From NCBI RefSeq assembly GCF_003333315.1, contig NZ_PSYR01000001.1:646501-710500 (forward strand): a stretch of 64,000 bases of DNA. The letters are read 5' to 3'. The translations under genes were made by a program, and so were the position numbers. Origin of the DNA: Acidiferrobacter thiooxydans. GTDB taxonomy: Bacteria > Pseudomonadota > Gammaproteobacteria > Acidiferrobacterales > Acidiferrobacteraceae. A model generated the notes under the pieces. It did no database searches. It saw only the letters and a program-made list of their open reading frames with translations, and was not told the DNA's origin. Positions 1 to 64,000 of the stretch are shown here, piece after piece (positions within the stretch are counted from its first letter, which is position 1; each line of letters starts with the position of its first letter).

Positions 1-199
1 GCAGCAGGATCTGGTGGAAGGTTATGGTCTGGGGGCCAACAGCTATATTCGCAAGCCGGTCGATTTCGCGGAGTTCATGGAAGCGGTGCGCCAGCTGGGT
101 CTCTATTGGCTGATCCTGAACACCCCCCGCCGCCGGTCATATAACACTCGCCATGGGCACACCGGTGCACATTCTGCTGCTGGAGGACGCCGAGGATGA
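1..199 (+). CDS. Response regulator, C-terminal part (5' end outside window)
   Basis: Only the C-terminal third of a receiver domain is present. It includes the alpha4-beta5-alpha5 segment with the conserved K-P pair ([14 protein letters not shown]) and then [13 protein letters not shown], typical of small Rcp1-like single-domain response regulators that serve a phytochrome-type or hybrid kinase. As written, the frame reads through an arginine-rich tail to a stop at 197-199 and overlaps the next gene by 47 bases. If one extra C is supplied in the C6 run at 123-128, the frame becomes TPPPPVI and stops at 142-144, just before the next start codon at 153. That is the usual ending for this family, so a one-base loss or a sequencing error is likely. 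Confidence 0.75.
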
Positions 200-2627
200 C
201 GAGGCGTTGGTGCGGCGTACGTTAGCGAAGGCGGGAACTACCTTCGTCATGGATCGCGTCGAGACCCGTACCGCTCTGATCCAGGCCCTCGATACCATGT
301 CCTACGACATCATATTGTCCGATTATTCCATGCCCGGCTTGAGTCCGCACGATGCCCTGGCGATCCTTGCCGAGCGCCGACTTGATATTCCGGTGATACT
401 CGTCACGGGCACGATAGGGGAGAACCGGGCGGCGGCGATCATGCGCGCCGGGGCCCACGATTTCATCCTAAAGGACGATCTGTCACGGCTCGTACCGGCC
501 ATAGAGCGTGAGCTTCGCGAGGCGGAGGGCCGGCGTCAGCGGCGCGCCATCGAGAACGAGCAGCGCAAGCTCTCGCGTGTCGTCGAACAGACCGCGGATG
601 CGGTTCTGGTGACGGACCGCAACGGACGCATAGAGTATGTGAATCCTGCGGTAAGCGAGCAGACCGGGTATAGCGCCTCGGAGCTTTTGGGGGCCACGCC
701 CGCGATATTCCGCTCAGGGGCTCATGATCAGGCGTTTTACCAAAAGCTTTGGTCGACGTTGCTGTCGGATCATGAGTTCCGGGCGGTATTTACCAACCGA
801 CGCAAGAGCGGTGAATGCTATTTCGAGGCCAAGACGCTGACGCCATTCAAGGACGACACAGGCACCATCGCTGGCTTCATATCCACGGGTCGCGACGTGA
901 GCGAGCTTGTGCGCATGCGTGAGGATCTGGAGCGTTCCCTGTCAGTGCTGCGCACCACCCTGGAGGCCACCGCCGATGGCATAGCGGTCACGGATCTCCA
1001 GAGGAACATCGTCGACTTCAATCAGCAGTATTGTGACATGTGGGGGTCGAGTGTATTTCCGACGTGTTCGTGGGTGGAGCGTAGAGCCATCATGGCAGAA
1101 CTTGTTCGCGACCCCGAGGAATTTCTCGGGTTCGTCCAGTTCCTCTATGAACATCCCGCGGAAACCCGCTCCCAGGCGGCGATGTTGCGCGATGGCCGGG
1201 CCGTGGAGTGCTATTCCCAGCCGCAGAGGCGTGGCGATGAAATCATAGGCCGGGTGTGGTGTTATCGCGACATCACGCAACGTGTGCAGCACGAACAGCG
1301 CCTCATACATCTTGCCTATCACGATCCCCTGACAGATCTGCCCAATCGTCGGTTCATGGAAAAGCAATTGAAGGAGCGATTCGCGGCTGCGTGCGGGGAG
1401 GGCGCGCGTCTGGCCGTGGTGACGATTATGATCGATCGGTTCAGTCGTATCAACGAGACGCTGGGCCATGGGGCCGGCGATGACATCGTGCAGATCATCG
1501 CCCACCGGCTAGCCGGTGCGTTGGCCGATGGCGGCTTGCTGGCGCATACCGGCGGCAGCGAGTTCGTGGTCGCGCAGGAGGTGGAGGCCACAACCGGGGC
1601 TGATGATCTCATATCGGCCCTGCGGGCCGCCATCGGTGAGCCGGTGGTCGCCCACGGAAAGGAGTTTTTCCTGACGGCGAGCATGGGTATCGGGCTGTAC
1701 CCGGAGGATGCCACGGACCCCGACACGCTCTTGCAACACGCCGACAATGCGGCGGCCCGGGCCCGCGAAGAGGGCGGGGACATGGCGGCCCGTTACCGCT
1801 CGCATATGTCGTCGGATGCCGCGCAGCGCCTGGCCACCGAGCATGCCTTGCATCGCGCGCTTGCGCAGCAGGAGTTCGTACTGCACTACCAGCCTCAGGT
1901 GTGTCTGAAGACCGGGCGCATTCTCGGCGTCGAGGCCCTCATTCGTTGGCAGGATCCGCATTTTGGGCTCGTACCGCCCGGCCGCTTCATTCCCATCGCC
2001 GAGGAGACCGGGCTTATCGTACCCATCACGGAATGGGTGCTGGCCACCGCTTGTGCTCAGGCCGGGAGTTGGCAGCGCGCGGGCATGCCTGGTATCACCA
2101 TGGCGGTCAATATCTCGGCGCGACTGTTCAATCACGGCGATCTGCTCGGCATTGTAGACCACGCCCTTATGGCGGCCGGGCTAGAGGCGCGATTTTTGGA
2201 GATCGAGATCACAGAGGGCGTCATTATGCGCGACCTCGATCACACCACGGATCTCCTGCGGGAGTTGCGGCGGCGAGGCGTGCGCGCGAGCGTTGATGAC
2301 TTCGGGACGGGTTACTGCGCGCTCGGCTACCTGCGGGACTTCCCGCTCGATGTCGTAAAGATCGACCGGTCGTTCGTGCAACGCCTGGGGGCCGATGTCC
2401 GTGACGAGGCGGTTACCGCCACCATCATCCAGATCGCGCATACATTCGCCTTGCATGTCGTAGCCGAGGGCGCCGAGACCGCATCTCAGGTACGCCGTCT
2501 CGTCGCCCTGGATTGTGATGCCCTGCAGGGCTATTACTTTTCGCGCCCCGTGCCTGCCGAGGAGTGCAGCCGGCTGTTGCGCAACCCCCAGCCGTTCGCC
2601 GTTTTGGAGGGCGCGGGCTGGCGCTGA
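153..2627 (+). CDS. REC-PAS-PAS-GGDEF-EAL cyclic-di-GMP signalling protein (degenerate GGDEF)
   Basis: An 824-residue cytoplasmic protein. A receiver domain (about residues 5-120) has acidic residues E11/D12, phospho-acceptor D57 (ILSDYSMPG) and K107. Two PAS domains follow (about 140-255 and 265-385), then a GGDEF domain opening with [10 protein letters not shown] at 391-400, and an EAL domain (about 565-810). The GGDEF signature reads GGSEF at 467-471, so the catalytic acidic residue is lost and cyclase activity is doubtful. The EAL domain keeps EALIRW (594 on), the DDFGTGY loop, KIDRSF and VAEGAET, so it is probably an active c-di-GMP phosphodiesterase controlled by phosphorylation and PAS ligands. 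It follows a single-domain response regulator and may form one phosphorelay unit with it. No membrane segment is visible. Confidence 0.9.
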
Positions 2628-2852
2628 AGGCGGGGCGGCGGGATGGCGCGGTGGGCCCCGGGCTCCACACCGGCCTCGGTCGGGGCTGTGATCCGTGGCG
2701 CCGAGGCTTGCGATGAATCCCGATGGCGCACAGCCAGGGACCAAGCGCGGCCTTTTGCGACGGTGCGTATGGGGAGGCGCTGATGCGGTCTGGTCTGCGT
2801 CGGGCGTCGTGGCTGCTTCCGTTTCTTGATGGGTCGGGCTCGGACTTGCGCG

Positions 2853-5800
2853 TTACCCCCGGGCCTTACGCTTATAGGCCGCGAGCCACTCCTCGAATGC
2901 GGCGGCCGGAAGCGGTTCACTATAGTAGTAGCCCTGGATCTCGTCGCACCCGGCAGCCCGCAGGATCTCCAGTTGTTCGCGGGTCTCGACGCCTTCGGCA
3001 ACCACTGTGAGGCCGAGACTGTGGCCGAGCGTTATGATAACCGACGCAATAGCCGCGCCTTCGGTATTGCGGGCGATGTCGCGGACGAAGGTTTGGTCGA
3101 TCTTTAGGGTGTTGATGCGAAAGCGTTTGAGATAGTTGAGACTCGAGTACCCGGTACCAAAATCATCCAGGGCGATTTTAAGGCCCATGTCGCGAAGCGC
3201 CCCCAGGGTCGCCGCGGCCTTGCCCATGTCATCCATGAGCGTGGTTTCGGTCACCTCGAGCTCGAGTAGATCCGTGGCCGGATCGAGTCCCGTCTCCGTG
3301 AGAATCCGGGTCACCGTGGCCAGCAGATCGCGCTCCTTGAATTGGCGGGCAGACAGGTTGACCGCTATCCGCAGGCCCGCGAGTCCGCGGGCCTTCCAGC
3401 ACTGACTCTGCAGGCAGGCATTCTTCAAAACCCATTCGCCCAAGGCGACGATAAGCCCGCTTTCCTCGGCGATGGTTATGAACGCCCCGGGCGCAATCAG
3501 CCCACGCTCGGGGTGTTGCCAACGAATCAGGGCCTCCACGCCCGCCACTGCGCCGGTACGAAGATCGATTTGCGGCTGGTAATAGAGGAGCAGTTGGTCG
3601 CCTTCCAGGGCACGACGCAGACCTTCCTCGATCGTGCGTCGTTCCTTGATCTCGGCGCTCATGGCGGCCGCATAGAAGGCATACATGTTCCCGCCGGCCT
3701 CCTTCGCCTTGTACATGGCGACATCGGCGTTTCGCAACAGCCCTTCGCTGTCTGTATCATCGAATGGAAAGACGGTGATGCCGATGCTCGCAGTCACATG
3801 CACGGAGGTCTCTTTGAGCGACAGGGGCCGCGCGATTTCGCCAAGCAGCCTATCGGTGACGCGTGTGATGTCGTCGACCGAGGCCAGATCCTGGAGGAGG
3901 ATCGTAAATTCATCGCCCCCCTGGCGGGCCACGAGATCGTCTGGACGCGCCACCCAGTCTTCACGGCGCAATCCCGAGGTCAGGCGCCTTGCGATCTCCC
4001 GCAAGAGATGGTCACCGTATTCGTGACCAAGGGAGTCGTTGGTATCCTTGAATGCATCGAGATCGACGAATAGAACCGCCATGAGCGTGTGATGGCGCCG
4101 CGCGCGGGCGATGGCCTTTTCCAGGACCTCGTGGAAAAAGACGCGGTTGGCAAGTCCTGTGAGCGTATCATGGGTGGCCTGATGGCGCAGTCGCGCCTCC
4201 AGCCGGCGCCGCTCGCTGGTATCCTGGACGATGGCGACGATAACCGGCGAGTCGTCGTTTAGGGACAGGTGCAGGCGCGCCTCTATCGGATACACCGTCC
4301 CATCCTTGCGCCGGTGTTCGCCCTCGCGTCTTACGCCATCGTTGCCGGCACCCTGCAACGAGGCAGTGAGTTTCGTGAAGTCGTCTTGCGAAAGGCTGGG
4401 TTCGATATCGATGGGACTGAGTGCGCGCAGTTCCTCTATTGAATATCCGAGATTGCGTTGCGCCCCGGTATTGGCAAACAGGAAGCGATGTGTGCGGGCA
4501 TCGAGCATGTAGATCTCGTCGGAGGATTCATCGAGGATCTTCGCGAGCCGCCCGAGCATGTCCTCGTGATGCTTCCGTGCGCTCACGTCCTCCACGAGCA
4601 GGACGACGTAATGGAGGGTGTGGTCGGCGTGCCGCACCGCCTGCAAGGCGACGTGGACATGAACGACGTGACCGGCCTTATGGATGTAGCGTTTGTCGAA
4701 GGTTGTGGAGTCCAGACCACCGGAGCGTATCTCAGTGAGCAACTTGAGATTGGCGCTGCGATCCTCCGGGTGGGTGAGGTCGAGCCAGGTTTTCGTGAGC
4801 AGTTCGTGGCGCGCATAGCCGAGCATGGCGCACATGGCGTCGTTGACCTCGACCCAACCCTTCTCGGGGCTGGTCGCCGCCATGCCGATGACTGCTTGCT
4901 CGAAGTAGGCGCGGAAATGTCGCTCTTTCTCGATAAGCGCTTCTTGCGCGGCCCGGCGCTGTTGTTCGCGATCCCGGGTCTCGAGCGCAAACGATACCGC
5001 GGATGCCATGTCGTGCAGGACGTCTACCATATCCTTGTCGAAGGCATTTTCCTGGGCATGGTAGACGGTCAGAACCGCGAACGGAGCCCCATGACGGGTG
5101 ATCGGAAATGCGCCGACGGATCGGAAGCCGTGGGCAAGGGCGCGCTCCTGCCAGAAACCCGCCAACCCGTCCTGGCGATAGTCGCCGACTGTGACGACGC
5201 GACCTTCGCGATAGGCGATGCCCACCGGACCGCGCCCTTCGGCTACGTCAGGGCGCGACGAGACGCGAATGTGATCGAGGTAGCTGACCTGCGATCCGTG
5301 GCGGGCGACCGGTCGGATTGCGCCGCTCGCATCGCTGACGGTCCCTATCCACGCCATGGCCACGCCCCCTAAGTCCACCGCCAACTGACAGGTCAGGGCC
5401 AGCAACGTGGCTTCGTCCTGAGTGTGGCGAATGGCGGCGTTCAGGGCGCTCAAGGCCTGATAGAGACAGGCCAGACGGGCGGCGTTTGCCGCTATCTCCT
5501 GTTCCAAGCTTGCGTCACGCAGCGTAAGGATATAACGGAGATCCCCGGGCCCGTTCCAAGGGCTTGTGCGCACCTCGACCGCTAATGCCGGGCGCAGGCG
5601 GGTGGAGATCTTCAGTGCTGGATAAGGGGCCGGCGACTGTAATATCTCGCGGTCAAAGCCCGGAAGGATGGCAGTGATCGCGGTCCCACGGAGTTCATGG
5701 ATGTCTTGGCCCAGAAGTCGTTCTGCGCCGGTGTTGGCGGTGGCCACCCGCAGCGTCGCGGTGAGCCCGAGGAGGGCGATGTCGACGTTTGCAAGCGCCA

Positions 5801-5930
5801 TGGCTACCGGACAGTCATCAATGGGTGACGCGCCACAGCCCCTCATATGCCGCGCCAGACGCGCAAGCAGGCGCCCTAGCCCCTTGTCCCTTTTCATGAA
5901 AATCGGCGCACTGCCCGGGGCTAACGACAT
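2853..5930 (-). CDS. PAS-GAF-PAS-PAS-GGDEF-EAL cyclic-di-GMP protein
   Basis: About 1025 residues from the ATG at 5930; a TTG at 5951 and an ATG at 5897 are alternative starts, and none has a clear ribosome site. Domains in order: a PAS-like domain (about 35-140), GAF (about 155-320), two PAS domains with PAC-like ends (about 335-460 and 460-580), GGDEF opening DTLTGLANRVFF with an intact GGDEF motif (ARQGGDEFTILL), and EAL with EALIRWQHP, DDFGTGYSS, KIDQTF and VAEGVET. Both catalytic cores look intact, so the protein may make or break c-di-GMP according to the GAF/PAS input. It lacks transmembrane segments. It is convergent with the preceding c-di-GMP gene, with 225 bases between the two stops and nothing recognisable there. 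Confidence 0.9.
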   Translation of the reverse strand: MSLAPGSAPIFMKRDKGLGRLLARLARHMRGCGASPIDDCPVAMALANVDIALLGLTATLRVATANTGAERLLGQDIHELRGTAITAILPGFDREILQSPAPYPALKISTRLRPALAVEVRTSPWNGPGDLRYILTLRDASLEQEIAANAARLACLYQALSALNAAIRHTQDEATLLALTCQLAVDLGGVAMAWIGTVSDASGAIRPVARHGSQVSYLDHIRVSSRPDVAEGRGPVGIAYREGRVVTVGDYRQDGLAGFWQERALAHGFRSVGAFPITRHGAPFAVLTVYHAQENAFDKDMVDVLHDMASAVSFALETRDREQQRRAAQEALIEKERHFRAYFEQAVIGMAATSPEKGWVEVNDAMCAMLGYARHELLTKTWLDLTHPEDRSANLKLLTEIRSGGLDSTTFDKRYIHKAGHVVHVHVALQAVRHADHTLHYVVLLVEDVSARKHHEDMLGRLAKILDESSDEIYMLDARTHRFLFANTGAQRNLGYSIEELRALSPIDIEPSLSQDDFTKLTASLQGAGNDGVRREGEHRRKDGTVYPIEARLHLSLNDDSPVIVAIVQDTSERRRLEARLRHQATHDTLTGLANRVFFHEVLEKAIARARRHHTLMAVLFVDLDAFKDTNDSLGHEYGDHLLREIARRLTSGLRREDWVARPDDLVARQGGDEFTILLQDLASVDDITRVTDRLLGEIARPLSLKETSVHVTASIGITVFPFDDTDSEGLLRNADVAMYKAKEAGGNMYAFYAAAMSAEIKERRTIEEGLRRALEGDQLLLYYQPQIDLRTGAVAGVEALIRWQHPERGLIAPGAFITIAEESGLIVALGEWVLKNACLQSQCWKARGLAGLRIAVNLSARQFKERDLLATVTRILTETGLDPATDLLELEVTETTLMDDMGKAAATLGALRDMGLKIALDDFGTGYSSLNYLKRFRINTLKIDQTFVRDIARNTEGAAIASVIITLGHSLGLTVVAEGVETREQLEILRAAGCDEIQGYYYSEPLPAAAFEEWLAAYKRKARG

Positions 5931-6342
5931 ATGACGGCAACACCGTACCAAAGAGGCCAGGGCCGGCGCAAAGACGGGCTTTGCGCCGCGGGCCGCCTTA
6001 TGGCAAGGCCGCTGTTTTTCATGAGCCTCGAGCCCTACCCCGGGTTGGCCCTATCGGGATGGCCTTTACCATCGTTCCACAAATTCCGTCTACAAATGGC
6101 GCACAAGGCCCTGATATTACATCAGTCTGGCAGAGCCCATGGGCTTGTCAAGGCGGGGCCTGATGCCGGAATCGAGGATCGGGGCCTGCGGTTTGCGGCG
6201 TGCCGTGGGCATGGTGTGGGTCGGCGCGGCCGGGGTCAGGGTGCCGCGCGCGGCCAGGCTCGATGCGGTGCGTCACGGAACGCCACGATCCGCCGGCGCG
6301 CAACCGGTGCGCCGCCCGGTAGCGGCGCACGGATTGACTCCG
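5931..6342. other. Gene-free interval between a c-di-GMP gene and an MFS gene
   Basis: This 412-base stretch lies between two leftward genes and should hold the promoter of the c-di-GMP gene. The only structure I can point to is a perfect 10-bp inverted repeat at 5964-5973 and 5979-5988 (arm CGGCGCAAAG, 5-base loop). It sits about 35 bases upstream of the chosen start and has no T-run on either side. I see no convincing -35/-10 pair and no conserved coding frame. Confidence 0.5.
5964..5988. repeat. Perfect inverted repeat upstream of the PAS-GAF-GGDEF-EAL gene
   Basis: Arms CGGCGCAAAG (5964-5973) and CTTTGCGCCG (5979-5988) with loop ACGGG. It could be a leader hairpin or a palindromic operator. 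The absence of a T-run argues against an intrinsic terminator. Confidence 0.5.
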
Positions 6343-7749
6343 TTACTCCGTCAACGGCTCGTTGGTGGGGCGCGCAAAGGCACGCAACTCGGTCTCGTCG
6401 ATCACGGCGCGATCGATTTTGAGATAGGCGACACCCTCGTCTACGGCCACTGCGGCATCGGCTACGCCACGGATGGCGGTGAGCGCCGCCTGCAGGGCAT
6501 TGGCTTCTTGCGTGTCCGAGGCCTTGATCGGCAGGACGTAGCTCGACAGGTACCGGGGTTCGGCCATCCTGAGCGCGACCAGCAGCCAAAGAAGCACGGC
6601 GCTGGCGCTGGTCACGATGGCGCCATGGATGCCCCAGGCCCCGTAGACCATGCCGCCCACGGTGCCCCCTGTAAATACGCCGAGGAACTGGGAGGTCGAA
6701 TAGGCGCCCATGGCCGTACCCTTTTGATCGGCGGGCGCCACTTTGGCGACCAGCGAGGGGAGGGTCGCCTCGAGGACGCTAAAGGCCGTAAAGAAGACGA
6801 GCAGGCCCGCAGCCATGGCCGGCAACGAGCGGTCAGCATAGACGTACGTCAGATTCGCAAGACCCAATACAGTGATCGCCCCGAGCAGGATCTGCCGCAT
6901 CTTGCGCCGTTGCTCGGCAATGATGATGAAGGGGATCATGAGCAGAAACGCGAACACCATGATCGGGAGGTACAGCTCCCAACTGCGGTTCACCGGGACG
7001 TGGGTCATGTGCGCGAGCAGCACCGGCAGGACCACGAAGTTCGACGTGAGCACGAACTGCATGATGAAGATGCCAAGGTCGAGCCGCAATAGCTCGCGAT
7101 TCTTGAGGACCTTGGCGAAGGATGCCGCGACAATGCCGGTGTCGCGGTGGTGGCGATGCGTTCTTGGGTTCGGGACGACGCCAATGGCGACGCCCATCGC
7201 CAGCAGACCCAGCACCGCGGTCGACCAGAATATCCCCGAGACGCCGATCCAGGCATTCAGGACCGGGCCAAGGACCATACCCGTTGTAAAGGCTATACCA
7301 ATGCTGACACCGATGGTCGCCATGATCTTTGTGCGATGCTGTTCACGTGTCAGGTCCGCGGCGAGCGCCAATACCGTGGACGACATGGCGCCCGCGCCTT
7401 GCAGGGCGCGGCCCACGATGACGCCGACGATGGTGTGGGAGAGTGCGGCCACGACGCTCCCGATTACGAAAAGTGTGAGCGCGAACAGGATCACGGGCTT
7501 GCGGCCGATACGATCGGAGAGTGTCCCAAGCGGGATCTGGAAGGTCGCCTGAGAGAGCCCGTAGATACCCAGGGCAAGCCCGATCAAAAGCGGGGTGTGG
7601 CCCTTCAGTTCCGCGCCGTACATGGTGAAGACCGGCAGGATCATGAACAGGCCCAGCATGCGGACAATATAGATGGCGGCGAGAGAGTAGGCGGTACGCC
7701 GCTCCAGTGGCGACATTTTATCGTCGAGTGCCGATAGCTGATCTGACAT
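6343..7749 (-). CDS. MFS transporter, YajR-like, with C-terminal YAM-type domain
   Basis: A 468-residue inner-membrane protein with twelve predicted helices. It carries the YajR-like N terminus (AIYIVRMLGLFMILPVF), the MFS loop 2-3 motif (LGTLSDRIGRKPVI) and motif C-like glycines in helix 5. After the last helix there is a soluble tail of about 75 residues that would form a small ferredoxin-like (YAM/HMA-like) domain, the hallmark that separates YajR from other drug/H+ antiporters. The substrate is unknown. The frame can be opened at a TTG at 7755, but ATG at 7749 is the likelier start; AAGGAA lies about ten bases upstream. It is monocistronic as far as can be seen. Confidence 0.85.
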   Translation of the reverse strand: MSDQLSALDDKMSPLERRTAYSLAAIYIVRMLGLFMILPVFTMYGAELKGHTPLLIGLALGIYGLSQATFQIPLGTLSDRIGRKPVILFALTLFVIGSVVAALSHTIVGVIVGRALQGAGAMSSTVLALAADLTREQHRTKIMATIGVSIGIAFTTGMVLGPVLNAWIGVSGIFWSTAVLGLLAMGVAIGVVPNPRTHRHHRDTGIVAASFAKVLKNRELLRLDLGIFIMQFVLTSNFVVLPVLLAHMTHVPVNRSWELYLPIMVFAFLLMIPFIIIAEQRRKMRQILLGAITVLGLANLTYVYADRSLPAMAAGLLVFFTAFSVLEATLPSLVAKVAPADQKGTAMGAYSTSQFLGVFTGGTVGGMVYGAWGIHGAIVTSASAVLLWLLVALRMAEPRYLSSYVLPIKASDTQEANALQAALTAIRGVADAAVAVDEGVAYLKIDRAVIDETELRAFARPTNEPLTE

Positions 7750-8222
7750 GGGCAATAATTTCCTTCAAAAGCGTGGCCGCGCAGGGGATGCCGCTCGGCC
7801 TTTTTAAGCGCGGCAAGTATAACGTGTGACTGCTCCCCGGCCTAATGGCCTGGGCTTCCCACTTCCTAGGCAGCCACCATCCCGATAGAGGATGGATTGA
7901 CGCCGCCTCTATGGGCATAGGCCATCCGGCCCACAATGACGGCGGGGTTTTACGGCGCCGAGGGATAAACCTGGATCTGGCAGTCGCCGCGGGAAATGGG
8001 CCTTATCTGCGGGGTTTCTCGGGGATTTCAATGGCTCCGCCGTTCACCCCGCAGCGGATGCACTGGGCGCAAAGCCTCATGAGCGGCCGTTCGGATAGCG
8101 GTCACTTCAACGGCCGGATCGGGGATAAAGACCGGCGGCCGAAGTCTGCCGGGTCCCGTGAATGGGTGAAAGGCCTTGGCGCGGGGCGGTGCGGGATTCG
8201 TTATCGTCTCGATCGGCGCCTT
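7750..8222. other. Gene-free interval with a degenerate dispersed repeat
   Basis: This 473-base interval lies between the TetR gene's stop and the MFS gene's start. It contains the MFS promoter region at its left end and, at about 7963-8127, a sequence recognisably related to 55466-55632. No intact coding frame with family resemblance was found. Confidence 0.6.
7963..8127. repeat. Dispersed degenerate repeat, copy A
   Basis: It aligns almost without gaps to copy B at about 55466-55632. Shared blocks include TCTGCGGGGTTTCTC (A: 8006-8020) and AACGGCCGGAT near the right end (8109-8119). By eye, identity is roughly 70 percent over at least 125 bases. No transposase frame or clear terminal inverted repeats can be seen, so the family is unknown; it may be a decayed insertion sequence or a small non-autonomous repeat. 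Confidence 0.55.
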
Positions 8223-8930
8223 TTACCGCACGGGACGACGCGCACCCCGGGCGATGGTCGCCTTCCGCGGGCGGCGTGCCGCGAACGGCCGAGTCTTGGG
8301 CGCATTCGCGAGGCCGCATCCGCGCAGGATCAGGGTCACGACATGATCGGCGGCGCGTGTCTGGTGAGCGGCATCCAGGTGCCGCACCCCAAGTACCGCG
8401 CACACCTGGCTGTCGAAGTCCGCATAGGTCTGGGTGGCGGCCCATATGGTGAAAAACAGGTGTGGGGGGTCGATCGGGGCCATGAGGCCGGCCGCTACCC
8501 AGCCTTCGATAACCCGCGATTTGGCGGCCACCAAACGGCGCAGTTCGGTGCGCAGGTAATCTTTGATGTGTGGCGCACCATGCAGGATCTCGTGGGCGAA
8601 TACGCGGGAGGCCTGGGGGTGGGTCATGGCAAGGACCATCTTGGCGCGTATGTAGTGTTCGAGCGCGAAGGCCGGGGCCACCTCGGCGCGAATGATGTCG
8701 GTCTCGGAGAGCCAAAGCGACAAGATCCGGTCGAGTACCGCGCGATAGAGTGCCTCCTTGGTCTTGAAGTAGTAGTGGAGATTGGCCTTTGGGATGCCGG
8801 CGCGCGCCGCGATCGCCGCCGTGCGCGCCCCGGCGAACCCGGCTTGCGCGAAGTCTTCCTCGGCCGCTTCGAGTATCCGGTGCTCGATGGTTTGTCGCCC
8901 CGGATTCGCGCAGGTCGCCAAGGGGCTCAC
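8223..8930 (-). CDS. TetR-family regulator, RutR-like (pyrimidine-responsive)
   Basis: A 235-residue repressor. The N-terminal helix-turn-helix ([17 protein letters not shown]) and the body ([35 protein letters not shown]) follow the RutR pattern; RutR of E. coli binds uracil or thymine. The start is GTG at 8930, overlapping the upp stop as GTGA, so it is the last gene of the URC4-upp unit and is probably autoregulated. A palindrome matching the RutR site layout (TGACC-N4-GGTCA) lies at 12095-12108, upstream of the first gene of this operon, and is the likely target. The C-terminal 25 residues are arginine-rich and beyond the usual length of the family. Confidence 0.85.
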
Positions 8931-9559
8931 AGGGTGCCAAAGATCCGGTCACCGGCATCGCCAAGCCCGGGGACGATATAGCCGTGTTCATCCAGGCATC
9001 GGTCGATTGCGGCGGTCACGACGACAACGTCCGGATAGGCGCCATGCAAGGCCGCGAGGCCCTCCGGGCTTGCCAGCAGGCAGACGTATTTCAGACTCGT
9101 CGCGCCGGCCTCCTTCAGCCGCGATAAGGCGGCAAGCGCGGTGTTTCCGGTCGCGAGCATGGGATCGACGACTATGACCATGCGCTCTGCAATATCGTCG
9201 GGGACCTTGAAGTAATATTCGACGGCCTCCAGGGTCTCGGGATCCCGGTAGAGCCCTATGTGGCCCACGCGCGCGTTGGGAAGCAGATCGATCATGCCAT
9301 CAAGCATGCCGTTACCGGCCCGGAGGATGGAAACGAGGCAGAGTTTTTTGCCGCTGATCACAGGAACGCGGCACGTGGTGATCGGGGTATGGATGTCGGC
9401 ATGTTCCACGGGGAGATCGCGGGTCGCTTCATAGGCCAACATCGCGGCGATCTCGCGAACGAGTCTGCGAAAGTTGTCGGTGGTCGTATCGCGATTACGC
9501 GCCACACTCAGCTTGTGCTGCACCAACGGGTGGTCGATGACATGGGTGTCCTGACGCAT
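8927..9559 (-). CDS. upp: Uracil phosphoribosyltransferase
   Basis: A 210-residue cytoplasmic enzyme converting uracil plus PRPP to UMP. It shows the family motifs ILRAGNGM, the PRPP loop [13 protein letters not shown] and the uracil-binding C terminus [16 protein letters not shown]. The ATG at 9559 is preceded by GGAGGATTGCCG, a strong ribosome site. It lies 19 bases after URC4 and overlaps the TetR gene. In the URC pathway this enzyme is URC6, which makes the UMP on which ring opening depends, so here it feeds both salvage and catabolism. Confidence 0.95.
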
Positions 9560-9578
9560 CGGCAATCCTCCGCACGGA

Positions 9579-10826
9579 TTAAAAGACTGTGCCATCACTG
9601 AGAATGTTGAGAGGCGGCCTCCCGTCGCCGCGCGCGCGAGCGGCAACCGCGCGGCCCGCGGCCCATGTGCCGCCCTCCATGAGCTGTGCCATGGTAAGCG
9701 GTGGCCGCTGGCCTGCGGCGAGCCGCTGCCCTACCGCTACGCGCAGGGTATCGAGCGCGGCCACCGTCAGCGCGCGCCATTCAATGACCGGCTCCGAGCC
9801 CGCCGGTTGCGGGTACTCGAGGAGCCGTCGATCGCGAACCGTAAGCGCGCCCATGTCCAGTAGCAACCCGCCGTTGCGGTATTCGGCAAGCCCGGTCAGA
9901 TGGTCCTCGTCTGTGACGCGCAGCCCGCCGACTGCAAGTGGCTCGATCAGGGAGTAGACCAGCCACTGCGTCAGCTTATGGAAGGGCACATAGCCGTCGC
10001 GGCTTGCCGGATGCCGTCCGCAATCCCCGAGGGCGATCCCGCTTTGCGCCAGTGGGTTGGGCCAAAGGGGTCCCAGGATGGTGAGCAGGAGCGAAAGGAT
10101 ATCGGGGACGCGCACGCACCCGTCCGACGCGTGCGCGGCGATGTAGTCGAAGAGGTGGCCGAGCCGCGCCGGGGTGCCGAAGATGGCCGGATGATCCTGC
10201 AACAGACTGCCGAGGCGACGTAAGAGCGCTGCGCGTTCCCGGAGCCCTACGAGGGGATTGTCGGCGCCCGCCTGAAAGACCCGCGCCAGGGTATGTTCCT
10301 CGCAGCCTGAAAGGCGCTCGGCATCGGTGCGCAAGGGGTCGTCGGGGTCGGCCGAGAGTTCGCCACCGGTAAACAGCGCAAGACTCGCGGCCGCAAGTCC
10401 CTCGGAGCGCGAAAGCGTTCCATGACGTGGATCCCGGTACTGCCAGTGCGGCCCGGCCCCGGCATCGAGTAATACGCTCGGAATGACCAGATCGATGGCG
10501 CGTCGCGCGATTTCGGCGCGGGATTCGGCGGTATCCGAGGGGTGGGCCGGTGCCAGGTGATACCCCAAGACCTCGAAATGTCGCCAGCGGCTGTGCGGCG
10601 GTATCGTAAGGTTCGGGAAGCGCTGCCGGGTGGTCGCGGCCACATAGGCCGCGATGTCGGCCACCTTCCCGGGATGCCACTGGAAATGTGTCAGTTCATC
10701 GCGCTCGGCAGCGGCCATGATGTCGTGGCAGCGGGTGCGTACGGCCTCCGCGGACAGCAATCGCCTCACCGCTTCGTCCGGCGCCGGACGAAGCGGTGCT
10801 TCGCGACCCGCAAGACGCGAGCTCAT
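9579..10826 (-). CDS. URC4/Urg3-family protein (DUF1688), uracil catabolism
   Basis: A 415-residue protein of the DUF1688 family, known from the yeast URC uracil-degradation pathway (URC4) and from bacterial clusters beside URC1 and upp. Conserved stretches include [59 protein letters not shown] and [11 protein letters not shown]. The chemistry is not settled; it acts after ring opening of UMP in the proposed route that releases urea. It starts inside the URC1 stop (ATGA, 10823-10826), so the two are translationally coupled. The C-terminal end ([12 protein letters not shown]) is typical of the family, so the protein is complete. Confidence 0.88.
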
Positions 10827-12064
10827 GCCTCAAACGGGCGGCCGTGCGCCACCGCCAGCTGGTCGGCATCCGGGTGGTCTGCGGAAAAATACCCGGCGGC
10901 CTTCTTGGCGTCCATCTCCACGCGCGCATCCGCGGGGATGAGGTCATCGGGAATCGCAACGCGCTCCCCCACGGCGATGCCTTGACTGACGAGCGCCTGG
11001 TATTTCATGTGACTCATGGATGCCCAGCGATCGATGCGCGTCACGCCGAGCCAGTGCAGGACGTCGGGCATGAGCTCCTGAAGGCGCATGTCCTGCACGC
11101 CGGCCACGCATTCCGTTCTTTCGAAGTAGGTCTGCGCACGATCACCCCCCGGCTGGCGTTTCCGGGCGTTGTAGACGAGAAACTTCGTGACCTCGCCCAG
11201 GGCCCGCCCCTCCTTGCGATTGTAGACTATGAGTCCGACCCCGCCTTGTTGGGCCATGTCGATGCATACCTCTATTCCGTGGGCGAGATAGGGGCGACAG
11301 GTGCAGATATCGGAACCGAAGACATCCGAGCCGTTGCATTCATCATGCACGCGGCAGGCAATTGCGGTATCGGGGCGCCCCAGTCTTTGGGGGTCCCCAA
11401 ACATGTACACGGTCGTGCCGCCGATGGGGGGTAGGAACACCTTCAGGTCGGGGCGCGTGACGAGCTCCGGGAACATACCGCCGGTCTGTTCGAACATGTG
11501 GCGGCGAAGTGCCCTTTCGTTCACACCGAACCGTGCCGCGACCCCGGGCAGATACCACACCGGGTCGATGGCAATCTTGGTTACGCGCACATCGCCATTG
11601 CTCAACAATATGCGTCCGTCGGCTTTCAGGCGTCCGGCCGTCATGGCCTCGCGCAATTCCCCCATGTTGATATGGGCGCGCGTGATGGCGATCGTCGGGC
11701 GGACGTCGAGACCTTCCGTGATTTGACGGGCAAAGACCTCGGCGACCAGGTGACCCCAGGGGTCGAGGGATACGATCTTGTGGGGATCACCCCAGTGAGC
11801 ATGGGCCCTGATGGCCGTCGCCGGATCGGTATCGGTGAGGTCTGGTTTGTGATCCGCGGCCAACGCCCCCGAGGCCACCGCCAGGGCGCGATAGATCGCA
11901 TAGGAACCCGAGTGCGCCCCTATGACATTGCGTGTGCCGCGATTCACGGGGCCTGCGAGTATCGGTCCGCGCCGGTGCGCGTCGGGTGCGCCCCAATGCA
12001 CCGCCAAGGGCGCGGCGTCTGCGCCGGCCCGTGGGTGGGAAGTGAGGACGATATGGCGAGTCAC
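10823..12064 (-). CDS. URC1, GTP-cyclohydrolase-II-like protein of uracil catabolism
   Basis: A 413-residue protein. The C-terminal half has the GTP cyclohydrolase II zinc site (RVHDECNGSDVFGSDICTC) and the YNRKEGRALGEV loop; the long N-terminal extension starting HIVLTSHPRAG is the URC1 form, not the riboflavin enzyme RibA. URC1 is proposed to open the pyrimidine ring of UMP. The best start is GTG at 12064, preceded by GAGGGTAGACACC; the frame is open upstream but that part is not conserved. It is first in the operon URC1-URC4-upp-tetR and is divergent from the permease-cdd-deoC-udp operon. A RutR-type operator lies 30 bases upstream. Confidence 0.9.
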   Translation of the reverse strand: MTRHIVLTSHPRAGADAAPLAVHWGAPDAHRRGPILAGPVNRGTRNVIGAHSGSYAIYRALAVASGALAADHKPDLTDTDPATAIRAHAHWGDPHKIVSLDPWGHLVAEVFARQITEGLDVRPTIAITRAHINMGELREAMTAGRLKADGRILLSNGDVRVTKIAIDPVWYLPGVAARFGVNERALRRHMFEQTGGMFPELVTRPDLKVFLPPIGGTTVYMFGDPQRLGRPDTAIACRVHDECNGSDVFGSDICTCRPYLAHGIEVCIDMAQQGGVGLIVYNRKEGRALGEVTKFLVYNARKRQPGGDRAQTYFERTECVAGVQDMRLQELMPDVLHWLGVTRIDRWASMSHMKYQALVSQGIAVGERVAIPDDLIPADARVEMDAKKAAGYFSADHPDADQLAVAHGRPFEA

Positions 12065-12388
12065 GGTGTCTACCCTCGGTGGATTTCCGTCACTTGACCG
12101 GATGGTCAGGATGATCCCAAAGCAAGTTTTATGCCGCGCGCGAATGGGCGAGTGGGCGCGAAATACGGCGCGCGTCAGGCACTCGTTGCACCAGTTTTTT
12201 GATGGCCTGCACCAGTAGGAGGCGGGATCGCGCCGGGCCGCCACCCGGTCTCGGCGAGGCGCGCGGCCGCGCACCAGGCGCTGCGCGCCGGGCCGCGGTA
12301 TGCGCGGCATGCCGCATCCGGGCATGGTCCTTGCACCCGGCAGTCCCAGGTCACGGTGCCTGCGCTACGGATAGGAGAGAGGTTTACT
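12065..12388. other. Divergent control region of the two pyrimidine operons
   Basis: This 324-base region separates URC1 (leftward) from the NCS1 permease (rightward). It holds the RutR-type palindrome at 12095-12108, near the URC1 side, and GGAGAGAGG before the permease start. I see no sigma54-type element here. The middle part is rich in GCGCGC tracts with no coding frame of note. Confidence 0.6.
12094..12109. promoter_or_regulatory. RutR-type operator
   Basis: The sequence TTGACCGGATGGTCAG contains a perfect inverted repeat TGACC-N4-GGTCA, the same half-sites and spacing as the E. coli RutR site TTGACCANNTGGTCAA. It lies about 30 bases upstream of the URC1 start codon, where a bound repressor would block transcription. 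The operon it controls ends with a RutR-like TetR gene. The assignment rests on site shape plus gene context. Confidence 0.75.
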
Positions 12389-13759
12389 ATGACGCACGAT
12401 CCGGACTCCATGGTCGCAGTCGAGACGCTGGGTGCAGACCCGGTGCCCCGCGCGCGTCGCGTGATGACGGCCGGCACCGTGTTCGTCGTTTGGGCGCTGG
12501 CCTCGGCATCGGCCACGACTCCGATCATAGGCCTGCTCTTGAAGGGGATGAGCGTGGGCCGATTCGCGATCCTGGTGGGCGTGGCCACGCTCTGCGGGCT
12601 GTGGCCCGGGATGATGATGAGCGAGATGGGTCGCGACCGCCCGGTCATTTCCATGGTGACCGCGAAACGGACATTCGGTTCGGCGGGTGCGGCGGCCTTG
12701 ACGGCCTTGTATGCCCTGGTGGGAGCCGCGTGGTTTGGGCTCAATACCGCGGTCGGCGCCGAGATCGTGGGCGCCTTGGTACCTAAGTGGGCCGGTGGTG
12801 CGCTCATCGTGTTGGGGGTAGCGCAGACGGTACTCGTGTTATTTGGGATGCCGCTACTCGAGAAGTTCTACAGGTACACCGGTCCGATCTTCGTTCTGTG
12901 CTACGGTGTTCTCGCCTATTATCTTTTCTCCCGCTACCCGTTCTCATGGCCCATACAGCGCGCGCCGGTGGACTGGGGGCGTGACATCGATCTCGTGTTG
13001 AGTTTCAGTCTCCTGGCATGGGCCTATGACTTTCCTACGGTTACGCGTTTTTGCGTCCCGCGCGATGCCACAGAGCCGGTTCTGACGCGCTGGCGGTTTC
13101 GGTTGTCGGCGCCCCTTGGCGTGATGTCGGCGGTCCTGGTCATGGGCATTCTCGGGCTCTTGAGTTTGCATCTCGCCGGTCTGTGGAATGTGGCCCTGTT
13201 GGCCAAGTCCTTGCCGCTGTGGGGTGAGGTCTCGGCGGTCGGCGTGATTCTGGCCATAGCCCATACCAATGCCATGAATCTCTATCCGGCGGTGACTAAG
13301 GTCATGATGCTGGTGGACGCCGCCCGCGTCAGGCGATCGGCCGTTCAGCAGCCGTTCACGGTCATTGCGCTGGGGGCGTTTTCGACCTACCTCGCCTACG
13401 CGGGTATCCTTCATGCCGTGCAATCGTTCCTGTCGATCCTCGGGGCCTTCTTGTTTCCCTTTACCTTCATCCTGGTACTCGACTATGTCTTGTCATCCGC
13501 GCCGCAGGCCTCGGGCGACCAGGATGGGGGGCGCCCCGGGGCCGAGTCTGGGGCTCGCACAGGGATGGCGCTCGTGGTATTGCTCCTGGGCCTGGGGTTG
13601 GGCGAATGGTCGCCCCCTTTCACGGGATCCGTTGCGCGGTTTGTGCCTTGGCAGATGGTGGTGGCGGTGTCGGCGGCGCTGTTGTATGGGGCGATCCGCC
13701 GGTATCTTATGGGGGAGTCGACTGCGAGAGGTACGCCGGGCGTGGTGGGTGATGAGTGA
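12389..13759 (+). CDS. NCS1-family nucleobase permease (CodB-like)
   Basis: A 456-residue inner-membrane protein with about twelve hydrophobic segments. It resembles purine-cytosine permeases: FVVWALASASATTPIIGLLLKGMS at the start of helix 1 and a DF-P-TRF segment (AYDFPTVTRFCVP) in the middle. Start ATG 12389 follows GGAGAGAGG. It is first in the operon permease-cdd-deoC-udp and overlaps cdd by 8 bases. No cytosine deaminase gene is nearby, so uracil, or another pyrimidine that feeds Upp and URC1, is a more natural substrate here than cytosine. That substrate choice is inference. Confidence 0.82.
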   Translation: MTHDPDSMVAVETLGADPVPRARRVMTAGTVFVVWALASASATTPIIGLLLKGMSVGRFAILVGVATLCGLWPGMMMSEMGRDRPVISMVTAKRTFGSAGAAALTALYALVGAAWFGLNTAVGAEIVGALVPKWAGGALIVLGVAQTVLVLFGMPLLEKFYRYTGPIFVLCYGVLAYYLFSRYPFSWPIQRAPVDWGRDIDLVLSFSLLAWAYDFPTVTRFCVPRDATEPVLTRWRFRLSAPLGVMSAVLVMGILGLLSLHLAGLWNVALLAKSLPLWGEVSAVGVILAIAHTNAMNLYPAVTKVMMLVDAARVRRSAVQQPFTVIALGAFSTYLAYAGILHAVQSFLSILGAFLFPFTFILVLDYVLSSAPQASGDQDGGRPGAESGARTGMALVVLLLGLGLGEWSPPFTGSVARFVPWQMVVAVSAALLYGAIRRYLMGESTARGTPGVVGDE

Positions 13760-14183
13760 TCTCATAGTATCGGGGGATGTTGCAAGGCTCTTACACGCCG
13801 CGCGCGAGGTCATCGCGCATGCGCATGCGCCGTATTCGGGATTCCCGGTCGGCGCCGCGATCCTTACCGTCTCGGGCGAGGTCTTTGCGGGATGCAATGT
13901 CGAAAATGCGGCCTATCCCCTGGGTCTGTGCGCGGAGGCCGCGGCGCTTGGCGTCATGGTCTCCACGCGTGGCGCGCAACGCCTGCGCGCGGCTCTGGTA
14001 TTGACGGCCCGGCCCGCGCCGTCGTGGCCATGCGGGGGGTGTCGCCAGCGCTTGCAGGAATTCATGGGGGCCGAGGCCATGGTCTACGCGGCCGGCTGTG
14101 GCGCCGAACCGGTCGGCATGCCGTTCGCGCGACTCCTGCCGCTTGCGTTTGGCGCCGACGACCTCGCGCCTGGGTCCTCCTGA
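13752..14183 (+). CDS. cdd: Cytidine deaminase
   Basis: A 143-residue, single-domain (tetrameric type) deaminase converting cytidine and deoxycytidine to uridine and deoxyuridine. Zinc and catalytic motifs are visible: CNVENAAYPLGLCAEAAAL, with the catalytic Glu in CAEA, and PCGGCRQ. The substrate loop YSGFPVGAA is also intact. It overlaps the upstream permease by 8 bases and lies 13 bases before deoC. Its product uridine is the substrate of Udp, two genes downstream. Confidence 0.95.
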   Translation: MSDLIVSGDVARLLHAAREVIAHAHAPYSGFPVGAAILTVSGEVFAGCNVENAAYPLGLCAEAAALGVMVSTRGAQRLRAALVLTARPAPSWPCGGCRQRLQEFMGAEAMVYAAGCGAEPVGMPFARLLPLAFGADDLAPGSS

Positions 14184-14196
14184 GCCGCCGCCCGCC

Positions 14197-14943
14197 ATGG
14201 CTTCGTTGACTCCCGCTCCGGCCTGGATCGAACTCTTGGATCTGACACGCCTCGAAGCCGCCGTGGGCGACGAGGACGCGGTCACGGATCTGTGTCGCCG
14301 GGCACGGACCCGGTACGGCAACGTGGCGGCCGTATGCGTCTATCCCGGTTACGTGGGCCTTGCGCGCGACTTGTTGACCGATAGCGGTATCGCGATCGCC
14401 ACCGTGGCCAACTTTCCAGGTGGCGACCAGCGGCTCGAACAGGTGTTGGCGGAGGTCGGCCGGGCATTGCGCGACGGTGCCACCGAGATCGACGTGGTCG
14501 TTCCCTATCGCCGCTGGCTGCAAGGCGATACGCACTCGGTCCCGGCCTTGCTCGACCGTGTGGCGGAGATCTGCGCCGGCCGGGCGCAGATCAAGGCCAT
14601 CCTCGAAACGGGACTCATACCCTCGTCTGCCGAATGCCAGGCGTTGGCGTGGGCGTGCGCGCGTCCGGGCGTGGCGTTCCTCAAGACCTCCACCGGCAAG
14701 GCCGGTCGTGGCGCGACCCCCGAGGCCGTGGGGGATCTCGTGCGCGTGTTGGCGTCGTTGCGGGATGCAGGGCGGCCCATGGGGCTCAAGATCGCAGGCG
14801 GCGTGCGCACGCGTGATCAACTGCAGTGCTATTACGAGATCATCGTACAGACCCTTGGAGGCGGTTTTTTCCAACCGGCGACACTGCGCATCGGCGCGAG
14901 CAGTCTGCTAGACGAACTCCTGGCGGCGGCACCCCATGGCTGA
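14197..14943 (+). CDS. deoC: Deoxyribose-phosphate aldolase
   Basis: A 248-residue class I aldolase that splits 2-deoxyribose-5-phosphate into acetaldehyde and glyceraldehyde-3-phosphate. The Schiff-base lysine lies in FLKTSTGK, the proton-relay lysine in LKIAGGVRT, and the early segment ends LDLTRLE. It overlaps udp by 8 bases, so sugar phosphate released by pyrimidine nucleoside phosphorolysis can be used for carbon. No deoB or deoA lies in the window. Confidence 0.93.
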   Translation: MASLTPAPAWIELLDLTRLEAAVGDEDAVTDLCRRARTRYGNVAAVCVYPGYVGLARDLLTDSGIAIATVANFPGGDQRLEQVLAEVGRALRDGATEIDVVVPYRRWLQGDTHSVPALLDRVAEICAGRAQIKAILETGLIPSSAECQALAWACARPGVAFLKTSTGKAGRGATPEAVGDLVRVLASLRDAGRPMGLKIAGGVRTRDQLQCYYEIIVQTLGGGFFQPATLRIGASSLLDELLAAAPHG

Positions 14944-15730
14944 TTCGGATCTTCAGTACCACGTCGGCCTGTCCGCTTCGCTGATCGAAGGCGCCCGGTA
15001 TGTCCTGATGCCTGGTGATCCGGATCGTGTCCCGGTGCTGTCGGCGGCCTTTGCCCATGCGCGGCCCCTCGCTCAGAGCCGCGAGTACCGTTCGGCGCTT
15101 GCCTATGCGGAAGATGTGCCCACCCCGGTTCTGATCCTGTCGACGGGTATCGGCGCGCCCTCGGCTTCCATCGCCATAGAGGAACTCGCCCGCCTGGGCG
15201 TCCGTTATTTTCTGCGCGTGGGCACGACCGGCGCCATCCAGCGGCACATCGCGCTCGGCGATCTTGTCATCAGTGAGGCCTCGGTGCGGCTCGAGGGGAC
15301 ATCGTCCCATTACGCGCCCATTGAATATCCGGCCGTGGCGTCCGTCGATATGATTTGCGCCCTGCGCGAGGCGGCTTGTGCGCTTGGTATCTCGCACCAT
15401 AGCGGCATGACGTGCTCGTCGGACAGCTTCTGGCCGGGACAGGAGCGCCGAGACTCGTTCGCGGGTTATATTCCCCGGCGATTTCAGGGTACGCTCGAGG
15501 AGTGGCGCCGCCTGAATGTGTTGAGTTATGAGATGGAGAACTCGGCGCTTTTCGTCGTATGCCGCGCACTGGGTCTCGAGGCCGCGTCCGTATGCGCGGT
15601 TGTCGCCTGCCGCTGGCAGGGTGAGGCGGTCAGTCACGATGTCTATGCCAAGGCCAAACACGATCTTGCGCGCGTCGCCAGGGAGGCCGTGCGCCGTCAT
15701 GCCGCGCGGGCGATTGGCCGACCAGCATAG
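14936..15730 (+). CDS. udp: Uridine phosphorylase
   Basis: A 264-residue member of the nucleoside phosphorylase family. It has the phosphate site VLMPGDPDRV, LSTGIGAPSASIAIEEL, the core RVGTTGAIQ and the nucleoside-binding YEMENSALF. It converts uridine plus phosphate to uracil and ribose-1-phosphate. As the last gene of the permease-cdd-deoC-udp operon, it hands uracil to Upp and the URC enzymes encoded on the other strand. It is convergent with the phosphoesterase gene; the 165 bases between the two stops show no clear terminator. Confidence 0.93.
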   Translation: MADSDLQYHVGLSASLIEGARYVLMPGDPDRVPVLSAAFAHARPLAQSREYRSALAYAEDVPTPVLILSTGIGAPSASIAIEELARLGVRYFLRVGTTGAIQRHIALGDLVISEASVRLEGTSSHYAPIEYPAVASVDMICALREAACALGISHHSGMTCSSDSFWPGQERRDSFAGYIPRRFQGTLEEWRRLNVLSYEMENSALFVVCRALGLEAASVCAVVACRWQGEAVSHDVYAKAKHDLARVAREAVRRHAARAIGRPA

Positions 15731-15895
15731 CCGATCCCTGGACGACCGCCGCGCACGGCCGGCGCGAGCCGCCATGATGGTTCGTGCGGGAAGGCCACCG
15801 GCAGACCACCCCCACCCTTGTGATCGTGTCGCGCTGCGCGGCCGCGCGGACTTCTATGGCGCCGATGCGCGCGCCGGGACGCGCCACCCCGTCCG

Positions 15896-18670
15896 CTAGC
15901 GGGTGCCCCCCGCCTCGTAGGCAGCGATGGGTGCCCCATGCTGGCGCGCATAGCGGGCCAGGTAACGGCGCACGGCGGTGTACGCGGCCTCGCCCCTCGA
16001 GGCGACCCATTCCTGCCGCATTTGCACGGGCCCCGGGACCTTAAGGAGCGTGGTCGGGGCATAGGTCTGGCGCGGTCGCGGCGCATGGGCGCCATGCCGG
16101 TCGATGTGCGCCTTGTACCAGCGCGGAGACAGTATATGCCCCGTGGCGCCGGCTTCGCGGCGCAAGAGCGTGTAGTGGCTGCAGACACCCGCGTTGAATG
16201 TAACCGGGACTTGCGCGGGATAGACGTGGGTCGGCGCGAAGTCCGGATGGTCCGTCCAGATCCCCGAAAAGACCGCCGCGTTCTGGTCCCATTGCGACAG
16301 GGGCGGGAGGTCAAAGACCGCTTCTGTGGTCTTTAGGATGTTTACCTGCGAATACGAGTGGGTATCGAGCAGGCCACGCTTGACCCATGGTCCCATGGCC
16401 AGCGCAAAGGTTCTATGGGCGTTTATGTGATCCGCTCCCGACTGCGCATCGTCCTCGGTCAGAAAGACCACCATGTGACGCCACTCGGGCGTCGTCGACA
16501 GGTAATGGATGAAGCGCGCGGTCGCCAGGTCATTGTTGGCGACATAGTAGTCGGGGCTGTAGTAGCACGGTTTCCGGCCGGCGGTGTGATCGTCGGGCAG
16601 CCATATATAGATGAAGTGCGGGAACGCCCGCCCCGGATGGGCCTTGAGCCAGTCGATGGCGAGTTGCGCGCGCCTTGTATCGAGTAGCATACGGTCCCAG
16701 CCCGGGAAGCTTGTCGCGAGGTGTGCCTTCATGGCGCGCGATATGGCGCCGGCACGGGCGCGCGACACGAACTCACCGAAGTCCTCAAAGGATACATGGT
16801 GGTTCAGCAAGTCGTTGAAGAGGAAGAGACGACCGGGGTAGCTGATCCACGGGTTGGACCATTTGCCCAGGGCCGAGAGGTTTTCATAGATGGCATAGGG
16901 GTTATCGACGCCGAGCGGGATGCCGCCGGTCCCCGAGGCGCCGCCCGGGACCAGGGATTGCGTCCATCCCGGGTTGGCCACCAAGCCTCGGTGCGAGTAG
17001 TACTCTGGCCATGTCCGCTGCACGAAGTCGGAGTCGGAGGCCGCCGTAGTCCACTGGTGACCCTGCGCGGTCACCTCGCCGTCGGCCATGAAACGCGCGA
17101 ACAACGTATAGTGATGGGCAAGGCTGTAGAGATTCGGCAGTTCGCGCGGGCCATAAAGATCGAGATGCGGGTCGGCGTAGCGCCCGGCCGCCCGGTATTT
17201 GCCCAGGTCCTCGTCGAAGGTCTTGTTCTCCCGTAGGATGAAGACCACGTAATGGATATGGCGGTGGAGGAAGGCGATCGCGGCCTGGTCGCCGTGAACG
17301 CGCGCCATGCGCTCGCGGTGCGTGAACCCGTCATGACGCAGGGCGAGGTCTGTCCACTGTGGGAGCTTGGCCGCCAAGGTCGAGAATGACACCTTTTGTA
17401 CGAGACCGTCCATCATATCGCCCACCCACTGATGGCGGATGTTCGGTCCCGAGCCGAGCCCCTTGGCGGCGATTATATAGAGGGCGTGCGCGGTGGCGGT
17501 GAGCGCCGTGGGGTACCATCCGGTGGGGATCAGGCCTACGCGGCGACCGGAGTGCAGGTCGAAGACCGCGACGTCGTTGTTGCCGGCGTTGGCCACGAAC
17601 AGCTGTTTACCGGCGATGGCCAGGGCATCGGGGTAACTGCCCGGCGGGGCATGTGGGTAAGGACTGTCGTCGATCCAGCGTACGACCTTTCCAGTGACGG
17701 TATCGATCTGCGCGACGCGGTCGACGTTGGCCAGCGTGACAAAGACGTCTGGACCGTGGCCCTCTGCAACCATGGCGGTGGGGTGCAGGCCGGCGGCGGT
17801 ATCCGTAGACGTGGCGCGCGGCCCGACCTGAATCCGGTCGAGGCGCGTGAAGGATCGCGGGTTGACGATCGCGATGGCGTTCGCGCCCCATAGGCTCACC
17901 GCGAGCCTGTGGCCGTGGTCGGCAAACGCCAGGGCGTAGGGGTAGGCGCCGATGTTGAGGTAGCGCACATGCCCGGTCTTCAGGGTGATCTGCGCGAGGC
18001 TGTTGGCAAGGAGCCCCGTGACGTAGAGGTGGCGACCGCGCGCACCGGGGAGGGCGGCGTCGGGGTAAAACAATCGCGGTTGACCGACGTGATGGCCTTG
18101 ATAGTGATAGGGGTATTGGGTCTTGGGAAAGGGTTGCCACGACAGCGCATAGCGGCGCACGAGCGTAAGGTGTCCGCGGTCCTCGCGCAATGCCAGTACA
18201 TCATTGGTGGCGCCGCCCGCGGCATAGACGAGGCCGCCTGGCGCGGTCGCGAGTCCCTGAAAAAGATTCTGGTGTCCAAGCGTCAGCAGCGAGGGCGCGT
18301 TCGCGACCGCCCCCTTGTGCGCACCCCTGTAGGCCGCCAGCTGCCCGATGCGCGCAAGTGTACGGGCGTCATAGGCGGTGATGGTCTGGGCGCGCGTCGC
18401 ACCATTGGCGAGTACCAGCAGATCGTGACCGGAGAGGGCGGCGGCGGTCGCGAAGTTCGGCGTGCCGTTTATGCGGCCGACCGGGCTCGTTACGCGTCCG
18501 GTCGGCAGGATATGCGTGTAGGTCGGCCAATTGGCCGGGTCTATGGTGACCGGCTGCCCGACGTCGCGATCATTTGGGATCGGCCGCGCCAGGGCCGTCA
18601 TGAACCCGCTGCCGAGCGCAAGACAAAGGCCGCATGTCACCCCGAGGGTTGCCGTCAACCGCTTTCGCAT
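15896..18670 (-). CDS. Secreted beta-propeller/phosphoesterase (YncE-like plus PF04185-type)
   Basis: About 924 residues with a signal peptide (LTATLGVTCGLCLALGSGFMTALARP). The first half has repeated YVTN/NHL-like propeller blades (for example HDLLVLANGAT, QLFVANAGNNDVAVFDL). The second half is a metal phosphoesterase: YVVFILRENKTFDEDLGKY near its start and the terminal metal motif EDDAQSGADHINAHRT. The likely location is the periplasm. Start ATG 18670 is preceded by AAGGGAGATACC. It lies 121 bases downstream of TonB receptor 1 on the same strand and probably shares its transcript. One reading is that it removes phosphate from nucleotides or other esters before uptake; the substrate is not shown by the sequence. 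Confidence 0.82.
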   Translation of the reverse strand: MRKRLTATLGVTCGLCLALGSGFMTALARPIPNDRDVGQPVTIDPANWPTYTHILPTGRVTSPVGRINGTPNFATAAALSGHDLLVLANGATRAQTITAYDARTLARIGQLAAYRGAHKGAVANAPSLLTLGHQNLFQGLATAPGGLVYAAGGATNDVLALREDRGHLTLVRRYALSWQPFPKTQYPYHYQGHHVGQPRLFYPDAALPGARGRHLYVTGLLANSLAQITLKTGHVRYLNIGAYPYALAFADHGHRLAVSLWGANAIAIVNPRSFTRLDRIQVGPRATSTDTAAGLHPTAMVAEGHGPDVFVTLANVDRVAQIDTVTGKVVRWIDDSPYPHAPPGSYPDALAIAGKQLFVANAGNNDVAVFDLHSGRRVGLIPTGWYPTALTATAHALYIIAAKGLGSGPNIRHQWVGDMMDGLVQKVSFSTLAAKLPQWTDLALRHDGFTHRERMARVHGDQAAIAFLHRHIHYVVFILRENKTFDEDLGKYRAAGRYADPHLDLYGPRELPNLYSLAHHYTLFARFMADGEVTAQGHQWTTAASDSDFVQRTWPEYYSHRGLVANPGWTQSLVPGGASGTGGIPLGVDNPYAIYENLSALGKWSNPWISYPGRLFLFNDLLNHHVSFEDFGEFVSRARAGAISRAMKAHLATSFPGWDRMLLDTRRAQLAIDWLKAHPGRAFPHFIYIWLPDDHTAGRKPCYYSPDYYVANNDLATARFIHYLSTTPEWRHMVVFLTEDDAQSGADHINAHRTFALAMGPWVKRGLLDTHSYSQVNILKTTEAVFDLPPLSQWDQNAAVFSGIWTDHPDFAPTHVYPAQVPVTFNAGVCSHYTLLRREAGATGHILSPRWYKAHIDRHGAHAPRPRQTYAPTTLLKVPGPVQMRQEWVASRGEAAYTAVRRYLARYARQHGAPIAAYEAGGTR

Positions 18671-18791
18671 GGTATCTCCCTTATGTATACGTGGCCCGCG
18701 AGCCGGCCCGTGCCGGGCAGCGTAACGCCTCTCCATGTCGATTGCATGTCAGGCCGTGGGCCTGCCCGCGACGCCCCACCTCCATGAAGCC

Positions 18792-21116
18792 CTAGAACGT
18801 CAGCGTGGCGCTCCCATACACCGAAAACGGCATGCCCTCGAACACCGACAGATAGGGGTTCCCATAGTAGTCGGAGTTGCTGGTGGCCGCCACGACATAA
18901 TGGTGGTTGAAGGCATTGTCGATGTTCAAGGCGAGCCTCACGCTTTTGACATCGACCTCGTGGAGCGGGATGGTATCGAATAGACCGATGTTGGTGACCG
19001 TATAGCCGGGGATCTTGAGACCACCCGGGACCCCCGCGAACTGCTGGTTCACATACTGCGGGCCCACATATTTGGCGCCGATGCGCGCGTCGATGCCGCC
19101 CAGGCGCCAGCCAAGACCCACGTTCACCATGTTCTTTGGGACATTGGCGAGCGGCTGCCCGGCCGAGACCTGCCCGACGGCGCTGGAGTCAAAAGACGAG
19201 GTGAATACCGCCTGGTTGTAGGAGTAGTTGGCATAGCCAAGCCAGCGGCCGACGAGGATGTGCCCGAAGTGCTGCTCCAGGGTGAGTTCGATGCCCTGGT
19301 AGCGCGAGCGCCCGCCGTTGGTAGTGGTACTGAGCGCGGTCGTGGGGTTGGTAACGCTCACAAAGGTGTTGGTGAAATACTCGCGATAGGCATCGATGCT
19401 CCCCAGAAAGCCCGCGTGCCGGTAGCGCGTCCCAAGCTCATAGTCAGTGACGTATTCGGGCTTGATCGAGATCGGCACGACCACGTACTGCCCGGCGGCG
19501 TTGGTCTCGGCGATGTTGCTGTAGTAGGCGCCGATGTTGGGGAACTTGATGTTCCGTCCCCACGAGGCATAGACGCTGAATCCTGGCAGCGGCGCGTAGT
19601 TGAGTCCCAGGGTGGGCGAGACGAAGTGCTGGTTGTTGGCCACCGTCCCGCCGATCGGGTAATAGATGCCGATGGCATCCGAGCTTATGGTATAGGCATC
19701 GAGAAACTTGACGCCCGGGGTGATATGCACGGTGTGATCGAAGAGGCGTACTTCGTCTTGCGCGTAGGCCGAGGCCAATAGGCGCTCGTCGTGCTCATAC
19801 CAGGCGTTGTTATAGCCCGGGATCTGGGGCACCGGCGCCGACCCGTACCAGTATTCCGCGGAGCGCAAGAGGCCGTAGGTGACATTACCGCCCGCGGTCA
19901 CGGTATTGTGCGGGGCTAAGATCGTGACCTTCGGGCTGTATCCGAGATCGCTCGAGGTATCCTGGTAGAGTTGATAGTCCGTACCGTTGTGCACGGATCC
20001 GAAGGTGGCCGCCGGGTTATAGGTCGGGGGGTTGGGGTAGGAGCTCCAGAAGTTGTACCCCGTGCCCTGGTTCGGGAGGTAGTAGGGCTGACTTGCGCTC
20101 TCGCGGAACGCCGGGTTGCTGTAGGCGGTGCGCTGGTAGTTGTCGCTCTGATAGAAGATCTTGGAGTCGGTTGCGAGCCAGCGGTTTATGAGGCTCTTGT
20201 CATCGATGATCGCCGTGATCTCGGTGTCCTTATTGTTGGTCTGATCGTAATTCAAGGGCCAGTTATAAGAAATGCCATACTGGTTTACGAGCGGCTCGGG
20301 GACGCTGTGCGGCGTGTAGCCGCTATTGTGGTTCACGATGAGATAGGTGGAGATCCGCGAACGGCCGCCGTCATAGGGCAAGACGCCGGCGTAGTAGAAG
20401 TTGTTGTTCTGGTCGGCGGAGTTCTTGACCCACCCGCGGCTCGTCTGGCGATGGAAGCTGAACACCGACCGGAAGCCCCCGAGTGAGCCGGTGTTGAAGA
20501 CCGCCCCCCAGTTTGCGGTATCAAAGCTCCCGTAGCCCAGCTCCACCGCCCCACCCATGTGCTGGGCCGGCTGCAGGGGCTCGAAGTTGATGGTGCCGCC
20601 GAGCGAGTTGTAGCCGTTGACCGCCGGGTTGTTGATGCCGTTGTAGATCTGGATGCCGCCGGTATCGGCGAGCGTGAGCGGTATGGCATTGCGCATCGAG
20701 GCGCTGTTGGTGGCGGCGCCATTGAACATGTCGTTCAGGGGGATGCCATCGAAGGTCTCTGTGAACTGGCCGCTCGTAAAGGCGCGGAAGGTGATGGTGC
20801 TGCGCACTCCATTGGGACCCGTGCTGAAGGCATTGATCGACGGCTTGCGCGCGAGGATGGTCTGCGCGTTTTGCGCCGGCGAGGCGTGACGGATGGCCTG
20901 CGCGCCGATGGCATGCTCGGTGTACTGGGCCTTCAAGGGGGCATGGGCCTTGTGGCCCGTTTTCCGCACGCCGGTGATATGTATGACCTTGTCGGATTTG
21001 TGTGTACCGGTCTTGGTATGCGCTGACGACGCGAGCGGATACGCGATCCCGAGCGCCCCGCTCATGGCAATCGTGAGCAGGCGAAGGGTGTGTGAAACGG
21101 GGTGTATACGGGACAT
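18792..21116 (-). CDS. TonB-dependent outer-membrane receptor 1
   Basis: A 774-residue receptor. It has a signal peptide (LLTIAMSGALGIAYPLASSA), a short basic N-terminal region with a TonB-box-like KVIHITGVRKTG, a plug domain (NAQTILARKPSINAF through GGTINFEP) and a 22-strand-type barrel ending in the aromatic SVYGSATLTF. Start ATG 21116 has TAGGAGATGGCTC upstream. A -24/-12 promoter (TGGCACATATCCTGCT) lies about 45 bases upstream of the start. The ligand is unknown. It lies upstream of the phosphoesterase and divergent from receptor 2, with a similar N-terminal motif. The context of purine genes suggests a nitrogen-rich ligand, which is inference. Confidence 0.9.
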   Translation of the reverse strand: MSRIHPVSHTLRLLTIAMSGALGIAYPLASSAHTKTGTHKSDKVIHITGVRKTGHKAHAPLKAQYTEHAIGAQAIRHASPAQNAQTILARKPSINAFSTGPNGVRSTITFRAFTSGQFTETFDGIPLNDMFNGAATNSASMRNAIPLTLADTGGIQIYNGINNPAVNGYNSLGGTINFEPLQPAQHMGGAVELGYGSFDTANWGAVFNTGSLGGFRSVFSFHRQTSRGWVKNSADQNNNFYYAGVLPYDGGRSRISTYLIVNHNSGYTPHSVPEPLVNQYGISYNWPLNYDQTNNKDTEITAIIDDKSLINRWLATDSKIFYQSDNYQRTAYSNPAFRESASQPYYLPNQGTGYNFWSSYPNPPTYNPAATFGSVHNGTDYQLYQDTSSDLGYSPKVTILAPHNTVTAGGNVTYGLLRSAEYWYGSAPVPQIPGYNNAWYEHDERLLASAYAQDEVRLFDHTVHITPGVKFLDAYTISSDAIGIYYPIGGTVANNQHFVSPTLGLNYAPLPGFSVYASWGRNIKFPNIGAYYSNIAETNAAGQYVVVPISIKPEYVTDYELGTRYRHAGFLGSIDAYREYFTNTFVSVTNPTTALSTTTNGGRSRYQGIELTLEQHFGHILVGRWLGYANYSYNQAVFTSSFDSSAVGQVSAGQPLANVPKNMVNVGLGWRLGGIDARIGAKYVGPQYVNQQFAGVPGGLKIPGYTVTNIGLFDTIPLHEVDVKSVRLALNIDNAFNHHYVVAATSNSDYYGNPYLSVFEGMPFSVYGSATLTF

Positions 21117-21160
21117 GAGCCATCTCCTATCGGATATATAACGTTGTGTACATCCGTTGA

Positions 21161-21175
21161 GCAGGATATGTGCCA
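21161..21175 (-). promoter_or_regulatory. sigma54 (-24/-12) promoter for TonB receptor 1
   Basis: On the minus strand the site reads TGGCACATATCCTGCT: GG at 21174-21173 and GC at 21162-21161, exactly ten bases apart. The predicted transcription start is about 21149, giving a 33-base leader. Confidence 0.8.
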
Positions 21176-22153
21176 TTCCCGTCGGATTGCTGTAAGGATC
21201 TTCCGAATCATAAGAGAAACATAATAGCGTCAAGGGCCGCGGGGCTTGCGGCGTTCCTTGCGTGGGCGTCCGTCCGTTTGCGATACCTCCCCGGCCGTGC
21301 CCGCTTACGAGTCATATCCGCCTTTTGGTGGATCGGTATGGCGCAGGCCGTCCGTTATCCATGAACCGGCCTCGGGGGCGTGTTCGTCTCGGCGAACGGC
21401 CATGACACCCGGAACACTGAACCCCGTCCTTGTGGATCTCATGGGGCGGCAATCGATCTTGTGCAGGAATGGCCTATCGGTGAACGACGCCGGGACGCGC
21501 CCTCGACCCCGAAATAGAGAACGCGCGAGCGCCGGCGTCTGATGCCTCGGTTGATCCCGCCGGGCACGACGTGGGCCTTGGCTAGGCGCCGGTATGCGCA
21601 CAGGCGGCGGGGGTGAGGCCTGGGTATCCGAAGTCCCCGCGCACCGATCTCGAAAGTTCGCTGGGACCCGCCGTTGTTTCGGGGGCGCGCGAACGCGCCG
21701 CCGAGACGTACTTGTGTGGCGCGGATGCCGTTATCGTCGTGGTTATGCGCGGCGACGGCCGATGCGTGCGGTCTTGGCGTAAGGCCGGACGTAGGCGTCG
21801 AGAGGCGTACGCACGGACTCGCAGATGGGTGGCATGGGCGGGGGCCCGGAGGGCCGTATGCCGATGGTGGCCAGGGCGTAGCGATCGCCCTAGAGGCATG
21901 CCCTGATCGGATGATTCGCAGGCGATAGATAGTCTTCACGGGTATGCGCACGTGGGACACGGGCGATCCGCCAGGCGAGCGACACCAGATCAACGGAAAG
22001 GGGGTGCGAAAGCCCAGCGCCGGCCGGACTCTTTCCGGTACGCCCTCATAAGGGGCAGGCATTGCCCAACTTGCGGGCATAGGGTCCCTGCAAGGCACGA
22101 AGATCTGCGGCGCGGTCCGATCATAATCGTGGACATCCGGAAACATGGCTTAT

Positions 22154-22169
22154 TGGCATGGTTAGTGCT
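22154..22169 (+). promoter_or_regulatory. sigma54 (-24/-12) promoter for TonB receptor 2
   Basis: TGGCATGGTTAGTGCT with GG at 22155-22156 and GC at 22167-22168 (N10). The predicted start near 22180 falls in the same 14-mer as at receptor 1. Confidence 0.78.
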
Positions 22170-22221
22170 TGCGCTGATGTACACAACGTTGCGTTGTGCC
22201 AACGAAACATGGGGGGTAGAA

Positions 22222-24495
22222 ATGCCGGCAACCACAATCTTCGCAGGACGCTCGCCTCGGGGTCTTTTCCGCACGGCACTCATGGGCGCCTTGGCCACTG
22301 CTTTTCCGGGACTTGCGGATGCGCAGGCGCAGCCGGCCGTGGTCGCAGATCACGGCAAGGTCGTGAAGATCACATCGGTCAGCAAGACCGGCAAGAAAGG
22401 CCTGGCGAAAGGCCAGGCGGCGGTGATGGGCGAGGCCCATGGGGCCCCGGTGGCGCGTCTTGGCGCAGAGGCCTTGCACCACAACGAGATGTCGCAGAAC
22501 GCCCAGACGATCTTAAATCGTATGCCGGGGGTCAACGTGACAAGCACGAATCCCCTGGGGACGCGGCCGCATATCTCGGTACGCGGCTTCTCCGGGACCC
22601 AGCTTGGCTACACCTATGACGGGTTGCCCATAGGAGATCTGTTTAGCGGGGGGTTGACCGGCGGCAATTATAATTATGCATCCCTTTATAACCTCGTGCC
22701 GGTGACCCTCGGCGAGAGTTCGGGGATCAGTGTCATCTATGGTCCGGCGGAGCCGGCCGTGAATACCATAGGTGGTATCGGCGGGACCGTAGAGTATGCC
22801 CCGCGCCTGCCCACAAAGACCTTCTCGGCCTCGGTATTCGGGGGTATCGGGAGCTTCGATACCAGGAGCTACGGGGCGGAGGTGAATACCGGCGCCTCCC
22901 AGCATGGCGGCGCGCTTTATCTGCGCGCCGCGCACCATAGCACCGGCAATTATCTCCAGAACTCGCCGGATCGCGGCAATTCCTTCTATGGCGCCTATGT
23001 CCTGCCTTCGCGTGGCGGGCGCTCGCAGTTCAGTGCGATCCTGCTCTACAATAACAATTCGGGTTATATCCCGGCGCGTATGCCCGCCCCCTTGCTCGCG
23101 CTGTATGGACCGGATTACCAGTGGCCGCAAAGCTTTACGTATTCCTATGGCCAGGCCACGCACGAGATGGCGATCCTGGGCTACAAGACCGACATGAACC
23201 GCTATATCCTGCTGGATACCAAGGCCTTCTATGCCTATACACGTTCCGATCAGCTGACCTACCAAAACCCGGCGGTAACGCCGACCTATGACGGCAACAT
23301 CACCTACTTTCCGTTCGGCAACGGCGCACCGTACGATCGCTATATTTATGTGACGCGGACCGCCGGGTTGAGCGAAGCGGTCAATCTCCTGTTTGGATCG
23401 GACAAGGTGACCTTCGGGGGCTTTGGCGCGGCCTCGATCTACCATTCGAGCCAGTTTTGGCTGGCGAGTCCCGGGGCCGCCAGCATACCCAGTCAGAATG
23501 ACGCCTGGGATGAGCATGCCTACCGGATCTACGGCAAGATCTACGCCCAGGCGGAACTCCACTTCCTGGGGGCGCTCACCATCGTGCCGGGCGTAAAGGA
23601 GGAGTACGTCGACACCGCCATCAATGATATTCCCGGCAAGTACTATCCGGTCGGGGCGAGCAGCGGTAACGCGTATACCAAGCCGTCGCCGTACCTGGGC
23701 GCGTCGTTCAGGGTCACAAGGCACTTGAAGGTCTACGGCAACGCGGCGCAGGCCTACAAATTCCCCAACATCTCCGCGTATTACTCGGCGGACTCGTTCG
23801 CCACGTCGACGTCGCCGCCGCCCGGTATCACCGTCGTCCCCGAGAAGGTCACGAGTTACCAGCTCGGCGTCGCGTTTCATACCCGGCGCACGGCCCTGGG
23901 GGCCGCGCTCTACCGACAGAACTTCGTGCACACCTTCAGTTCGGTATATGACGTTACGAACGGCCTGACCTACGAGTACAATTACGGGGCATCGCGTTAC
24001 ACGGGCCTGAACCTGACCGGCTCCTACGAGCCCGGCTACGGGCTCAAGGTCTACGGGAGCTGGTCTGTGCAGAGCGCGCATTACACGTCCAATGCCACCA
24101 ATTCCTTCGGCAGCTCCGTCAAGGCCGGCGATCCCAAGCAATATACACCGCATTATCTGGCGAACATCGGCATCGAGGATCGCGTCGCGCGCCTGACGAG
24201 CGCGTTGTGGGTCGATTTCGTGGGTTCGCAGGTGATCGGTACCCTGGCCGGTGGACCTACGAGCAGCTCGATGCCGGCCTATCATACTGTGAATGCCTCC
24301 TTCACCTACACCTTGCCGGTGCATGCCCCCGGCATCAAGTCGTTGCAGGCGGCACTCAATTTCACCAACATCCTAAACAGCCACGCCTACGTTTATGAAA
24401 AGCAATTCAGTTATCCGAACGGTCCGGGGAGCTATAACGAGGCCGAGCCCATGATGCCGCGATTTGTCGGCGTCGAGTTGAAGGCGACGTTCTAG
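22222..24495 (+). CDS. TonB-dependent outer-membrane receptor 2
   Basis: A 757-residue receptor. It has a signal peptide (LFRTALMGALATAFPGLADAQA), a basic segment KVVKITSVSKTGKKG matching that of receptor 1, a plug (NAQTILNRMPGVNV, HISVRGF, IGGTVEYAP) and a barrel ending FVGVELKATF. Start ATG 22222 follows GGGGGGTAGA; the frame is open for 90 codons further upstream but that part lies beyond the predicted transcription start. It is divergent from receptor 1 and convergent with the purine nucleoside permease-like gene. Family members carry iron chelates, cobalamin, sugars or nucleobase-like compounds; the ligand cannot be read from the sequence. Confidence 0.9.
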   Translation: MPATTIFAGRSPRGLFRTALMGALATAFPGLADAQAQPAVVADHGKVVKITSVSKTGKKGLAKGQAAVMGEAHGAPVARLGAEALHHNEMSQNAQTILNRMPGVNVTSTNPLGTRPHISVRGFSGTQLGYTYDGLPIGDLFSGGLTGGNYNYASLYNLVPVTLGESSGISVIYGPAEPAVNTIGGIGGTVEYAPRLPTKTFSASVFGGIGSFDTRSYGAEVNTGASQHGGALYLRAAHHSTGNYLQNSPDRGNSFYGAYVLPSRGGRSQFSAILLYNNNSGYIPARMPAPLLALYGPDYQWPQSFTYSYGQATHEMAILGYKTDMNRYILLDTKAFYAYTRSDQLTYQNPAVTPTYDGNITYFPFGNGAPYDRYIYVTRTAGLSEAVNLLFGSDKVTFGGFGAASIYHSSQFWLASPGAASIPSQNDAWDEHAYRIYGKIYAQAELHFLGALTIVPGVKEEYVDTAINDIPGKYYPVGASSGNAYTKPSPYLGASFRVTRHLKVYGNAAQAYKFPNISAYYSADSFATSTSPPPGITVVPEKVTSYQLGVAFHTRRTALGAALYRQNFVHTFSSVYDVTNGLTYEYNYGASRYTGLNLTGSYEPGYGLKVYGSWSVQSAHYTSNATNSFGSSVKAGDPKQYTPHYLANIGIEDRVARLTSALWVDFVGSQVIGTLAGGPTSSSMPAYHTVNASFTYTLPVHAPGIKSLQAALNFTNILNSHAYVYEKQFSYPNGPGSYNEAEPMMPRFVGVELKATF

Positions 24496-24553
24496 GAGGT
24501 GCCGCGGGGCATGTCATGGGGGCCTCCGGTCGCGGCCGGAGGCCTTCGTTCCG

Positions 24554-25501
24554 TCAAGGTTTATGCAAGACGAGATGGGCGATGATACGCCGCGTCACGA
24601 GATAGGCGTTGCGGGCGGCCAGCGAGCCTGCATACTCGTCACCCTTGGCGATGATCGCCCCCACCGAGGTTGCGGGCGGCGGGACATCGATGTCGGATAC
24701 CGCGCGCACCGATAAATAGTGATGCTGGAGACCGAAGGCCGCGAGCGCGGCGATGTCGCCGAGATCCTCCATGGCAGTGGTCGCGTAGTGCGCGGTTCCA
24801 TGGGTATAGAGCGCGACGATGTGACGGGCGATGCGCTGGTTTTGTCGCCCGATCCAGAAATCGTCGCCCGAGACGTTGGCGCCCTCATAGACGCGGGGAT
24901 GTTTGTGCAGACCCAGGGCGGCGTCGAGCGGCAGGACCGCGGCGCTGTCGGCAAGCGGCATCGCGCGGGTGGCGGCGTAGGCGGCCGACAGCAGCCCTGG
25001 CGCCACGCGATAGGCAAGCGTGTCCCAGGGGTTGTGGGCGTACGGGGGGCGTGGCGGTGCCCAGGCCATGTGTCGGGATCGCGTCAGATAATGATGGCCA
25101 AATCCCCATGAAACGATCCAGTTGGCGAGATAGACCGAGCCGAGCGCCGCGCGACTTTGCACGCCGCCTGCGATGCCGCTGCGTATGAAGAGCGTGGCAC
25201 GACAGTCGAGTCGTGGGTCGCGTACGATGGCGGTAGTGCGCACGGCGGCATTGATCTCGCCTTCACCCGTGATGGCCACGCACACACGCCGGGTATTGCA
25301 GATCATGGGCCGGGGCAGTCCCGGGACCTGCACCGTGCGCGGATATCGTCCGCTGGCCTGCCAGACACGAAATTCCGGAGGGAAGGCGGTCAGGACGATG
25401 GCCCGCGGGCGGTAGGGGGGCACTGCGCAGGCCAGCTGCGGTGCGCCGAAGGCAGCGGCGAGGAGGGCGCATCGTAGCCTGTTTTTACCGGTGTTGCTCA
25501 T
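24554..25501 (-). CDS. Purine nucleoside permease-like (NUP-family) periplasmic/secreted protein
   Basis: 315 residues with an N-terminal signal-like segment (ALLAAAFGAPQLACA) and then the NUP-family pattern: ITGEGEINAAVRTTAI, RSGIAGGVQSRAALGSVYLANW, NVSGDDFWIG and TTAMEDLGDIAAL. The family is related to nucleoside phosphorylases and is linked to purine nucleoside uptake in fungi; many bacterial members are exported. ATG 25501 is preferred over an upstream ATG at 25540 because the signal sequence begins after it. It follows the HpxW-like gene by 60 bases on the same strand and is probably the last gene of the cupin-led operon. Confidence 0.8.
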   Translation of the reverse strand: MSNTGKNRLRCALLAAAFGAPQLACAVPPYRPRAIVLTAFPPEFRVWQASGRYPRTVQVPGLPRPMICNTRRVCVAITGEGEINAAVRTTAIVRDPRLDCRATLFIRSGIAGGVQSRAALGSVYLANWIVSWGFGHHYLTRSRHMAWAPPRPPYAHNPWDTLAYRVAPGLLSAAYAATRAMPLADSAAVLPLDAALGLHKHPRVYEGANVSGDDFWIGRQNQRIARHIVALYTHGTAHYATTAMEDLGDIAALAAFGLQHHYLSVRAVSDIDVPPPATSVGAIIAKGDEYAGSLAARNAYLVTRRIIAHLVLHKP

Positions 25502-25560
25502 GCCAGGAGACTCTCCGTGGTTTTGGGATCTTGAAAGCAATGGCGGCCTGCCCTTAGGGG

Positions 25561-27126
25561 TTACAGTCCCAGGCAGAGGCCTTCGCTTCGTGGGTCATGC
25601 GCGCCCAGCAGAAGACTGCCGCTTGCGTTTATGGTGATGGCGCCGGCCTGGCCGGTGCCCGGATTCAATGCCGACACGATCTCGATCGGATAGCCGAATT
25701 GCTGCAGATCGCGGATCGCGGCGATGTCGGCGTCCGACTCGATCTTAATGCCCTTGCGGCTATCAAGAAAGGTAGGGCCTACATGGATGCGCGGGCGCGC
25801 AAGCGCGGTAAGAGGATCCAGACCGAAGTCGACGAGCCGGGTCAGGATATGGGCGAGCGCCTGCGGTTGCCCATCGCCGCCCTGTGAGCCGTAGATGGCG
25901 CGGACCTTGCCGTTTTTGCAGTATAAGGCGGGACTCAGGGTATGGAGGGGACGTTTTCCGGGGGCCCAGGCGTTGGGATGATCGGCAATGGGCGAAAACG
26001 CCGCCCCGCGATTATGCCACAACACCCCCGTGTCCCCGACCACAACGCCGCTGCCAAAGTCGAAGAAGAGACTCTGGATGAGACTGACACAGCCCCCGGC
26101 CGGGTCGCGCACGCCGATCCAGACGGTATCGCCGGGCAGCGTCGCGTGTTCGGCATGCGCAGCGGCCGTCCCGGTGCTGGTGCCGGCAAGCGGCGCATCG
26201 CCCAGCATCGCGGACACGGGCACGGGTGTGAAGGCGGGGTCGGCCACGAAGCGGTTGCGGTCGGCGAGCGCCGCCTTTATGGCCTCGATGAGCAGGACAT
26301 AAAAGCGTGTGTCGTCGCCGCGCGCCCGTGGGATCTCGAAACGGTTCAGGAGGTGCAGGATCTGCAGGGCCGTGACGCCTTGGGTGGGCGGTGGCAGATT
26401 GAAGGCCGCCCCGTCGCGATAGGAAACTGCAAGCGGCGTCACATAAGTGGCATACGTCGCCTCGAGGTCGGCGCCCGTCACCACGCTTCCGGCGGCGCGC
26501 AGGCCGGCGGCCAGGCGCTTGGCGAGCGGGCCTTCATAGAAGCTGCGCGGTCCCTGTTCGGCTATGTGCGTAAGTGTCGCCGCGAGAGCGCCTTGCGTCT
26601 GCCGGTAACCGGCCTCGCACGGTTGGTCGGGGCGCTCAAAGGTGTCCTTGAAGCCGGGTTGGGGGTCGAGCGCGTGACGATGGGTTTTGTACCAGAAGGC
26701 CTGGGATTGGCTCACCGTATAGCCTTCTTTGGCGCGGGCGATCGCGGGCCCCAGGAGGGCCGGCCAATCGAGGGTCCCCGCCCAGGACTCCCCGCTGAGG
26801 CGGTGCGCGAGCCGCCAGCTATCGACGGCGCCGGCGGTCGTGGATGCCGCCGCCGGGCCGCGCATGGCAGGCCCCACCATGGGCGGCCGGGCGGCCGCCG
26901 CCTGTCCTATGCCGAGGATACCGAGTGGCTCGCGTCCGTCGCGGGCGAGTAGCCAGCAGGCATCGCCACCGAGGCCGGTCATGTGCGGGTAGATGACGCA
27001 CAACATGGCCACCGCCGCCAGCGCCGCCTCTATGGCATTGCCTCCGGCGCGTAAGATGGCAAGGCCGGCGCGCGTAGCGTCGGGGTGCGGGGTTGTGATC
27101 AGTGCGGTATGCGACTGCGCTAACAT
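25561..27126 (-). CDS. Gamma-glutamyltransferase-family Ntn hydrolase, HpxW-like (oxamate amidohydrolase)
   Basis: 521 residues; GGT-fold with the N-terminal LRAGGNAIEAALAAVAMLCV segment and GLGGDACWLL. The autocleavage/nucleophile region reads GDTVWIGVRDPAGG followed by VSLIQSLFFDFGSGVVVGD, matching the HpxW type (oxamate amidohydrolase of the Klebsiella hpx purine cluster) better than true glutathione GGT. The nucleophile would be the threonine of GDT. It lacks a signal peptide, so it is cytoplasmic. ATG 27126 overlaps the guanine deaminase stop. Oxamate is a late product of purine ureide breakdown, which fits the neighbours. Another N-acyl amidase activity is possible. Confidence 0.75.
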   Translation of the reverse strand: MLAQSHTALITTPHPDATRAGLAILRAGGNAIEAALAAVAMLCVIYPHMTGLGGDACWLLARDGREPLGILGIGQAAAARPPMVGPAMRGPAAASTTAGAVDSWRLAHRLSGESWAGTLDWPALLGPAIARAKEGYTVSQSQAFWYKTHRHALDPQPGFKDTFERPDQPCEAGYRQTQGALAATLTHIAEQGPRSFYEGPLAKRLAAGLRAAGSVVTGADLEATYATYVTPLAVSYRDGAAFNLPPPTQGVTALQILHLLNRFEIPRARGDDTRFYVLLIEAIKAALADRNRFVADPAFTPVPVSAMLGDAPLAGTSTGTAAAHAEHATLPGDTVWIGVRDPAGGCVSLIQSLFFDFGSGVVVGDTGVLWHNRGAAFSPIADHPNAWAPGKRPLHTLSPALYCKNGKVRAIYGSQGGDGQPQALAHILTRLVDFGLDPLTALARPRIHVGPTFLDSRKGIKIESDADIAAIRDLQQFGYPIEIVSALNPGTGQAGAITINASGSLLLGAHDPRSEGLCLGL

Positions 27127-28379
27127 GGCAAGGTCGGCTCTAATGGTATGCGGCCGCTGCCCGTGGAAACCTGGTGCCCGGCGATCCACGTTCCAAGCGG
27201 GCGCTGCTCGAGTTCATCGGGCGAGCCCTCCAGGAGATCTTCGAACCAGGCCTGCGGCGACTGCGCGCGCGCCCCGCGCGGCATGAGCACGAAGTCTGCG
27301 CGCCGCCCCGGGTCCAGACTACCGGCCACGGCGCCGCGCCCCATCGCGCGCGCGCCGGCGAGGGTCGCACGAAACAGGGCCTCTTCGGGATCCACGCGGA
27401 CCTCAGCCGCTTGGTGTTGGCGCCGGAATCTCTGCATGACATGGAGCATGCTGTGGCTCGGGCCCGCGCCCACGTCGGACGCGAGCGCGAACGGGACCTG
27501 ATAGCGCCGCGCGCTGTCGAGATCAAAGCGGCCACTGTCCAAGGCCTCGTTGCTCGATGGGCAATGCGCGATCCAGCAGCCGCGTGCCTTGAGGCAGCGC
27601 CATTCGCGCGCACTCAAATGGAGGCAATGACCGAGCACGGTACGGGGACCAAGGAGGCCGGCCTCATCATAGACGTCGGTGTAGTCGAGGGCCTGTGGGA
27701 ATAGCCGCGCGACCTCCCGTACCTCGGCTATCGATTCGGCAAGATGGGTTTGGACGGCAAGGCCTTGATGGCGCGCAAAGGCGCCCAGGGCGGCGAGATC
27801 GTCGGCTGGGCAATTTAAGGCAAAGCGTGGTGTGATTGCGTAATGCGTGCGACCCAGGGCCTCCGACAGAGAGGCGAGATCGGCCGGCGGTTTTACGCTT
27901 GCCGCGACGAGATCGGCGGGGGCGTTCGCCGTCATGACCACGTTTCCCGTGACCCAGTCGCCCCGCCGCGCGGCATGCGCGATACGTGCCGCCGTGGGGT
28001 GCGGGCTCGAATAACTCATGCCCATCACGGTGCCGGCCGCGAGACAATCGGCAAAAAACTCCGCCGCCCGTTGCTCGGCAAGCAGGCTATCGGCATAGCG
28101 CGCCTCTTCCGGCCAGATGTGGGCCGCAAGCCATGGCAGAAGGTCTTGGGCATAGCGCCCGCGAACCGCATGTTGCACCCAGTGGATGTGGACGTCGGCA
28201 AAGCCTGGCAGGATCACGCCATCGAGTTTCACCGGTTCCCAGGGGTAATTCTTGACCACGTCATCGAAGCGTCCCACGGCGCGGACCACGCCATCTAGGA
28301 CAAGCAGGCCGGCGTCGTCCAGGAACTGCCATGACTGGACGTCGACAGGGTTCAAGAGCGCCGCCCGAAACAGGGTCAT
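27120..28379 (-). CDS. guaD: Guanine deaminase (amidohydrolase superfamily)
   Basis: A 419-residue zinc hydrolase converting guanine to xanthine. Metal and family motifs: GFADVHIHW (HxH), [32 protein letters not shown] and [17 protein letters not shown]. The last two are characteristic of guanine deaminase and separate it from s-triazine hydrolases such as AtzB. ATG 28379 overlaps the upstream isochorismatase stop as ATGA, so translation is coupled; the open frame further upstream lies within that gene. Its product xanthine would be a substrate for the divergently encoded molybdenum hydroxylase. Confidence 0.87.
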
Positions 28380-29077
28380 GAGGCGATGAGGCCGGCAAGT
28401 GCCGCGCGCAGGTTGGCCGAAGGCGCGGTGGCCCCGAATATCCCTCCCTGCATGCTGATCATGCTGATCGCCGCCTCGTAGTGACGCTTTTCCGTTGCGC
28501 CGGTACAGTCGGTCAGGAGCAGGCATTCGAAGCCCCGGTCATTGGCCTCGCGCATGGTGGTATGCACGCACACATCGGTCGTGATCCCGGTGAGAATGAG
28601 ATGGGTCACGCCCATCGTCCGCAGGATGTGCTCGAGGTCGGTGGCATAGAAGCTGCCCTTGCCGGGCTTATCGATGATGATCTCCCCGGCCGCCGGACGC
28701 AATTCCGGGACGATCTCCCAACCTGGTTCGCCGCGCACCAGGATGCGTCCGCAGGGTCCGGGCTCGCCGATCCCGGGACACACCTTGCGGCTACGCCACC
28801 CCTTGTTCGCCGGCAGGTCCACGAGTTCCGGTCTATGTCCCTCGCGGGTATGGATGACACGCATCTCCGGGACCTTGCGCACGAGTTCCAAGGTCTCCCG
28901 GATCGGCGCGATGGCCGCACGCGTCAGGTTCAGGTCGTAGCCCATGGTGTCCACGTAGCCGCCCTCTCCGCAGAAATCGGTCTGCATGTCGATGATGAGA
29001 AAGGCGGTCTTGGCGGCATACGCCGTCTCGTCGAATGGCCAGCGATACGGTGCCGCTTCGACATGAAATCCCGTCAT
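28376..29077 (-). CDS. Isochorismatase-family cysteine hydrolase, biuret amidohydrolase-like
   Basis: 233 residues with the Asp-Lys-Cys catalytic triad of cysteine amidohydrolases: D in [12 protein letters not shown] in [15 protein letters not shown] in [16 protein letters not shown]. The surrounding blocks ([44 protein letters not shown]) match biuret hydrolase (BiuH/TrzF-type) more closely than nicotinamidase or RutB. Biuret hydrolase gives allophanate plus ammonia and follows cyanuric acid hydrolase in triazine breakdown. A cyanurate/barbiturate-type ring opener is encoded on the other strand 5 kb away. The substrate could be another ureide. It lies between the cupin and guaD genes. Confidence 0.8.
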
Positions 29078-29087
29078 TACTATCCTC

Positions 29088-29519
29088 CTATTCGCTTTTG
29101 TCGTTGTCGATGAACGCCACGGGGGCTTGCCATTGGATCAATACTAAGCAGCCCTCGCGGCTGTACACGGAGTGGCGGCTTCCTGCCGGATTGAACACAT
29201 AGGAGCCGGCCTGGTAGTCGCCGTGCTCGTCACTCTGGCTGCCCTGGATCACGAAGATGTGTTCGTCTCCGGTGTGGAGGTGCAGCGGTACGCGCGCGCC
29301 GGGGATATAAGAGAGCAGCGCGATGCGTAGGTATGTCCCCTGGAAGAGTTCGCGGATACGGATCCCGGGCCGCAGCACCTGCCACTGCGGGCCGTCCTGA
29401 GTCAGGTCCGACGGGGTCAGGACATAGCGCGTGACCGCGCTTGCCAAGCGCCCGCGCCCATCGTCCGGGTCGGATTCCTCGGTGTGAGATCGTGCCGGCG
29501 CATTCTCTTTTGATTTCAT
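29088..29519 (-). CDS. Cupin-domain protein, ChrR-like
   Basis: A 143-residue small protein with one cupin fold: metal motif [16 protein letters not shown] (H-x-H-x-E) and second motif [16 protein letters not shown]. It resembles the C-terminal domain of ChrR anti-sigma factors but has no anti-sigma zinc domain. It is first gene of the leftward operon and lies ten bases before the biuret hydrolase-like gene. It could be a sensor, an isomerase or a small-molecule enzyme in the ureide route; the role is unknown. ATG 29519 was chosen because it lies 39 bases downstream of the predicted sigma54 start; an in-frame ATG at 29585 would lie upstream of the promoter's start site. Confidence 0.75.
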
Positions 29520-29568
29520 GAATCGGTCTCGGGCCTGGGATTTTTCAGTCTGCCGTTGACGGGACCGA

Positions 29569-29584
29569 AGCAGTAAACGTGCCA
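29569..29584 (-). promoter_or_regulatory. sigma54 (-24/-12) promoter for the cupin-biuret-guaD-hpxW operon
   Basis: Minus-strand TGGCACGTTTACTGCT with GG at 29583-29582 and GC at 29571-29570 (N10). This is very close to the consensus TGGCACG-N4-TTGCW. Predicted start near 29558, 39 bases before the cupin ATG. Confidence 0.85.
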
Positions 29585-29850
29585 AGCCGGCCGACTTAAG
29601 ACTGGCAAGGTTCTGTCACGCCGCCCGCGCCGTTCGTGGTGATGGCCTCACCGTTTTCGTGCATCCCCGGAACGCCCGTGCCCTAGCAAGGGGCGCCCTT
29701 GCGGCGCGCCGGGCGGATATCCGGGTCTACCGCTTGGCGAGGGAGTGGTGGCGCCACAGGCAGACTCGGGCGTTGTTATCAGGCGCAAATGCGTGCGTTG
29801 TGAACGATTCGAGGCGCGCGGCATGGACCGCGACCGGCATAAGCCCGAGT

Positions 29851-29866
29851 CGGCACGAAAAATGCT
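29851..29866 (+). promoter_or_regulatory. sigma54 (-24/-12) promoter for the molybdenum hydroxylase operon
   Basis: CGGCACGAAAAATGCT with GG at 29852-29853 and GC at 29864-29865 (N10). Eleven of the first twelve bases, and fourteen of sixteen overall, match the exbB promoter. Predicted start is about 29877, only two bases before the ATG at 29879. Confidence 0.8.
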
Positions 29867-29878
29867 ATGTACACATCG

Positions 29879-32137
29879 ATGCATAACGATGACAGGTTCG
29901 GGACGACTCTCTTGAAGGACGCGCCTTTACGCAAAGACGGGGCTGAAAAGGTGCGCGGCACGGCGCGCTATGTGGCCGACATCAGCTATCCGGGCATGCT
30001 CCATGCCGCGACCTTGCGTACGCGCCTGCCTGGCGGCACAGTCGTCTCGATCCGCTTCGATGACCATGTGCCCTGGAACGAATATGTGGTGGTGACGGCC
30101 GCAGACATACCCGGGGTCAATGCCGTCAAGATGATTGAGACAGACCAGCCGGTGCTGGTGGAAACACAGTATCGCCACGCAGGTGAGCCGGTGGTGCTGG
30201 TCGCGCACCCCGAGCCGCGGGCCTTGGCGTGCGCCTTGGCGGCCATTCACATAGAAGAACGGCCGTGTGCCGAGCCGCCGGTCTTTACTATCGAGGAGGC
30301 CTTGCGCCTGGATACGCGGCGGATTGTCGCCGACAACGTCTACCGTGATTACCTCATGGAAAAGGGCTCGGTAATGGACGCTGAGAACGGACCCTGCCGT
30401 GTGTTTGAAGGGGAATACCACACCGGGGCGCAGGAGCATCTCTATATCGAACCGCAGGGCATGATAGCGCGCGTGGAAGACGGCGTTCTGACCGTCGAGG
30501 GGTCGCTGCAATGTCCGTACTACGTCCATGCGGCACTGGTGTACGCGACCGGCCTGCCGGAAGAACGCGTACGCGTCCTGCAATGCGCGACCGGCGGCGC
30601 GTTCGGGGGCAAGGAGGAGTATCCGTCGCATATCGCCTGCCATGCGGCGCTACTCACCCTGAAGGCCGGCGGCCGGCCGGTGGCGCTCATTTATGGGCGC
30701 GGCGAGGATATGGCGGTGACGCCCAAGCGCCATCCCTCGCGTTCGCGTGTGCGTCTCGGCGCAAGCCACGATGGTCGCCTGCGTTTCATCGACATCGACT
30801 TCGCGATCGATGGGGGCGCCTATCTCACCTTGAGCCCGGTAGTCTTGTCGCGCGGCGTCATCCATGCCGCCGGACCTTATCGTTGCGACAATATTCGCGT
30901 ACGCGGCCGCGCGGTGGCGACCAGTCACCCGCCATTCGGCGCCTTCCGGGGGTTCGGGGCACCGCAGAGCATTTTCGCCCTGGAGGCCGCCCTCGACGGG
31001 CTGGCGCGTGTTCTCGGGATGGCGCCGGATGTGCTGCGCCGGCGCAACGTCCTCGCCCCCGGGGATATCTCGCCGGCCGGACAGGGCATCGAGGGACCGG
31101 TCGATATGCAGCGGGTCATCGATCAGGCCCTGGAGGTCTGCGGCTATCGCACCAAGGTCGAGGCCTACCGCCGCTGGAATACGCAGCAGGGCGCCACCCG
31201 CAAGGGCATAGGACTCGCCACCTTCTACCATGGCGCGGGATTTACCGGCAACGGTGAGCTTGCATTGCGCTCACGGGCCGGCCTACGCGTGGGCCCCAAA
31301 GGCCTCGTGGAGATCCTGACATCGACCACCGAGATGGGGCAAGGCATGCAGACGACGCTCTCCCGGATCGTCGCCGAGGCCCTGCGCATCCCTTATGAAG
31401 GGGTCGTGGTGGCAAGGCCCGATACCCGTGACGTGCCCAATTCAGGCCCGACGGTGGCGTCACGGACGTGCATGGTGGTGGGGGCGATCCTCACGCAGGC
31501 CGCGCACGATCTCATGGCCCGATTGCGCGCCCATGCCATGCTGCCGTCCGCCTACGATTACGACGAATTCCGCGCTGCCTGCGCACGCCTCCATGCCGCC
31601 GAGGGTGTCACGACCGTCATTGCCGACTACCGGCATCCGCCAGGCAGTAAGTGGGACGAGTCGACCTTTCAGGGGAGTCCTTATGCGAGCTTTGCGTGGG
31701 CCTGCTACGTGGCCGAGGTCGAGGTCGACGTTGCCACCGGGGAGGTGTGCATTCTCGACTTCACGGCAGTTCAGGAGGTGGGGCGGGTCGTCCATCCAAC
31801 GGTGGCGGCCGGCCAGATCGCAGGCGGCGTGGTACAGGGCATAGGCTACGCCTTGTTCGAGGACGTACAGTTCGGGGCGGATGGGCAGATGGCCAATAAT
31901 CGTGTCACGAACTACATCATCCCGACCAGCGCCGACATTCCACCGATACGAGTATTGTTCCAGGAATCCCGGCACGGCGCAGGTCCTGGTGGTGCCGCCG
32001 GAATAGGCGAGTTGCCGATGGACGGACCCGCGCCGGCGATCATAAACGCCATAAATGCCGCGCTTGGCACCGACATTCGGCATGTGCCGGCGATGCCGGA
32101 GCATATCCTGGCGGCCATGGATCGGAGGTGTTCATGA
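29879..32137 (+). CDS. Molybdenum hydroxylase (xanthine dehydrogenase family), large molybdopterin subunit
   Basis: About 752 residues. Moco-binding features are visible: the GGAFGGKEE glycine loop, the PPFGAFRGFGAPQ segment, EMGQGMQTTL and, near the C terminus, GGAAGIGELP with the catalytic glutamate. Such enzymes insert oxygen from water into N-heterocycles or oxidise aldehydes; here xanthine, hypoxanthine, uracil or a related ring are candidates. The operon order is large, 2Fe-2S, FAD, then a lyase, a ring opener and XdhC/MocA maturation genes. The start is uncertain: ATG 29867 would precede the predicted sigma54 transcription start, so ATG 29879 was chosen, giving an almost leaderless message. 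The stop overlaps the 2Fe-2S gene as ATGA. Confidence 0.87.
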   Translation: MHNDDRFGTTLLKDAPLRKDGAEKVRGTARYVADISYPGMLHAATLRTRLPGGTVVSIRFDDHVPWNEYVVVTAADIPGVNAVKMIETDQPVLVETQYRHAGEPVVLVAHPEPRALACALAAIHIEERPCAEPPVFTIEEALRLDTRRIVADNVYRDYLMEKGSVMDAENGPCRVFEGEYHTGAQEHLYIEPQGMIARVEDGVLTVEGSLQCPYYVHAALVYATGLPEERVRVLQCATGGAFGGKEEYPSHIACHAALLTLKAGGRPVALIYGRGEDMAVTPKRHPSRSRVRLGASHDGRLRFIDIDFAIDGGAYLTLSPVVLSRGVIHAAGPYRCDNIRVRGRAVATSHPPFGAFRGFGAPQSIFALEAALDGLARVLGMAPDVLRRRNVLAPGDISPAGQGIEGPVDMQRVIDQALEVCGYRTKVEAYRRWNTQQGATRKGIGLATFYHGAGFTGNGELALRSRAGLRVGPKGLVEILTSTTEMGQGMQTTLSRIVAEALRIPYEGVVVARPDTRDVPNSGPTVASRTCMVVGAILTQAAHDLMARLRAHAMLPSAYDYDEFRAACARLHAAEGVTTVIADYRHPPGSKWDESTFQGSPYASFAWACYVAEVEVDVATGEVCILDFTAVQEVGRVVHPTVAAGQIAGGVVQGIGYALFEDVQFGADGQMANNRVTNYIIPTSADIPPIRVLFQESRHGAGPGGAAGIGELPMDGPAPAIINAINAALGTDIRHVPAMPEHILAAMDRRCS

Positions 32138-32592
32138 CAGTTCCATGTCGGTTTCTCGTAAATGGATCGACGGCCCACGGAAGTTTTCCACCGATGCGCC
32201 GTCTGCTCGATGTATTGCGCGACGAGTGCGGCTTGACCGCGACCAAGGAGGGTTGCGGGGAGGGCGAGTGCGGATCGTGCTCGGTGCTGCTCGATGGTGT
32301 GCTGGTGAATAGCTGCCTTGTGCCGGTGGCCGAGGTCAACGGTCGCGAGGTGACGACGCTCGAGGGCCTGCCTGCAGACGACCCCCTGTTCGCGGCATTC
32401 GCGGCCACGGGGGGGACGCAGTGTGGCATCTGTACCCCGGGCATGATCATGGCCGCGCGCGCCTTATTGAACGATCACCCGTGTCCCGATCTTGCAAAGA
32501 TCCGCGAGGCGCTGGCGGGCAACCTGTGCCGATGCACGGGCTACGGAGGGATCTACGCCGCCATCCGCGCGGCCTCGGGGCAGGGCGAGTGA
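32134..32592 (+). CDS. Molybdenum hydroxylase, 2Fe-2S small subunit
   Basis: 152 residues with the two [2Fe-2S] clusters of the family: plant-ferredoxin type CGEGECGSCSVLL with a later Cys (NSCLV), and the C-terminal helical type CGICTPGMIMAA with CRCTGYGGI. It carries electrons from the molybdenum centre to FAD. ATG 32134 overlaps the large-subunit stop. The GTG at 32128 is an alternative start, but ATG is better placed. Confidence 0.93.
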   Translation: MTVPCRFLVNGSTAHGSFPPMRRLLDVLRDECGLTATKEGCGEGECGSCSVLLDGVLVNSCLVPVAEVNGREVTTLEGLPADDPLFAAFAATGGTQCGICTPGMIMAARALLNDHPCPDLAKIREALAGNLCRCTGYGGIYAAIRAASGQGE

Positions 32593-32594
32593 GC

Positions 32595-33454
32595 ATGTCC
32601 TGGTATGCCCCACACCACCTGGATGAGGCCTTGGCGTTGCTGGCCAGGCGTCCCCATATGAGGTTGGTCGCCGGTGGGACCGACATCATGGTCGGCTGCG
32701 AGGCGCACGCCGAGGGTAGTGAATATCTGAGCCTCTCCGGCGTGGGCGGCCTGCGGGGCATCCGCGAGACGCCTGCGGGCGTGACGATCGGTGCGCTCAC
32801 AACCATGACCGAGATCGGGCAGCACCCCGCCGTTTGCCGGGATCTGCCGGCCCTGGCCGCCTCGGCGCGGGCGACCGGGGCGGTCGCGATACAAAACCGT
32901 GCAACCCTGGGCGGCAACATCATGAACGCCTCGCCGGCGGCCGATAACGCCCCGGCCTTGCTGGCCTACGGGGCATCGGTGGTGCTCATGTCGGCCGGAG
33001 GCTCGCGGCACGTCCCTTACGAGCGATTCCACGAAGGATACAAGGCCACGGCACGGCGCCCGGGGGAGATCCTGGGGGAGATCTTTGTGCCGTTCCCCCG
33101 CCACAGGCTCGTCATTATTTTCGCAAGGTTGGAACGAGGCGCGCCCAGGCCATCAGCAAGGTGGGTCTCGCGGCCTTGTTGGCCGGCGCCCCCGGCGCCT
33201 GGCAGTGCGTGCGTTTCGGTTTCGCGAGTGTGGCCGCGACCCCGATCCTTGCGCGCGCGCTCGCTGCGGCCATCACGGGTGCGGCTTGCGGCCTGCCCGA
33301 CGATGAGAGTCTGGCCGAGGCGCTAGGACGTGATCTGGCCGCCCGCGATGATACCCGCTCGACCGCCGAGTACCGTCGGCGCGTCGCCATGAACCTGGTG
33401 CGCGAGGCCCTCGCGCCGTGGAGACATCAAGGAGGTTTCAATGCCAGCGACTAA
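32595..33454 (+). pseudogene. Molybdenum hydroxylase, FAD-binding subunit, with a single-base frameshift
   Basis: The N-terminal part shows the CoxM/XdhB-type FAD motifs (RLVAGGTDIM, TIGALTTMTEI, NRATLGGNIMNASPAADN). After EIFVPFPRHRLV the frame goes wrong near 33109-33113. In the next frame the protein continues HYFRKVGTRRAQAISKVGLAALLAG and runs to a stop at 33454, including the normal C-terminal end (EYRRRVAMNLVREAL). One missing C explains this. Either the gene is newly broken or the base was lost in sequencing; the rest of the operon is intact, which favours the second. The stop lies inside the next gene, so coupling is retained. Confidence 0.85.
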
Positions 33455-34013
33455 GGAGAGGGCAGTATTCGATGTGCCGCTCATGGATGCCACCGCCGAC
33501 AACATCAAGGACTACGGCGTCTTGATAGGTGCCGAGGTCCACAGACCAGGCCTTGCGATCCCGTTCTATGCAAGTGTCGAGGAGGGACAGAATCTGGAGT
33601 TCGTCTACCACGGGCGCGCGGTCGTGCGCACCGCGCGTATCAGCAAGCGGTCCTCGGAGCTCATATGGTTCGAACGGCATCTGCGCATGACCCAACTTTT
33701 CATAGGACTCGGCGATCAGCCGTTTGTCATGGTCCTGGCCAAGCCCAATCATGAGGCCGGCCGGCGTGTACCGGACTTCGCGGACATGGTGGCATTCCGG
33801 TTGCCTGCCGGACACGGGGTCATGATCCACAAGGGGACCTGGCATGACTTCCCGATGGCGATCGACAAGCCGGTAACGGTATTTACCGCCAATTCCGAAG
33901 AGGTGGTGAACGCCTTGTGCGCGGTGTCGGGTCCCCAGGAGATCGACGACGGGGATGTGTTCAAGATCGATATCGCCGCCCATACCGGGTGCATTCCCAG
34001 GGTTCCGTTCTGA
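33441..34013 (+). CDS. AllA-like ureidoglycolate lyase-family protein
   Basis: 190 residues of the ureidoglycolate lyase fold (cupin-like barrel). Diagnostic features are WFERHLRMTQLFIGLGDQPFVMV (AllA: E-RH--TQ-F-PL), AFRLPAGHGVMIHKGTWHDFPM and a C-terminal VFKIDI. AllA releases urea from ureidoglycolate to give glyoxylate, the last step of allantoin breakdown. Start ATG 33441 has AAGGAGG upstream, the best ribosome site in the operon, so it is probably well expressed. Beside a ring-opening amidohydrolase, a substrate such as a ureido-acid from pyrimidine or purine ring opening is conceivable. The exact substrate is not fixed by the sequence. Confidence 0.78.
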   Translation: MPATKERAVFDVPLMDATADNIKDYGVLIGAEVHRPGLAIPFYASVEEGQNLEFVYHGRAVVRTARISKRSSELIWFERHLRMTQLFIGLGDQPFVMVLAKPNHEAGRRVPDFADMVAFRLPAGHGVMIHKGTWHDFPMAIDKPVTVFTANSEEVVNALCAVSGPQEIDDGDVFKIDIAAHTGCIPRVPF

Positions 34014-35089
34014 TGCGGGCCGATGTCCATTCCTTTGCCGCGGCGGCCCCGGACGATGTCGAAGGGTTGGCGCGCGCCTTGCGGGACCGGCGTATCGCCG
34101 CCGCCGATATCGTGGCTGTCATCGGCAAGACCGAGGGCAACGGCGCGGGCAACGATTTCACGCGGGCCATGGCGACACAGGCCTTCACGCGGCTATTGGC
34201 CGAATATCTGGCGATCCCGGAACGAGACGTCGAGCGCCGCGTCATGCTGTCGTTCTCGGGGGGCTCCGAAGGCGTCATAACGCCCCATTACCTAGTGTGC
34301 ACGAAAACCGGGGTCGTGGCGCCAGGTGAACCCGCGACGCGCAAATGTCTGGCCCTCGCGGCGAGCCGCACGCGACCGCTCGATCCCGAAGAGGCGGGGA
34401 CCATGGTCATGGTGCGTGAGACCGAGGCGGCTATGCGCCGGGCGATGTCCGAGCTGCGCGTGCCCCCGGACGATGTGCATCTCGTGCATGTCAAGGCGGC
34501 GCTGCCGGCGGTAGCGCCCGGCGTCATACACCCGCCGCGCTGCACCATGGTCCATGCGCGCGCCGCTTCGGCTCTGGGGGTGGCGGCCGCGCTCGGCGAG
34601 GTCGACGGTGACGCGCTTACCGATGACGCCATAGCGACGCGTCTCGAACTCTACTCGCAGGTAGCCAATGTCTCGGCCAAGCCCGGCGTTTGCGCAAGCG
34701 AGATTTTGGTGTTCGCGAACTCCCCTTACTGGGATAGCCCGTGCCGCATCCATCACGCCGTAATGCGCGACATTATCGACATAGAGCCGGTACGCGCGCT
34801 GTTGGCCACCGCCGGCCTGTCTACGTGCGGGCAGCTCGCGCCCGACCAGGCGCGGCGTATCCGTGCCATATTCGCCAAATCCGATGCCGATCCCAGCCAT
34901 AGTATCCGTGGTCGCCGCCATACCATGTGGACCGACGAGGATTTCAGCGACATGCGCTATTCGCGGTGCGTGGTGGGCGCCGTACTCGCGGCCCTGACGG
35001 GGACCACGGCAGTTTATGTCTCCACGCGCGCCGAACACATGGGACCGCCAGGAGGGGGGCCTGTGGCGGTGATCGTCGATGAAACCTGA
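34013..35089 (+). CDS. Ring-opening amidohydrolase, barbiturase/cyanuric acid hydrolase family
   Basis: 358 residues, the usual length of the family. It shows the three-fold internal repeat with paired Lys/Ser residues: GKTEGNGAGNDFTR with SFSGGSEGVITPHY (repeat 1), VHVKAALPA with MVHARAASALGVA (repeat 2), and SAKPGVCA with MRYSRCVVGAVLAALTG (repeat 3). It ends with the GPPGGGPVAVIVDE metal loop. The only known members open cyanuric acid or barbituric acid; barbiturase acts after uracil is oxidised by a molybdenum hydroxylase. The ATG overlaps the AllA-like stop by one base and its end overlaps xdhC. Location next to hydroxylase genes favours a barbiturate-type or hydroxypurine-derived substrate over cyanurate. 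Confidence 0.87.
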   Translation: MRADVHSFAAAAPDDVEGLARALRDRRIAAADIVAVIGKTEGNGAGNDFTRAMATQAFTRLLAEYLAIPERDVERRVMLSFSGGSEGVITPHYLVCTKTGVVAPGEPATRKCLALAASRTRPLDPEEAGTMVMVRETEAAMRRAMSELRVPPDDVHLVHVKAALPAVAPGVIHPPRCTMVHARAASALGVAAALGEVDGDALTDDAIATRLELYSQVANVSAKPGVCASEILVFANSPYWDSPCRIHHAVMRDIIDIEPVRALLATAGLSTCGQLAPDQARRIRAIFAKSDADPSHSIRGRRHTMWTDEDFSDMRYSRCVVGAVLAALTGTTAVYVSTRAEHMGPPGGGPVAVIVDET

Positions 35090-36005
35090 GGGGCCATTGG
35101 TCGAGGTGGTGGTGACGCAGGTGGCGGGGTCGGCGCCGACCGCAGTTGGGGATTCCTTGTATCTCGGTGCCTCCGGTTGGCGAGGCTCGGTAGGGGGCGG
35201 CGCCATCGAAGAGGCCCTTAAGACGCGGGCCGTTACGTGCCGCGAACAGGGCATCGGGGCGGTCGTGGAATTTTCACTCAATAGTGAGCACGACCAATGC
35301 TGCGGAGGGCGTGTAGCGGCGATCATCTGTCCCATCCCGCCGGTGGCGGAACCTTGGCTTCAGCAGGATCTACCCCGTCTCTATGGCTGGGATCACCGGG
35401 AACGGCCGCGGCTTATGGGGGCTTGGTGGCAGGGCCGCTGGCATCCGGCTGCGGCCGATCATATCCCGGATCCGGCCGTGCCGGAATGGCCTGCCGGTCT
35501 TCGTGTCGCGCAGAGTGGGACATATTTTTGGAAGCGCGCGGCAATCAGACATCCGTTATGGCTCTTTGGCGCCGGCCATGTCAGTGCTGCGATCGCGGCA
35601 TTTGCCTGCCGCCTCGGATATGACGTTTCGGTGTTCGATACGCGCCTGGAGTGGAACAATGCGGAGCGCTTCCCGCCGGGGGCCACTCGTCATATCGCCG
35701 CCATGCCGCCTGCCGAAGACACAAGCCCCCCACCATCGGCGCTCGTCATGACCCATAGCCATGGTCTCGATTTTGCTATCACCACGGCGCTCCTGGCGCG
35801 CCCCATCGATTACCTGGGCGTGATCGGCAGCCGGACGAAGGCCGCGCTGTTCCGAAAACGCCTCCGCGACCACGGCTATGGTGACAAAGAGCTTGCCAAG
35901 CTGCATATGCCGATGGGGTTCCCCGGTCTCGGGAAGAAACCATACGAGGTGGCGGTGGCGGTTCTTGCCGAACTTCTGCAAAGGCGCCAGGGAGGGATGT
36001 CGTGA
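35079..36005 (+). CDS. xdhC: XdhC-family molybdenum cofactor maturation protein
   Basis: 308 residues. The N-terminal XdhC/CoxI domain has AGSAPTAVGDSLYL, GSVGGGAIEEAL and DQCCGGRV; the C-terminal Rossmann domain has WLFGAGHVSAAIAAFA and VIGSRTKAALFRKRL. XdhC binds Moco, helps its sulfuration and inserts it into the hydroxylase large subunit. It overlaps the preceding ring-opener gene by 11 bases and the following MocA-like gene by one base. Its presence supports an XDH-type sulfurated enzyme. Confidence 0.92.
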   Translation: MKPEGPLVEVVVTQVAGSAPTAVGDSLYLGASGWRGSVGGGAIEEALKTRAVTCREQGIGAVVEFSLNSEHDQCCGGRVAAIICPIPPVAEPWLQQDLPRLYGWDHRERPRLMGAWWQGRWHPAAADHIPDPAVPEWPAGLRVAQSGTYFWKRAAIRHPLWLFGAGHVSAAIAAFACRLGYDVSVFDTRLEWNNAERFPPGATRHIAAMPPAEDTSPPPSALVMTHSHGLDFAITTALLARPIDYLGVIGSRTKAALFRKRLRDHGYGDKELAKLHMPMGFPGLGKKPYEVAVAVLAELLQRRQGGMS

Positions 36006-36592
36006 TGGCCGTGGTATTGGCCGGCGGCCGCTCATTCCGGGCCCATGCCCCCAAGGGCTGCCGGCCTATCGAGGGCCGCCCCTGGCTTTACCGCCAATGT
36101 CGCCGATTGCGCTCGCGAGGTTTCGCGCAGGTGCGCGTCGTGCTCGGGTTCTCGGCTATGAACACCGCGCGTTGCGTGCCGCCAGGGGTCCGCAGGATCT
36201 GGAACAGGGACCGGGCGGGCGGGCCGTTCGCAAGTCTGCGCGCGGGCGTGCGCGGCGCACATGGCGCCGTGCTCGTGGTTTTGGTGGATGCTTGGCCCCC
36301 TTCGTCGGCCACGATCTATCGGCTTCGCCAGGGACTGCGCGGGGCGTCTGCCGCCACCCCCACCTGGCGTGGGCGGGGCGGGCATCCGGCCTTGCTTTCA
36401 CGGGATCTCGCGAGTGCCATCGCCGGGCACGCGAATCCGGCTGAAGGGCGCCTTGATCGCGTGCTCGCGTCGAGTGGCGCACGCCGCGTTGCCGTACAGG
36501 ATCGCTCGATACGGCGCAACATGAATCGGCGCAGGGATTGGGCGTTCTACCTGCGATATCGCAAGCTAAGGAGGCCGCTATGGACGGGGTAG
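36005..36592 (+). CDS. MocA-like molybdenum cofactor nucleotidyltransferase
   Basis: 195 residues. It begins AVVLAGGRSFRAHAPKG, the nucleotide-binding loop of the MobA/MocA family, with GGHPALLSRDL and the terminal NMNRRRDW-type motif of MocA. The acidic motif reads VLVDAWPP where D-x-P is usual. It would add CMP (or GMP) to molybdopterin for the hydroxylase. ATG 36005 overlaps the xdhC stop (TGATG), and the 3' end overlaps gntR by 13 bases. It is very arginine-rich and somewhat diverged. Confidence 0.78.
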   Translation: MAVVLAGGRSFRAHAPKGCRPIEGRPWLYRQCRRLRSRGFAQVRVVLGFSAMNTARCVPPGVRRIWNRDRAGGPFASLRAGVRGAHGAVLVVLVDAWPPSSATIYRLRQGLRGASAATPTWRGRGGHPALLSRDLASAIAGHANPAEGRLDRVLASSGARRVAVQDRSIRRNMNRRRDWAFYLRYRKLRRPLWTG

Positions 36593-37275
36593 CGTCGCGC
36601 GTCAGTGCATCGGCTATTTATGAAAGCCTAAAGGAGATGATCTTGAGTTTCGAGATTTATCCCGGGAGCCGTATTACCGAGTCCGACCTCGCGGCGTTTT
36701 TTGGGGTGAGCCGCACGCCCGTGCGCGAGGCCCTGCAACGCCTGGCCCAGGAAGGACAGGTCAGTATCCGCACCAAGCAGGGGTGCTTCGTGCGCCAGAT
36801 CAGCATATCCGAGCTTGCGCAGTTTTACCGGGTACGCACCGCGATCGAATGCCTGTCTTTGGAGATTGCCGCGAGATCCATGGCCAAAGAGGCGCTGTGG
36901 GCGCTTGCGCGGGAGTGGGATCCCGCACACTGCTCGGGGGCTGCCACCGACCTGAGCCTTATGGTGCAAAAGGAGGAGTCGTTCCACATGACGCTTGCGC
37001 GGGGCGGCGGGAATCAGGCGCTGGCGACCTATCTGAACGACATCAATGAGCGTATTCGGGTCATAAGGCGCCTTGATTTCACGGCTGGATTCCGTATCGA
37101 ACGGACCTACGAAGAGCATCATAGGATCGTGTGTCTGCTGCTGGAGGGGGACTTGGCGGCCGCCAAGACGCTCATGACAGACCACATCCTGCAAAGCGAG
37201 AAATTCGCGCGTAGCGTGACATTGGAACAGCTGGCCAGGACCGAGAACGGTGCGGCTCGGTCCGCCATGCGCTAA
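36580..37275 (+). CDS. GntR-family regulator (FadR/VanR subgroup)
   Basis: 231 residues. The N-terminal winged helix has GSRITESDLAAFFGVSRTPVREALQRL, then a wing ending GCFVRQI and a helical FCD ligand domain (FYRVRTAIECLSLEIAARS, EEHHRIVCLLLEGDLAAA). ATG 36580 sits six bases after an ideal AAGGAGG. It is the last gene of the hydroxylase operon and probably senses a pathway intermediate. Since that operon appears to use a sigma54 promoter, GntR may act as a repressor on top of the activator or control another promoter nearby. Confidence 0.88.
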   Translation: MDGVASRVSASAIYESLKEMILSFEIYPGSRITESDLAAFFGVSRTPVREALQRLAQEGQVSIRTKQGCFVRQISISELAQFYRVRTAIECLSLEIAARSMAKEALWALAREWDPAHCSGAATDLSLMVQKEESFHMTLARGGGNQALATYLNDINERIRVIRRLDFTAGFRIERTYEEHHRIVCLLLEGDLAAAKTLMTDHILQSEKFARSVTLEQLARTENGAARSAMR

Positions 37276-37412
37276 GGCGTGCGTGGGCATTAATGGTGCG
37301 ATCCTGAGGGCCATTCCCCATAGGCGGGCTTTGTGCTGGTTTGCGAGGTGGCAGCGTCCCGGAATGGGCGCGGAGATTCGCGGTTTGGCCGCCACAGTCC
37401 GGCAGCATCGTA

Positions 37413-37428
37413 TGGCACGAAACATGCT
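37413..37428 (+). promoter_or_regulatory. sigma54 (-24/-12) promoter for exbB-exbD-tonB-permease
   Basis: TGGCACGAAACATGCT with GG at 37414-37415 and GC at 37426-37427 (N10), predicted start near 37439. It lies in the 262-base gap after gntR and is nearly identical to the hydroxylase promoter at 29851. Confidence 0.85.
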
Positions 37429-37537
37429 GTAGGTGTATGCAAGGATGCATTCAAGTCCGGCGGCGTGAGGCGTTACCGCGTCGACCTGGGGAATGCATGG
37501 CATGGTTCGTTCAGAAGTCCACGCGAAGGAGACGAAT

Positions 37538-38254
37538 ATGGTAGTCCTGCAATATATCGTTCATTTGGCTAATTATTCAGATGGCGTGCTGTATGTTTTG
37601 GCGCTTGTCATGATGTTGGAGATCGCGGTCATCATAGATCGGCTATGGTTCCTGCGGCGCGGCCTTAGAAAGGGCAAGGAGGTGATTCAGGACATATCCC
37701 GACGAGGCAAGATGCAGCGCGATGACCTGAAAGAGATCGTCGAGCGCTGCGCGGGGCTTCCGGAGGCGCGCCTCGTGGAGGTGGCACAGCGCTACTTTGG
37801 CCTCATCCATCACTATGGGAGCGCACGCGGCGAGGCCTTTGCCAATCGGCTCGATGAGACCATATTTCTCATTACGCCCACTCTCGACAAGAGGTTGTGG
37901 CTTCTCGACACGATCGTGACGCTGGCACCGCTTCTCGGGCTGTTCGGAACCATAATAGGGATGTTTCATGCCTTTTCGATACTGGCATTGCCTGGCCATG
38001 CGCCAACCTCGGTAACGGCCGGTGTGGCTGATGCCCTGATTGCGACGGCCACCGGACTTTTCATCGCCATGGTAGGGCTTATAAGCTTCAATGCCTTCAA
38101 TAATGCCATAGAGAAGATCGTATATCAGCTTGAGTCCTTGAAGATCCTGTTGCTCAATCGCATGGATGGTGCGCCGGTCTGGCCGGAAACCGGATCGGTC
38201 ACGCCGGCGCCAGCGCAAGAAGGGCGGTCGTCCGCCGGCCGCGTGATGATCTGA
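37538..38254 (+). CDS. exbB: ExbB/TolQ-family proton channel subunit
   Basis: 238 residues with three membrane segments: one near the N terminus (VLYVLALVMMLEIAVIIDRLWFL) and two in the C-terminal half around DTIVTLAPLLGLFGTIIGMFHAF and ADALIATATGLFIAMVGLISF. The LLGLFGTIIGM loop and the T-x-GL residues of the proton path are typical. It is the inner-membrane motor that drives TonB. ATG 37538 follows AAGGAGACGAAT; an upstream in-frame ATG at 37493 has no such site. It heads exbB-exbD-tonB-NCS1 permease. Confidence 0.92.
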   Translation: MVVLQYIVHLANYSDGVLYVLALVMMLEIAVIIDRLWFLRRGLRKGKEVIQDISRRGKMQRDDLKEIVERCAGLPEARLVEVAQRYFGLIHHYGSARGEAFANRLDETIFLITPTLDKRLWLLDTIVTLAPLLGLFGTIIGMFHAFSILALPGHAPTSVTAGVADALIATATGLFIAMVGLISFNAFNNAIEKIVYQLESLKILLLNRMDGAPVWPETGSVTPAPAQEGRSSAGRVMI

Positions 38255-38266
38255 CGGGAGGATGCC

Positions 38267-38668
38267 ATGACACCACGAATGGGTCGACGCAAGAAGGGTC
38301 GTGTGGAAATCATCCCGATGATCGATGTCATGCTGTTCCTGCTCGTATTCTTCATCATGATCACGATGCAGATGATTTCGGATCGGGGCCTGCACCTTAA
38401 CCTGCCGACATCGAGCCAGGCGCACGCGTTGCCGCATCCGCATTTTGTCATCAACGTAAAGACCCCGGGTACGGTGATCGTGAACGACAAGCATTATGAC
38501 CTGGCAGCCTTGGTTGCGATGCTGCATGGGGATGGCGATCCGGCCAAGACCCAGGTGACGATCGCGGCCGACAAGAAGGTGCCATTCCAGGAATTCGTGC
38601 ATGTCATGGACGCCTGTCGCAAGGCCGGCGTGAGCCAGATCGGGATCGCCACGGAGCCCAAGGCATGA
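38267..38668 (+). CDS. exbD: ExbD/TolR-family motor subunit
   Basis: 133 residues: a short cytoplasmic N terminus, one membrane helix carrying the essential aspartate (VEIIPMIDVMLFLLVFFIM) and a periplasmic domain. It forms the proton-conducting core with ExbB. It lies 12 bases after exbB. Confidence 0.94.
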   Translation: MTPRMGRRKKGRVEIIPMIDVMLFLLVFFIMITMQMISDRGLHLNLPTSSQAHALPHPHFVINVKTPGTVIVNDKHYDLAALVAMLHGDGDPAKTQVTIAADKKVPFQEFVHVMDACRKAGVSQIGIATEPKA

Positions 38669-38741
38669 ACGGGTCTCGTGGACGAATAATGCGTGTCGAA
38701 GGGCTGCCGGACGGTAAGGGATGGGGGTCGAGGAGGCGCGT

Positions 38742-39500
38742 ATGAGCGTTTTGGGGTGGTCCAGTGGGCCGACGCGCGCTGGCGGTGACGGGGACGGCGA
38801 CGAGCCGCGGGTGTTCGGGTATGCCCTGGCTGGGGCCTTCGTGCTGGAGGTCGCGCTAGTCGCGCTTGTGGCCCTGTGGCCTCACAGCGTGCCGCGCACG
38901 GTCCGTCCAAGTTCGATCGCGGTACAGATGGTGACGCTCCCGAGGCCTGTGCCGCCGCAACCCAAGCCGCGGCCACGACCTGTGGTTCCGCCGCCTGTGG
39001 TCCATAAGATTCCCCCCAAGCCGATCGTGACCAGGGCCCCGGTGCATGAGGTGGTGCCGCCGCCCATAAAACCCAAGGTAGTCCCGAAGACGGTACCTGT
39101 GGTGCCGGCGCATAGGCCAAGGCCTGTGGCCCATCCCCATAAGGCGGTGCCGCTGAAGGCGCATAAGCCGGCGCCCGCGCCTAGTCCGTCGCCGCGACTC
39201 CTTGCCTCGCTCATGTCGCGCTACGTGGGCCTCGTGCGGCCCATGATACAGGGGCATTTGCACGTGCCGGCCATGCTGAAGGCCATGGGCCTTTCCGGCC
39301 GCTCTACGATAGAATTCCGGCTGTCTCCGAGCGGCCGCCTGCTGTGGGCCAAGGTGCTTGTGCCTAGTCATATTCGGGCGGTGAACGGCGCCGCGCTTGC
39401 GGCGGTCGAGCGCGGACACTTCCCACCGTTCCTAAAGCGCATGCCGAGGCGAGACACGACCTTCGAGATCACCGTGCACATCAGTGGCGACGGTTCATGA
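38742..39500 (+). CDS. tonB: TonB energy transducer
   Basis: 252 residues with one N-terminal membrane helix (ALAGAFVLEVALVALVALW), a long Pro-Lys/Pro-Arg periplasmic spacer (PPQPKPRPRPVVPPPVV and onward to about residue 150) and a C-terminal TonB fold with STIEFRLSPSGRLLWAKV and FPPFLKRMPRRDTTFEI. ATG 38742 follows GAGGAGGCGCGT. It energises outer-membrane receptors, and the two receptors 15-20 kb away under the same promoter type are the obvious partners. Confidence 0.93.
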   Translation: MSVLGWSSGPTRAGGDGDGDEPRVFGYALAGAFVLEVALVALVALWPHSVPRTVRPSSIAVQMVTLPRPVPPQPKPRPRPVVPPPVVHKIPPKPIVTRAPVHEVVPPPIKPKVVPKTVPVVPAHRPRPVAHPHKAVPLKAHKPAPAPSPSPRLLASLMSRYVGLVRPMIQGHLHVPAMLKAMGLSGRSTIEFRLSPSGRLLWAKVLVPSHIRAVNGAALAAVERGHFPPFLKRMPRRDTTFEITVHISGDGS

Positions 39501-39537
39501 GCGGTGTTGGGCGTGGCATAAGAAGGGGGGCCAAACC

Positions 39538-40938
39538 ATGGCGCGCGAACGGCATTCTCTAGGGGCGACCGGCGCGGACCAGCGCCACGGCTCCTCGTGG
39601 GGGGCGCTCTTTATATGGCTCGCCGCGACCATGACCGCCTCGACCATTCCCTTGGGCGGCATCATGGCGCAGGCATTCCCGGGCGCGCCGTTTTTGTGGG
39701 TGATGCTGGCGGCTTCCGGGTGTTTCCTGTTAGTCGGCATCGTGAGCATCCCTGGGTTTGTCTATGGTCTGCCGACCATGGTGGTCTCGGAGCATCTATT
39801 GGGTGCGCGCGTCAATCGTGTCATATCAGCGGCCAATTGGCTTTCCCAGGTGGGGTGGGAGAGCGTGGTCCTTGTGATCGTCATCTATATCGTGCGCAGT
39901 CTGTTGTTTCAAGGCGAGGTCGTCTATCCGGTGAGTGCGACACTGATCGCGCTCGCGGTATCGTTGTTTGCCAACTTCACGGTCCCGCTCCTTGGCTACC
40001 GTGCCATCGTCGCGGCCCAGAAGGCAGGCGCCGTTCTGCTCATGCTGTTTTCGATCGTCATCCTTTTTCATGTGCCTTTGAAGGCAAGCCTTCTGAGCAC
40101 CCGCACGGCCGTGTCGATGACTACGCTGCGCGAGGCCCTGGGCGCCTTGTCCCTGGGGCTTATGGGCGGGGCGCTTTCCTGGACCATGTTCGCATCCGAC
40201 TACTCCCGGTTCACGCGCGCCGACACGCCACTTGCGCGCGTCGCGTGGGCGCCCGCGGTCGGGGGCTTCCTGGGATCGTTCGTGATCCTCTTTGTATCCG
40301 TGGCCTTGTATCAGGCGGGCGGAGTGACATTCGGCAGGGACGGTATCGCCTTTCCGCGGGGGATGTTTCATAGCGAGGTTCTGTACTATGGGTTTTGCCT
40401 CTTCGCGATCGTAGGATTGCTCGCCTCCAACTTCTTGAACGCGTTCAGCTCGGCCTTTAGCCTCGCCGTTACCTTACGGCGTGACCTGAATCGACGCCTC
40501 TCGACCTTCGTGGATGCCTCCATAGGCACGGCGATGGCCATCTGGATCCTGTTTTATGCCCCGACCTTTCTGGACGTGTTCGAGACATTCCTATCTCTCC
40601 TCATCATCGTTGCCGCCCCTTGGACGGGTGTGGTCGTCGTGCAGATACTGGGGGACCTTTTGGGCCGGGGATTGCCGCCGGACCCGGCATCATGGGCCGA
40701 AGGTCGTCGCTTGCGCGCAGGGGTGCTGGTGATCGCGATTGTGGCGAGCGCGCTTTTTTCGAGCAACCCTCTATGGGTGGGCTATGGTGCCCATGCGCTC
40801 GGGGGAGTCGATATTTCGCCGCTGGTCGGGTTCGCCTTGGCGGCGCTGCTGGCAGTGGTTGTGCGTCTGGCGGGTGGGGCGTCGCGACCGGCCAGTGTCG
40901 AGCCGGCCAAGGCTGACGCGCCCCCTCCTGTAGCATGA
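39538..40938 (+). CDS. NCS1-family nucleobase permease (second copy in window)
   Basis: 466 residues with about twelve hydrophobic segments. Family features are FIWLAATMTASTIPLGGIMAQ in helix 1 and WTMFASDYSRFTRADTP, matching the SDYSR motif of cytosine/purine permeases. It follows tonB by 37 bases, so the outer-membrane energising motor and an inner-membrane nucleobase carrier share one transcript. It differs clearly from the permease at 12389. A purine such as guanine, xanthine or allantoin is the likely cargo, by context only. Confidence 0.85.
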   Translation: MARERHSLGATGADQRHGSSWGALFIWLAATMTASTIPLGGIMAQAFPGAPFLWVMLAASGCFLLVGIVSIPGFVYGLPTMVVSEHLLGARVNRVISAANWLSQVGWESVVLVIVIYIVRSLLFQGEVVYPVSATLIALAVSLFANFTVPLLGYRAIVAAQKAGAVLLMLFSIVILFHVPLKASLLSTRTAVSMTTLREALGALSLGLMGGALSWTMFASDYSRFTRADTPLARVAWAPAVGGFLGSFVILFVSVALYQAGGVTFGRDGIAFPRGMFHSEVLYYGFCLFAIVGLLASNFLNAFSSAFSLAVTLRRDLNRRLSTFVDASIGTAMAIWILFYAPTFLDVFETFLSLLIIVAAPWTGVVVVQILGDLLGRGLPPDPASWAEGRRLRAGVLVIAIVASALFSSNPLWVGYGAHALGGVDISPLVGFALAALLAVVVRLAGGASRPASVEPAKADAPPPVA

Positions 40939-41115
40939 AGGGCGGCGTCGGAGGGGCGCGCGCCTTTTACGGCATGCCACGGCAGGCGTGACTCATGCCG
41001 GGTGGATGGCTTCGGTAAAGGCCGCGTGACCCGAAGCCCGGCACGATGGCAAGTGGCGCCTGTCCCCCAGCATGCCCTACTATAGAGAGCCTTCCTGATC
41101 GAGAGAGGGTGCCGC

Positions 41116-41542
41116 GTGGGCGCCATCAGCGAATGGAGATTTGCCGGTGCCGGCGAGGCCGCCGTGCTCGCCAAGCTCGTGAACGACGCCTATCGTGCCA
41201 CCGGCCCGGTCAAGGGCTGGACGAGCGAGGCGCACCTGTTGGGTAGACAACGCATCGATGCCGATATGCTGCGCGCGATCCGCGCGCGCGATGACAGCCG
41301 CATCCTGCAGGCGTACAGCGCGGGGACGTTGTGCGGCTGTATCCATCTCGAAAAGGCGTCATCGACCAGGGTCGATCTCTGGCTCTTTGCGATCTGCCCC
41401 GGTCTGCAGGGCCGGGGCCTCGGGCGGTCTGTGATCGAGCATGCCGAACGCTGGGCCGTGACTGACTGGGGCACACAGCACGCCGAGATCACGGTAATCG
41501 ACCTGCGGCAGGATCTCGTCGCTTGGTATCGGCGCATGGGTT
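41116..41542 (+). pseudogene. GNAT acetyltransferase, 5' part, interrupted by the IscB element
   Basis: The frame (GTG start, GAGAGAGGG upstream) encodes the first about 142 residues of a GNAT N-acetyltransferase: VNDAYRATGPVKGWTSEAHLLG, the acetyl-CoA loop CPGLQGRGLGRSVIEHAE, and LVAWYRRMG near its normal end. From about 41543 the frame runs into the element's left end and stops at 41601. The missing C terminus is found at 43254-43339. Joining 41542 to 43254 gives RRMGYEFTGERRAFPYGD, the normal GNAT ending, so the gene was whole before insertion. Confidence 0.88.
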
Positions 41543-41841
41543 GTCAACTACCCCGGCATAAATGCCGGAGCTTGGAGGTGAAAACCAAAAGGCTCGGTTG
41601 ACCAGGGAAAGCGGTATCCAACCCGCTACGTTTGCAACAGGTCGTTACGACCCACTCCGGGATGCTTCCTCAGTCCCGGACACTGGAAGGTGAGAATAAT
41701 GCGGGCGAAAGGCAAAGCGCCGAATGTTTTCACCGCACCCGAGAGGGTGGAGCCGGTTGCTGACATTCCCGAGGGGAGATGGGTGGAGACACCCGCGTCA
41801 CTGGCGCCCGTAAGGGCGGTTTTGGAGCAAGAGAGGATCGT
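41543..41841 (+). ncRNA. Predicted omega-RNA scaffold of IscB
   Basis: The 300 bases between the left end and the iscB start are non-coding and rich in small hairpins: CCGGCA/TGCCGG (41553), AGCGG/CCGCT (41610 and 41623), GGTCG/CGACC (41640 and 41648), TCCGGGA/TCCCGGA (41656 and 41674), CACCC-GAGA-GGGTG (41736-41749), GGGTG-GAGA-CACCC (41781-41794) and CGCCC-GTAA-GGGCG (41805-41818). The last three are capped by GNRA tetraloops. In IscB systems the guide is the 5' end of this RNA and comes from the host flank, here the acetyltransferase sequence ending at 41542. The exact ends of the RNA are not determined. Confidence 0.78.
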
Positions 41842-43257
41842 ATGGCGGTATTGGTATTAGATCGCAGGAAAAGACCATTGATGCCGTGCTCGGAACGGCG
41901 CGCCCGGGTCTTGTTGGCGCGGGGTCGGGCGCGGATCCACCGGATAGTGCCGTTTACCATCCGGTTGGTGGACCGGTTGCAGGAAGACTCCACCCTGCAA
42001 CCATTGCGGCTGCAGGCGGATCCGGGGTCGAAAGGCACCGGTCTGGCGCTTGTGCGGGAGCAAGAGACCGTGGACGAAGTAACTGGCGCCATGATCCGGA
42101 CCATTGTCGTGGTGATGTTGCTGGAGATCGCGCACCGGGGCCAGACCCTCCACGAGGTCTTGACCCAGCGCCGGGCGTTCCGCCGGCGCCGTCGTGGGAA
42201 CTTGCGGCATCGCCCAGACCGTTTCGACAACAGAACCAGACCGGAGGGGTGGTTGGCCCCGTCCCTCCAGCACCGGGTCGATACGACAGCCTCCTGGGTC
42301 GATCGCCTCTGCCGGTGGGCGCCCGTGACATCCCTGTCGCAGGAGCTGGTGCGGTTTGATACCCAGCAGATGCAAGACCCCGAGATCGCTGGCGTCATGT
42401 ACCAGCAAGGAACCTTGGCCGGGTACGAGGTGAGAGAATATTTACTGGAGAAGTGGGGGCGGAAATGCGTCTATTGCGGCCAGGAGGGCGTACCCATCGA
42501 GATCGATCACATCCACCCCAAGAGTCGGGGCGGGAGCGATCGCGTCAGCAACCTCACCCTCGCCTGTCACGACTGCAACCAGGCCAAGGGCAATAGTCCC
42601 CTGGAACAGTTCTTGGCCAAGCAGCCGGAGGTATTACGACGGATCCAGGCCCAGGCCAAAACCCCCTTGAAAGACGCCGCCGCCGTGAATAGCACCCGCT
42701 GGGCCCTGGTCCAGCGGTTGAAGGCGACAGGCCTCGAGGTGGAGGTCGCGAGCGGCGGCCGGACCAAGTGGAATCGTCACCGCCTGCACCTCCCCAAGAC
42801 CCATAGCCTCGATGCCGCCTGTGTCGGGCACGTTGATGCCATCCACTGCTGGCAACAACCCGTCCTAACCATCAAGGCCACAGGTCGGGGGAGTTACCAA
42901 CGTACGCGCCTCACCCGCCACGGTTTCCCCCGCGGATATTTGACCCGAAACAAAAGCGCCTTTGGGTTCCAGACGGGGGATCTGGTCCGGGCTTTTGTTA
43001 CGAGCGGGAAGAAGGCGGGTAGGTATCTTGGCCGCGTGGCCATCCGCGCCAGCGGGAGTTTCAACATCCAGACCGCAACCGGTCTGGTCCAAGGCATCCC
43101 TCACCGATTCTGCACCCTAATCCAGAGGGCGGATGGGTATGGATATGCCCTCACGCAGAGAGCCTTTGACATAGGAGAAGCGGGAACAGGGGCGGCTTAC
43201 GCCGCCGCGCTCTCCCTCCCTGGGCTGAACCCCAGGGTTTCCCGCGTTATTGGATGA
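41842..43257 (+). CDS. iscB: IscB, RNA-guided RuvC/HNH nuclease (OMEGA system)
   Basis: 471 residues. Domains in order: PLMP domain (DRRKRPLMPCSE, 7-18), RuvC-I with D60 (ADPGSKGTGLAL), arginine-rich bridge helix (109-124), RuvC-II with E168 (LSQELVRFD), HNH with zinc cysteines C209, C212, C242, C245 and catalytic D222-H223 (EIDHIHPKS) plus N237/N246, RuvC-III with H321 and D324 (HSLDAACVG), then a C-terminal domain that binds omega-RNA or reads the TAM. All catalytic residues are present. ATG 41842 follows GAGAGG. The stop TGA (43255-43257) lies in host flank DNA. IscB is the family from which Cas9 arose; it cuts DNA next to a TAM as directed by omega-RNA, helping keep the element at its site. 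Confidence 0.95.
   Translation: MAVLVLDRRKRPLMPCSERRARVLLARGRARIHRIVPFTIRLVDRLQEDSTLQPLRLQADPGSKGTGLALVREQETVDEVTGAMIRTIVVVMLLEIAHRGQTLHEVLTQRRAFRRRRRGNLRHRPDRFDNRTRPEGWLAPSLQHRVDTTASWVDRLCRWAPVTSLSQELVRFDTQQMQDPEIAGVMYQQGTLAGYEVREYLLEKWGRKCVYCGQEGVPIEIDHIHPKSRGGSDRVSNLTLACHDCNQAKGNSPLEQFLAKQPEVLRRIQAQAKTPLKDAAAVNSTRWALVQRLKATGLEVEVASGGRTKWNRHRLHLPKTHSLDAACVGHVDAIHCWQQPVLTIKATGRGSYQRTRLTRHGFPRGYLTRNKSAFGFQTGDLVRAFVTSGKKAGRYLGRVAIRASGSFNIQTATGLVQGIPHRFCTLIQRADGYGYALTQRAFDIGEAGTGAAYAAALSLPGLNPRVSRVIG
43218..43237 (+). repeat. Right-end subterminal hairpin of the IscB element
   Basis: Arms CCCTGGG (43218-43224) and CCCAGGG (43231-43237), six-base loop, within the iscB 3' coding end. IS200/IS605-type ends use such hairpins for recognition by TnpA, which here would have to come from elsewhere. 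Confidence 0.75.
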
Positions 43258-43339
43258 ATTCACTGGTGAGCGCCGGGCCTTTCCTTATGGAGACGAACGT
43301 TTTGGCATCCCGAAGCGGTCCGATCGGCGTTGGCGGTGA
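43254..43339 (+). pseudogene. GNAT acetyltransferase, 3' fragment
   Basis: In the frame with codon start 43259 this reads FTGERRAFPYGDERFGIPKR and stops at 43337-43339. That is the conserved C terminus of the GNAT protein whose 5' part ends at 41542, and it proves the insertion. The last residues (SDRRWR) differ from the usual hydrophobic family ending, so some decay may have followed. Confidence 0.88.
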
Positions 43340-43477
43340 TGCGCAAGGCCTTGCCCGATCATGGGGCCTTCTGAGGGCCAGGTGTTGCGATACCTTGTGT
43401 GCGGGCCAGATGGTCCTGCTGGTCTGTGGCGCATGGCGGGTAGGCCTGATGGCCTTTATGGGCGGGTGCGGAAATCC

Positions 43478-44185
43478 TTATCCCGATGGTCGCTGGTCTC
43501 TCGTCTTCGGCGCCAGGCCGCGGGCGCGGGTCAAGGTCTGAATGAGGATGTCGCCGGCGGTATCGGCGGTGGCGGCGTAGCTTATCACCCCGTTTTCATG
43601 GCCACCCATGACCAGGAGCCCGGCGGCGCGACTGTCGGGGAGGGCGAGGAGGGCCTGGACCTCGCGCGCCATTTCCGGGGTCCCGTAGGGCACGCGGCGA
43701 TCGGTCGACGGGAGTCCGAGGACGTCGGCGCACGACCAGATCTCCGGTGAGTGGCCGTGGAATACATACCGCACGTCGGCGCGCGATGCGTAGAAGATGG
43801 CATGCGTCAGGGACTCCGAGGAGGGCGGCGCCGGTCCCTCGGCGTCGATGCGGTTGGCGGCCAGGTCCCAGCCCGTCACGAGACTGTAGTCTTTGGGTGT
43901 GAGTATGGGTTTGTGGCCGGTCTGGGTCGCGGTGATCACAAAGCACCCGCTGCGATCTTGCGCATCGAAGCGCTCACTTACGTTTCCGAAGCCGACAGCG
44001 CCTGTCGCGGTGAGCTCCTGCCCTATGAGCCCGAGATCGAAGAGTATCCGCCGCCAGGCCTGCAGGGTGGCAAGGCGCGCGGCCATGAACGGTGCGCTGC
44101 GGGTGTAGTAAAGCGCGAACTTCGTGACACCTTCGCGTTCGCAGGTCGCAGGATCGTTGCCGCCGCCCTTTTCTAGAACTCCCAT
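43478..44185 (-). CDS. Class II aldolase/adducin-family protein
   Basis: 235 residues of the class II aldolase fold: GAVGFGNVSER near the N terminus, zinc histidines in VFHGHSPEIW and a later GGHENGVISY. The family includes fuculose- and ribulose-phosphate aldolases/epimerases and methylthioribulose dehydratase. The substrate cannot be told; there is no sugar kinase beside it. It overlaps the outer-membrane protein gene by 13 bases on the same strand. Confidence 0.8.
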   Translation of the reverse strand: MGVLEKGGGNDPATCEREGVTKFALYYTRSAPFMAARLATLQAWRRILFDLGLIGQELTATGAVGFGNVSERFDAQDRSGCFVITATQTGHKPILTPKDYSLVTGWDLAANRIDAEGPAPPSSESLTHAIFYASRADVRYVFHGHSPEIWSCADVLGLPSTDRRVPYGTPEMAREVQALLALPDSRAAGLLVMGGHENGVISYAATADTAGDILIQTLTRARGLAPKTRDQRPSG

Positions 44186-44976
44186 CCCGCACCCATCCCC
44201 CAGTAGTGGCGGTAGCCGCCCAGGGCCCCGGACAAGCGCTGCCCGATCTCCGCATCCACCTCGATGCGGCGTGTCACGAGGTATTGTACCCCCCCGTCGG
44301 TGTCCCAGCCGCTGCCGACCCCCTGGCCGGTGTGGGTCTGCCCATAGACCTCGGCGTACAGTTGCCAGCGCGGGTCAATGAGCCAGGTGGCGGTGAAATC
44401 CGGGTTCAGGCTCGTATAGCGGCGGCCTTGTTGGTCGTAAAGGCTCGTGACCCCGAGCATGAGCCCGAGCGCGACGCTATGCGTCACGCTGTAACTCACG
44501 ATCCCGTTCACGGCCGTTCCCCAGCCGTCTGTGGTGCCGGCGGCATTGCGCGTCCCGGGTGCCGTGAACAGCACCTCGCCGGTATAGATCCATCGGCGCG
44601 TATAGCCCCATTCGTGTTTGAGTCCCATGACCACCGCGCTGTAATCGGTCTCGCCGCCGTTTTCATTGCCGGCATAGATCGCGTTCGGGGGCAGGAGCAC
44701 GAATTCATTCCGATGCGGCAGGCCGAATCGCAGTTCCGTCTGCGGGAGCGTTTGGCGCGTGCCGTCGTTCGTATTGAGGTGGGCATAGCCCATCTCCAAG
44801 ATGGCGCGTCCCGGTTGGGCCACGCAGGCGCTGTCGGCGACAGTCGGCCGGTCGAGCTCCGCGAGCAGGCCCGAGGGGCCGGTACAGGGATTCGGGAGCG
44901 AGGGCATGGGCAGGGCCCATGCCGACGCCGAAACGAGCAGCCAGGGGATGATGATGAGGATCGATGTCGGGCGCAT
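44173..44976 (-). CDS. Outer-membrane beta-barrel protein, MetA/phenol-degradation type
   Basis: 267 residues with a signal peptide (ILIIIPWLLVSASAWALP), a Pro/Cys-rich linker and alternating strands typical of the PF13557 transporter-like family (AILEMGYAHLNTND, TELRFGLPHRNEF, GVQYLVTRRIEVDAEIGQRL), ending in a terminal aromatic (GAGWEF). It probably forms a small outer-membrane pore or channel. ATG 44976 begins the signal peptide; upstream open frame is not conserved. Likely transcribed with the class II aldolase gene. Confidence 0.75.
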   Translation of the reverse strand: MRPTSILIIIPWLLVSASAWALPMPSLPNPCTGPSGLLAELDRPTVADSACVAQPGRAILEMGYAHLNTNDGTRQTLPQTELRFGLPHRNEFVLLPPNAIYAGNENGGETDYSAVVMGLKHEWGYTRRWIYTGEVLFTAPGTRNAAGTTDGWGTAVNGIVSYSVTHSVALGLMLGVTSLYDQQGRRYTSLNPDFTATWLIDPRWQLYAEVYGQTHTGQGVGSGWDTDGGVQYLVTRRIEVDAEIGQRLSGALGGYRHYWGMGAGWEF

Positions 44977-45196
44977 GATGTCAGTCTTGTCTTTGGGTGG
45001 ATTTTGTGTGAGCCTCGAAGTCGGCGAATGATAGAGCAGCCGCTGATGTTTTTCATTACAGTCGATCATCGGGCAGACGGCAAGGGGGTTTGTCGGGATG
45101 CGGTCCAGGGTCTCAGGCATCCTGAGTTTGCAGTCATCTCTGATCGCCCGGGGTCTTCCCAGTACAAAGCCGGTCTTGCCGGACAAGGACGAGCGG

Positions 45197-45589
45197 ATGA
45201 GCAAGGATTTGGTGCAAACGGCATCGCCTTACGACTGCGACGAGACCGTGGAGCGTTTGAAGGCGGCAGTCGCCGCGGTACCCATGGGTCTTGTGGCGCA
45301 TATCAACGGACAGGCCAACGCCGCCAAGAAGGGCCTTACCGTCGACTGCGATCAGATATTGGAGGTCTTTCGGCCGGACTTCGCAGTCCGTGTATGGACT
45401 GCACGCAAAGAGGCGGGGCTCGATATCCCGTTGCGCCTCCACATCTATGTCCGGGACGGCCGCACGACGGTGACGTACCGCCGCCCTTCGCGCGTGTTCG
45501 CACCCTACGGTCACCCGGATCTCGACACCTTGGGCGCCGAACTCGATACGCTCTTCGCCGAGATCGTGGCGCGCGCGCTGGACTCCTGA
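45197..45589 (+). CDS. DUF302-family protein
   Basis: 130 residues; DUF302 proteins share the pattern seen here, SPYDCDETVERLKAAVAAVPMGLVAHIN followed by a central DILEVFRPDFA-like segment (QILEVFRPDFA) and the YRRPSRVFAPYGHPDLD stretch. The function of the family is unknown; members are linked to stress or metal response. ATG 45197 follows AAGGACGAGCGG. It is divergent from the outer-membrane protein gene. Confidence 0.8.
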   Translation: MSKDLVQTASPYDCDETVERLKAAVAAVPMGLVAHINGQANAAKKGLTVDCDQILEVFRPDFAVRVWTARKEAGLDIPLRLHIYVRDGRTTVTYRRPSRVFAPYGHPDLDTLGAELDTLFAEIVARALDS

Positions 45590-45721
45590 GGCGGTGAGGC
45601 GCATTGCGCCCTTATATTGAAACGTTCCGTTTGCCGGATAGTTTGATGCGGGTGTCTAAAGGTGCCTGGGAGCGCTCGGGGTGATGCGCCACAATGGCGT
45701 CTGGCCTTCGGGGGTTCATAG

Positions 45722-46939
45722 ATGATTTTTCCTGTGTTCGTAACCCTTTATGGTCTGGCGCACGTCCTCATATGGCATGTCCTGACCGCCGGCCTGGGGT
45801 TGCCGTGGCCCGCACGCCTGGGTCTTGGTGCGGCGCTTGCGGGTCTTGGGCTGACCCCGTTTCTCGCCCGGCGCCTCGATCGGCGAGGGTTCGGAATCTT
45901 GGGTCGGGTGTTTTCCTGGATCGGCTATACCTGGGCCGGCCTGGTGCTGCTGTTTGTTATGGCACGACTCGCGGCCGATCTGGTGTTGGCGGTTTCGTTC
46001 CTGTTGACCGGTGCGCCGCCTGCGCCTGCCGCCAGGCTCGTGTCGCTGGCGATCACCCTCGGCCTTACCGTGGCACTGGCGCTCTACGCCTTCATCGAGC
46101 GTTCCCGCATTCGTGTCGAGACGATCGACATACCGACCACGAAGGATGTCGGCCCTTCCGGGGTATTGTGCATAGCCCAGGTCTCGGATGTGCATATAGG
46201 GTCCATGAATGGGCGGCGGCGTATCGAGGCGCTCTTGAAGCGGCTGCGCGACCATGATCCCGATGTCGTGGTGTCGACCGGCGATCTGATCGATTCGCGG
46301 GCCGGCCTTGCGGTACCCGTGACCGAGGTCTTGTCGGCCTTGAAGCCGCGCCTTGGAAAGTTCGCGGTCATCGGCAATCACGAGTGTTACGCGGGTCTTG
46401 CGCCGGCGCTCGCGTTCATGGAGCGTTGCGGGTTTGTCGTGCTGCGCAATTGCGCGGTGACCGTTCCCGGCCTGCGGATCGTGGGCGTGGATGATCCGGT
46501 GGCCGGTCGGCCGGGTGAGTCGGCGAGAAACGAGGTGCGGGTCCTGCGCGGACTGTCGTCGGATGGGGTCTTTACGGTGTTGCTCAAGCATCGCCCCGAG
46601 GTATTGCCTGGTGCGGAGACCCGTTTCGACCTGCAACTCTCCGGGCACACTCACAAGGGCCAGATCTTCCCTCTGGGCTTTCTGACCCGCCTCTACTATC
46701 CGGCGCACGACGGGCTTTTTCGTCTGGCGCGCGCCTCTTATCTCTATGTGAGTCGTGGGACCGGGGCCTGGGGGCCGCCGTTTCGCTTGCTCGCGCCGCC
46801 CGAGATCACGCTCTTTCGCGTGGGGCCGGGGCGCCCCGATCCGGGAGGGCAGTTGGCCCCGGTCGTGTCTCTCGCTCCTGTCGGCGCAAAGGAGGGGTCC
46901 GCGCCTACAGTGACGGCCTTCAGCGATCGGCGTTCCTAG
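45722..46939 (+). CDS. Membrane-anchored metallophosphoesterase (YkuE/YaeI-like)
   Basis: 405 residues with three or four hydrophobic segments in the first 130 residues, then a calcineurin-like metal core: VSDVHIGSMNG, STGDLID, VIGNHECY and SGHTHKGQIFP. The family includes phosphodiesterases acting on lipid-linked or UDP-sugar substrates at the membrane. The C terminus is Pro/Gly-rich and extends beyond the catalytic core. It is convergent with the REC-kinase gene, with stops overlapping by four bases. Confidence 0.88.
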   Translation: MIFPVFVTLYGLAHVLIWHVLTAGLGLPWPARLGLGAALAGLGLTPFLARRLDRRGFGILGRVFSWIGYTWAGLVLLFVMARLAADLVLAVSFLLTGAPPAPAARLVSLAITLGLTVALALYAFIERSRIRVETIDIPTTKDVGPSGVLCIAQVSDVHIGSMNGRRRIEALLKRLRDHDPDVVVSTGDLIDSRAGLAVPVTEVLSALKPRLGKFAVIGNHECYAGLAPALAFMERCGFVVLRNCAVTVPGLRIVGVDDPVAGRPGESARNEVRVLRGLSSDGVFTVLLKHRPEVLPGAETRFDLQLSGHTHKGQIFPLGFLTRLYYPAHDGLFRLARASYLYVSRGTGAWGPPFRLLAPPEITLFRVGPGRPDPGGQLAPVVSLAPVGAKEGSAPTVTAFSDRRS

Positions 46940-48111
46940 GTCGCTTGTCCGGCAGTCATGCCGGGTTCGGCCAGGATGACATCGTGTGTCGGCGAGGGCC
47001 TCACCGGGATACGGATCCAGAAGGTGGCGCCGCGGGTGACATTGTTGCGCACCCCGATTTCGCCCTGGTGGAGGGCGATCAACTCCTTGCAGATGGCAAG
47101 ACCCAGGCCGGTACTTTGCTCGTTCCCGGTGGGTTTATTACTGAGCGACCGGTAGGGCTGAAAGAGGTGCGCCTGGTCCTGCGCGGACAGTCCAGGGCCT
47201 TCATCGGACACCTCGCACACGATGTACTCACCGTCGATGAGGGTGGAGATCATGATCCGGGTCTTCGCCGGACTGAACTTGATGGCGTTACCGATCAGAT
47301 TGTCGAGCACCTGCAGGAGGCGCAGTTCGTCGGCCAGGATGTGGGGCAGCCCCGGCGAGAATTTGAGGCCAAGCTCGATACCCTTGCCATGGGCATAGCC
47401 GGAATTGTGGGCCACGGCTTGCCGGACGATGGCGCCGAAGTCTGTGGACTGCTTTTGCAGATGGATACGACCGGCGCGGATGGCGCCCATATCGAGAAGC
47501 TCACCTATGATCTGTTGCATGTACTTCCCGGTATCGATCAGGAGATCCAAGGCCGATTGATCGTCGGCCGACATCGGTTCACCGCCTTGTGTCGACAGCC
47601 GGATCTGGCTTGCGATGTCGAGCATGAGCATGATCGGTTTTTTCAGGTCATGGCTCGCGGTCCGCAGAAAGTGATCGTTGACGTCCTTCAGCGCCTTGAG
47701 CGTGATCTGTGTGCGGACGCGGGCGCGCACCGTGCCGGCGTCAAAGGGTTTCACGACATAATCGTTGGCCCCGTCGCGCAAGGCCGTCACGATATTCGCG
47801 CTATCGGATGAACCCGAGATGATGATGACCGGAAGGTGCAGGGGCGAGCGTTCGGCACGGATGGTGTTCAGCAGGCTCAGGCCGTTTATGGTACCCGGGA
47901 GGTGGAGATCGAGCAGGATAAGGTCGAAGTCCATGCTCGCAAGCTTCTCGGTCGCCTCGTGGGCATCACTTGCCAGTTGTACCATGTAGCCGTCGCGCTT
48001 CAAGCCGATGGCGAGCCCGGCGCGCAGTCCATCGTCGTCGTCCACCACGAGTATTCGCCGTCGCGGCGCATCGCCGCGGTCGCCGTTCGTTTCGGGCACC
48101 ACGTTACTCAT
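46936..48111 (-). CDS. REC-histidine kinase hybrid (soluble)
   Basis: 391 residues. An N-terminal receiver (about 18-135: ILVVDDDDGL, phospho-Asp in LILLDLHLPG, K in VVKPFD) is followed directly by a kinase: H-box FLRTASHDLKKPIM, N-box LDNLIGNAIKFS, G1 VSDEGPGLS and G2 STGLGLAICKELIALHQG. It has no membrane segment, so signals reach it by phosphotransfer to the receiver. The output regulator is not adjacent. It is divergent from the PilJ-like sensor gene and may form a pathway with it. Confidence 0.88.
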   Translation of the reverse strand: MSNVVPETNGDRGDAPRRRILVVDDDDGLRAGLAIGLKRDGYMVQLASDAHEATEKLASMDFDLILLDLHLPGTINGLSLLNTIRAERSPLHLPVIIISGSSDSANIVTALRDGANDYVVKPFDAGTVRARVRTQITLKALKDVNDHFLRTASHDLKKPIMLMLDIASQIRLSTQGGEPMSADDQSALDLLIDTGKYMQQIIGELLDMGAIRAGRIHLQKQSTDFGAIVRQAVAHNSGYAHGKGIELGLKFSPGLPHILADELRLLQVLDNLIGNAIKFSPAKTRIMISTLIDGEYIVCEVSDEGPGLSAQDQAHLFQPYRSLSNKPTGNEQSTGLGLAICKELIALHQGEIGVRNNVTRGATFWIRIPVRPSPTHDVILAEPGMTAGQAT

Positions 48112-48236
48112 CTGGCATCATCCGGCAAGAGTACACCCCCGTTTTGGAAAGAATAGTCTAGGCCGCTTGTCTGACAAGGCGCGCTTCGCCCTACGTCGGG
48201 GCGCGAGGTGCATGGCGCGCCTCGCAATGGATCAGT

Positions 48237-48262
48237 CTGGTGCCGTATCTTGCCGGCACCAG
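48237..48262. repeat. Perfect inverted repeat in the divergent region before the PilJ-like gene
   Basis: Arms CTGGTGCCG (48237-48245) and CGGCACCAG (48254-48262) with an 8-base spacer. It lies about 100 bases upstream of the PilJ-like start codon. It could be an operator or a leader hairpin; it has no T-run. Confidence 0.5.
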
Positions 48263-48362
48263 GAGTGCCTTAATGGTGAAGAAACAGTCACTTGCCGAAA
48301 GCATGCGGGTTGGCCCCGTTTTTGCCAGGGATCGGCGAACGATCACGTGAAGGGGGTATCTT

Positions 48363-49847
48363 ATGACCGAAGGCAAGGCACCCATGCGCATCGCCGCCAA
48401 GTACCGCACGCTCGTATCCTCGATTGCGTTGTTTCTGGTGCTCGATCTCTGCGTGCTGGTCTTGAACTTCACCTTGGCCTCACAGATCCAGAGGAATGCG
48501 GTGGCGGTGAATCTCGCCGGCCGGCAACGCATGCTGTCACAGCGCATGATGAAGGCCCTCTACCGGATCGATTATGCGGAAGATCATGACCGTAGCGCAG
48601 CCCCGGCCTTGGGGGAATTGCGCGCCACTGTGGGCCTCTTCGATCATACCCTCAACGCCTTCGCCCACGGCGGCATGGTCCCCGGCGGCACCGGTCGACC
48701 GGTCCATCTCGCGGCGGTGACCGGGGCCGCAGCCAAGGGCGTCTTGCACGAGGCCTTCGCCTTATGGAAACCCTACCGCCGGCTATTGAACCGCGTACGC
48801 CTCAACGCCCAGGGGCTGGCCCCTCATGACAGCCTGGGCCAGGCCATACGCTTCGGGGCCCATCACAATCTGCGCCTCCTCGGGCTCATGAACCAGCTCA
48901 CGACCGCCATGCAGAATGTCGCCGCGGCCAAGGCCGCCCGCCTGCGCCTCATCCAGGTCACGGCCCTGATGCTCGCGCTCGCGAATTTCGCGCTGATCCT
49001 GTTCCATTTTCTGCGCCAACTCGCGGTGCGTGACCAGGCGCTCGAGGTGTATGAACGCAGCTTAGAGCGGCTCGTCGCGGAAAAGGATGGCGAGATCGGA
49101 CGCATGAAGGCCCGTTACGAGGCGCTTTTGAATAAGGACGCACCCAAGGCCTCTGAGGCCGAGCAGGCGCGCCGGCGGATCGCAGTCCACCATGCGCTCG
49201 GGCGCTTCCGGGAAAAGGGACTGTCTGCCGATGACATCATGAATGCCATCGACCTTTTCGAGGAGCGTTACAATGCCTATCTGCACATCACCCTGACCGA
49301 CTTCGTGCGTGATGTCTCAAAGATCGCGCGCGCCCCCGATCTGCGTCCAGCCTTGCACGCCGAGATCCTAAAGCAGTTCGGGCGACCACAACATCAAGAT
49401 GACGTCGATCCGCTGCCGGCGGTGCGCGCCTACCGCCAGAGCCGCAAGAATGACGCCGCGGATACCGCGGTGGCCCCGCTCACCGCCTCGTTCGCGCTCG
49501 CCTTGGGCCACGTACTCGACCGCCTCGAGGCCCTCGACCGCGGCAAGGCGATCAGCCTGCGCATGTTTCTCGCAACCCGCCTGCACAATGTCGCGCTCGA
49601 CGGTGTCGCCGCCGATGAGTTGCGTGACTATCTGGTAAAGCCGAGCCGGCCGGCCCTGTCCGCGCCTGTGGCACTGCAGGCCGGACAGACCATTCTGCAC
49701 ATGGCCTGGGAGTGGTGCCAGGAGAGCTTTGGGGCGTGCATCACGCGCTCGGTGTTCCAAAAGAGCGTGGAAAAGGTGCGCGAGACGGGTTCCGAACTGC
49801 TCGAGCTGTTTCCCCAGGCGGCGCTCGACGAGGCCGGTGCCCCTTAA
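48363..49847 (+). CDS. PilJ-like sensor protein with uncharacterised C-terminal half
   Basis: 494 residues. The N-terminal membrane segment (SSIALFLVLDLCVLVLNFTLA) precedes a type IV pili methyl-accepting PilJ/NarX-like sensor domain (AVNLAGRQRMLSQRMMKALYR), a second helix near 205-220 and a coiled-coil stretch (about 220-260). The C-terminal 230 residues are soluble, helical and match no output domain I recognise: there is no kinase, GGDEF or MCP signalling core. The start is supported by AAGGGGG eight bases upstream. It may signal to the divergent REC-kinase hybrid. Confidence 0.7.
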   Translation: MTEGKAPMRIAAKYRTLVSSIALFLVLDLCVLVLNFTLASQIQRNAVAVNLAGRQRMLSQRMMKALYRIDYAEDHDRSAAPALGELRATVGLFDHTLNAFAHGGMVPGGTGRPVHLAAVTGAAAKGVLHEAFALWKPYRRLLNRVRLNAQGLAPHDSLGQAIRFGAHHNLRLLGLMNQLTTAMQNVAAAKAARLRLIQVTALMLALANFALILFHFLRQLAVRDQALEVYERSLERLVAEKDGEIGRMKARYEALLNKDAPKASEAEQARRRIAVHHALGRFREKGLSADDIMNAIDLFEERYNAYLHITLTDFVRDVSKIARAPDLRPALHAEILKQFGRPQHQDDVDPLPAVRAYRQSRKNDAADTAVAPLTASFALALGHVLDRLEALDRGKAISLRMFLATRLHNVALDGVAADELRDYLVKPSRPALSAPVALQAGQTILHMAWEWCQESFGACITRSVFQKSVEKVRETGSELLELFPQAALDEAGAP

Positions 49848-49859
49848 GTTAATTAGAGC

Positions 49860-49890
49860 AAGGTCGGGTCCGATGCCCGGGCCCGACCTT
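49860..49890 (+). terminator. Hairpin terminator after the PilJ-like gene
   Basis: A nine-base stem, AAGGTCGGG (49860-49868) and CCCGACCTT (49882-49890), 13 bases after the stop codon. Only two T residues form the tail, so release may be partly Rho-assisted. Confidence 0.65.
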
Positions 49891-50154
49891 CCCGTGGCCC
49901 GGGCATGTCTTGTTGTGCCGATACCTGCGGTTCCCTTACAACCCCGTAAGACCCCTGCGCAGGGTATACCGATGGCGCTGCTTGCGCCCCAACACTCTTA
50001 GGGTCGGTTCAAGCGCCCAAGGCCCCGGTCAGGGCAGCCGATCTCCTCGCAGCCCCGGGACTCCCGGCCTCGTTGTCCTGCCTAGACCGATGAGGCCGCC
50101 CCCCGGGCGCTGTCCGTGCTCTCCATGCCATTGATATGTAATAGAAATATATAT

Positions 50155-50170
50155 CGGCACGTCATTTGCT
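50155..50170 (+). promoter_or_regulatory. sigma54 (-24/-12) promoter for kdp operon 1
   Basis: CGGCACGTCATTTGCT with GG at 50156-50157 and GC at 50168-50169 (N10); the TTGCT of the -12 region is the best match to consensus of all six sites. The predicted start, 50181, is followed at once by a GC-rich hairpin. An NtrC-like regulator at 63565 is a candidate activator. Confidence 0.85.
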
Positions 50171-50219
50171 TGCAGATTGGGTGCGGGGCTGCCCCGCTCA
50201 TCTTGGGAGAGACGTGCCG

Positions 50220-50312
50220 ATGGCATGGGTGTATTTCGGCGTGATTGTCGTGTTCTTTGCCGCTTCGATTGGGTTTACCGCGTTCCTCGAGCGCCTGCGG
50301 AGGAGGTCATGA
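50220..50312 (+). CDS. Small membrane peptide preceding kdpF, copy 1
   Basis: 30 codons: MAWVYFGVIVVFFAASIGFT then AFLERLRRRS, one hydrophobic helix with a basic tail. ATG 50220 is preceded by GGGAGAGACGTGCCG. It overlaps kdpF as ATGA. A peptide of the same design sits before kdpF in operon 2 (55922-56029), so the arrangement is conserved and this is probably a real gene. It may be an accessory subunit of the Kdp complex; the function is unknown. Confidence 0.7.
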   Translation: MAWVYFGVIVVFFAASIGFTAFLERLRRRS

Positions 50313-50401
50313 GCGTCTTTGTCTGGGTGGGGCTGGCCCTGGGGGTCGCCTTGTTCGTCTATCTCCTCGTATTTTTGCTGAATCCGGAGCGCTTTCTATG
50401 A
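50309..50401 (+). CDS. kdpF: KdpF, small stabilising subunit of the K+-ATPase, copy 1
   Basis: 30 residues: one membrane helix (VGLALGVALFVYLLVFLL) ending NPERF, the family signature. It stabilises KdpFABC. It overlaps the preceding peptide and kdpA, each by ATGA. Confidence 0.9.
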   Translation: MSVFVWVGLALGVALFVYLLVFLLNPERFL

Positions 50402-52154
50402 CCTCGCCTGTCGAGACCCTGGTTGCCGTGCTGGTGGCCACCATCCTGTTGGCCCTGCCGCTTGGGGCCTACATGGCCCGCGTCTATAGCGGCGAGACCT
50501 TCTGGGCGACGCGCGCCCTGGGGCCCGTCGAACGCCTCTTCTATCGCCTGGCGGGCATCCATCCGGACGAGGAGATGGATTGGAAGCGTTATGCCATAGC
50601 GCTGCTCATCTTCAACCTCCTGGGCATGGTCTTTCTTTATGGTCTTTTGCTGTGGCAGCACGGGCTCCCGCTCAATCCCGAGCACTTCCCCGGCGTCACG
50701 CGCGCGCTGGCCTTCAACACCGCCGCGAGCTTCGTCACCAATACCAATTGGCAGGCCTATGGCGGCGAGTCGACGATGAGCTATCTGTCGCAGATGCTGG
50801 GTCTGGCCGTGCAGAACTTCCTGTCGGCAGCCACCGGTATCGTCATCGTGATCGCCATCATTCGCGGCATCATTCGCGCCAAGAGTCGTCATCTCGGCAA
50901 CTTCTGGGTCGACATGACGCGTACTGTGCTCTATGTCCTGTTGCCCTTGTCGGTCATCCTCGGGCTTGTGCTCCTCGAGCAGGGTGCGCCCCAGACCCTG
51001 GGCGCTTATGTCCAGGCGCATCTGATTGCACCGTTTACAAGCGGCAAGACGCATGTCACCCATCAGACCATCGCCTTGGGTCCGGTGGCCTCGCAGGAGG
51101 CCATCAAGCAGCTCGGCAATAACGGTGGGGGCTTCTTTAATGCCAACTCCGCGCACCCCTTCGAGAGCCCGACGGCGTTCACGAATTATCTGCAGATGAT
51201 CGCGATGATTCTGATCCCGACCGCGCTCGTGTTCATGTTCGGTCACATGGTCAAGGATCGTCGCCAGAGCATCATGATCCTGTCGGCCATGCTGGTGCTG
51301 TTTGTGCCCTTGGCGCTCGCGAGCCTGCATTACGATCTGGCGGCCAACTCGCTGTTCCATGGTCTTCCGGTCAGTCAGGCGACGACCGCGGCCAACGCCG
51401 GGGGTGGCAATATGGTAGGCGTCGAGGACCGCTTCGGGGCCGGGAGCTCGGCGCTCTTTGGCAGTCTTGCCACGGCCACCTCGACCGGCGCCGCAAACAG
51501 CGCCTACGACTCTTTCATGCCCCTGTCCGGCCTCGTCAATCTCTTTTTCATGCAACTTGGCGAGACGGCATTCGGGGGCGTGGGCTCGGGCCTTGCGACC
51601 ATGTTGGCGTTCGTGGTCTTCGCGGTCTTCCTAGGCGGCCTCATGATCGGGCGTACCCCGGAGTATCTCGGCAAGAAGATCGAGTCCTTCGAGATCAAGA
51701 TGGTCTCGTTGTCGATCCTCGTGATGCCCTTACTGGTGTTGATCGGCACATCGGTGGCGGTGGCGTTCGCCGCCGGGCGCGCCGGGCCGTTCAACCCTGG
51801 GGCGCACGGGTTCAGCGAGATCCTCTACGCCTTCACCAGCGCCTCGAACAATAACGGCAGCGCCTTCGGGGGCTTAGTGCCGATACCACCTTCTATAACG
51901 TGGCGACCGGTCTATGCATACTGTTCGGTCGCTATTGGAGTTATCTGCCGTTACTGGCCTTGGGCGGGTCGCTGGCCGCCAAGCAACGGCTGCCGGCGTC
52001 CGCCGGTACGCTCGGTGCCCACGGACCGCTGTTCGTTGGTCTGGTGGTGGGCGTGATCCTGCTGGTCGGCGCCTTGAACTTCTTCCCGGCCTTGGGGCTG
52101 GGACCGATCGCCGAGCAACTCACCCATGTACACGCGCTTGCCGCGTCGAAATAA
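50398..52154 (+). pseudogene. kdpA: KdpA, K+-translocating subunit, copy 1, with a single-base frameshift
   Basis: The frame from ATG 50398 encodes about 493 residues of KdpA, including selectivity-filter regions (NTNWQAYGGEST, NGGGFFNANSAHPFE, FTSASNNNGSAFGG). It then goes out of frame at 51874-51878, where one A is missing after GGCTTA. The correct sequence resumes as SADTTFYNVATGLCILFGRY in the next frame and runs to a stop at 52154. Copy 2 has the same region intact. Without repair, the fourth repeat of the channel is lost. A sequencing indel is possible, because the downstream kdpB and kdpC are intact. Confidence 0.88.
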
Positions 52155-52167
52155 GTAAGGAGACAGT

Positions 52168-54243
52168 ATGAACGCGAAAGCGGCTACCGCAGCTCGGACC
52201 TTCGCCTGGGATCGCCTGGCGCGAGAGGCCCTGACCGATAGTTTCCGCAAGCTAAACCTCCGCCATCAGCTGCGTAACCCCGTCATGTTTGTTGTCTATG
52301 TCGGATCGTGGCTGGTGCTGGCGCTCTTTGTGCGCGACCTCATCATCCATAAACCGGCGCTCGCCACCTTCACCGGGGTAGTCGACGCCTGGCTGTGGCT
52401 GACCTTGCTGTTTGCAAGCTTCTCCGAGTCGTTGGCCGAGGGCCAAGGCAAGGCGCAGGCTGCGAGCCTCCGGCAGGCGCGCCAGGAGGTCGAGGCCAAG
52501 CGCCTGAAGGAGCCCCGCCCCGACAGCCCGTTCGAGAAGGTGACGGGCATGGCCCTGCGCACAGGCGATCATGTCCTCGTGCAGGCCGGCGACATCATCC
52601 CTTCGGACGGCGAGGCGGTCGTGGGCATCGCCTCGGTCGACGAGAGCGCGATCACAGGTGAGAGCGCGCCCGTGATCCGCGAGGCTGCCGGGGACCGTAG
52701 TGCCGTGACCGGCGGCACCAAGGTGTTGTCGGACTGGCTTGTGGTGCGCATCACCGCACAGCCGGGCGAGACCTTCCTCGATCGCATGATCAAGATGGTG
52801 GAGGGCGCCTCGCGTCGCAAGACCCCAAACGAGATCGCGCTTAGCATCCTGCTTGTGGTGTTGACGCTCGTGTTTCTGGTCGTGACCATCACGCTGTTCC
52901 CGTTTTCGTGGTACAGCGTCCATTATGCAGCGCACGCCGGCCATGTGGTCGGCATCACGGTGCTGGTGGCCCTGCTCGTATGCCTCATCCCGACGACCAT
53001 AGGGGCATTGCTACCGGCGATCGGCATCGCGGGCATCATGCGTCTTTTGCGCGCCAACGTGGTTGCGACCTCCGGCCGCGCCATCGAGGCCGCGGGCGAC
53101 GTCGATGTCTTGTTTCTCGACAAGACCGGGACGATCACCTACGGCAACCGCCAGGCGGCGGCATTCCACGCCGTGGCCGGGGTCACCGAGGCCCGTCTTG
53201 CCATGTGCGCCCGCCGCGCGTCGCTCGCCGACGCCACCCCCGAGGGCAAGAGCATCGTCACGCTCGCCGGCACGCGCTTTCCCAAGGAGACGGTGGCCTC
53301 GGGCGATACCGAGGACGGGGTTCTGGTGCCGTTTAGCGCCGACACGCGCATGAGCGGTGTCGATGTCTCGGGGCGACGGATCCGCAAGGGGGCGCCGGAC
53401 GCCATGCGCCAATGGGTGGCCAAAGAGGGCGGGACTTGGCCGGAGGGCCTCGACCGCATGGTCGATAAGGTGGCCTCGGGTGGGGCCACACCGCTGGTCG
53501 TGTGCGAAGACCGCGAGGCCTTGGGGGTAGTCGAGCTCAAGGATATCGTCAAAAGCCGGATCCGCGAGCGGTTCGCGGCGCTGCGCACCATGGGTATCCG
53601 CACGGTCATGGTGACCGGCGACAACCCGCTCACCGCGCGCGCCATCGCCACCGAGGCCGGGGTCGACGATTTCATCGCCGAGGCCAAGCCCGAGGCCAAG
53701 CTCGCGCGCATCCAGGAGTACCACAAGGAAGGGCACATGGTGGCTATGACGGGCGACGGGACGAACGATGCGCCGGCACTTGCCCAGGCGGACGTCGCGT
53801 TGTGCATGGCAAGCGGCACGCAGGCGGCGCGCGAGGCCGCGAACATGGTGGATCTCGACTCCAACCCGACCAAGCTTTTGGAGATCGTCGGGATCGGCAA
53901 GCAGCTTTTGATCACTCGCGGGTCACTCACGACCTTCAGTGTCGCCAATGATATCGCCAAGTATTTCGCGATCATCCCGGCGGCCTTTGTGAGCACCTAT
54001 CCGGCGCTTGGGGCACTGAACATCATGCATCTCAGTTCCCCCAGGCACGCGATCCTGGCGGCGGTGATCTTCAACGCCGTGATCATCCCGCTTCTGATAC
54101 CGCTTGCCTTGCGCGGCGTCCGTTACCGGGCAGCGGCGGCTAAGGACCTGCTGCGGCGCAATATCTGGATATACGGGGTCGGCGGGATCATTGCGCCGTT
54201 TGTGGGCATAAAGCTCATCGATATGGTCTTGACATGGATATAG
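52168..54243 (+). CDS. kdpB: KdpB, P-type ATPase catalytic subunit, copy 1
   Basis: 691 residues. It shows the phosphorylation loop [10 protein letters not shown], the dephosphorylation motif TGES, and hinge/P-domain motifs [12 protein letters not shown] and [17 protein letters not shown], with the expected membrane helices. It hydrolyses ATP to drive K+ through KdpA. RBS AAGGAGA lies upstream of the ATG at 52168. Confidence 0.97.
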
Positions 54244-54251
54244 GAGGGGTG

Positions 54252-54845
54252 ATGACGGCACGCGACATGCGGGCGGCGGTCGTATTGTTTCTGGTTCTCG
54301 CGGTCGTGACCGGGCTTATGTATCCGCTCGCCATGACCGGTCTTGGTCAGGCGCTGTTTCCGCGCCAGGCCAATGGATCGTTGATACGTGTCCAGGGCCG
54401 GGTCGTGGGATCGGCGCTCATCGGACAATACTTCCGGAGCCCTGGCCTGTTCTGGAGCCGTCCGTCGGCGACCTCCCCGGTGCCCTACGATGCCGAGGCC
54501 TCGAGCGCATCCAACCTGGGTCCGGACAACCCCGTGCTCCGCACGCACGTGGCGGCGCGCGTGGCGGCATTACGCAAGGCCGACCCCCAGGAGCGGGGGC
54601 CGGTACCGATCGATCTTGTGACCTCATCGGCCTCGGGGCTCGATCCTGACATCAGCATCGCCGCCGCCCGCTATCAGGTGGCGCGCGTGGCGCAGGTCAC
54701 CAAGATCCCCAAGGCGCGGCTGGATGCGCTTATCAAACGCTACACCACGCCCCGTGCGCTCGGTTTCCTGGGCGAGCCCGTAGTCAACGTGGTGAAGCTC
54801 AATCTCGCCTTATGGAAGATGCGCGGCGGTCACATCCGCGGTTGA
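54252..54845 (+). CDS. kdpC: KdpC, copy 1
   Basis: 197 residues with one N-terminal helix ([21 protein letters not shown]) and the conserved periplasmic blocks [23 protein letters not shown] and [10 protein letters not shown]. It follows kdpB by eight bases, with AGGAGGGG before the ATG. It is the last gene of operon 1; no strong terminator is evident after it. Confidence 0.96.
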
Positions 54846-55411
54846 GCGCCAGCGCGAGGGGGTAAGATCGGGCGTGTCGTTAGGTCCATATCGGTTCGCA
54901 GAGAGGTAATGCCAGTTCGCATCGGATCCGTGTGAGAGGAGGGTGGATCCAGATGATCGGGGGTGCCTATGGGTTCGTGCGCGCCGGGCCTCAAGATAGA
55001 CCCGGTTGTGCGTGCCGTTCGTACCTAGGGCTTCCATACCAATAGATACGTTCACGCTTCGGTGTGACAGGGATCTCACGGCCTGCGACGAGTACCACTG
55101 CGTCATCATCCAGCAGCGCGGTTGGCGCGCCTTACTGCCTTGGGGTCTGCGAAGGGTGTATGGACCGGCGCGGGCTGCCCAAAGGGGCTATGAGGGCGCA
55201 GCGTTCGCACGGGGGCCGTGCCGTAAGGGGCTTGTGCGCGAGGACGCAGGCCGTAGATCGGGGTGCAGGCCATAGCGCCCGCCATGGTGGGGCGTGACAA
55301 TCGGGGCCCATGGCTTGCGGGTGTTTTGTGGGGCCGCCCTGGGCGTGGGTGCGACTGGTCCTTGACCAGCGGTGCCCTGTTATCGCGTACCGAGGATGCC
55401 CCGACCGTCAC

Positions 55412-55439
55412 GGACCTGGTGTCCTGAATGACCAGGTCC
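55412..55439. repeat. Inverted repeat in the kdp1-kdp2 interval
   Basis: Arms GGACCTGGT (55412-55420) and ACCAGGTCC (55431-55439) with ten-base loop GTCCTGAATG. No T-run follows. It could be part of a decayed mobile element. Confidence 0.5.
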
Positions 55440-55465
55440 CGTGAGCTGGGGGACGGCAATGCCCC

Positions 55466-55632
55466 CATGGCCCGATCAACCGGGATCCGGCATGGCCTGA
55501 GACATGCGCCCTCTCTGCGGGGTTTCTCAAGGATTTCCATGGCCCGCCGTGCCCCCGCCGCTGACGCAGGTTTTGGCACAAGGCCTTATGTCCACGCCGT
55601 TGCCTCGCGGTCCTGTCAACGGCCGGATTGTG
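55466..55632. repeat. Dispersed degenerate repeat, copy B
   Basis: Related to copy A at about 7963-8127: both share a CTGCGGGGTTTCTC block (55515-55528 here), the spacing of the next 95 bases and AACGGCCGGAT near the right end (55618-55628). No open transposase frame is visible. Confidence 0.55.
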
Positions 55633-55921
55633 CATCATGGATAAACCGACGGCATATCTGTCTGCAGGCCTATACCCAGCAGGCGGCACAGAGGCCCCCA
55701 TACGGGGACTCCGGCGCCGCCACCGGGTGTTCCGGGCGTTAGGGCTTCACGGGGGGAATGGCGGGCCGCAGGGCTAGCCCCTAGGACGGTTCGCGGGTTC
55801 GTGGTAGATTTTGCCGTTTATCGGGCCCCGAACGCCGTCCCTCAAGGGCATGCGGGTCCGTTGCGGCGGTCTAGGCCTGGGCCCAGTCGGGTTCTCGGGA
55901 CGGGAACGGGAGGTTGCGACG

Positions 55922-56029
55922 TTGTTTTGGATTATGGGGGGACTGTTCGTGGCCGTTTACGGGCTCCTTTGGGGTCTTGTCCGGTTTTCCGAATCCGTCA
56001 TCCGGACCCGTGAAGGGGGCAACCGATGA
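55922..56029 (+). CDS. Small membrane peptide preceding kdpF, copy 2
   Basis: About 35 codons: LFWIMGGLFVAVYGLLWGLV, then RFSESVIRTREGGNR. One hydrophobic helix with a charged tail, equivalent to the peptide at 50220. The start may be TTG 55922 (GGGAGG eight bases upstream) or ATG 55934. It overlaps kdpF copy 2 by ATGA. Confidence 0.65.
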   Translation: MFWIMGGLFVAVYGLLWGLVRFSESVIRTREGGNR

Positions 56030-56106
56030 TGGATGTGCTGCTGGCGCTCATCGTCGTGGTGGCGGCCTACCTGGTGTATGCGATCCTGTATCCGGAACGG
56101 TTCTGA
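56026..56106 (+). CDS. kdpF: KdpF, copy 2
   Basis: 26 residues: one membrane helix (MMDVLLALIVVVAAYLVYAI) ending LYPERF. It stabilises the pump. It lies three bases before kdpA copy 2. Confidence 0.88.
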   Translation: MMDVLLALIVVVAAYLVYAILYPERF

Positions 56107-56109
56107 GGG

Positions 56110-57858
56110 ATGAGTCCCGCGGCCTTCTGGCAGATCGTCCTCGAACTCGTGGTGGCAGGCGCTATCAGCGTGCCCTTCGGTCACTATCTCGCGCGCGTCT
56201 TTCAGGACCAAAAGACCCTGCTCGACCCGGTACTGGACCCTGTCGATCGTCTGATCTATCGCCTCATAGGCCGAGACGTCGTCGATCAGGCGATGGATTG
56301 GAAGGGCTACGCGACCAGCATGCTGCTCACCAATCTCCTGATGGGGCTTCTGATCTACGGGATCCTGTCATGGCAGGGGCATCTGCCGTGGAATCCCCTG
56401 CATTTCCCCGACGTCAACCCGTTTCTGGCGTTCAATACCGCCGCCAGTTTCATTACCAACACCAACTGGCAGAACTATGGCGGGGAGTCGACGCTGTCGC
56501 TCTTTAGTCAGATGGCGGCCATCACCTTCCCGATGTTTACCTCGGCGGCCACCGGCCTCGTGGTGGCCATCGCATTCTTCCGGGCGCTTGGGCCGGCCCG
56601 CGACAAGGGCCGCAACCTCGGCAATTTCTACCGGGATTTCGTACGCGTGCTGACGCGCGTCTTCCTTCTGCCTTGCCTTTTCATCACCCCGATCCTGGTA
56701 TGGACAGGGTCGCCGGAGACGCTCACCGGCATGGTCACGGCGCACCTCATCCAGGGGGGCACGCAGCACATCCCGATGGGGCCGGTGGCCGATCTCGAGG
56801 TCATAAAGCACCTTGGTACCAACGGCGGTGGGTTCTTCAATGCCAATTCCGCGCACCCCTTCGAGAATCCGACACCCTTGTCGAATATCATCGAGACCCT
56901 GCTCATGATGGTGACGCCGATGGCGCTCGTCATCACCTTCGGACGCATGGTCGGTAACCCGAAGCTCGCGCGTGTCATGTATAGCGTCATGGCGTCCATG
57001 CTGGTGGTAGCAGTATTCGTGGCGGTGATCGCCGAGCAGCGCGGCACGCCGCTTCTGGCCCACGCCGGCCTCATGCAGCATGCCGGCGGTGGCCAGATGG
57101 GCGGCAACATGGTGGGCAAGGAGGTGCGCTTTGGCATCACCCAGAGCGCGATCTTCGACACCGTCAGTACCGCGTTTACGACAGGGACCGTGAACTCCAT
57201 GCTCGATAGCTACACACCCCTCGGCGGCATGGTCTCGCTCGTGCAGATGATGTTGAACTGCGTATTCGGCGGCAAGGGTGTCGGGGTGCTCAATTTCCTC
57301 ATGTATGGGCTGTTCGCGGTGTTCATTGCCGGCCTCATGGTCGGCAGGACCCCGGAGTTTCTTGGCAAGAAGATCGAGAAGCGCGAGATCGTGCTGGCGT
57401 CGCTCGCGCTTTTGGTGCATCCGCTCATCATTCTGATCCCGACCGCATGGTCGCTGGCCGCCCCCTACGGGGTAAGCTCGCTTGGCAACAGCGGATCGCA
57501 CGGTCTGTCGGAAGTCCTTTACGCCTTTACCTCGGCGGCTGCCAACAACGGGTCGGCGTTCGCGGGCCTGAATGGTAATACCCCTTGGTATAATGTCTCG
57601 CTCGGTCTTGTGATCCTCTTTGGGCGCTATGCCTCGATCATCTTTATGCTCGCGATCGGCGGGTCGTTAGCGGCCAAGCCGCCCGTGCAGGAGACCATAG
57701 GGACTCTGAAGACCGACACCGCGCTATTCGGCGGATTCTGGTTCGCCACGATCATCGTGGTGGGGGCGCTCACCTTCTTCCCAGGCCTCGTGCTCGGGCC
57801 GATCGCCGAGTATTTCGCGCTCTACGCCCACCATACGATGTCCGGGGTGGGACGATGA
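56110..57858 (+). CDS. kdpA: KdpA, copy 2 (intact)
   Basis: 582 residues with all four channel repeats: NTNWQNYGGESTLS, NGGGFFNANSAHPFENPT, GTVNSMLDSYTPLGG and FTSAAANNGSAFAGLNGNTPW, through to the normal C terminus. It overlaps kdpB copy 2 by ATGA. Divergence from copy 1 is large enough to exclude a recent duplication. Confidence 0.97.
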   Translation: MSPAAFWQIVLELVVAGAISVPFGHYLARVFQDQKTLLDPVLDPVDRLIYRLIGRDVVDQAMDWKGYATSMLLTNLLMGLLIYGILSWQGHLPWNPLHFPDVNPFLAFNTAASFITNTNWQNYGGESTLSLFSQMAAITFPMFTSAATGLVVAIAFFRALGPARDKGRNLGNFYRDFVRVLTRVFLLPCLFITPILVWTGSPETLTGMVTAHLIQGGTQHIPMGPVADLEVIKHLGTNGGGFFNANSAHPFENPTPLSNIIETLLMMVTPMALVITFGRMVGNPKLARVMYSVMASMLVVAVFVAVIAEQRGTPLLAHAGLMQHAGGGQMGGNMVGKEVRFGITQSAIFDTVSTAFTTGTVNSMLDSYTPLGGMVSLVQMMLNCVFGGKGVGVLNFLMYGLFAVFIAGLMVGRTPEFLGKKIEKREIVLASLALLVHPLIILIPTAWSLAAPYGVSSLGNSGSHGLSEVLYAFTSAAANNGSAFAGLNGNTPWYNVSLGLVILFGRYASIIFMLAIGGSLAAKPPVQETIGTLKTDTALFGGFWFATIIVVGALTFFPGLVLGPIAEYFALYAHHTMSGVGR

Positions 57859-59924
57859 GCGAGGCTGCGGCCGGCGCGCCCGGCCATACCGGGATACGCC
57901 GCAAGGGCGCGCGCGAACTCGTCGCCCAGGCAATCGTCGATTCCTTCCGGAAATTCCACCCGGCCGTGCAGGTCCGGAATCCGGTCATGTTCATCGTGTG
58001 GTTGTCGATGTTCGTGACCCTGGCCTTGACCTTTGATCCGGGGCTTTTTGGCAAGACCGATGTGACGGCTGCTTATAATGGTTTTGTGACCGCCATCCTG
58101 TTCTTCACGGTCTGGTTCGCCAACTTCGCGGAGGCGCTGGCCGAAGGCCGTGGCAAGGCACAGGCCGACAGCCTGCGTCAGACGAAGACCGACGTGACGG
58201 CGCGACGCATAGTTGATGACGACACCTTCGAGGTGATCATGGCCGGCGCCCTGCGCAAGGGCGACCGCGTGCGTGTCGAGCGCGGGGAGATCATTCCCAC
58301 AGACGGCGAGATTCTCGAGGGCATCGCATCGGTCGACGAGTCGGCGATCACCGGCGAGTCCGCGCCGGTGTTGAAGGAGCCGGGGACCGACATGTTCTCG
58401 ACGGTGACCGGCGGCACGCGCATCCTGTCCGACTGGCTGGTCTTTCGCGTGTCGGCCGACCCCGGTCACACCTTCCTCGATCGCATGATCCATCTCGTGG
58501 AGGGTGCTCGGCGCCAGAAGACGCCCAATGAGATCGCGCTTACAGTGCTGCTTGCCGTGCTGAGTCTCATCTTTCTGGTGGTAGTGGCGACATTAAAGCC
58601 GCTTGCCGCGTTTCTCCATATCGATCTCGACGTCGCCACCCTGATTGCTTTGCTGGTGGCATTGATGCCGACCACTATCGGGGCGCTGCTGTCTGCGATC
58701 GGCATCGCCGGCATTGATCGCGCAACGCGCTTCAACGTGTTGGCGATGTCCGGGCGCGCGGTGGAGGCCGCGGGTGATGTGCAGACCCTGATCCTCGACA
58801 AGACCGGCACGATCACCATGGGCAATCGCCAGGCTACCGAGTTCGTGCCCCTGCCTGGTTATAGCGAGAGCGATGTCGCGGCAATCGCGCTCGCCGCCTC
58901 CTGGTACGACACCACCCCCGAGGGGCGCTCCATTGTGGCGCTGGCCGTGGCACGCGGGGTCAAGCACGATCCCGTTTGGGAGCGGGGGCAGGGCGTGGAG
59001 TTTACTGCCGAGACGCGGATGAGCGGGACCGATTTGCCGGATGGCCGCAAGGCACGCAAGGGCGCGGTGGCGGCGGTGGCGCGCTATGTCCAGGAGGGAT
59101 TCAAGACCACCGCGCCTGCGGAGCTAAAGGGTGCCGCCGAGCTGGTGGCGCGCAAGGGCGCGACGCCCCTGGCGCTTGCCATCGACGGCGAGCTCGTCGG
59201 CGTGATCGGCCTGTCGGATGTCTTGAAGCCGGGCATGCGCGAGCGGTTCGCCCACATGCGCAGCCTTGGCATAAAGACCGTCATGGTCACCGGCGACAAC
59301 CCGATCACTGCACGCGTCATCGCCGAGCAGGCCGGGGTCGACGATTTCGTGGCCGAGGCCAAGCCCGAGGATAAGATCCGGGTGATCCGGTCCGAGCAGG
59401 CGCGGGGGCGGCTCGTGGCCATGACCGGGGACGGCACGAATGATGCGCCGGCGCTCGCTCAGGCGGACGTGGGGCTTGCCATGCATTCGGGGACGGTGCC
59501 GGCAAAGGAGGCGGCCAACATGATCGACCTCGATTCCGACCCCACCAAGCTGATCGATGTCGTGGCGATTGGCAAGCAGCTTTTGATCACGCGCGGCGCG
59601 CTCACGACGTTTTCGATCGCCAATGACGTCGCCAAGTATTTCGCAATGTTGCCGGCCATGTTCATGCTGGCGTTGCCGGGGGTCTCGGCGCTCAACATCA
59701 TGCATCTCGCCACCCCTGAAAGCGCGGTCCTGTCGGCGCTCATCTTCAACGCCATCATCATCCCGATTCTCATCCCGCTGGCGCTGCGCGGCGTGCGTTT
59801 TCAGCCGACCACCGCCAATCATATGCTGGCGCGCAATGTGTTGCTCTACGGGCTCGGGGGCCTCATTGTGCCGTTCATCGGCATAAAGGTCATCGATCTT
59901 CTGTTGAGCCCGTTCCTGCGTTAG
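57855..59924 (+). CDS. kdpB: KdpB, copy 2
   Basis: 689 residues with DKTGTITMGN, ITGESAP, TGDNPITARVIA and [18 protein letters not shown]. It overlaps kdpA copy 2 and is followed by kdpC at 15 bases. Complete by length. Confidence 0.97.
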   Translation: MSEAAAGAPGHTGIRRKGARELVAQAIVDSFRKFHPAVQVRNPVMFIVWLSMFVTLALTFDPGLFGKTDVTAAYNGFVTAILFFTVWFANFAEALAEGRGKAQADSLRQTKTDVTARRIVDDDTFEVIMAGALRKGDRVRVERGEIIPTDGEILEGIASVDESAITGESAPVLKEPGTDMFSTVTGGTRILSDWLVFRVSADPGHTFLDRMIHLVEGARRQKTPNEIALTVLLAVLSLIFLVVVATLKPLAAFLHIDLDVATLIALLVALMPTTIGALLSAIGIAGIDRATRFNVLAMSGRAVEAAGDVQTLILDKTGTITMGNRQATEFVPLPGYSESDVAAIALAASWYDTTPEGRSIVALAVARGVKHDPVWERGQGVEFTAETRMSGTDLPDGRKARKGAVAAVARYVQEGFKTTAPAELKGAAELVARKGATPLALAIDGELVGVIGLSDVLKPGMRERFAHMRSLGIKTVMVTGDNPITARVIAEQAGVDDFVAEAKPEDKIRVIRSEQARGRLVAMTGDGTNDAPALAQADVGLAMHSGTVPAKEAANMIDLDSDPTKLIDVVAIGKQLLITRGALTTFSIANDVAKYFAMLPAMFMLALPGVSALNIMHLATPESAVLSALIFNAIIIPILIPLALRGVRFQPTTANHMLARNVLLYGLGGLIVPFIGIKVIDLLLSPFLR

Positions 59925-59939
59925 CCATAAGGAGGCGCC

Positions 59940-60536
59940 GTGTCACGTACGTTCGGGACCGCCCTACGCCTGACCTTGCTGAGTTGGGTGCTATTCGGGC
60001 TTGGCTATCCATTGCTTGAGGTGGGCATCAACCAGCTCGCGTTTCCGGGGCCTGCCAATGGCAGTCTGGTGCGCGTCAAGGGTCAGGTGGTGGGTTCGCG
60101 CCTCATCGAGCAGCGGTTTACGGGGAGCGGTTGGTTTCATGGCCGGCCCTCGGCGGTACATATGGACCCGCGTTCGTCGGGAGGCTCAAACCTCGGCCCT
60201 TCGAGTGTGAGGCTCGCGCGTCATCTCGCGGCGCGGCGCGCGCGGCTCGTGGCCCGCCATCCGCGTCTCGCCGGCCGACGATTGCCGGCCGACATGATCA
60301 CGAGCTCGGGGTCCGGCCTCGACCCGGATATCACCCCCGCCAACGCCTATTTGCAGGCCTCATGGGTGGCGCGTGATCGCGACTTGCCGCGTGCGGTGGT
60401 GCGCCGTCTCGTGGCCCGCCATATACGCGGCCCATGGCTTGGGCTCTTTGGGCAGGCGCGCGTCGATGTCCTGTCCTTGAATCTGGGGCTAAAGCGCATC
60501 ATCGCCCGAGCCCGCCATGCTAGGATGGGGCCCTAG
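59940..60536 (+). CDS. kdpC: KdpC, copy 2
   Basis: 198 residues, GTG start at 59940 after AAGGAGGCGCC. It has an N-terminal membrane helix, PANGSLVRVKGQVVGS, GGSNLGPSS and SGSGLDPDITP. The C terminus is arginine-rich. Confidence 0.95.
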   Translation: MSRTFGTALRLTLLSWVLFGLGYPLLEVGINQLAFPGPANGSLVRVKGQVVGSRLIEQRFTGSGWFHGRPSAVHMDPRSSGGSNLGPSSVRLARHLAARRARLVARHPRLAGRRLPADMITSSGSGLDPDITPANAYLQASWVARDRDLPRAVVRRLVARHIRGPWLGLFGQARVDVLSLNLGLKRIIARARHARMGP

Positions 60537-60595
60537 GGCCCGCAAGGGCTTCGACCGGCGATCCCGGCGGACATTATGAACGAACCACGGAGTAT

Positions 60596-61747
60596 ATGAT
60601 GTCCTCTGCGCAAGAGGATATCCTGAGTACCCTGAAGGAGCGCCCGGCCGGGCGCCTCAAGATCTATATCGGCTCGGCGGCCGGGGTCGGAAAGACCTAT
60701 CAGATGTTGCTCGAGGCCCAGAGATTGCGCGGTGAAGGCGTCGATGTCGTGCTCGGTTATATCGAGACGCACGGTCGTGCCGAGACCGCGGCGCTCGTGG
60801 GCGATCTCGAAAAGGTCCCGCTGCGGCAGATCCGTTACCAAGACCGGTTATTCGAAGAGATGAACCTGCCGGCGATCCTCGAGCGGCGCCCGCAGATCGT
60901 CGTGATCGATGAGCTCGCCCACTCGAACATCCCGGGCACCGAGCACCCCAAGCGCTATCAGGATGTCGAGGACATCCTGAAGGCCGGCATCAACGTCATC
61001 TCCGCCGTCAACATCCAGCACATCGAAAGCCTGAATCCCTATGTCGAACGGTTGACCGGAGTGAAGGTACGCGAGACCGTACCGGACCGGGTGCTGGCCA
61101 TCGCAAGCGAGATCATCAATATCGATCTGTCGGTCGAGGATCACAGAGAGCGGCTGCGGCGCGGGAAGATTTATCCCACGGAGAAGGTCGAAAGCGCGCT
61201 ACGCGGGTTTTTCACACCCGAGAATCTGGCGGCCATGCGCGAGATGGCGCTGCGCGAGGTGGCGAGCAAGGTCGAGTATCAGACCGAGGAGCAGCGATTG
61301 CTGCGCGAAGCGGGGCCCTTGCGCCGCCCGGAGCGCGTGGTCGTCTGTCTCGGGCCTGATCACGCCGCGAATGTGGCCCTGCTGCGCCGGGGCGCAAGGG
61401 TCGCCGGCCGCTTGAATGCCGATTGGTTCGCAGTCACCGTCGTCCGCCCTGAGCTTGCGCCCGGGAAGGCCTTGAGCCCGGTGCGCAAGGAGTTCCTGAA
61501 ACTTGAGCGGCTGGCCGAGGAGCTTGGGGCGCGATTCCAGGTTCTCGAGGCGCATAGCGTGCTAGATGCTCTGGTGGGTTTCGTCGACGAACACGGTATC
61601 ACCATGGCGATCTTTGGCAAAAATCGGCATGTGGGCTGGCGCCTGCGCATATTCAAGTGGCTCACGCTCGAGTTTCTGAACCATACGGAGGGTGTCGATG
61701 TGCAAATCGTTGACACCAGCGAGCGCGACGCGTCAGCGCGTAACTAG
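60596..61747 (+). CDS. N-terminal-only KdpD (KdpD sensor plus USP domain, no kinase)
   Basis: 383 residues equal to the first part of E. coli KdpD: Walker A GSAAGVGKT (26-34), Walker B-like VVIDELAHSN, then a universal-stress-protein-type domain (about 245-375, VVCLGPDHAAN and IFGKNRHVGW). The DUF4118 membrane region and the histidine kinase of full KdpD are absent, and the protein ends with its own stop. Similar short KdpDs are known in some bacteria. Here a separate kinase and regulator follow within ten bases, so it may act as a cytosolic sensor that modulates that kinase. Confidence 0.9.
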   Translation: MMSSAQEDILSTLKERPAGRLKIYIGSAAGVGKTYQMLLEAQRLRGEGVDVVLGYIETHGRAETAALVGDLEKVPLRQIRYQDRLFEEMNLPAILERRPQIVVIDELAHSNIPGTEHPKRYQDVEDILKAGINVISAVNIQHIESLNPYVERLTGVKVRETVPDRVLAIASEIINIDLSVEDHRERLRRGKIYPTEKVESALRGFFTPENLAAMREMALREVASKVEYQTEEQRLLREAGPLRRPERVVVCLGPDHAANVALLRRGARVAGRLNADWFAVTVVRPELAPGKALSPVRKEFLKLERLAEELGARFQVLEAHSVLDALVGFVDEHGITMAIFGKNRHVGWRLRIFKWLTLEFLNHTEGVDVQIVDTSERDASARN

Positions 61748-61755
61748 GATAAGCC

Positions 61756-63561
61756 ATGCTACGATCACTCAGTAATCGCCTCATAATCGCCATTTCCGCT
61801 GTCGTGTTATTGCTCGGGGTTCTGGGTGCGCTGCTGGTCAGTCGCATCAGTGGCCTGGGCGAGATCACGCAGGCGATTCTTCGCACCAACGCCCATTCGG
61901 CCGCGGCCATGAGCAAGATGCGCGAGGCCGCGCAGGCCTACCGCCTTGCCACGCACACCCGCAGCCGCGCGCGCATCGCCACACACTTCGTGGCCGCCTG
62001 GCAGGGCTTCAAGGACGACAGTCGCGGGCTGCATGTGGCGGCCGAGCGGGCGCAGGTCGAGGCCGCCTGGAAGGCCTTCCGTCATGCCCCTGATACTGCT
62101 CGCCTGCGTTCGCTCGATAATGCCCTGCAGGACCTGAGGATCGTGGGTCGCACCGCCATAGCCGCGCGCGAACACCATGCGATCGTTGCCATCAAGGACC
62201 TGACGATCTTCGCCTCCCTGGGACTTGGCGCCTCGCTGCTCGTGATCCTGATCCTGTCGGTATGGATGGTGCGGCTCATCTTGCGACCCATGCGCCAGCT
62301 GGCTCGTGGTATCCACGATCTGAACCCGTCTGGTACCCACCGCGAGCTCGAGCGCTATGGGCTTTCGGAGTTCGATGATCTGACCCGGGAATTCAACGGG
62401 CTTTTGCGGCGCCTGGACAAGCATGAGCGTGGGAATACCGACAGGCTGGTCTACGAGAACGCCAAGATCGACGCCCTCATAAACTCCATAGACGACGGTC
62501 TCGTGCTTTTGGATCGGCAGGACAAGATCCTGCATGTAAACTTCATGGCGGGGATGCTGCTGCAGACCGAACCGGGAGAGCTGCTTGGACGCAATATCAA
62601 TGACCTGAACATCGCCACGCGCTTTTACATGAATCTGCGCAACGCGCTGGTGTCGCTGCGCCGCGAAGACCAGGACGAGCCGCAGTACAGCCGTAACGAG
62701 TTTTCCTTGACCATACGTGGCCGCCTCCACTCCTATATCCTGAAGACCGTCCCGTTCCGCGACAAGGGCCGCAGCATCATCGGGCTCATCGTGGTATTAC
62801 AAGACGTTACCGAATTGCGTCATGCCGAGCACCAGAGGACACAGCTTCTGGCAACGCTTTCGCACGAATTGAAAACCCCGCTTACGAGCTTGAGTCTTAG
62901 TATCGGAACGCTCTACGAGACGGCGCAGCAGGATGGCTACCCGCATCAGGTCCGTCAGCTGCTCGAAGTCGGCAAGGAGGAGGTGGGTCGGCTGACGATG
63001 CTTGTGGAGGATCTCCTGGACGTGTCGCGCCCCGATGCCATTCGCACGAGCATAGAGCTAAAGCCCCTGGAACTCTGCGAATTCCTGCGGCGCCAGGCGC
63101 ACTCTTTTCGTCTCCAGGCGGATCTCCAGGATGTGGATCTGGTCGTAAAATGTCTGCCGGATGTGGCTGTGAACGCGGATCCAGTGAAGCTTGGGTGGGT
63201 CTTCAACAATCTGCTGTCCAATGCCCTGCGGCATACGCCCCTACACGGGCAGATCGCGGTGTCGGTGTCCACGCCCAACGAGGAGGAGATCCTGGTAGAG
63301 GTTGCCGATACCGGTCGCGGCATACCGCCCGAGGAGTTGCCGCATATCTTCGACTGGTTCACGCAAGGGGCCGCCGATCGCCACGGTTCGGCGGGCATGG
63401 GGCTTGCCATTGTACGGGAAATGGTCGAGGCGCATGGTGGACGCATCACCGTTACCTCGAGAGTGAACGAAGGAACGCAGTTTCGGATCACACTGCCCCG
63501 ACGTATGACCACTGGCGACCTGCCTTTGCAGCCGGTTGTGCCACTTCCCGCGAGACCTTGA
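61756..63561 (+). CDS. Membrane histidine kinase with HAMP and PAS domains
   Basis: 601 residues. Two membrane segments (about 9-30 and 172-192) enclose a periplasmic helical sensor, then HAMP, PAS (about 243-360) and kinase core: H-box TLSHELKTPLTSLSLSIG, N-box FNNLLSNALRH, G1 DTGRGIPPEE, G2 GSAGMGLAIVREM. It starts eight bases after the short kdpD. It takes the place of the missing KdpD kinase half but is not similar to it in its sensor part, which suggests a recruited system. It lies four bases before the response regulator. Confidence 0.9.
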   Translation: MLRSLSNRLIIAISAVVLLLGVLGALLVSRISGLGEITQAILRTNAHSAAAMSKMREAAQAYRLATHTRSRARIATHFVAAWQGFKDDSRGLHVAAERAQVEAAWKAFRHAPDTARLRSLDNALQDLRIVGRTAIAAREHHAIVAIKDLTIFASLGLGASLLVILILSVWMVRLILRPMRQLARGIHDLNPSGTHRELERYGLSEFDDLTREFNGLLRRLDKHERGNTDRLVYENAKIDALINSIDDGLVLLDRQDKILHVNFMAGMLLQTEPGELLGRNINDLNIATRFYMNLRNALVSLRREDQDEPQYSRNEFSLTIRGRLHSYILKTVPFRDKGRSIIGLIVVLQDVTELRHAEHQRTQLLATLSHELKTPLTSLSLSIGTLYETAQQDGYPHQVRQLLEVGKEEVGRLTMLVEDLLDVSRPDAIRTSIELKPLELCEFLRRQAHSFRLQADLQDVDLVVKCLPDVAVNADPVKLGWVFNNLLSNALRHTPLHGQIAVSVSTPNEEEILVEVADTGRGIPPEELPHIFDWFTQGAADRHGSAGMGLAIVREMVEAHGGRITVTSRVNEGTQFRITLPRRMTTGDLPLQPVVPLPARP

Positions 63562-63564
63562 GTC

Positions 63565-64000
63565 ATGGCCTCCGTCCTTATCGTCGACGATGACCGCAAG
63601 ATCCGTTTGACGCTTGGGATATTTCTCGAGCGGCGTGGGTATCGCGTGCGCGACGTGGCGTCCGTGAAGGCGGCGCTGACGACTCTAAAGGAGTTTCGTG
63701 CCGATATCGTTCTGTCGGACCTGAAGATGGAGGGCGCGGGCGGCATCGAGCTTTTGGCGGCCATAAAGAGCGACTACCCGTCGTTGCCGGTCATCATCAT
63801 GACGGCTTATGCCACTGTCGAGAAGGCCGTGGAGGCCATCAAGCTCGGCGCCGCCGATTTCATCGTAAAGCCGTTCGCGCCGGCCGAGATCGAGCAGTTG
63901 CTGAGCCGTAACATCCACATTCAGGGCCTTGAGGCCGACAACCACAACCTGCGCATGGCCCTGGGTGAGCAGGACCTCATGACGCGCTCGGAGGCCTTGC
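63565..64000 (+). CDS. Response regulator, NtrC-type by its linker (runs off the window)
   Basis: The first 145 residues are present. The receiver has VLIVDDDRK, the phospho-Asp in VLSDLKMEG, the TAYATVEKAVEAIKLGA switch region and K in IVKPFAPAE. The linker (LEADNHNLRMALGEQDLMTRSEAL) resembles that between receiver and AAA+ domain in NtrC-family activators, not the OmpR-type linker of KdpE. If the next domain is AAA+, it would fit the sigma54 promoter seen at kdp operon 1. Only the sequence beyond 64000 can decide. Confidence 0.8.
   Translation, partial: MASVLIVDDDRKIRLTLGIFLERRGYRVRDVASVKAALTTLKEFRADIVLSDLKMEGAGGIELLAAIKSDYPSLPVIIMTAYATVEKAVEAIKLGAADFIVKPFAPAEIEQLLSRNIHIQGLEADNHNLRMALGEQDLMTRSEAL

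Follow-up and report, generated by a model that had tools for sequence, protein, structure and literature searches.

A 64,000-nucleotide stretch of the genome of Acidiferrobacter thiooxydans, an acidophilic bacterium (the stretch is called the window), contains an operon in which a molybdenum hydroxylase is encoded beside an AllA-like protein and a ring-opening amidohydrolase of the AtzD/TrzD family, and the question it raises is which ring this last enzyme opens. Judged from sequence, the operon, with a ring opener from an unassigned branch of its family, hints at a new form of purine-base breakdown.

The earlier note had described a single operon, and every gene it named lies where it was placed, on the forward strand and abutting or overlapping its neighbours. 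These genes encode the MoCo subunit of the hydroxylase (29867-32137, assigned by profile searches and by residue alignment with R. capsulatus xanthine dehydrogenase, XDH), its 2Fe-2S subunit (32128-32592; PF01799, 90.6 bits) and its FAD subunit (32595-33443), followed by the AllA-like protein (33441-34013), the ring opener (34013-35089; PF09663, 387.8 bits, cut-off 25), an XdhC-type hydroxylase maturation factor (35079-36005; PF13478, 117.9 bits), a MocA-like molybdenum cofactor nucleotidyltransferase (36002-36592; NF045665, 77.2 bits, and TIGR03310, 39.1 bits, both below cut-off) and a GntR/FCD regulator (36538-37275; PF00392, 73.6 bits, and PF07729, 69.4 bits). In the window the FAD subunit is frameshifted close to a run of five C at about 33096-33100; compared with relatives, the frame is open in all six examined (L012-L017) and in A. 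caldus (L002), and the frameshift may be a sequencing error or a true mutation.

The extent first given to the unit has to be revised, since it is larger and the BiuH, cupin, HpxW-like GGT and transport genes had been missed. A divergent arm on the reverse strand (24554-29585), conserved with the hydroxylase and ring-opener genes, encodes NUP, a purine nucleoside permease/phosphorylase-superfamily protein (24554-25540; PF06516, 151.9 bits, cut-off 27), a GGT-family Ntn amidase resembling HpxW (25561-27126; PF01019, 354.1 bits; open frame 25561-27189, start near 27126 guessed), a guanine-deaminase-like amidohydrolase (27120-28382; TIGR02967, 293.7 bits, below the cut-off of 375.4; open frame 27120-28526, start near 28382 guessed), a BiuH-type isochorismatase-like cysteine hydrolase (28376-29077) and a ChrR-type cupin (29088-29585; PF12973, 64.8 bits). 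A downstream arm on the forward strand (37493-40938), likewise conserved, encodes the ExbB, ExbD and TonB energising system (37493-39500, with genes at 37493-38254, 38267-38668 and 38721-39500; named by eye, with a Pfam match for the ExbB of a relative at L024) and an NCS1 cytosine/purine-type permease (39484-40938; PF02133, 50.5 bits, cut-off 23.5; TIGR00800, 46.9 bits, below the cut-off of 353.1). The gene order is repeated in all six further genomes of the genus examined, to the limits of their contigs, and in Acidithiobacillus, which argues against a chance arrangement. ExbB/ExbD/TonB are kept in place at four of the five Acidiferrobacter-type loci, the fifth being cut by a contig end, and NUP lies near the unit at four of these five and at ten of the 11 Acidithiobacillus-type loci.

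Clustering of the ring opener with cyanurate hydrolases, which had been considered, is not what the tree gives. The AllA-linked clade (26 rows) stands apart, with support of 100/100, from 24 other AtzD-family rows that include characterised cyanurate hydrolases and a barbiturase; as judged by its phylogeny, the enzyme is neither of the two. Its model (pLDDT 85.8) matches cyanurate hydrolase structures (Foldseek E 2.2e-41 to 6bup), and with cyanuric acid hydrolases (AtzD/TrzD: Moorella 6bum, Azorhizobium 4nq3, ADP 4bvq) it shares the Toblerone fold at TM 0.82-0.90 and 37-42% identity. It differs from them in the active-site signature of its clade, where Glu230 gives way to another residue inside an SxKP motif and STRAEH stands for SGGAEH, and in a K156-R188 segment of 17-29 residues instead of 32. 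The position of Glu230, called absolutely conserved in cyanuric acid hydrolase in an excerpt of PMC4051656, is G, L, A or C in all 25 AllA-linked sequences and E in all 12 references. The three Ser-Lys dyads and the three substrate Arg are retained in 25 of 25, and a clade-specific Lys and Arg adjoin two of the catalytic serines. Taken together, the separate clade, the new Lys and Arg and the loss of Glu230 make it plausible that the substrate is neither cyanurate nor barbiturate. Of the marks of cyanuric acid hydrolase, the window enzyme thus has PF09663, the fold, the dyads and the Arg; it lacks Glu230 and a place among the characterised enzymes in the tree, and on the equivalog model NF052395 it scores 349.9 bits, narrowly below the cut-off of 360. 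A six-frame motif search also located SxKP outside the ring opener at L060-L062, L070 and L067; the L067 ring opener carries SAGGE and VSGGTEH, the locus has no AllA match, and a long branch makes its place in the tree unsure.

The same family contains PDB 5hy0, titled orotic acid hydrolase and presumably a Frankia protein, whose chains share the fold and are 32-34% identical to the window enzyme; this suggests that the family includes members with other or unknown substrates. Barbiturase (Rhodococcus 5hwe) shares fold and family as well, at 31-32% identity, and a hydroxylase acting ahead of a barbiturase is an established logic in Rhodococcus. An oxidative pyrimidine route could follow it, in which the hydroxylase turns cytosine or uracil into barbiturate, ring opening gives ureidomalonate, decarbamoylation gives malonamate and the GGT-like amidase hydrolyses malonamate. 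The NCS1 cytosine/purine permease would suit such a route, as would a cytidine deaminase, DeoC and a nucleoside phosphorylase encoded upstream at 13365-15730, and the decarbamoylating and amidase genes could serve ureidomalonate and malonamate. We nevertheless regard it as improbable: the operon's deaminases look like those for guanine and adenosine, and barbiturases branch within the opposite half of the tree, the two compared having Asn where the window clade retains Arg188, and no Glu337. An excerpt of PMC4051656 gives the barbiturase residue at the Arg188 position as Gln.

The pairing of the ring opener with the AllA-like gene, proposed as a point to check, extends well beyond the window genome. 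The AllA-like protein was found at 24 loci, and at 23 of them, from Acidiferrobacter and Acidithiobacillus through to the Myxococcota and Obscuribacterales, a ring opener of this clade lies directly downstream. Similarly, among 398 genomes sampled from the phylum, each of the two ring openers bearing the signature (one of them the window's own) adjoins an AllA-like gene, and none of the 12 lacking it does. The partner has a model (pLDDT 90.4) whose best PDB matches are AllA-type structures (Foldseek E 2.5e-9), and it has its fold in common with ureidoglycolate lyase AllA (PF04115, 46.2 bits, cut-off 23). Unlike AllA, it is tied to the ring opener and falls far below all six NCBIfam ureidoglycolate lyase models matched (34.2 bits or less, where 160-282 would be required). 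Identity with TrtB, a carboxybiuret decarboxylase, was considered; BLAST of the AllA-like protein against five Rhizobium neighbours of AtzD (one of strain T136, the other four of R. johnstonii 3841), two from Skermanella and a cupin from L042 gave nothing significant.

The earlier note had left the substrate between uracil, a hydroxypyrimidine and a purine-derived ring, and the last is now favoured by an adenosine deaminase, the guanine-deaminase-like enzyme and NUP. The Acidithiobacillus operons add the adenosine deaminase (NF006850, 481.5 bits, cut-off 419) and carry AtzG-AtzE-HpxZ in place of BiuH and the cupin; on the same strand, adenosine deaminase, guanine-deaminase-like enzyme, NUP and NCS1 each occur at ten of 11 loci. 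The closest solved proteins to the guanine-deaminase-like enzyme are guanine deaminases (best 193.3 bits). We looked for the classical urate pathway in 11 acidophile genomes and did not find it: uricase, HIU hydrolase and PuuD gave no match, and HpxO and allantoinase none over cut-off. Both the purine genes of the same-strand operon and this lack of a known route past urate support our preferred reading, whose chances we place somewhat short of even, that the operon serves purine-base catabolism for nitrogen scavenging and that the clade cleaves xanthine or urate at the pyrimidine ring. Clostridial xanthinase, likened here by reaction alone, opens xanthine hydrolytically between atoms 1 and 6 to a ureido-imidazole, in a pathway described in Clostridia and Bacilli (excerpts of PMC3519856 and PMC12507026); direct hydrolysis of the uracil moiety of xanthine therefore has a precedent in anaerobes (excerpt of PMC12507026). 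The adenosine deaminase is found neither in the window nor at any of the five Acidiferrobacter-type loci, which counts against the purine reading.

The hydroxylase bears on the same question. In R. capsulatus XDH, whose motif reads FGGKE in 1jro and FGGKQ in 2w55, the Glu of FGGKE and the Arg of KRH are the aligned counterparts of Glu250 and Arg288 (own count) in the MoCo subunit; the aldehyde oxidase, aldehyde oxidoreductase and nicotinate dehydrogenase compared differ from XDH at the Glu. The aligned XDH residues, which we take to be Glu232 and Arg310, presumably bind purine. This alignment supports a purine substrate; against it, the hydroxylase stays below the XDH equivalog cut-offs (pucD 454.6 versus 783.65, XdhA 358.1 versus 780, xdhB 329.5 versus 849.5), and its best full-length score among solved proteins is to an aldehyde oxidoreductase. 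A route from hydroxylase to ring opener, as suggested before, is still plausible, but an essential role for the hydroxylase does not hold, since it is not found at nine of the 24 loci and the complete genome of Acidithiobacillus YTS05 has no MoCoBD_2 gene anywhere. The YTS05 locus, with no XdhC or MocA match, keeps AllA, ring opener, AtzG, AtzE, HpxZ, GGT, both deaminases, NUP and NCS1 with no internal stops. The module thus seems to act on something reachable by deamination alone, which xanthine from guanine fits and which, together with the altered active site of the clade, supports the purine reading; YTS05 could also represent a decaying pathway, which would weaken it.

From the observed gene content, conservation, separate phylogeny and altered active site we infer every reaction of the following purine route. 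A TonB-dependent receptor, NUP and NCS1 would take up nucleosides or bases, and the deaminases would bring adenine or adenosine to the level of hypoxanthine and guanine to xanthine. The XDH-like hydroxylase may convert hypoxanthine to xanthine and/or urate, whose uracil-like CO-NH-CO-NH ring would then be hydrolysed by this new clade of Toblerone-fold cyclic amidohydrolases without uricase. The AllA-like protein would partner the ring opener, acting on the substrate or on its first product as a lyase, a decarboxylase or otherwise. The ureido product would lose its carbamoyl group to BiuH and the cupin in Acidiferrobacter or to AtzG-AtzE and HpxZ in Acidithiobacillus, and the GGT/HpxW-like amidase would free the last ammonia. 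Apart from the points above, the AllA-like step, which has no assigned chemistry, and the retained Ser-Lys dyads and Arg cage, which suit a small ring with three carbonyls, argue against this scheme.

Some accessory enzymes point to a different substrate. The BiuH-type protein, a predicted biuret hydrolase, scores 340 bits against a solved biuret hydrolase and passes the biuret hydrolase model NF050097 (392.9 bits, cut-off 370); its identity to a neighbour of AtzD in R. johnstonii 3841 is 62.6%. The cupin, by inference a candidate N-carboxylate decarboxylase, is 54% identical over 82 residues to the cupin of the same atzD operon (E 1.7e-28). This likeness of BiuH and cupin to a known cyanurate operon speaks against the purine reading and for a natural s-triazine route, in which deaminase and hydroxylase would make cyanurate from an amino- or CH-triazine, examples being 5-azacytosine, 5-azauracil and oxonate derived from oxidised purines, the ring opener would form carboxybiuret, and cupin and BiuH, or AtzG-AtzE-HpxZ, would lead to allophanate for AtzF. 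The AtzD family stands with BiuH and a related cupin in R. johnstonii 3841, as in Acidiferrobacter, and with AtzG-AtzE-HpxZ in Pseudomonas ADP-type operons, as in Acidithiobacillus. AtzG-AtzE-AtzH being the carboxybiuret enzymes of Pseudomonas ADP (excerpt of PMC6219798), two unrelated carboxybiuret routes would be interchangeable next to one and the same ring opener, whose three Arg and three dyads also suit cyanurate. AtzF is above cut-off in all five Acidiferrobacter genomes; it is below in four of the six Acidithiobacillus genomes with the operon, and it is weakened as an allophanate marker because long urea-carboxylase-like matches in six of the seven AtzF-holding acidophiles offer it another use (above cut-off in G062 and G064; one match each of 1194-1253 bits against 1303.85 in G000, G005, G011 and G013). 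The AtzD proteins of both known operons lie on the cyanurate-hydrolase side of the tree, and the stretches shown have no annotated hydroxylase, AllA-like or purine deaminase gene. Cyanurate, at first sight a settled answer from BiuH, AtzG-AtzE-HpxZ and the cupin, was demoted by the tree with the NF052395 score, by the SxKP/STRAEH signature with its lost Glu230, by AtzF in Acidithiobacillus and by the adenosine deaminase there, which does not fit; we now consider the s-triazine route, though the strongest competitor of the purine reading, rather unlikely.

The AtzG-AtzE-HpxZ-GGT set of A. caldus also resembles hpxXYZW, whose products convert oxalurate to oxamate and oxalate, and its HpxZ scores 199.2 bits against a cut-off of 135. 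On this model the ring opener would take a ring with a carboxylate or an oxalyl unit, such as oxonate or parabanate, and yield oxalurate, the new basic residues near the catalytic serines could hold a carboxylate, and oxalurate would pass through HpxXYZ and HpxW with no need for AtzF, which suits the four of six Acidithiobacillus genomes where AtzF is below cut-off. AtzE is 50.9% identical to the Pseudomonas ADP enzyme and 51.0% to a Klebsiella homologue, values so nearly equal that identity does not separate carboxybiuret from oxalurate types. The window GGT-like amidase stays below TIGR00066 (293.5 bits, cut-off 357.85) and matches the chains of 5hft, which we take to be HpxW, with 177.8 and 151.4 bits on separate parts, and 2nlz with 209.3 bits over its full length. 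A role as HpxW is uncertain, because the Acidithiobacillus GGT at L025 passes the ordinary gamma-glutamyltransferase cut-off (366.6 versus 357.85). With BiuH at the Acidiferrobacter loci, AtzE/HpxZ at none of the five, and no operon enzyme with a known activity converting a base to parabanate or oxonate, we see little likelihood in this oxalurate route. Genes around plasmid-borne relatives of GGT and BiuH indicated no substrate.

Returning to purines, a possible role of the fold is suggested by the genes to which the clade is linked: the AllA-like one and, in acidophiles, those for purines. A more specific proposal strikes us as possible and on balance doubtful: in aerobic acidophiles the Toblerone-fold amidohydrolase and its AllA-like partner would attack xanthine (or urate) by direct hydrolysis of its pyrimidine ring, with no oxidation of urate, and in Myxococcota and Obscuribacterales the pair would serve another ring. 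At the eight loci outside acidophiles the pair lies beside a TPP enzyme in five and beside purine genes in none, which for the purine reading as such is unfavourable. Opening of xanthine or urate would add a further purine route to the oxidative, reductive and xanthinase routes; should cyanurate turn out to be the substrate, the operon would indicate a natural source of that compound via a molybdenum hydroxylase. In the Myxococcaceae genome G067, a single contig (C91) carries PuuD along with HIU hydrolase and allantoinase.

The family tree proposed in the earlier note sets the ring opener (a PF09663 amidohydrolase of the AtzD/TrzD family, 34013-35089, plus strand) apart from both the cyanurate hydrolases and the barbiturases. 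In trees of 37 and then 50 sequences, the AllA-linked ring openers, those encoded beside an AllA-like gene (25, then 26), share one side of a branch with 100/100 support, and the cyanurate hydrolases and barbiturases lie opposite; the cyanurate-hydrolase side includes some uncharacterised rows, and the PDB member 5hy0 was left out. All 25 aligned AllA-linked members retain the three Ser-Lys dyads together with Arg52, Arg188 and Arg314 (numbered as in the cyanurate hydrolases), and Glu230 is absent from every one of them. The motifs S-x-K-P and STRAEH occur in 25/25 AllA-linked members versus 0/12 references, with locus L059 providing a 26th carrier, and the segment from K156 to R188 spans 17-29 residues in this clade versus 32 in 12/12 references. 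That a triazine-type cage is retained in the ring opener speaks against the tentative reading of the operon as one for purine-base catabolism.

Parts of the structural literature help to locate these changes. In known structures, the carbonyls of the substrate are held by backbone nitrogens of the residues that follow the serines, according to a section of PMC4051656, and an excerpt of PMC6557486 describes Arg52 of the Moorella enzyme as held by Glu235, which by motif occupies the same place as Glu230. Since these structures put the serine-following nitrogens and Glu235 at the substrate and at Arg52, the AllA-linked substitutions are predicted from the alignment to sit in or beside the active site. 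A predicted model supports the ring-opener fold. A class-level study of the family in AEM in 2017 reportedly left one class untested and one without a known substrate; going by this scheme, the AllA-linked clade may therefore match an already numbered class that lacks an assigned substrate. Searches of the open-licence literature on ring openers with ureidoglycolate lyase and xanthine dehydrogenase, on cyanuric acid with biuret and molybdenum, on cyanuric acid hydrolase and barbiturase gene clusters, and on azauracil, cyanuric acid and oxonate turned up no title or abstract describing the gene combination seen here. A divergent AtzD-family protein with the motifs SAGGE and VSGGTEH (L067:1501-2568) falls near the barbiturases on a long branch.

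The molybdenum hydroxylase operon described in the earlier note is present gene by gene in the window, which corresponds to C1:646501-710500 of a 3.25 Mb genome. Its FAD subunit shows an apparent frame shift near a C5 run (about 33096-33100), and the reading frame is intact in the homologous loci L012-L017 and in A. caldus. Six other genomes of the genus keep the block to the limits of their contigs, with a minus-strand arm of NUP, GGT, a guanine-deaminase-like protein, BiuH and a cupin, and a plus-strand arm of the MoCo, FeS and FAD subunits, the AllA-like protein, the ring opener, XdhC, MocA, GntR, ExbB, ExbD, TonB and NCS1. Of 60 genomes sampled, 7 contain PF09663, namely the window's own and 6 of the 13 others in its genus; the 46 genomes from outside the genus yielded no match. 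Upstream of the operon, a cytidine deaminase, a DeoC-type aldolase and a phosphorylase-superfamily protein are grouped at 13365-15730, and two TonB-dependent receptors (18792-21233 and 21952-24495) lie between this cluster and the operon. A 492-residue open reading frame at 41779-43257 with an HNH-like motif (CVYCG, IDHIHPKSRGG, ACHDCN) resembles, by eye only, an IscB-type transposon-associated protein.

Co-occurrence with the AllA-like gene outside the source genome, a point raised in the earlier note, was found at 23 of 24 loci. These were recovered by searching 84,980 species genomes with two short peptides conserved in the AllA-like alignment, an approach that more distant AllA-like proteins would escape. 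They comprise 5 Acidiferrobacter-type loci, 11 Acidithiobacillus-type loci (9 titled Acidithiobacillus; the other two, L028 and L035, are MAGs) and a further 8 loci, of which 5 are titled Myxococcaceae, Myxococcales or Myxococcota, 2 Deltaproteobacteria and 1 Obscuribacterales. Except at L037, the ring-opener match begins no more than 70 bases from where the AllA match ends, on the same strand. In the reciprocal search, covering 398 genomes from the phylum to which the window belongs, 14 proved to have an AtzD-family gene. Two of the 14 carry both motifs and adjoin an AllA-like gene, namely the window itself and L059, the latter alone counting as new evidence; no AllA match was found beside the remaining 12 within flanks of about 1.5 kb (0.6 kb for L062). 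The AllA-like protein itself (33441-34013, plus strand) is a distant member of PF04115. Six ureidoglycolate-lyase models match it, every one below its cut-off, and its predicted structure (pLDDT 90.4) has AllA-type structures as its best matches.

Downstream of ring opening, the proposed pathway comes in two versions. BiuH and the cupin are encoded in 5/5 Acidiferrobacter-type loci, where AtzE/HpxZ was found in none (the contig of L023 ends after the ring opener); AtzE and HpxZ occur in 10 of the 11 Acidithiobacillus-type loci (L035 is cut off), and BiuH in none of these 11. A GGT-family gene is present in 5/5 and 10/11, respectively, scoring 293.5 in the window and 366.6 in L025, under and over the ordinary GGT cut-off of 357.85. 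HpxXYZW act on oxalurate or oxamate. Carboxybiuret is handled by AtzG-AtzE-AtzH and biuret by BiuH, as stated in portions of PMC6219798 and PMC7948467, the former also describing the gene order ggt-atzG-atzE-atzH. The common logic of both versions is the removal of a terminal carbamoyl group, by which the identity of the ring is not fixed; BiuH of the window reaches the cut-off of the biuret model, a point against purines. AtzF exceeds its cut-off in 5/5 Acidiferrobacter and 2/6 Acidithiobacillus genomes (G064 being a 4.6 Mb draft) and in none of four other genomes, and is a poor marker because 6 of the 7 genomes holding it have long urea-carboxylase-like matches.

In favour of purines, 10 of the 11 Acidithiobacillus-type loci encode an adenosine deaminase (481.5 bits against a cut-off of 419), and NUP, NCS1 and the guanine-deaminase-like protein are likewise each present in 10; no adenosine deaminase was found in the A. 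caldus plasmid stretch, which is broken by transposases, nor in the window's genus, the latter absence weighing against a purine route. In the alignment, the hydroxylase matches xanthine dehydrogenase at one Glu and one Arg; it scores under the xanthine dehydrogenase equivalog cut-offs, and its best full-length score among solved proteins is to an aldehyde oxidoreductase. Uricase, HIU hydrolase and PuuD were absent from 11/11 acidophile genomes, and HpxO and allantoinase stayed below cut-off in all 11 (several are drafts, and other enzyme families would not show). Five of six Acidithiobacillus genomes have a single MoCoBD_2 match, which shares its contig with the AtzE-type match of the operon. 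The sixth, YTS05, titled a complete chromosome, has no MoCoBD_2 match, and XdhC and MocA were not found in a search at its locus; its ten other operon genes (AllA-like, ring opener, AtzG, AtzE, HpxZ, GGT, both deaminases, NUP and NCS1) are free of internal stops. Because YTS05 has lost the hydroxylase and its maturation genes but kept the rest, it argues that the ring opener's substrate is obtainable without oxidation, for example xanthine from guanine. A pathway decaying after recent loss of the hydroxylase could also account for this gene set.

A further point against the purine reading is a second gene context outside the acidophiles. Among the eight non-acidophile loci, homologues of the hydroxylase, deaminase and permease were found in none (some contigs are short), a TPP enzyme in five (as a fusion with an alpha/beta hydrolase in four of them), an ApbA-type reductase in three (L036, L037 and L042), and a GGT-family gene only in L040, where it exceeds the ordinary cut-off. 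The AllA/ring-opener pair is followed by the TPP-dependent enzyme at L036:9891-13287, L039:4329-6809, L041:8301-10733, L042:11920-14559 and L034:11652-13367, in Myxococcota/Deltaproteobacteria and Obscuribacterales. Outside acidophiles, the pair may serve another ring. A Myxococcaceae genome with the pair (G067, locus L034) encodes allantoinase, HIU hydrolase and PuuD together at C91:48536-54129, and the pair there is therefore not simply replacing urate oxidation.

AtzD-family ring openers also occur on plasmids of Serratia (L045:7001-14642) and Aminobacter (L051:2984-8077), the Serratia protein scoring 582 bits to the Moorella cyanurate hydrolase. As these ring openers are accompanied by genes for FdrA, DUF1116 and carbamate kinase, the two gene sets suggest cyanurate use that gains ATP via carbamoyl phosphate.
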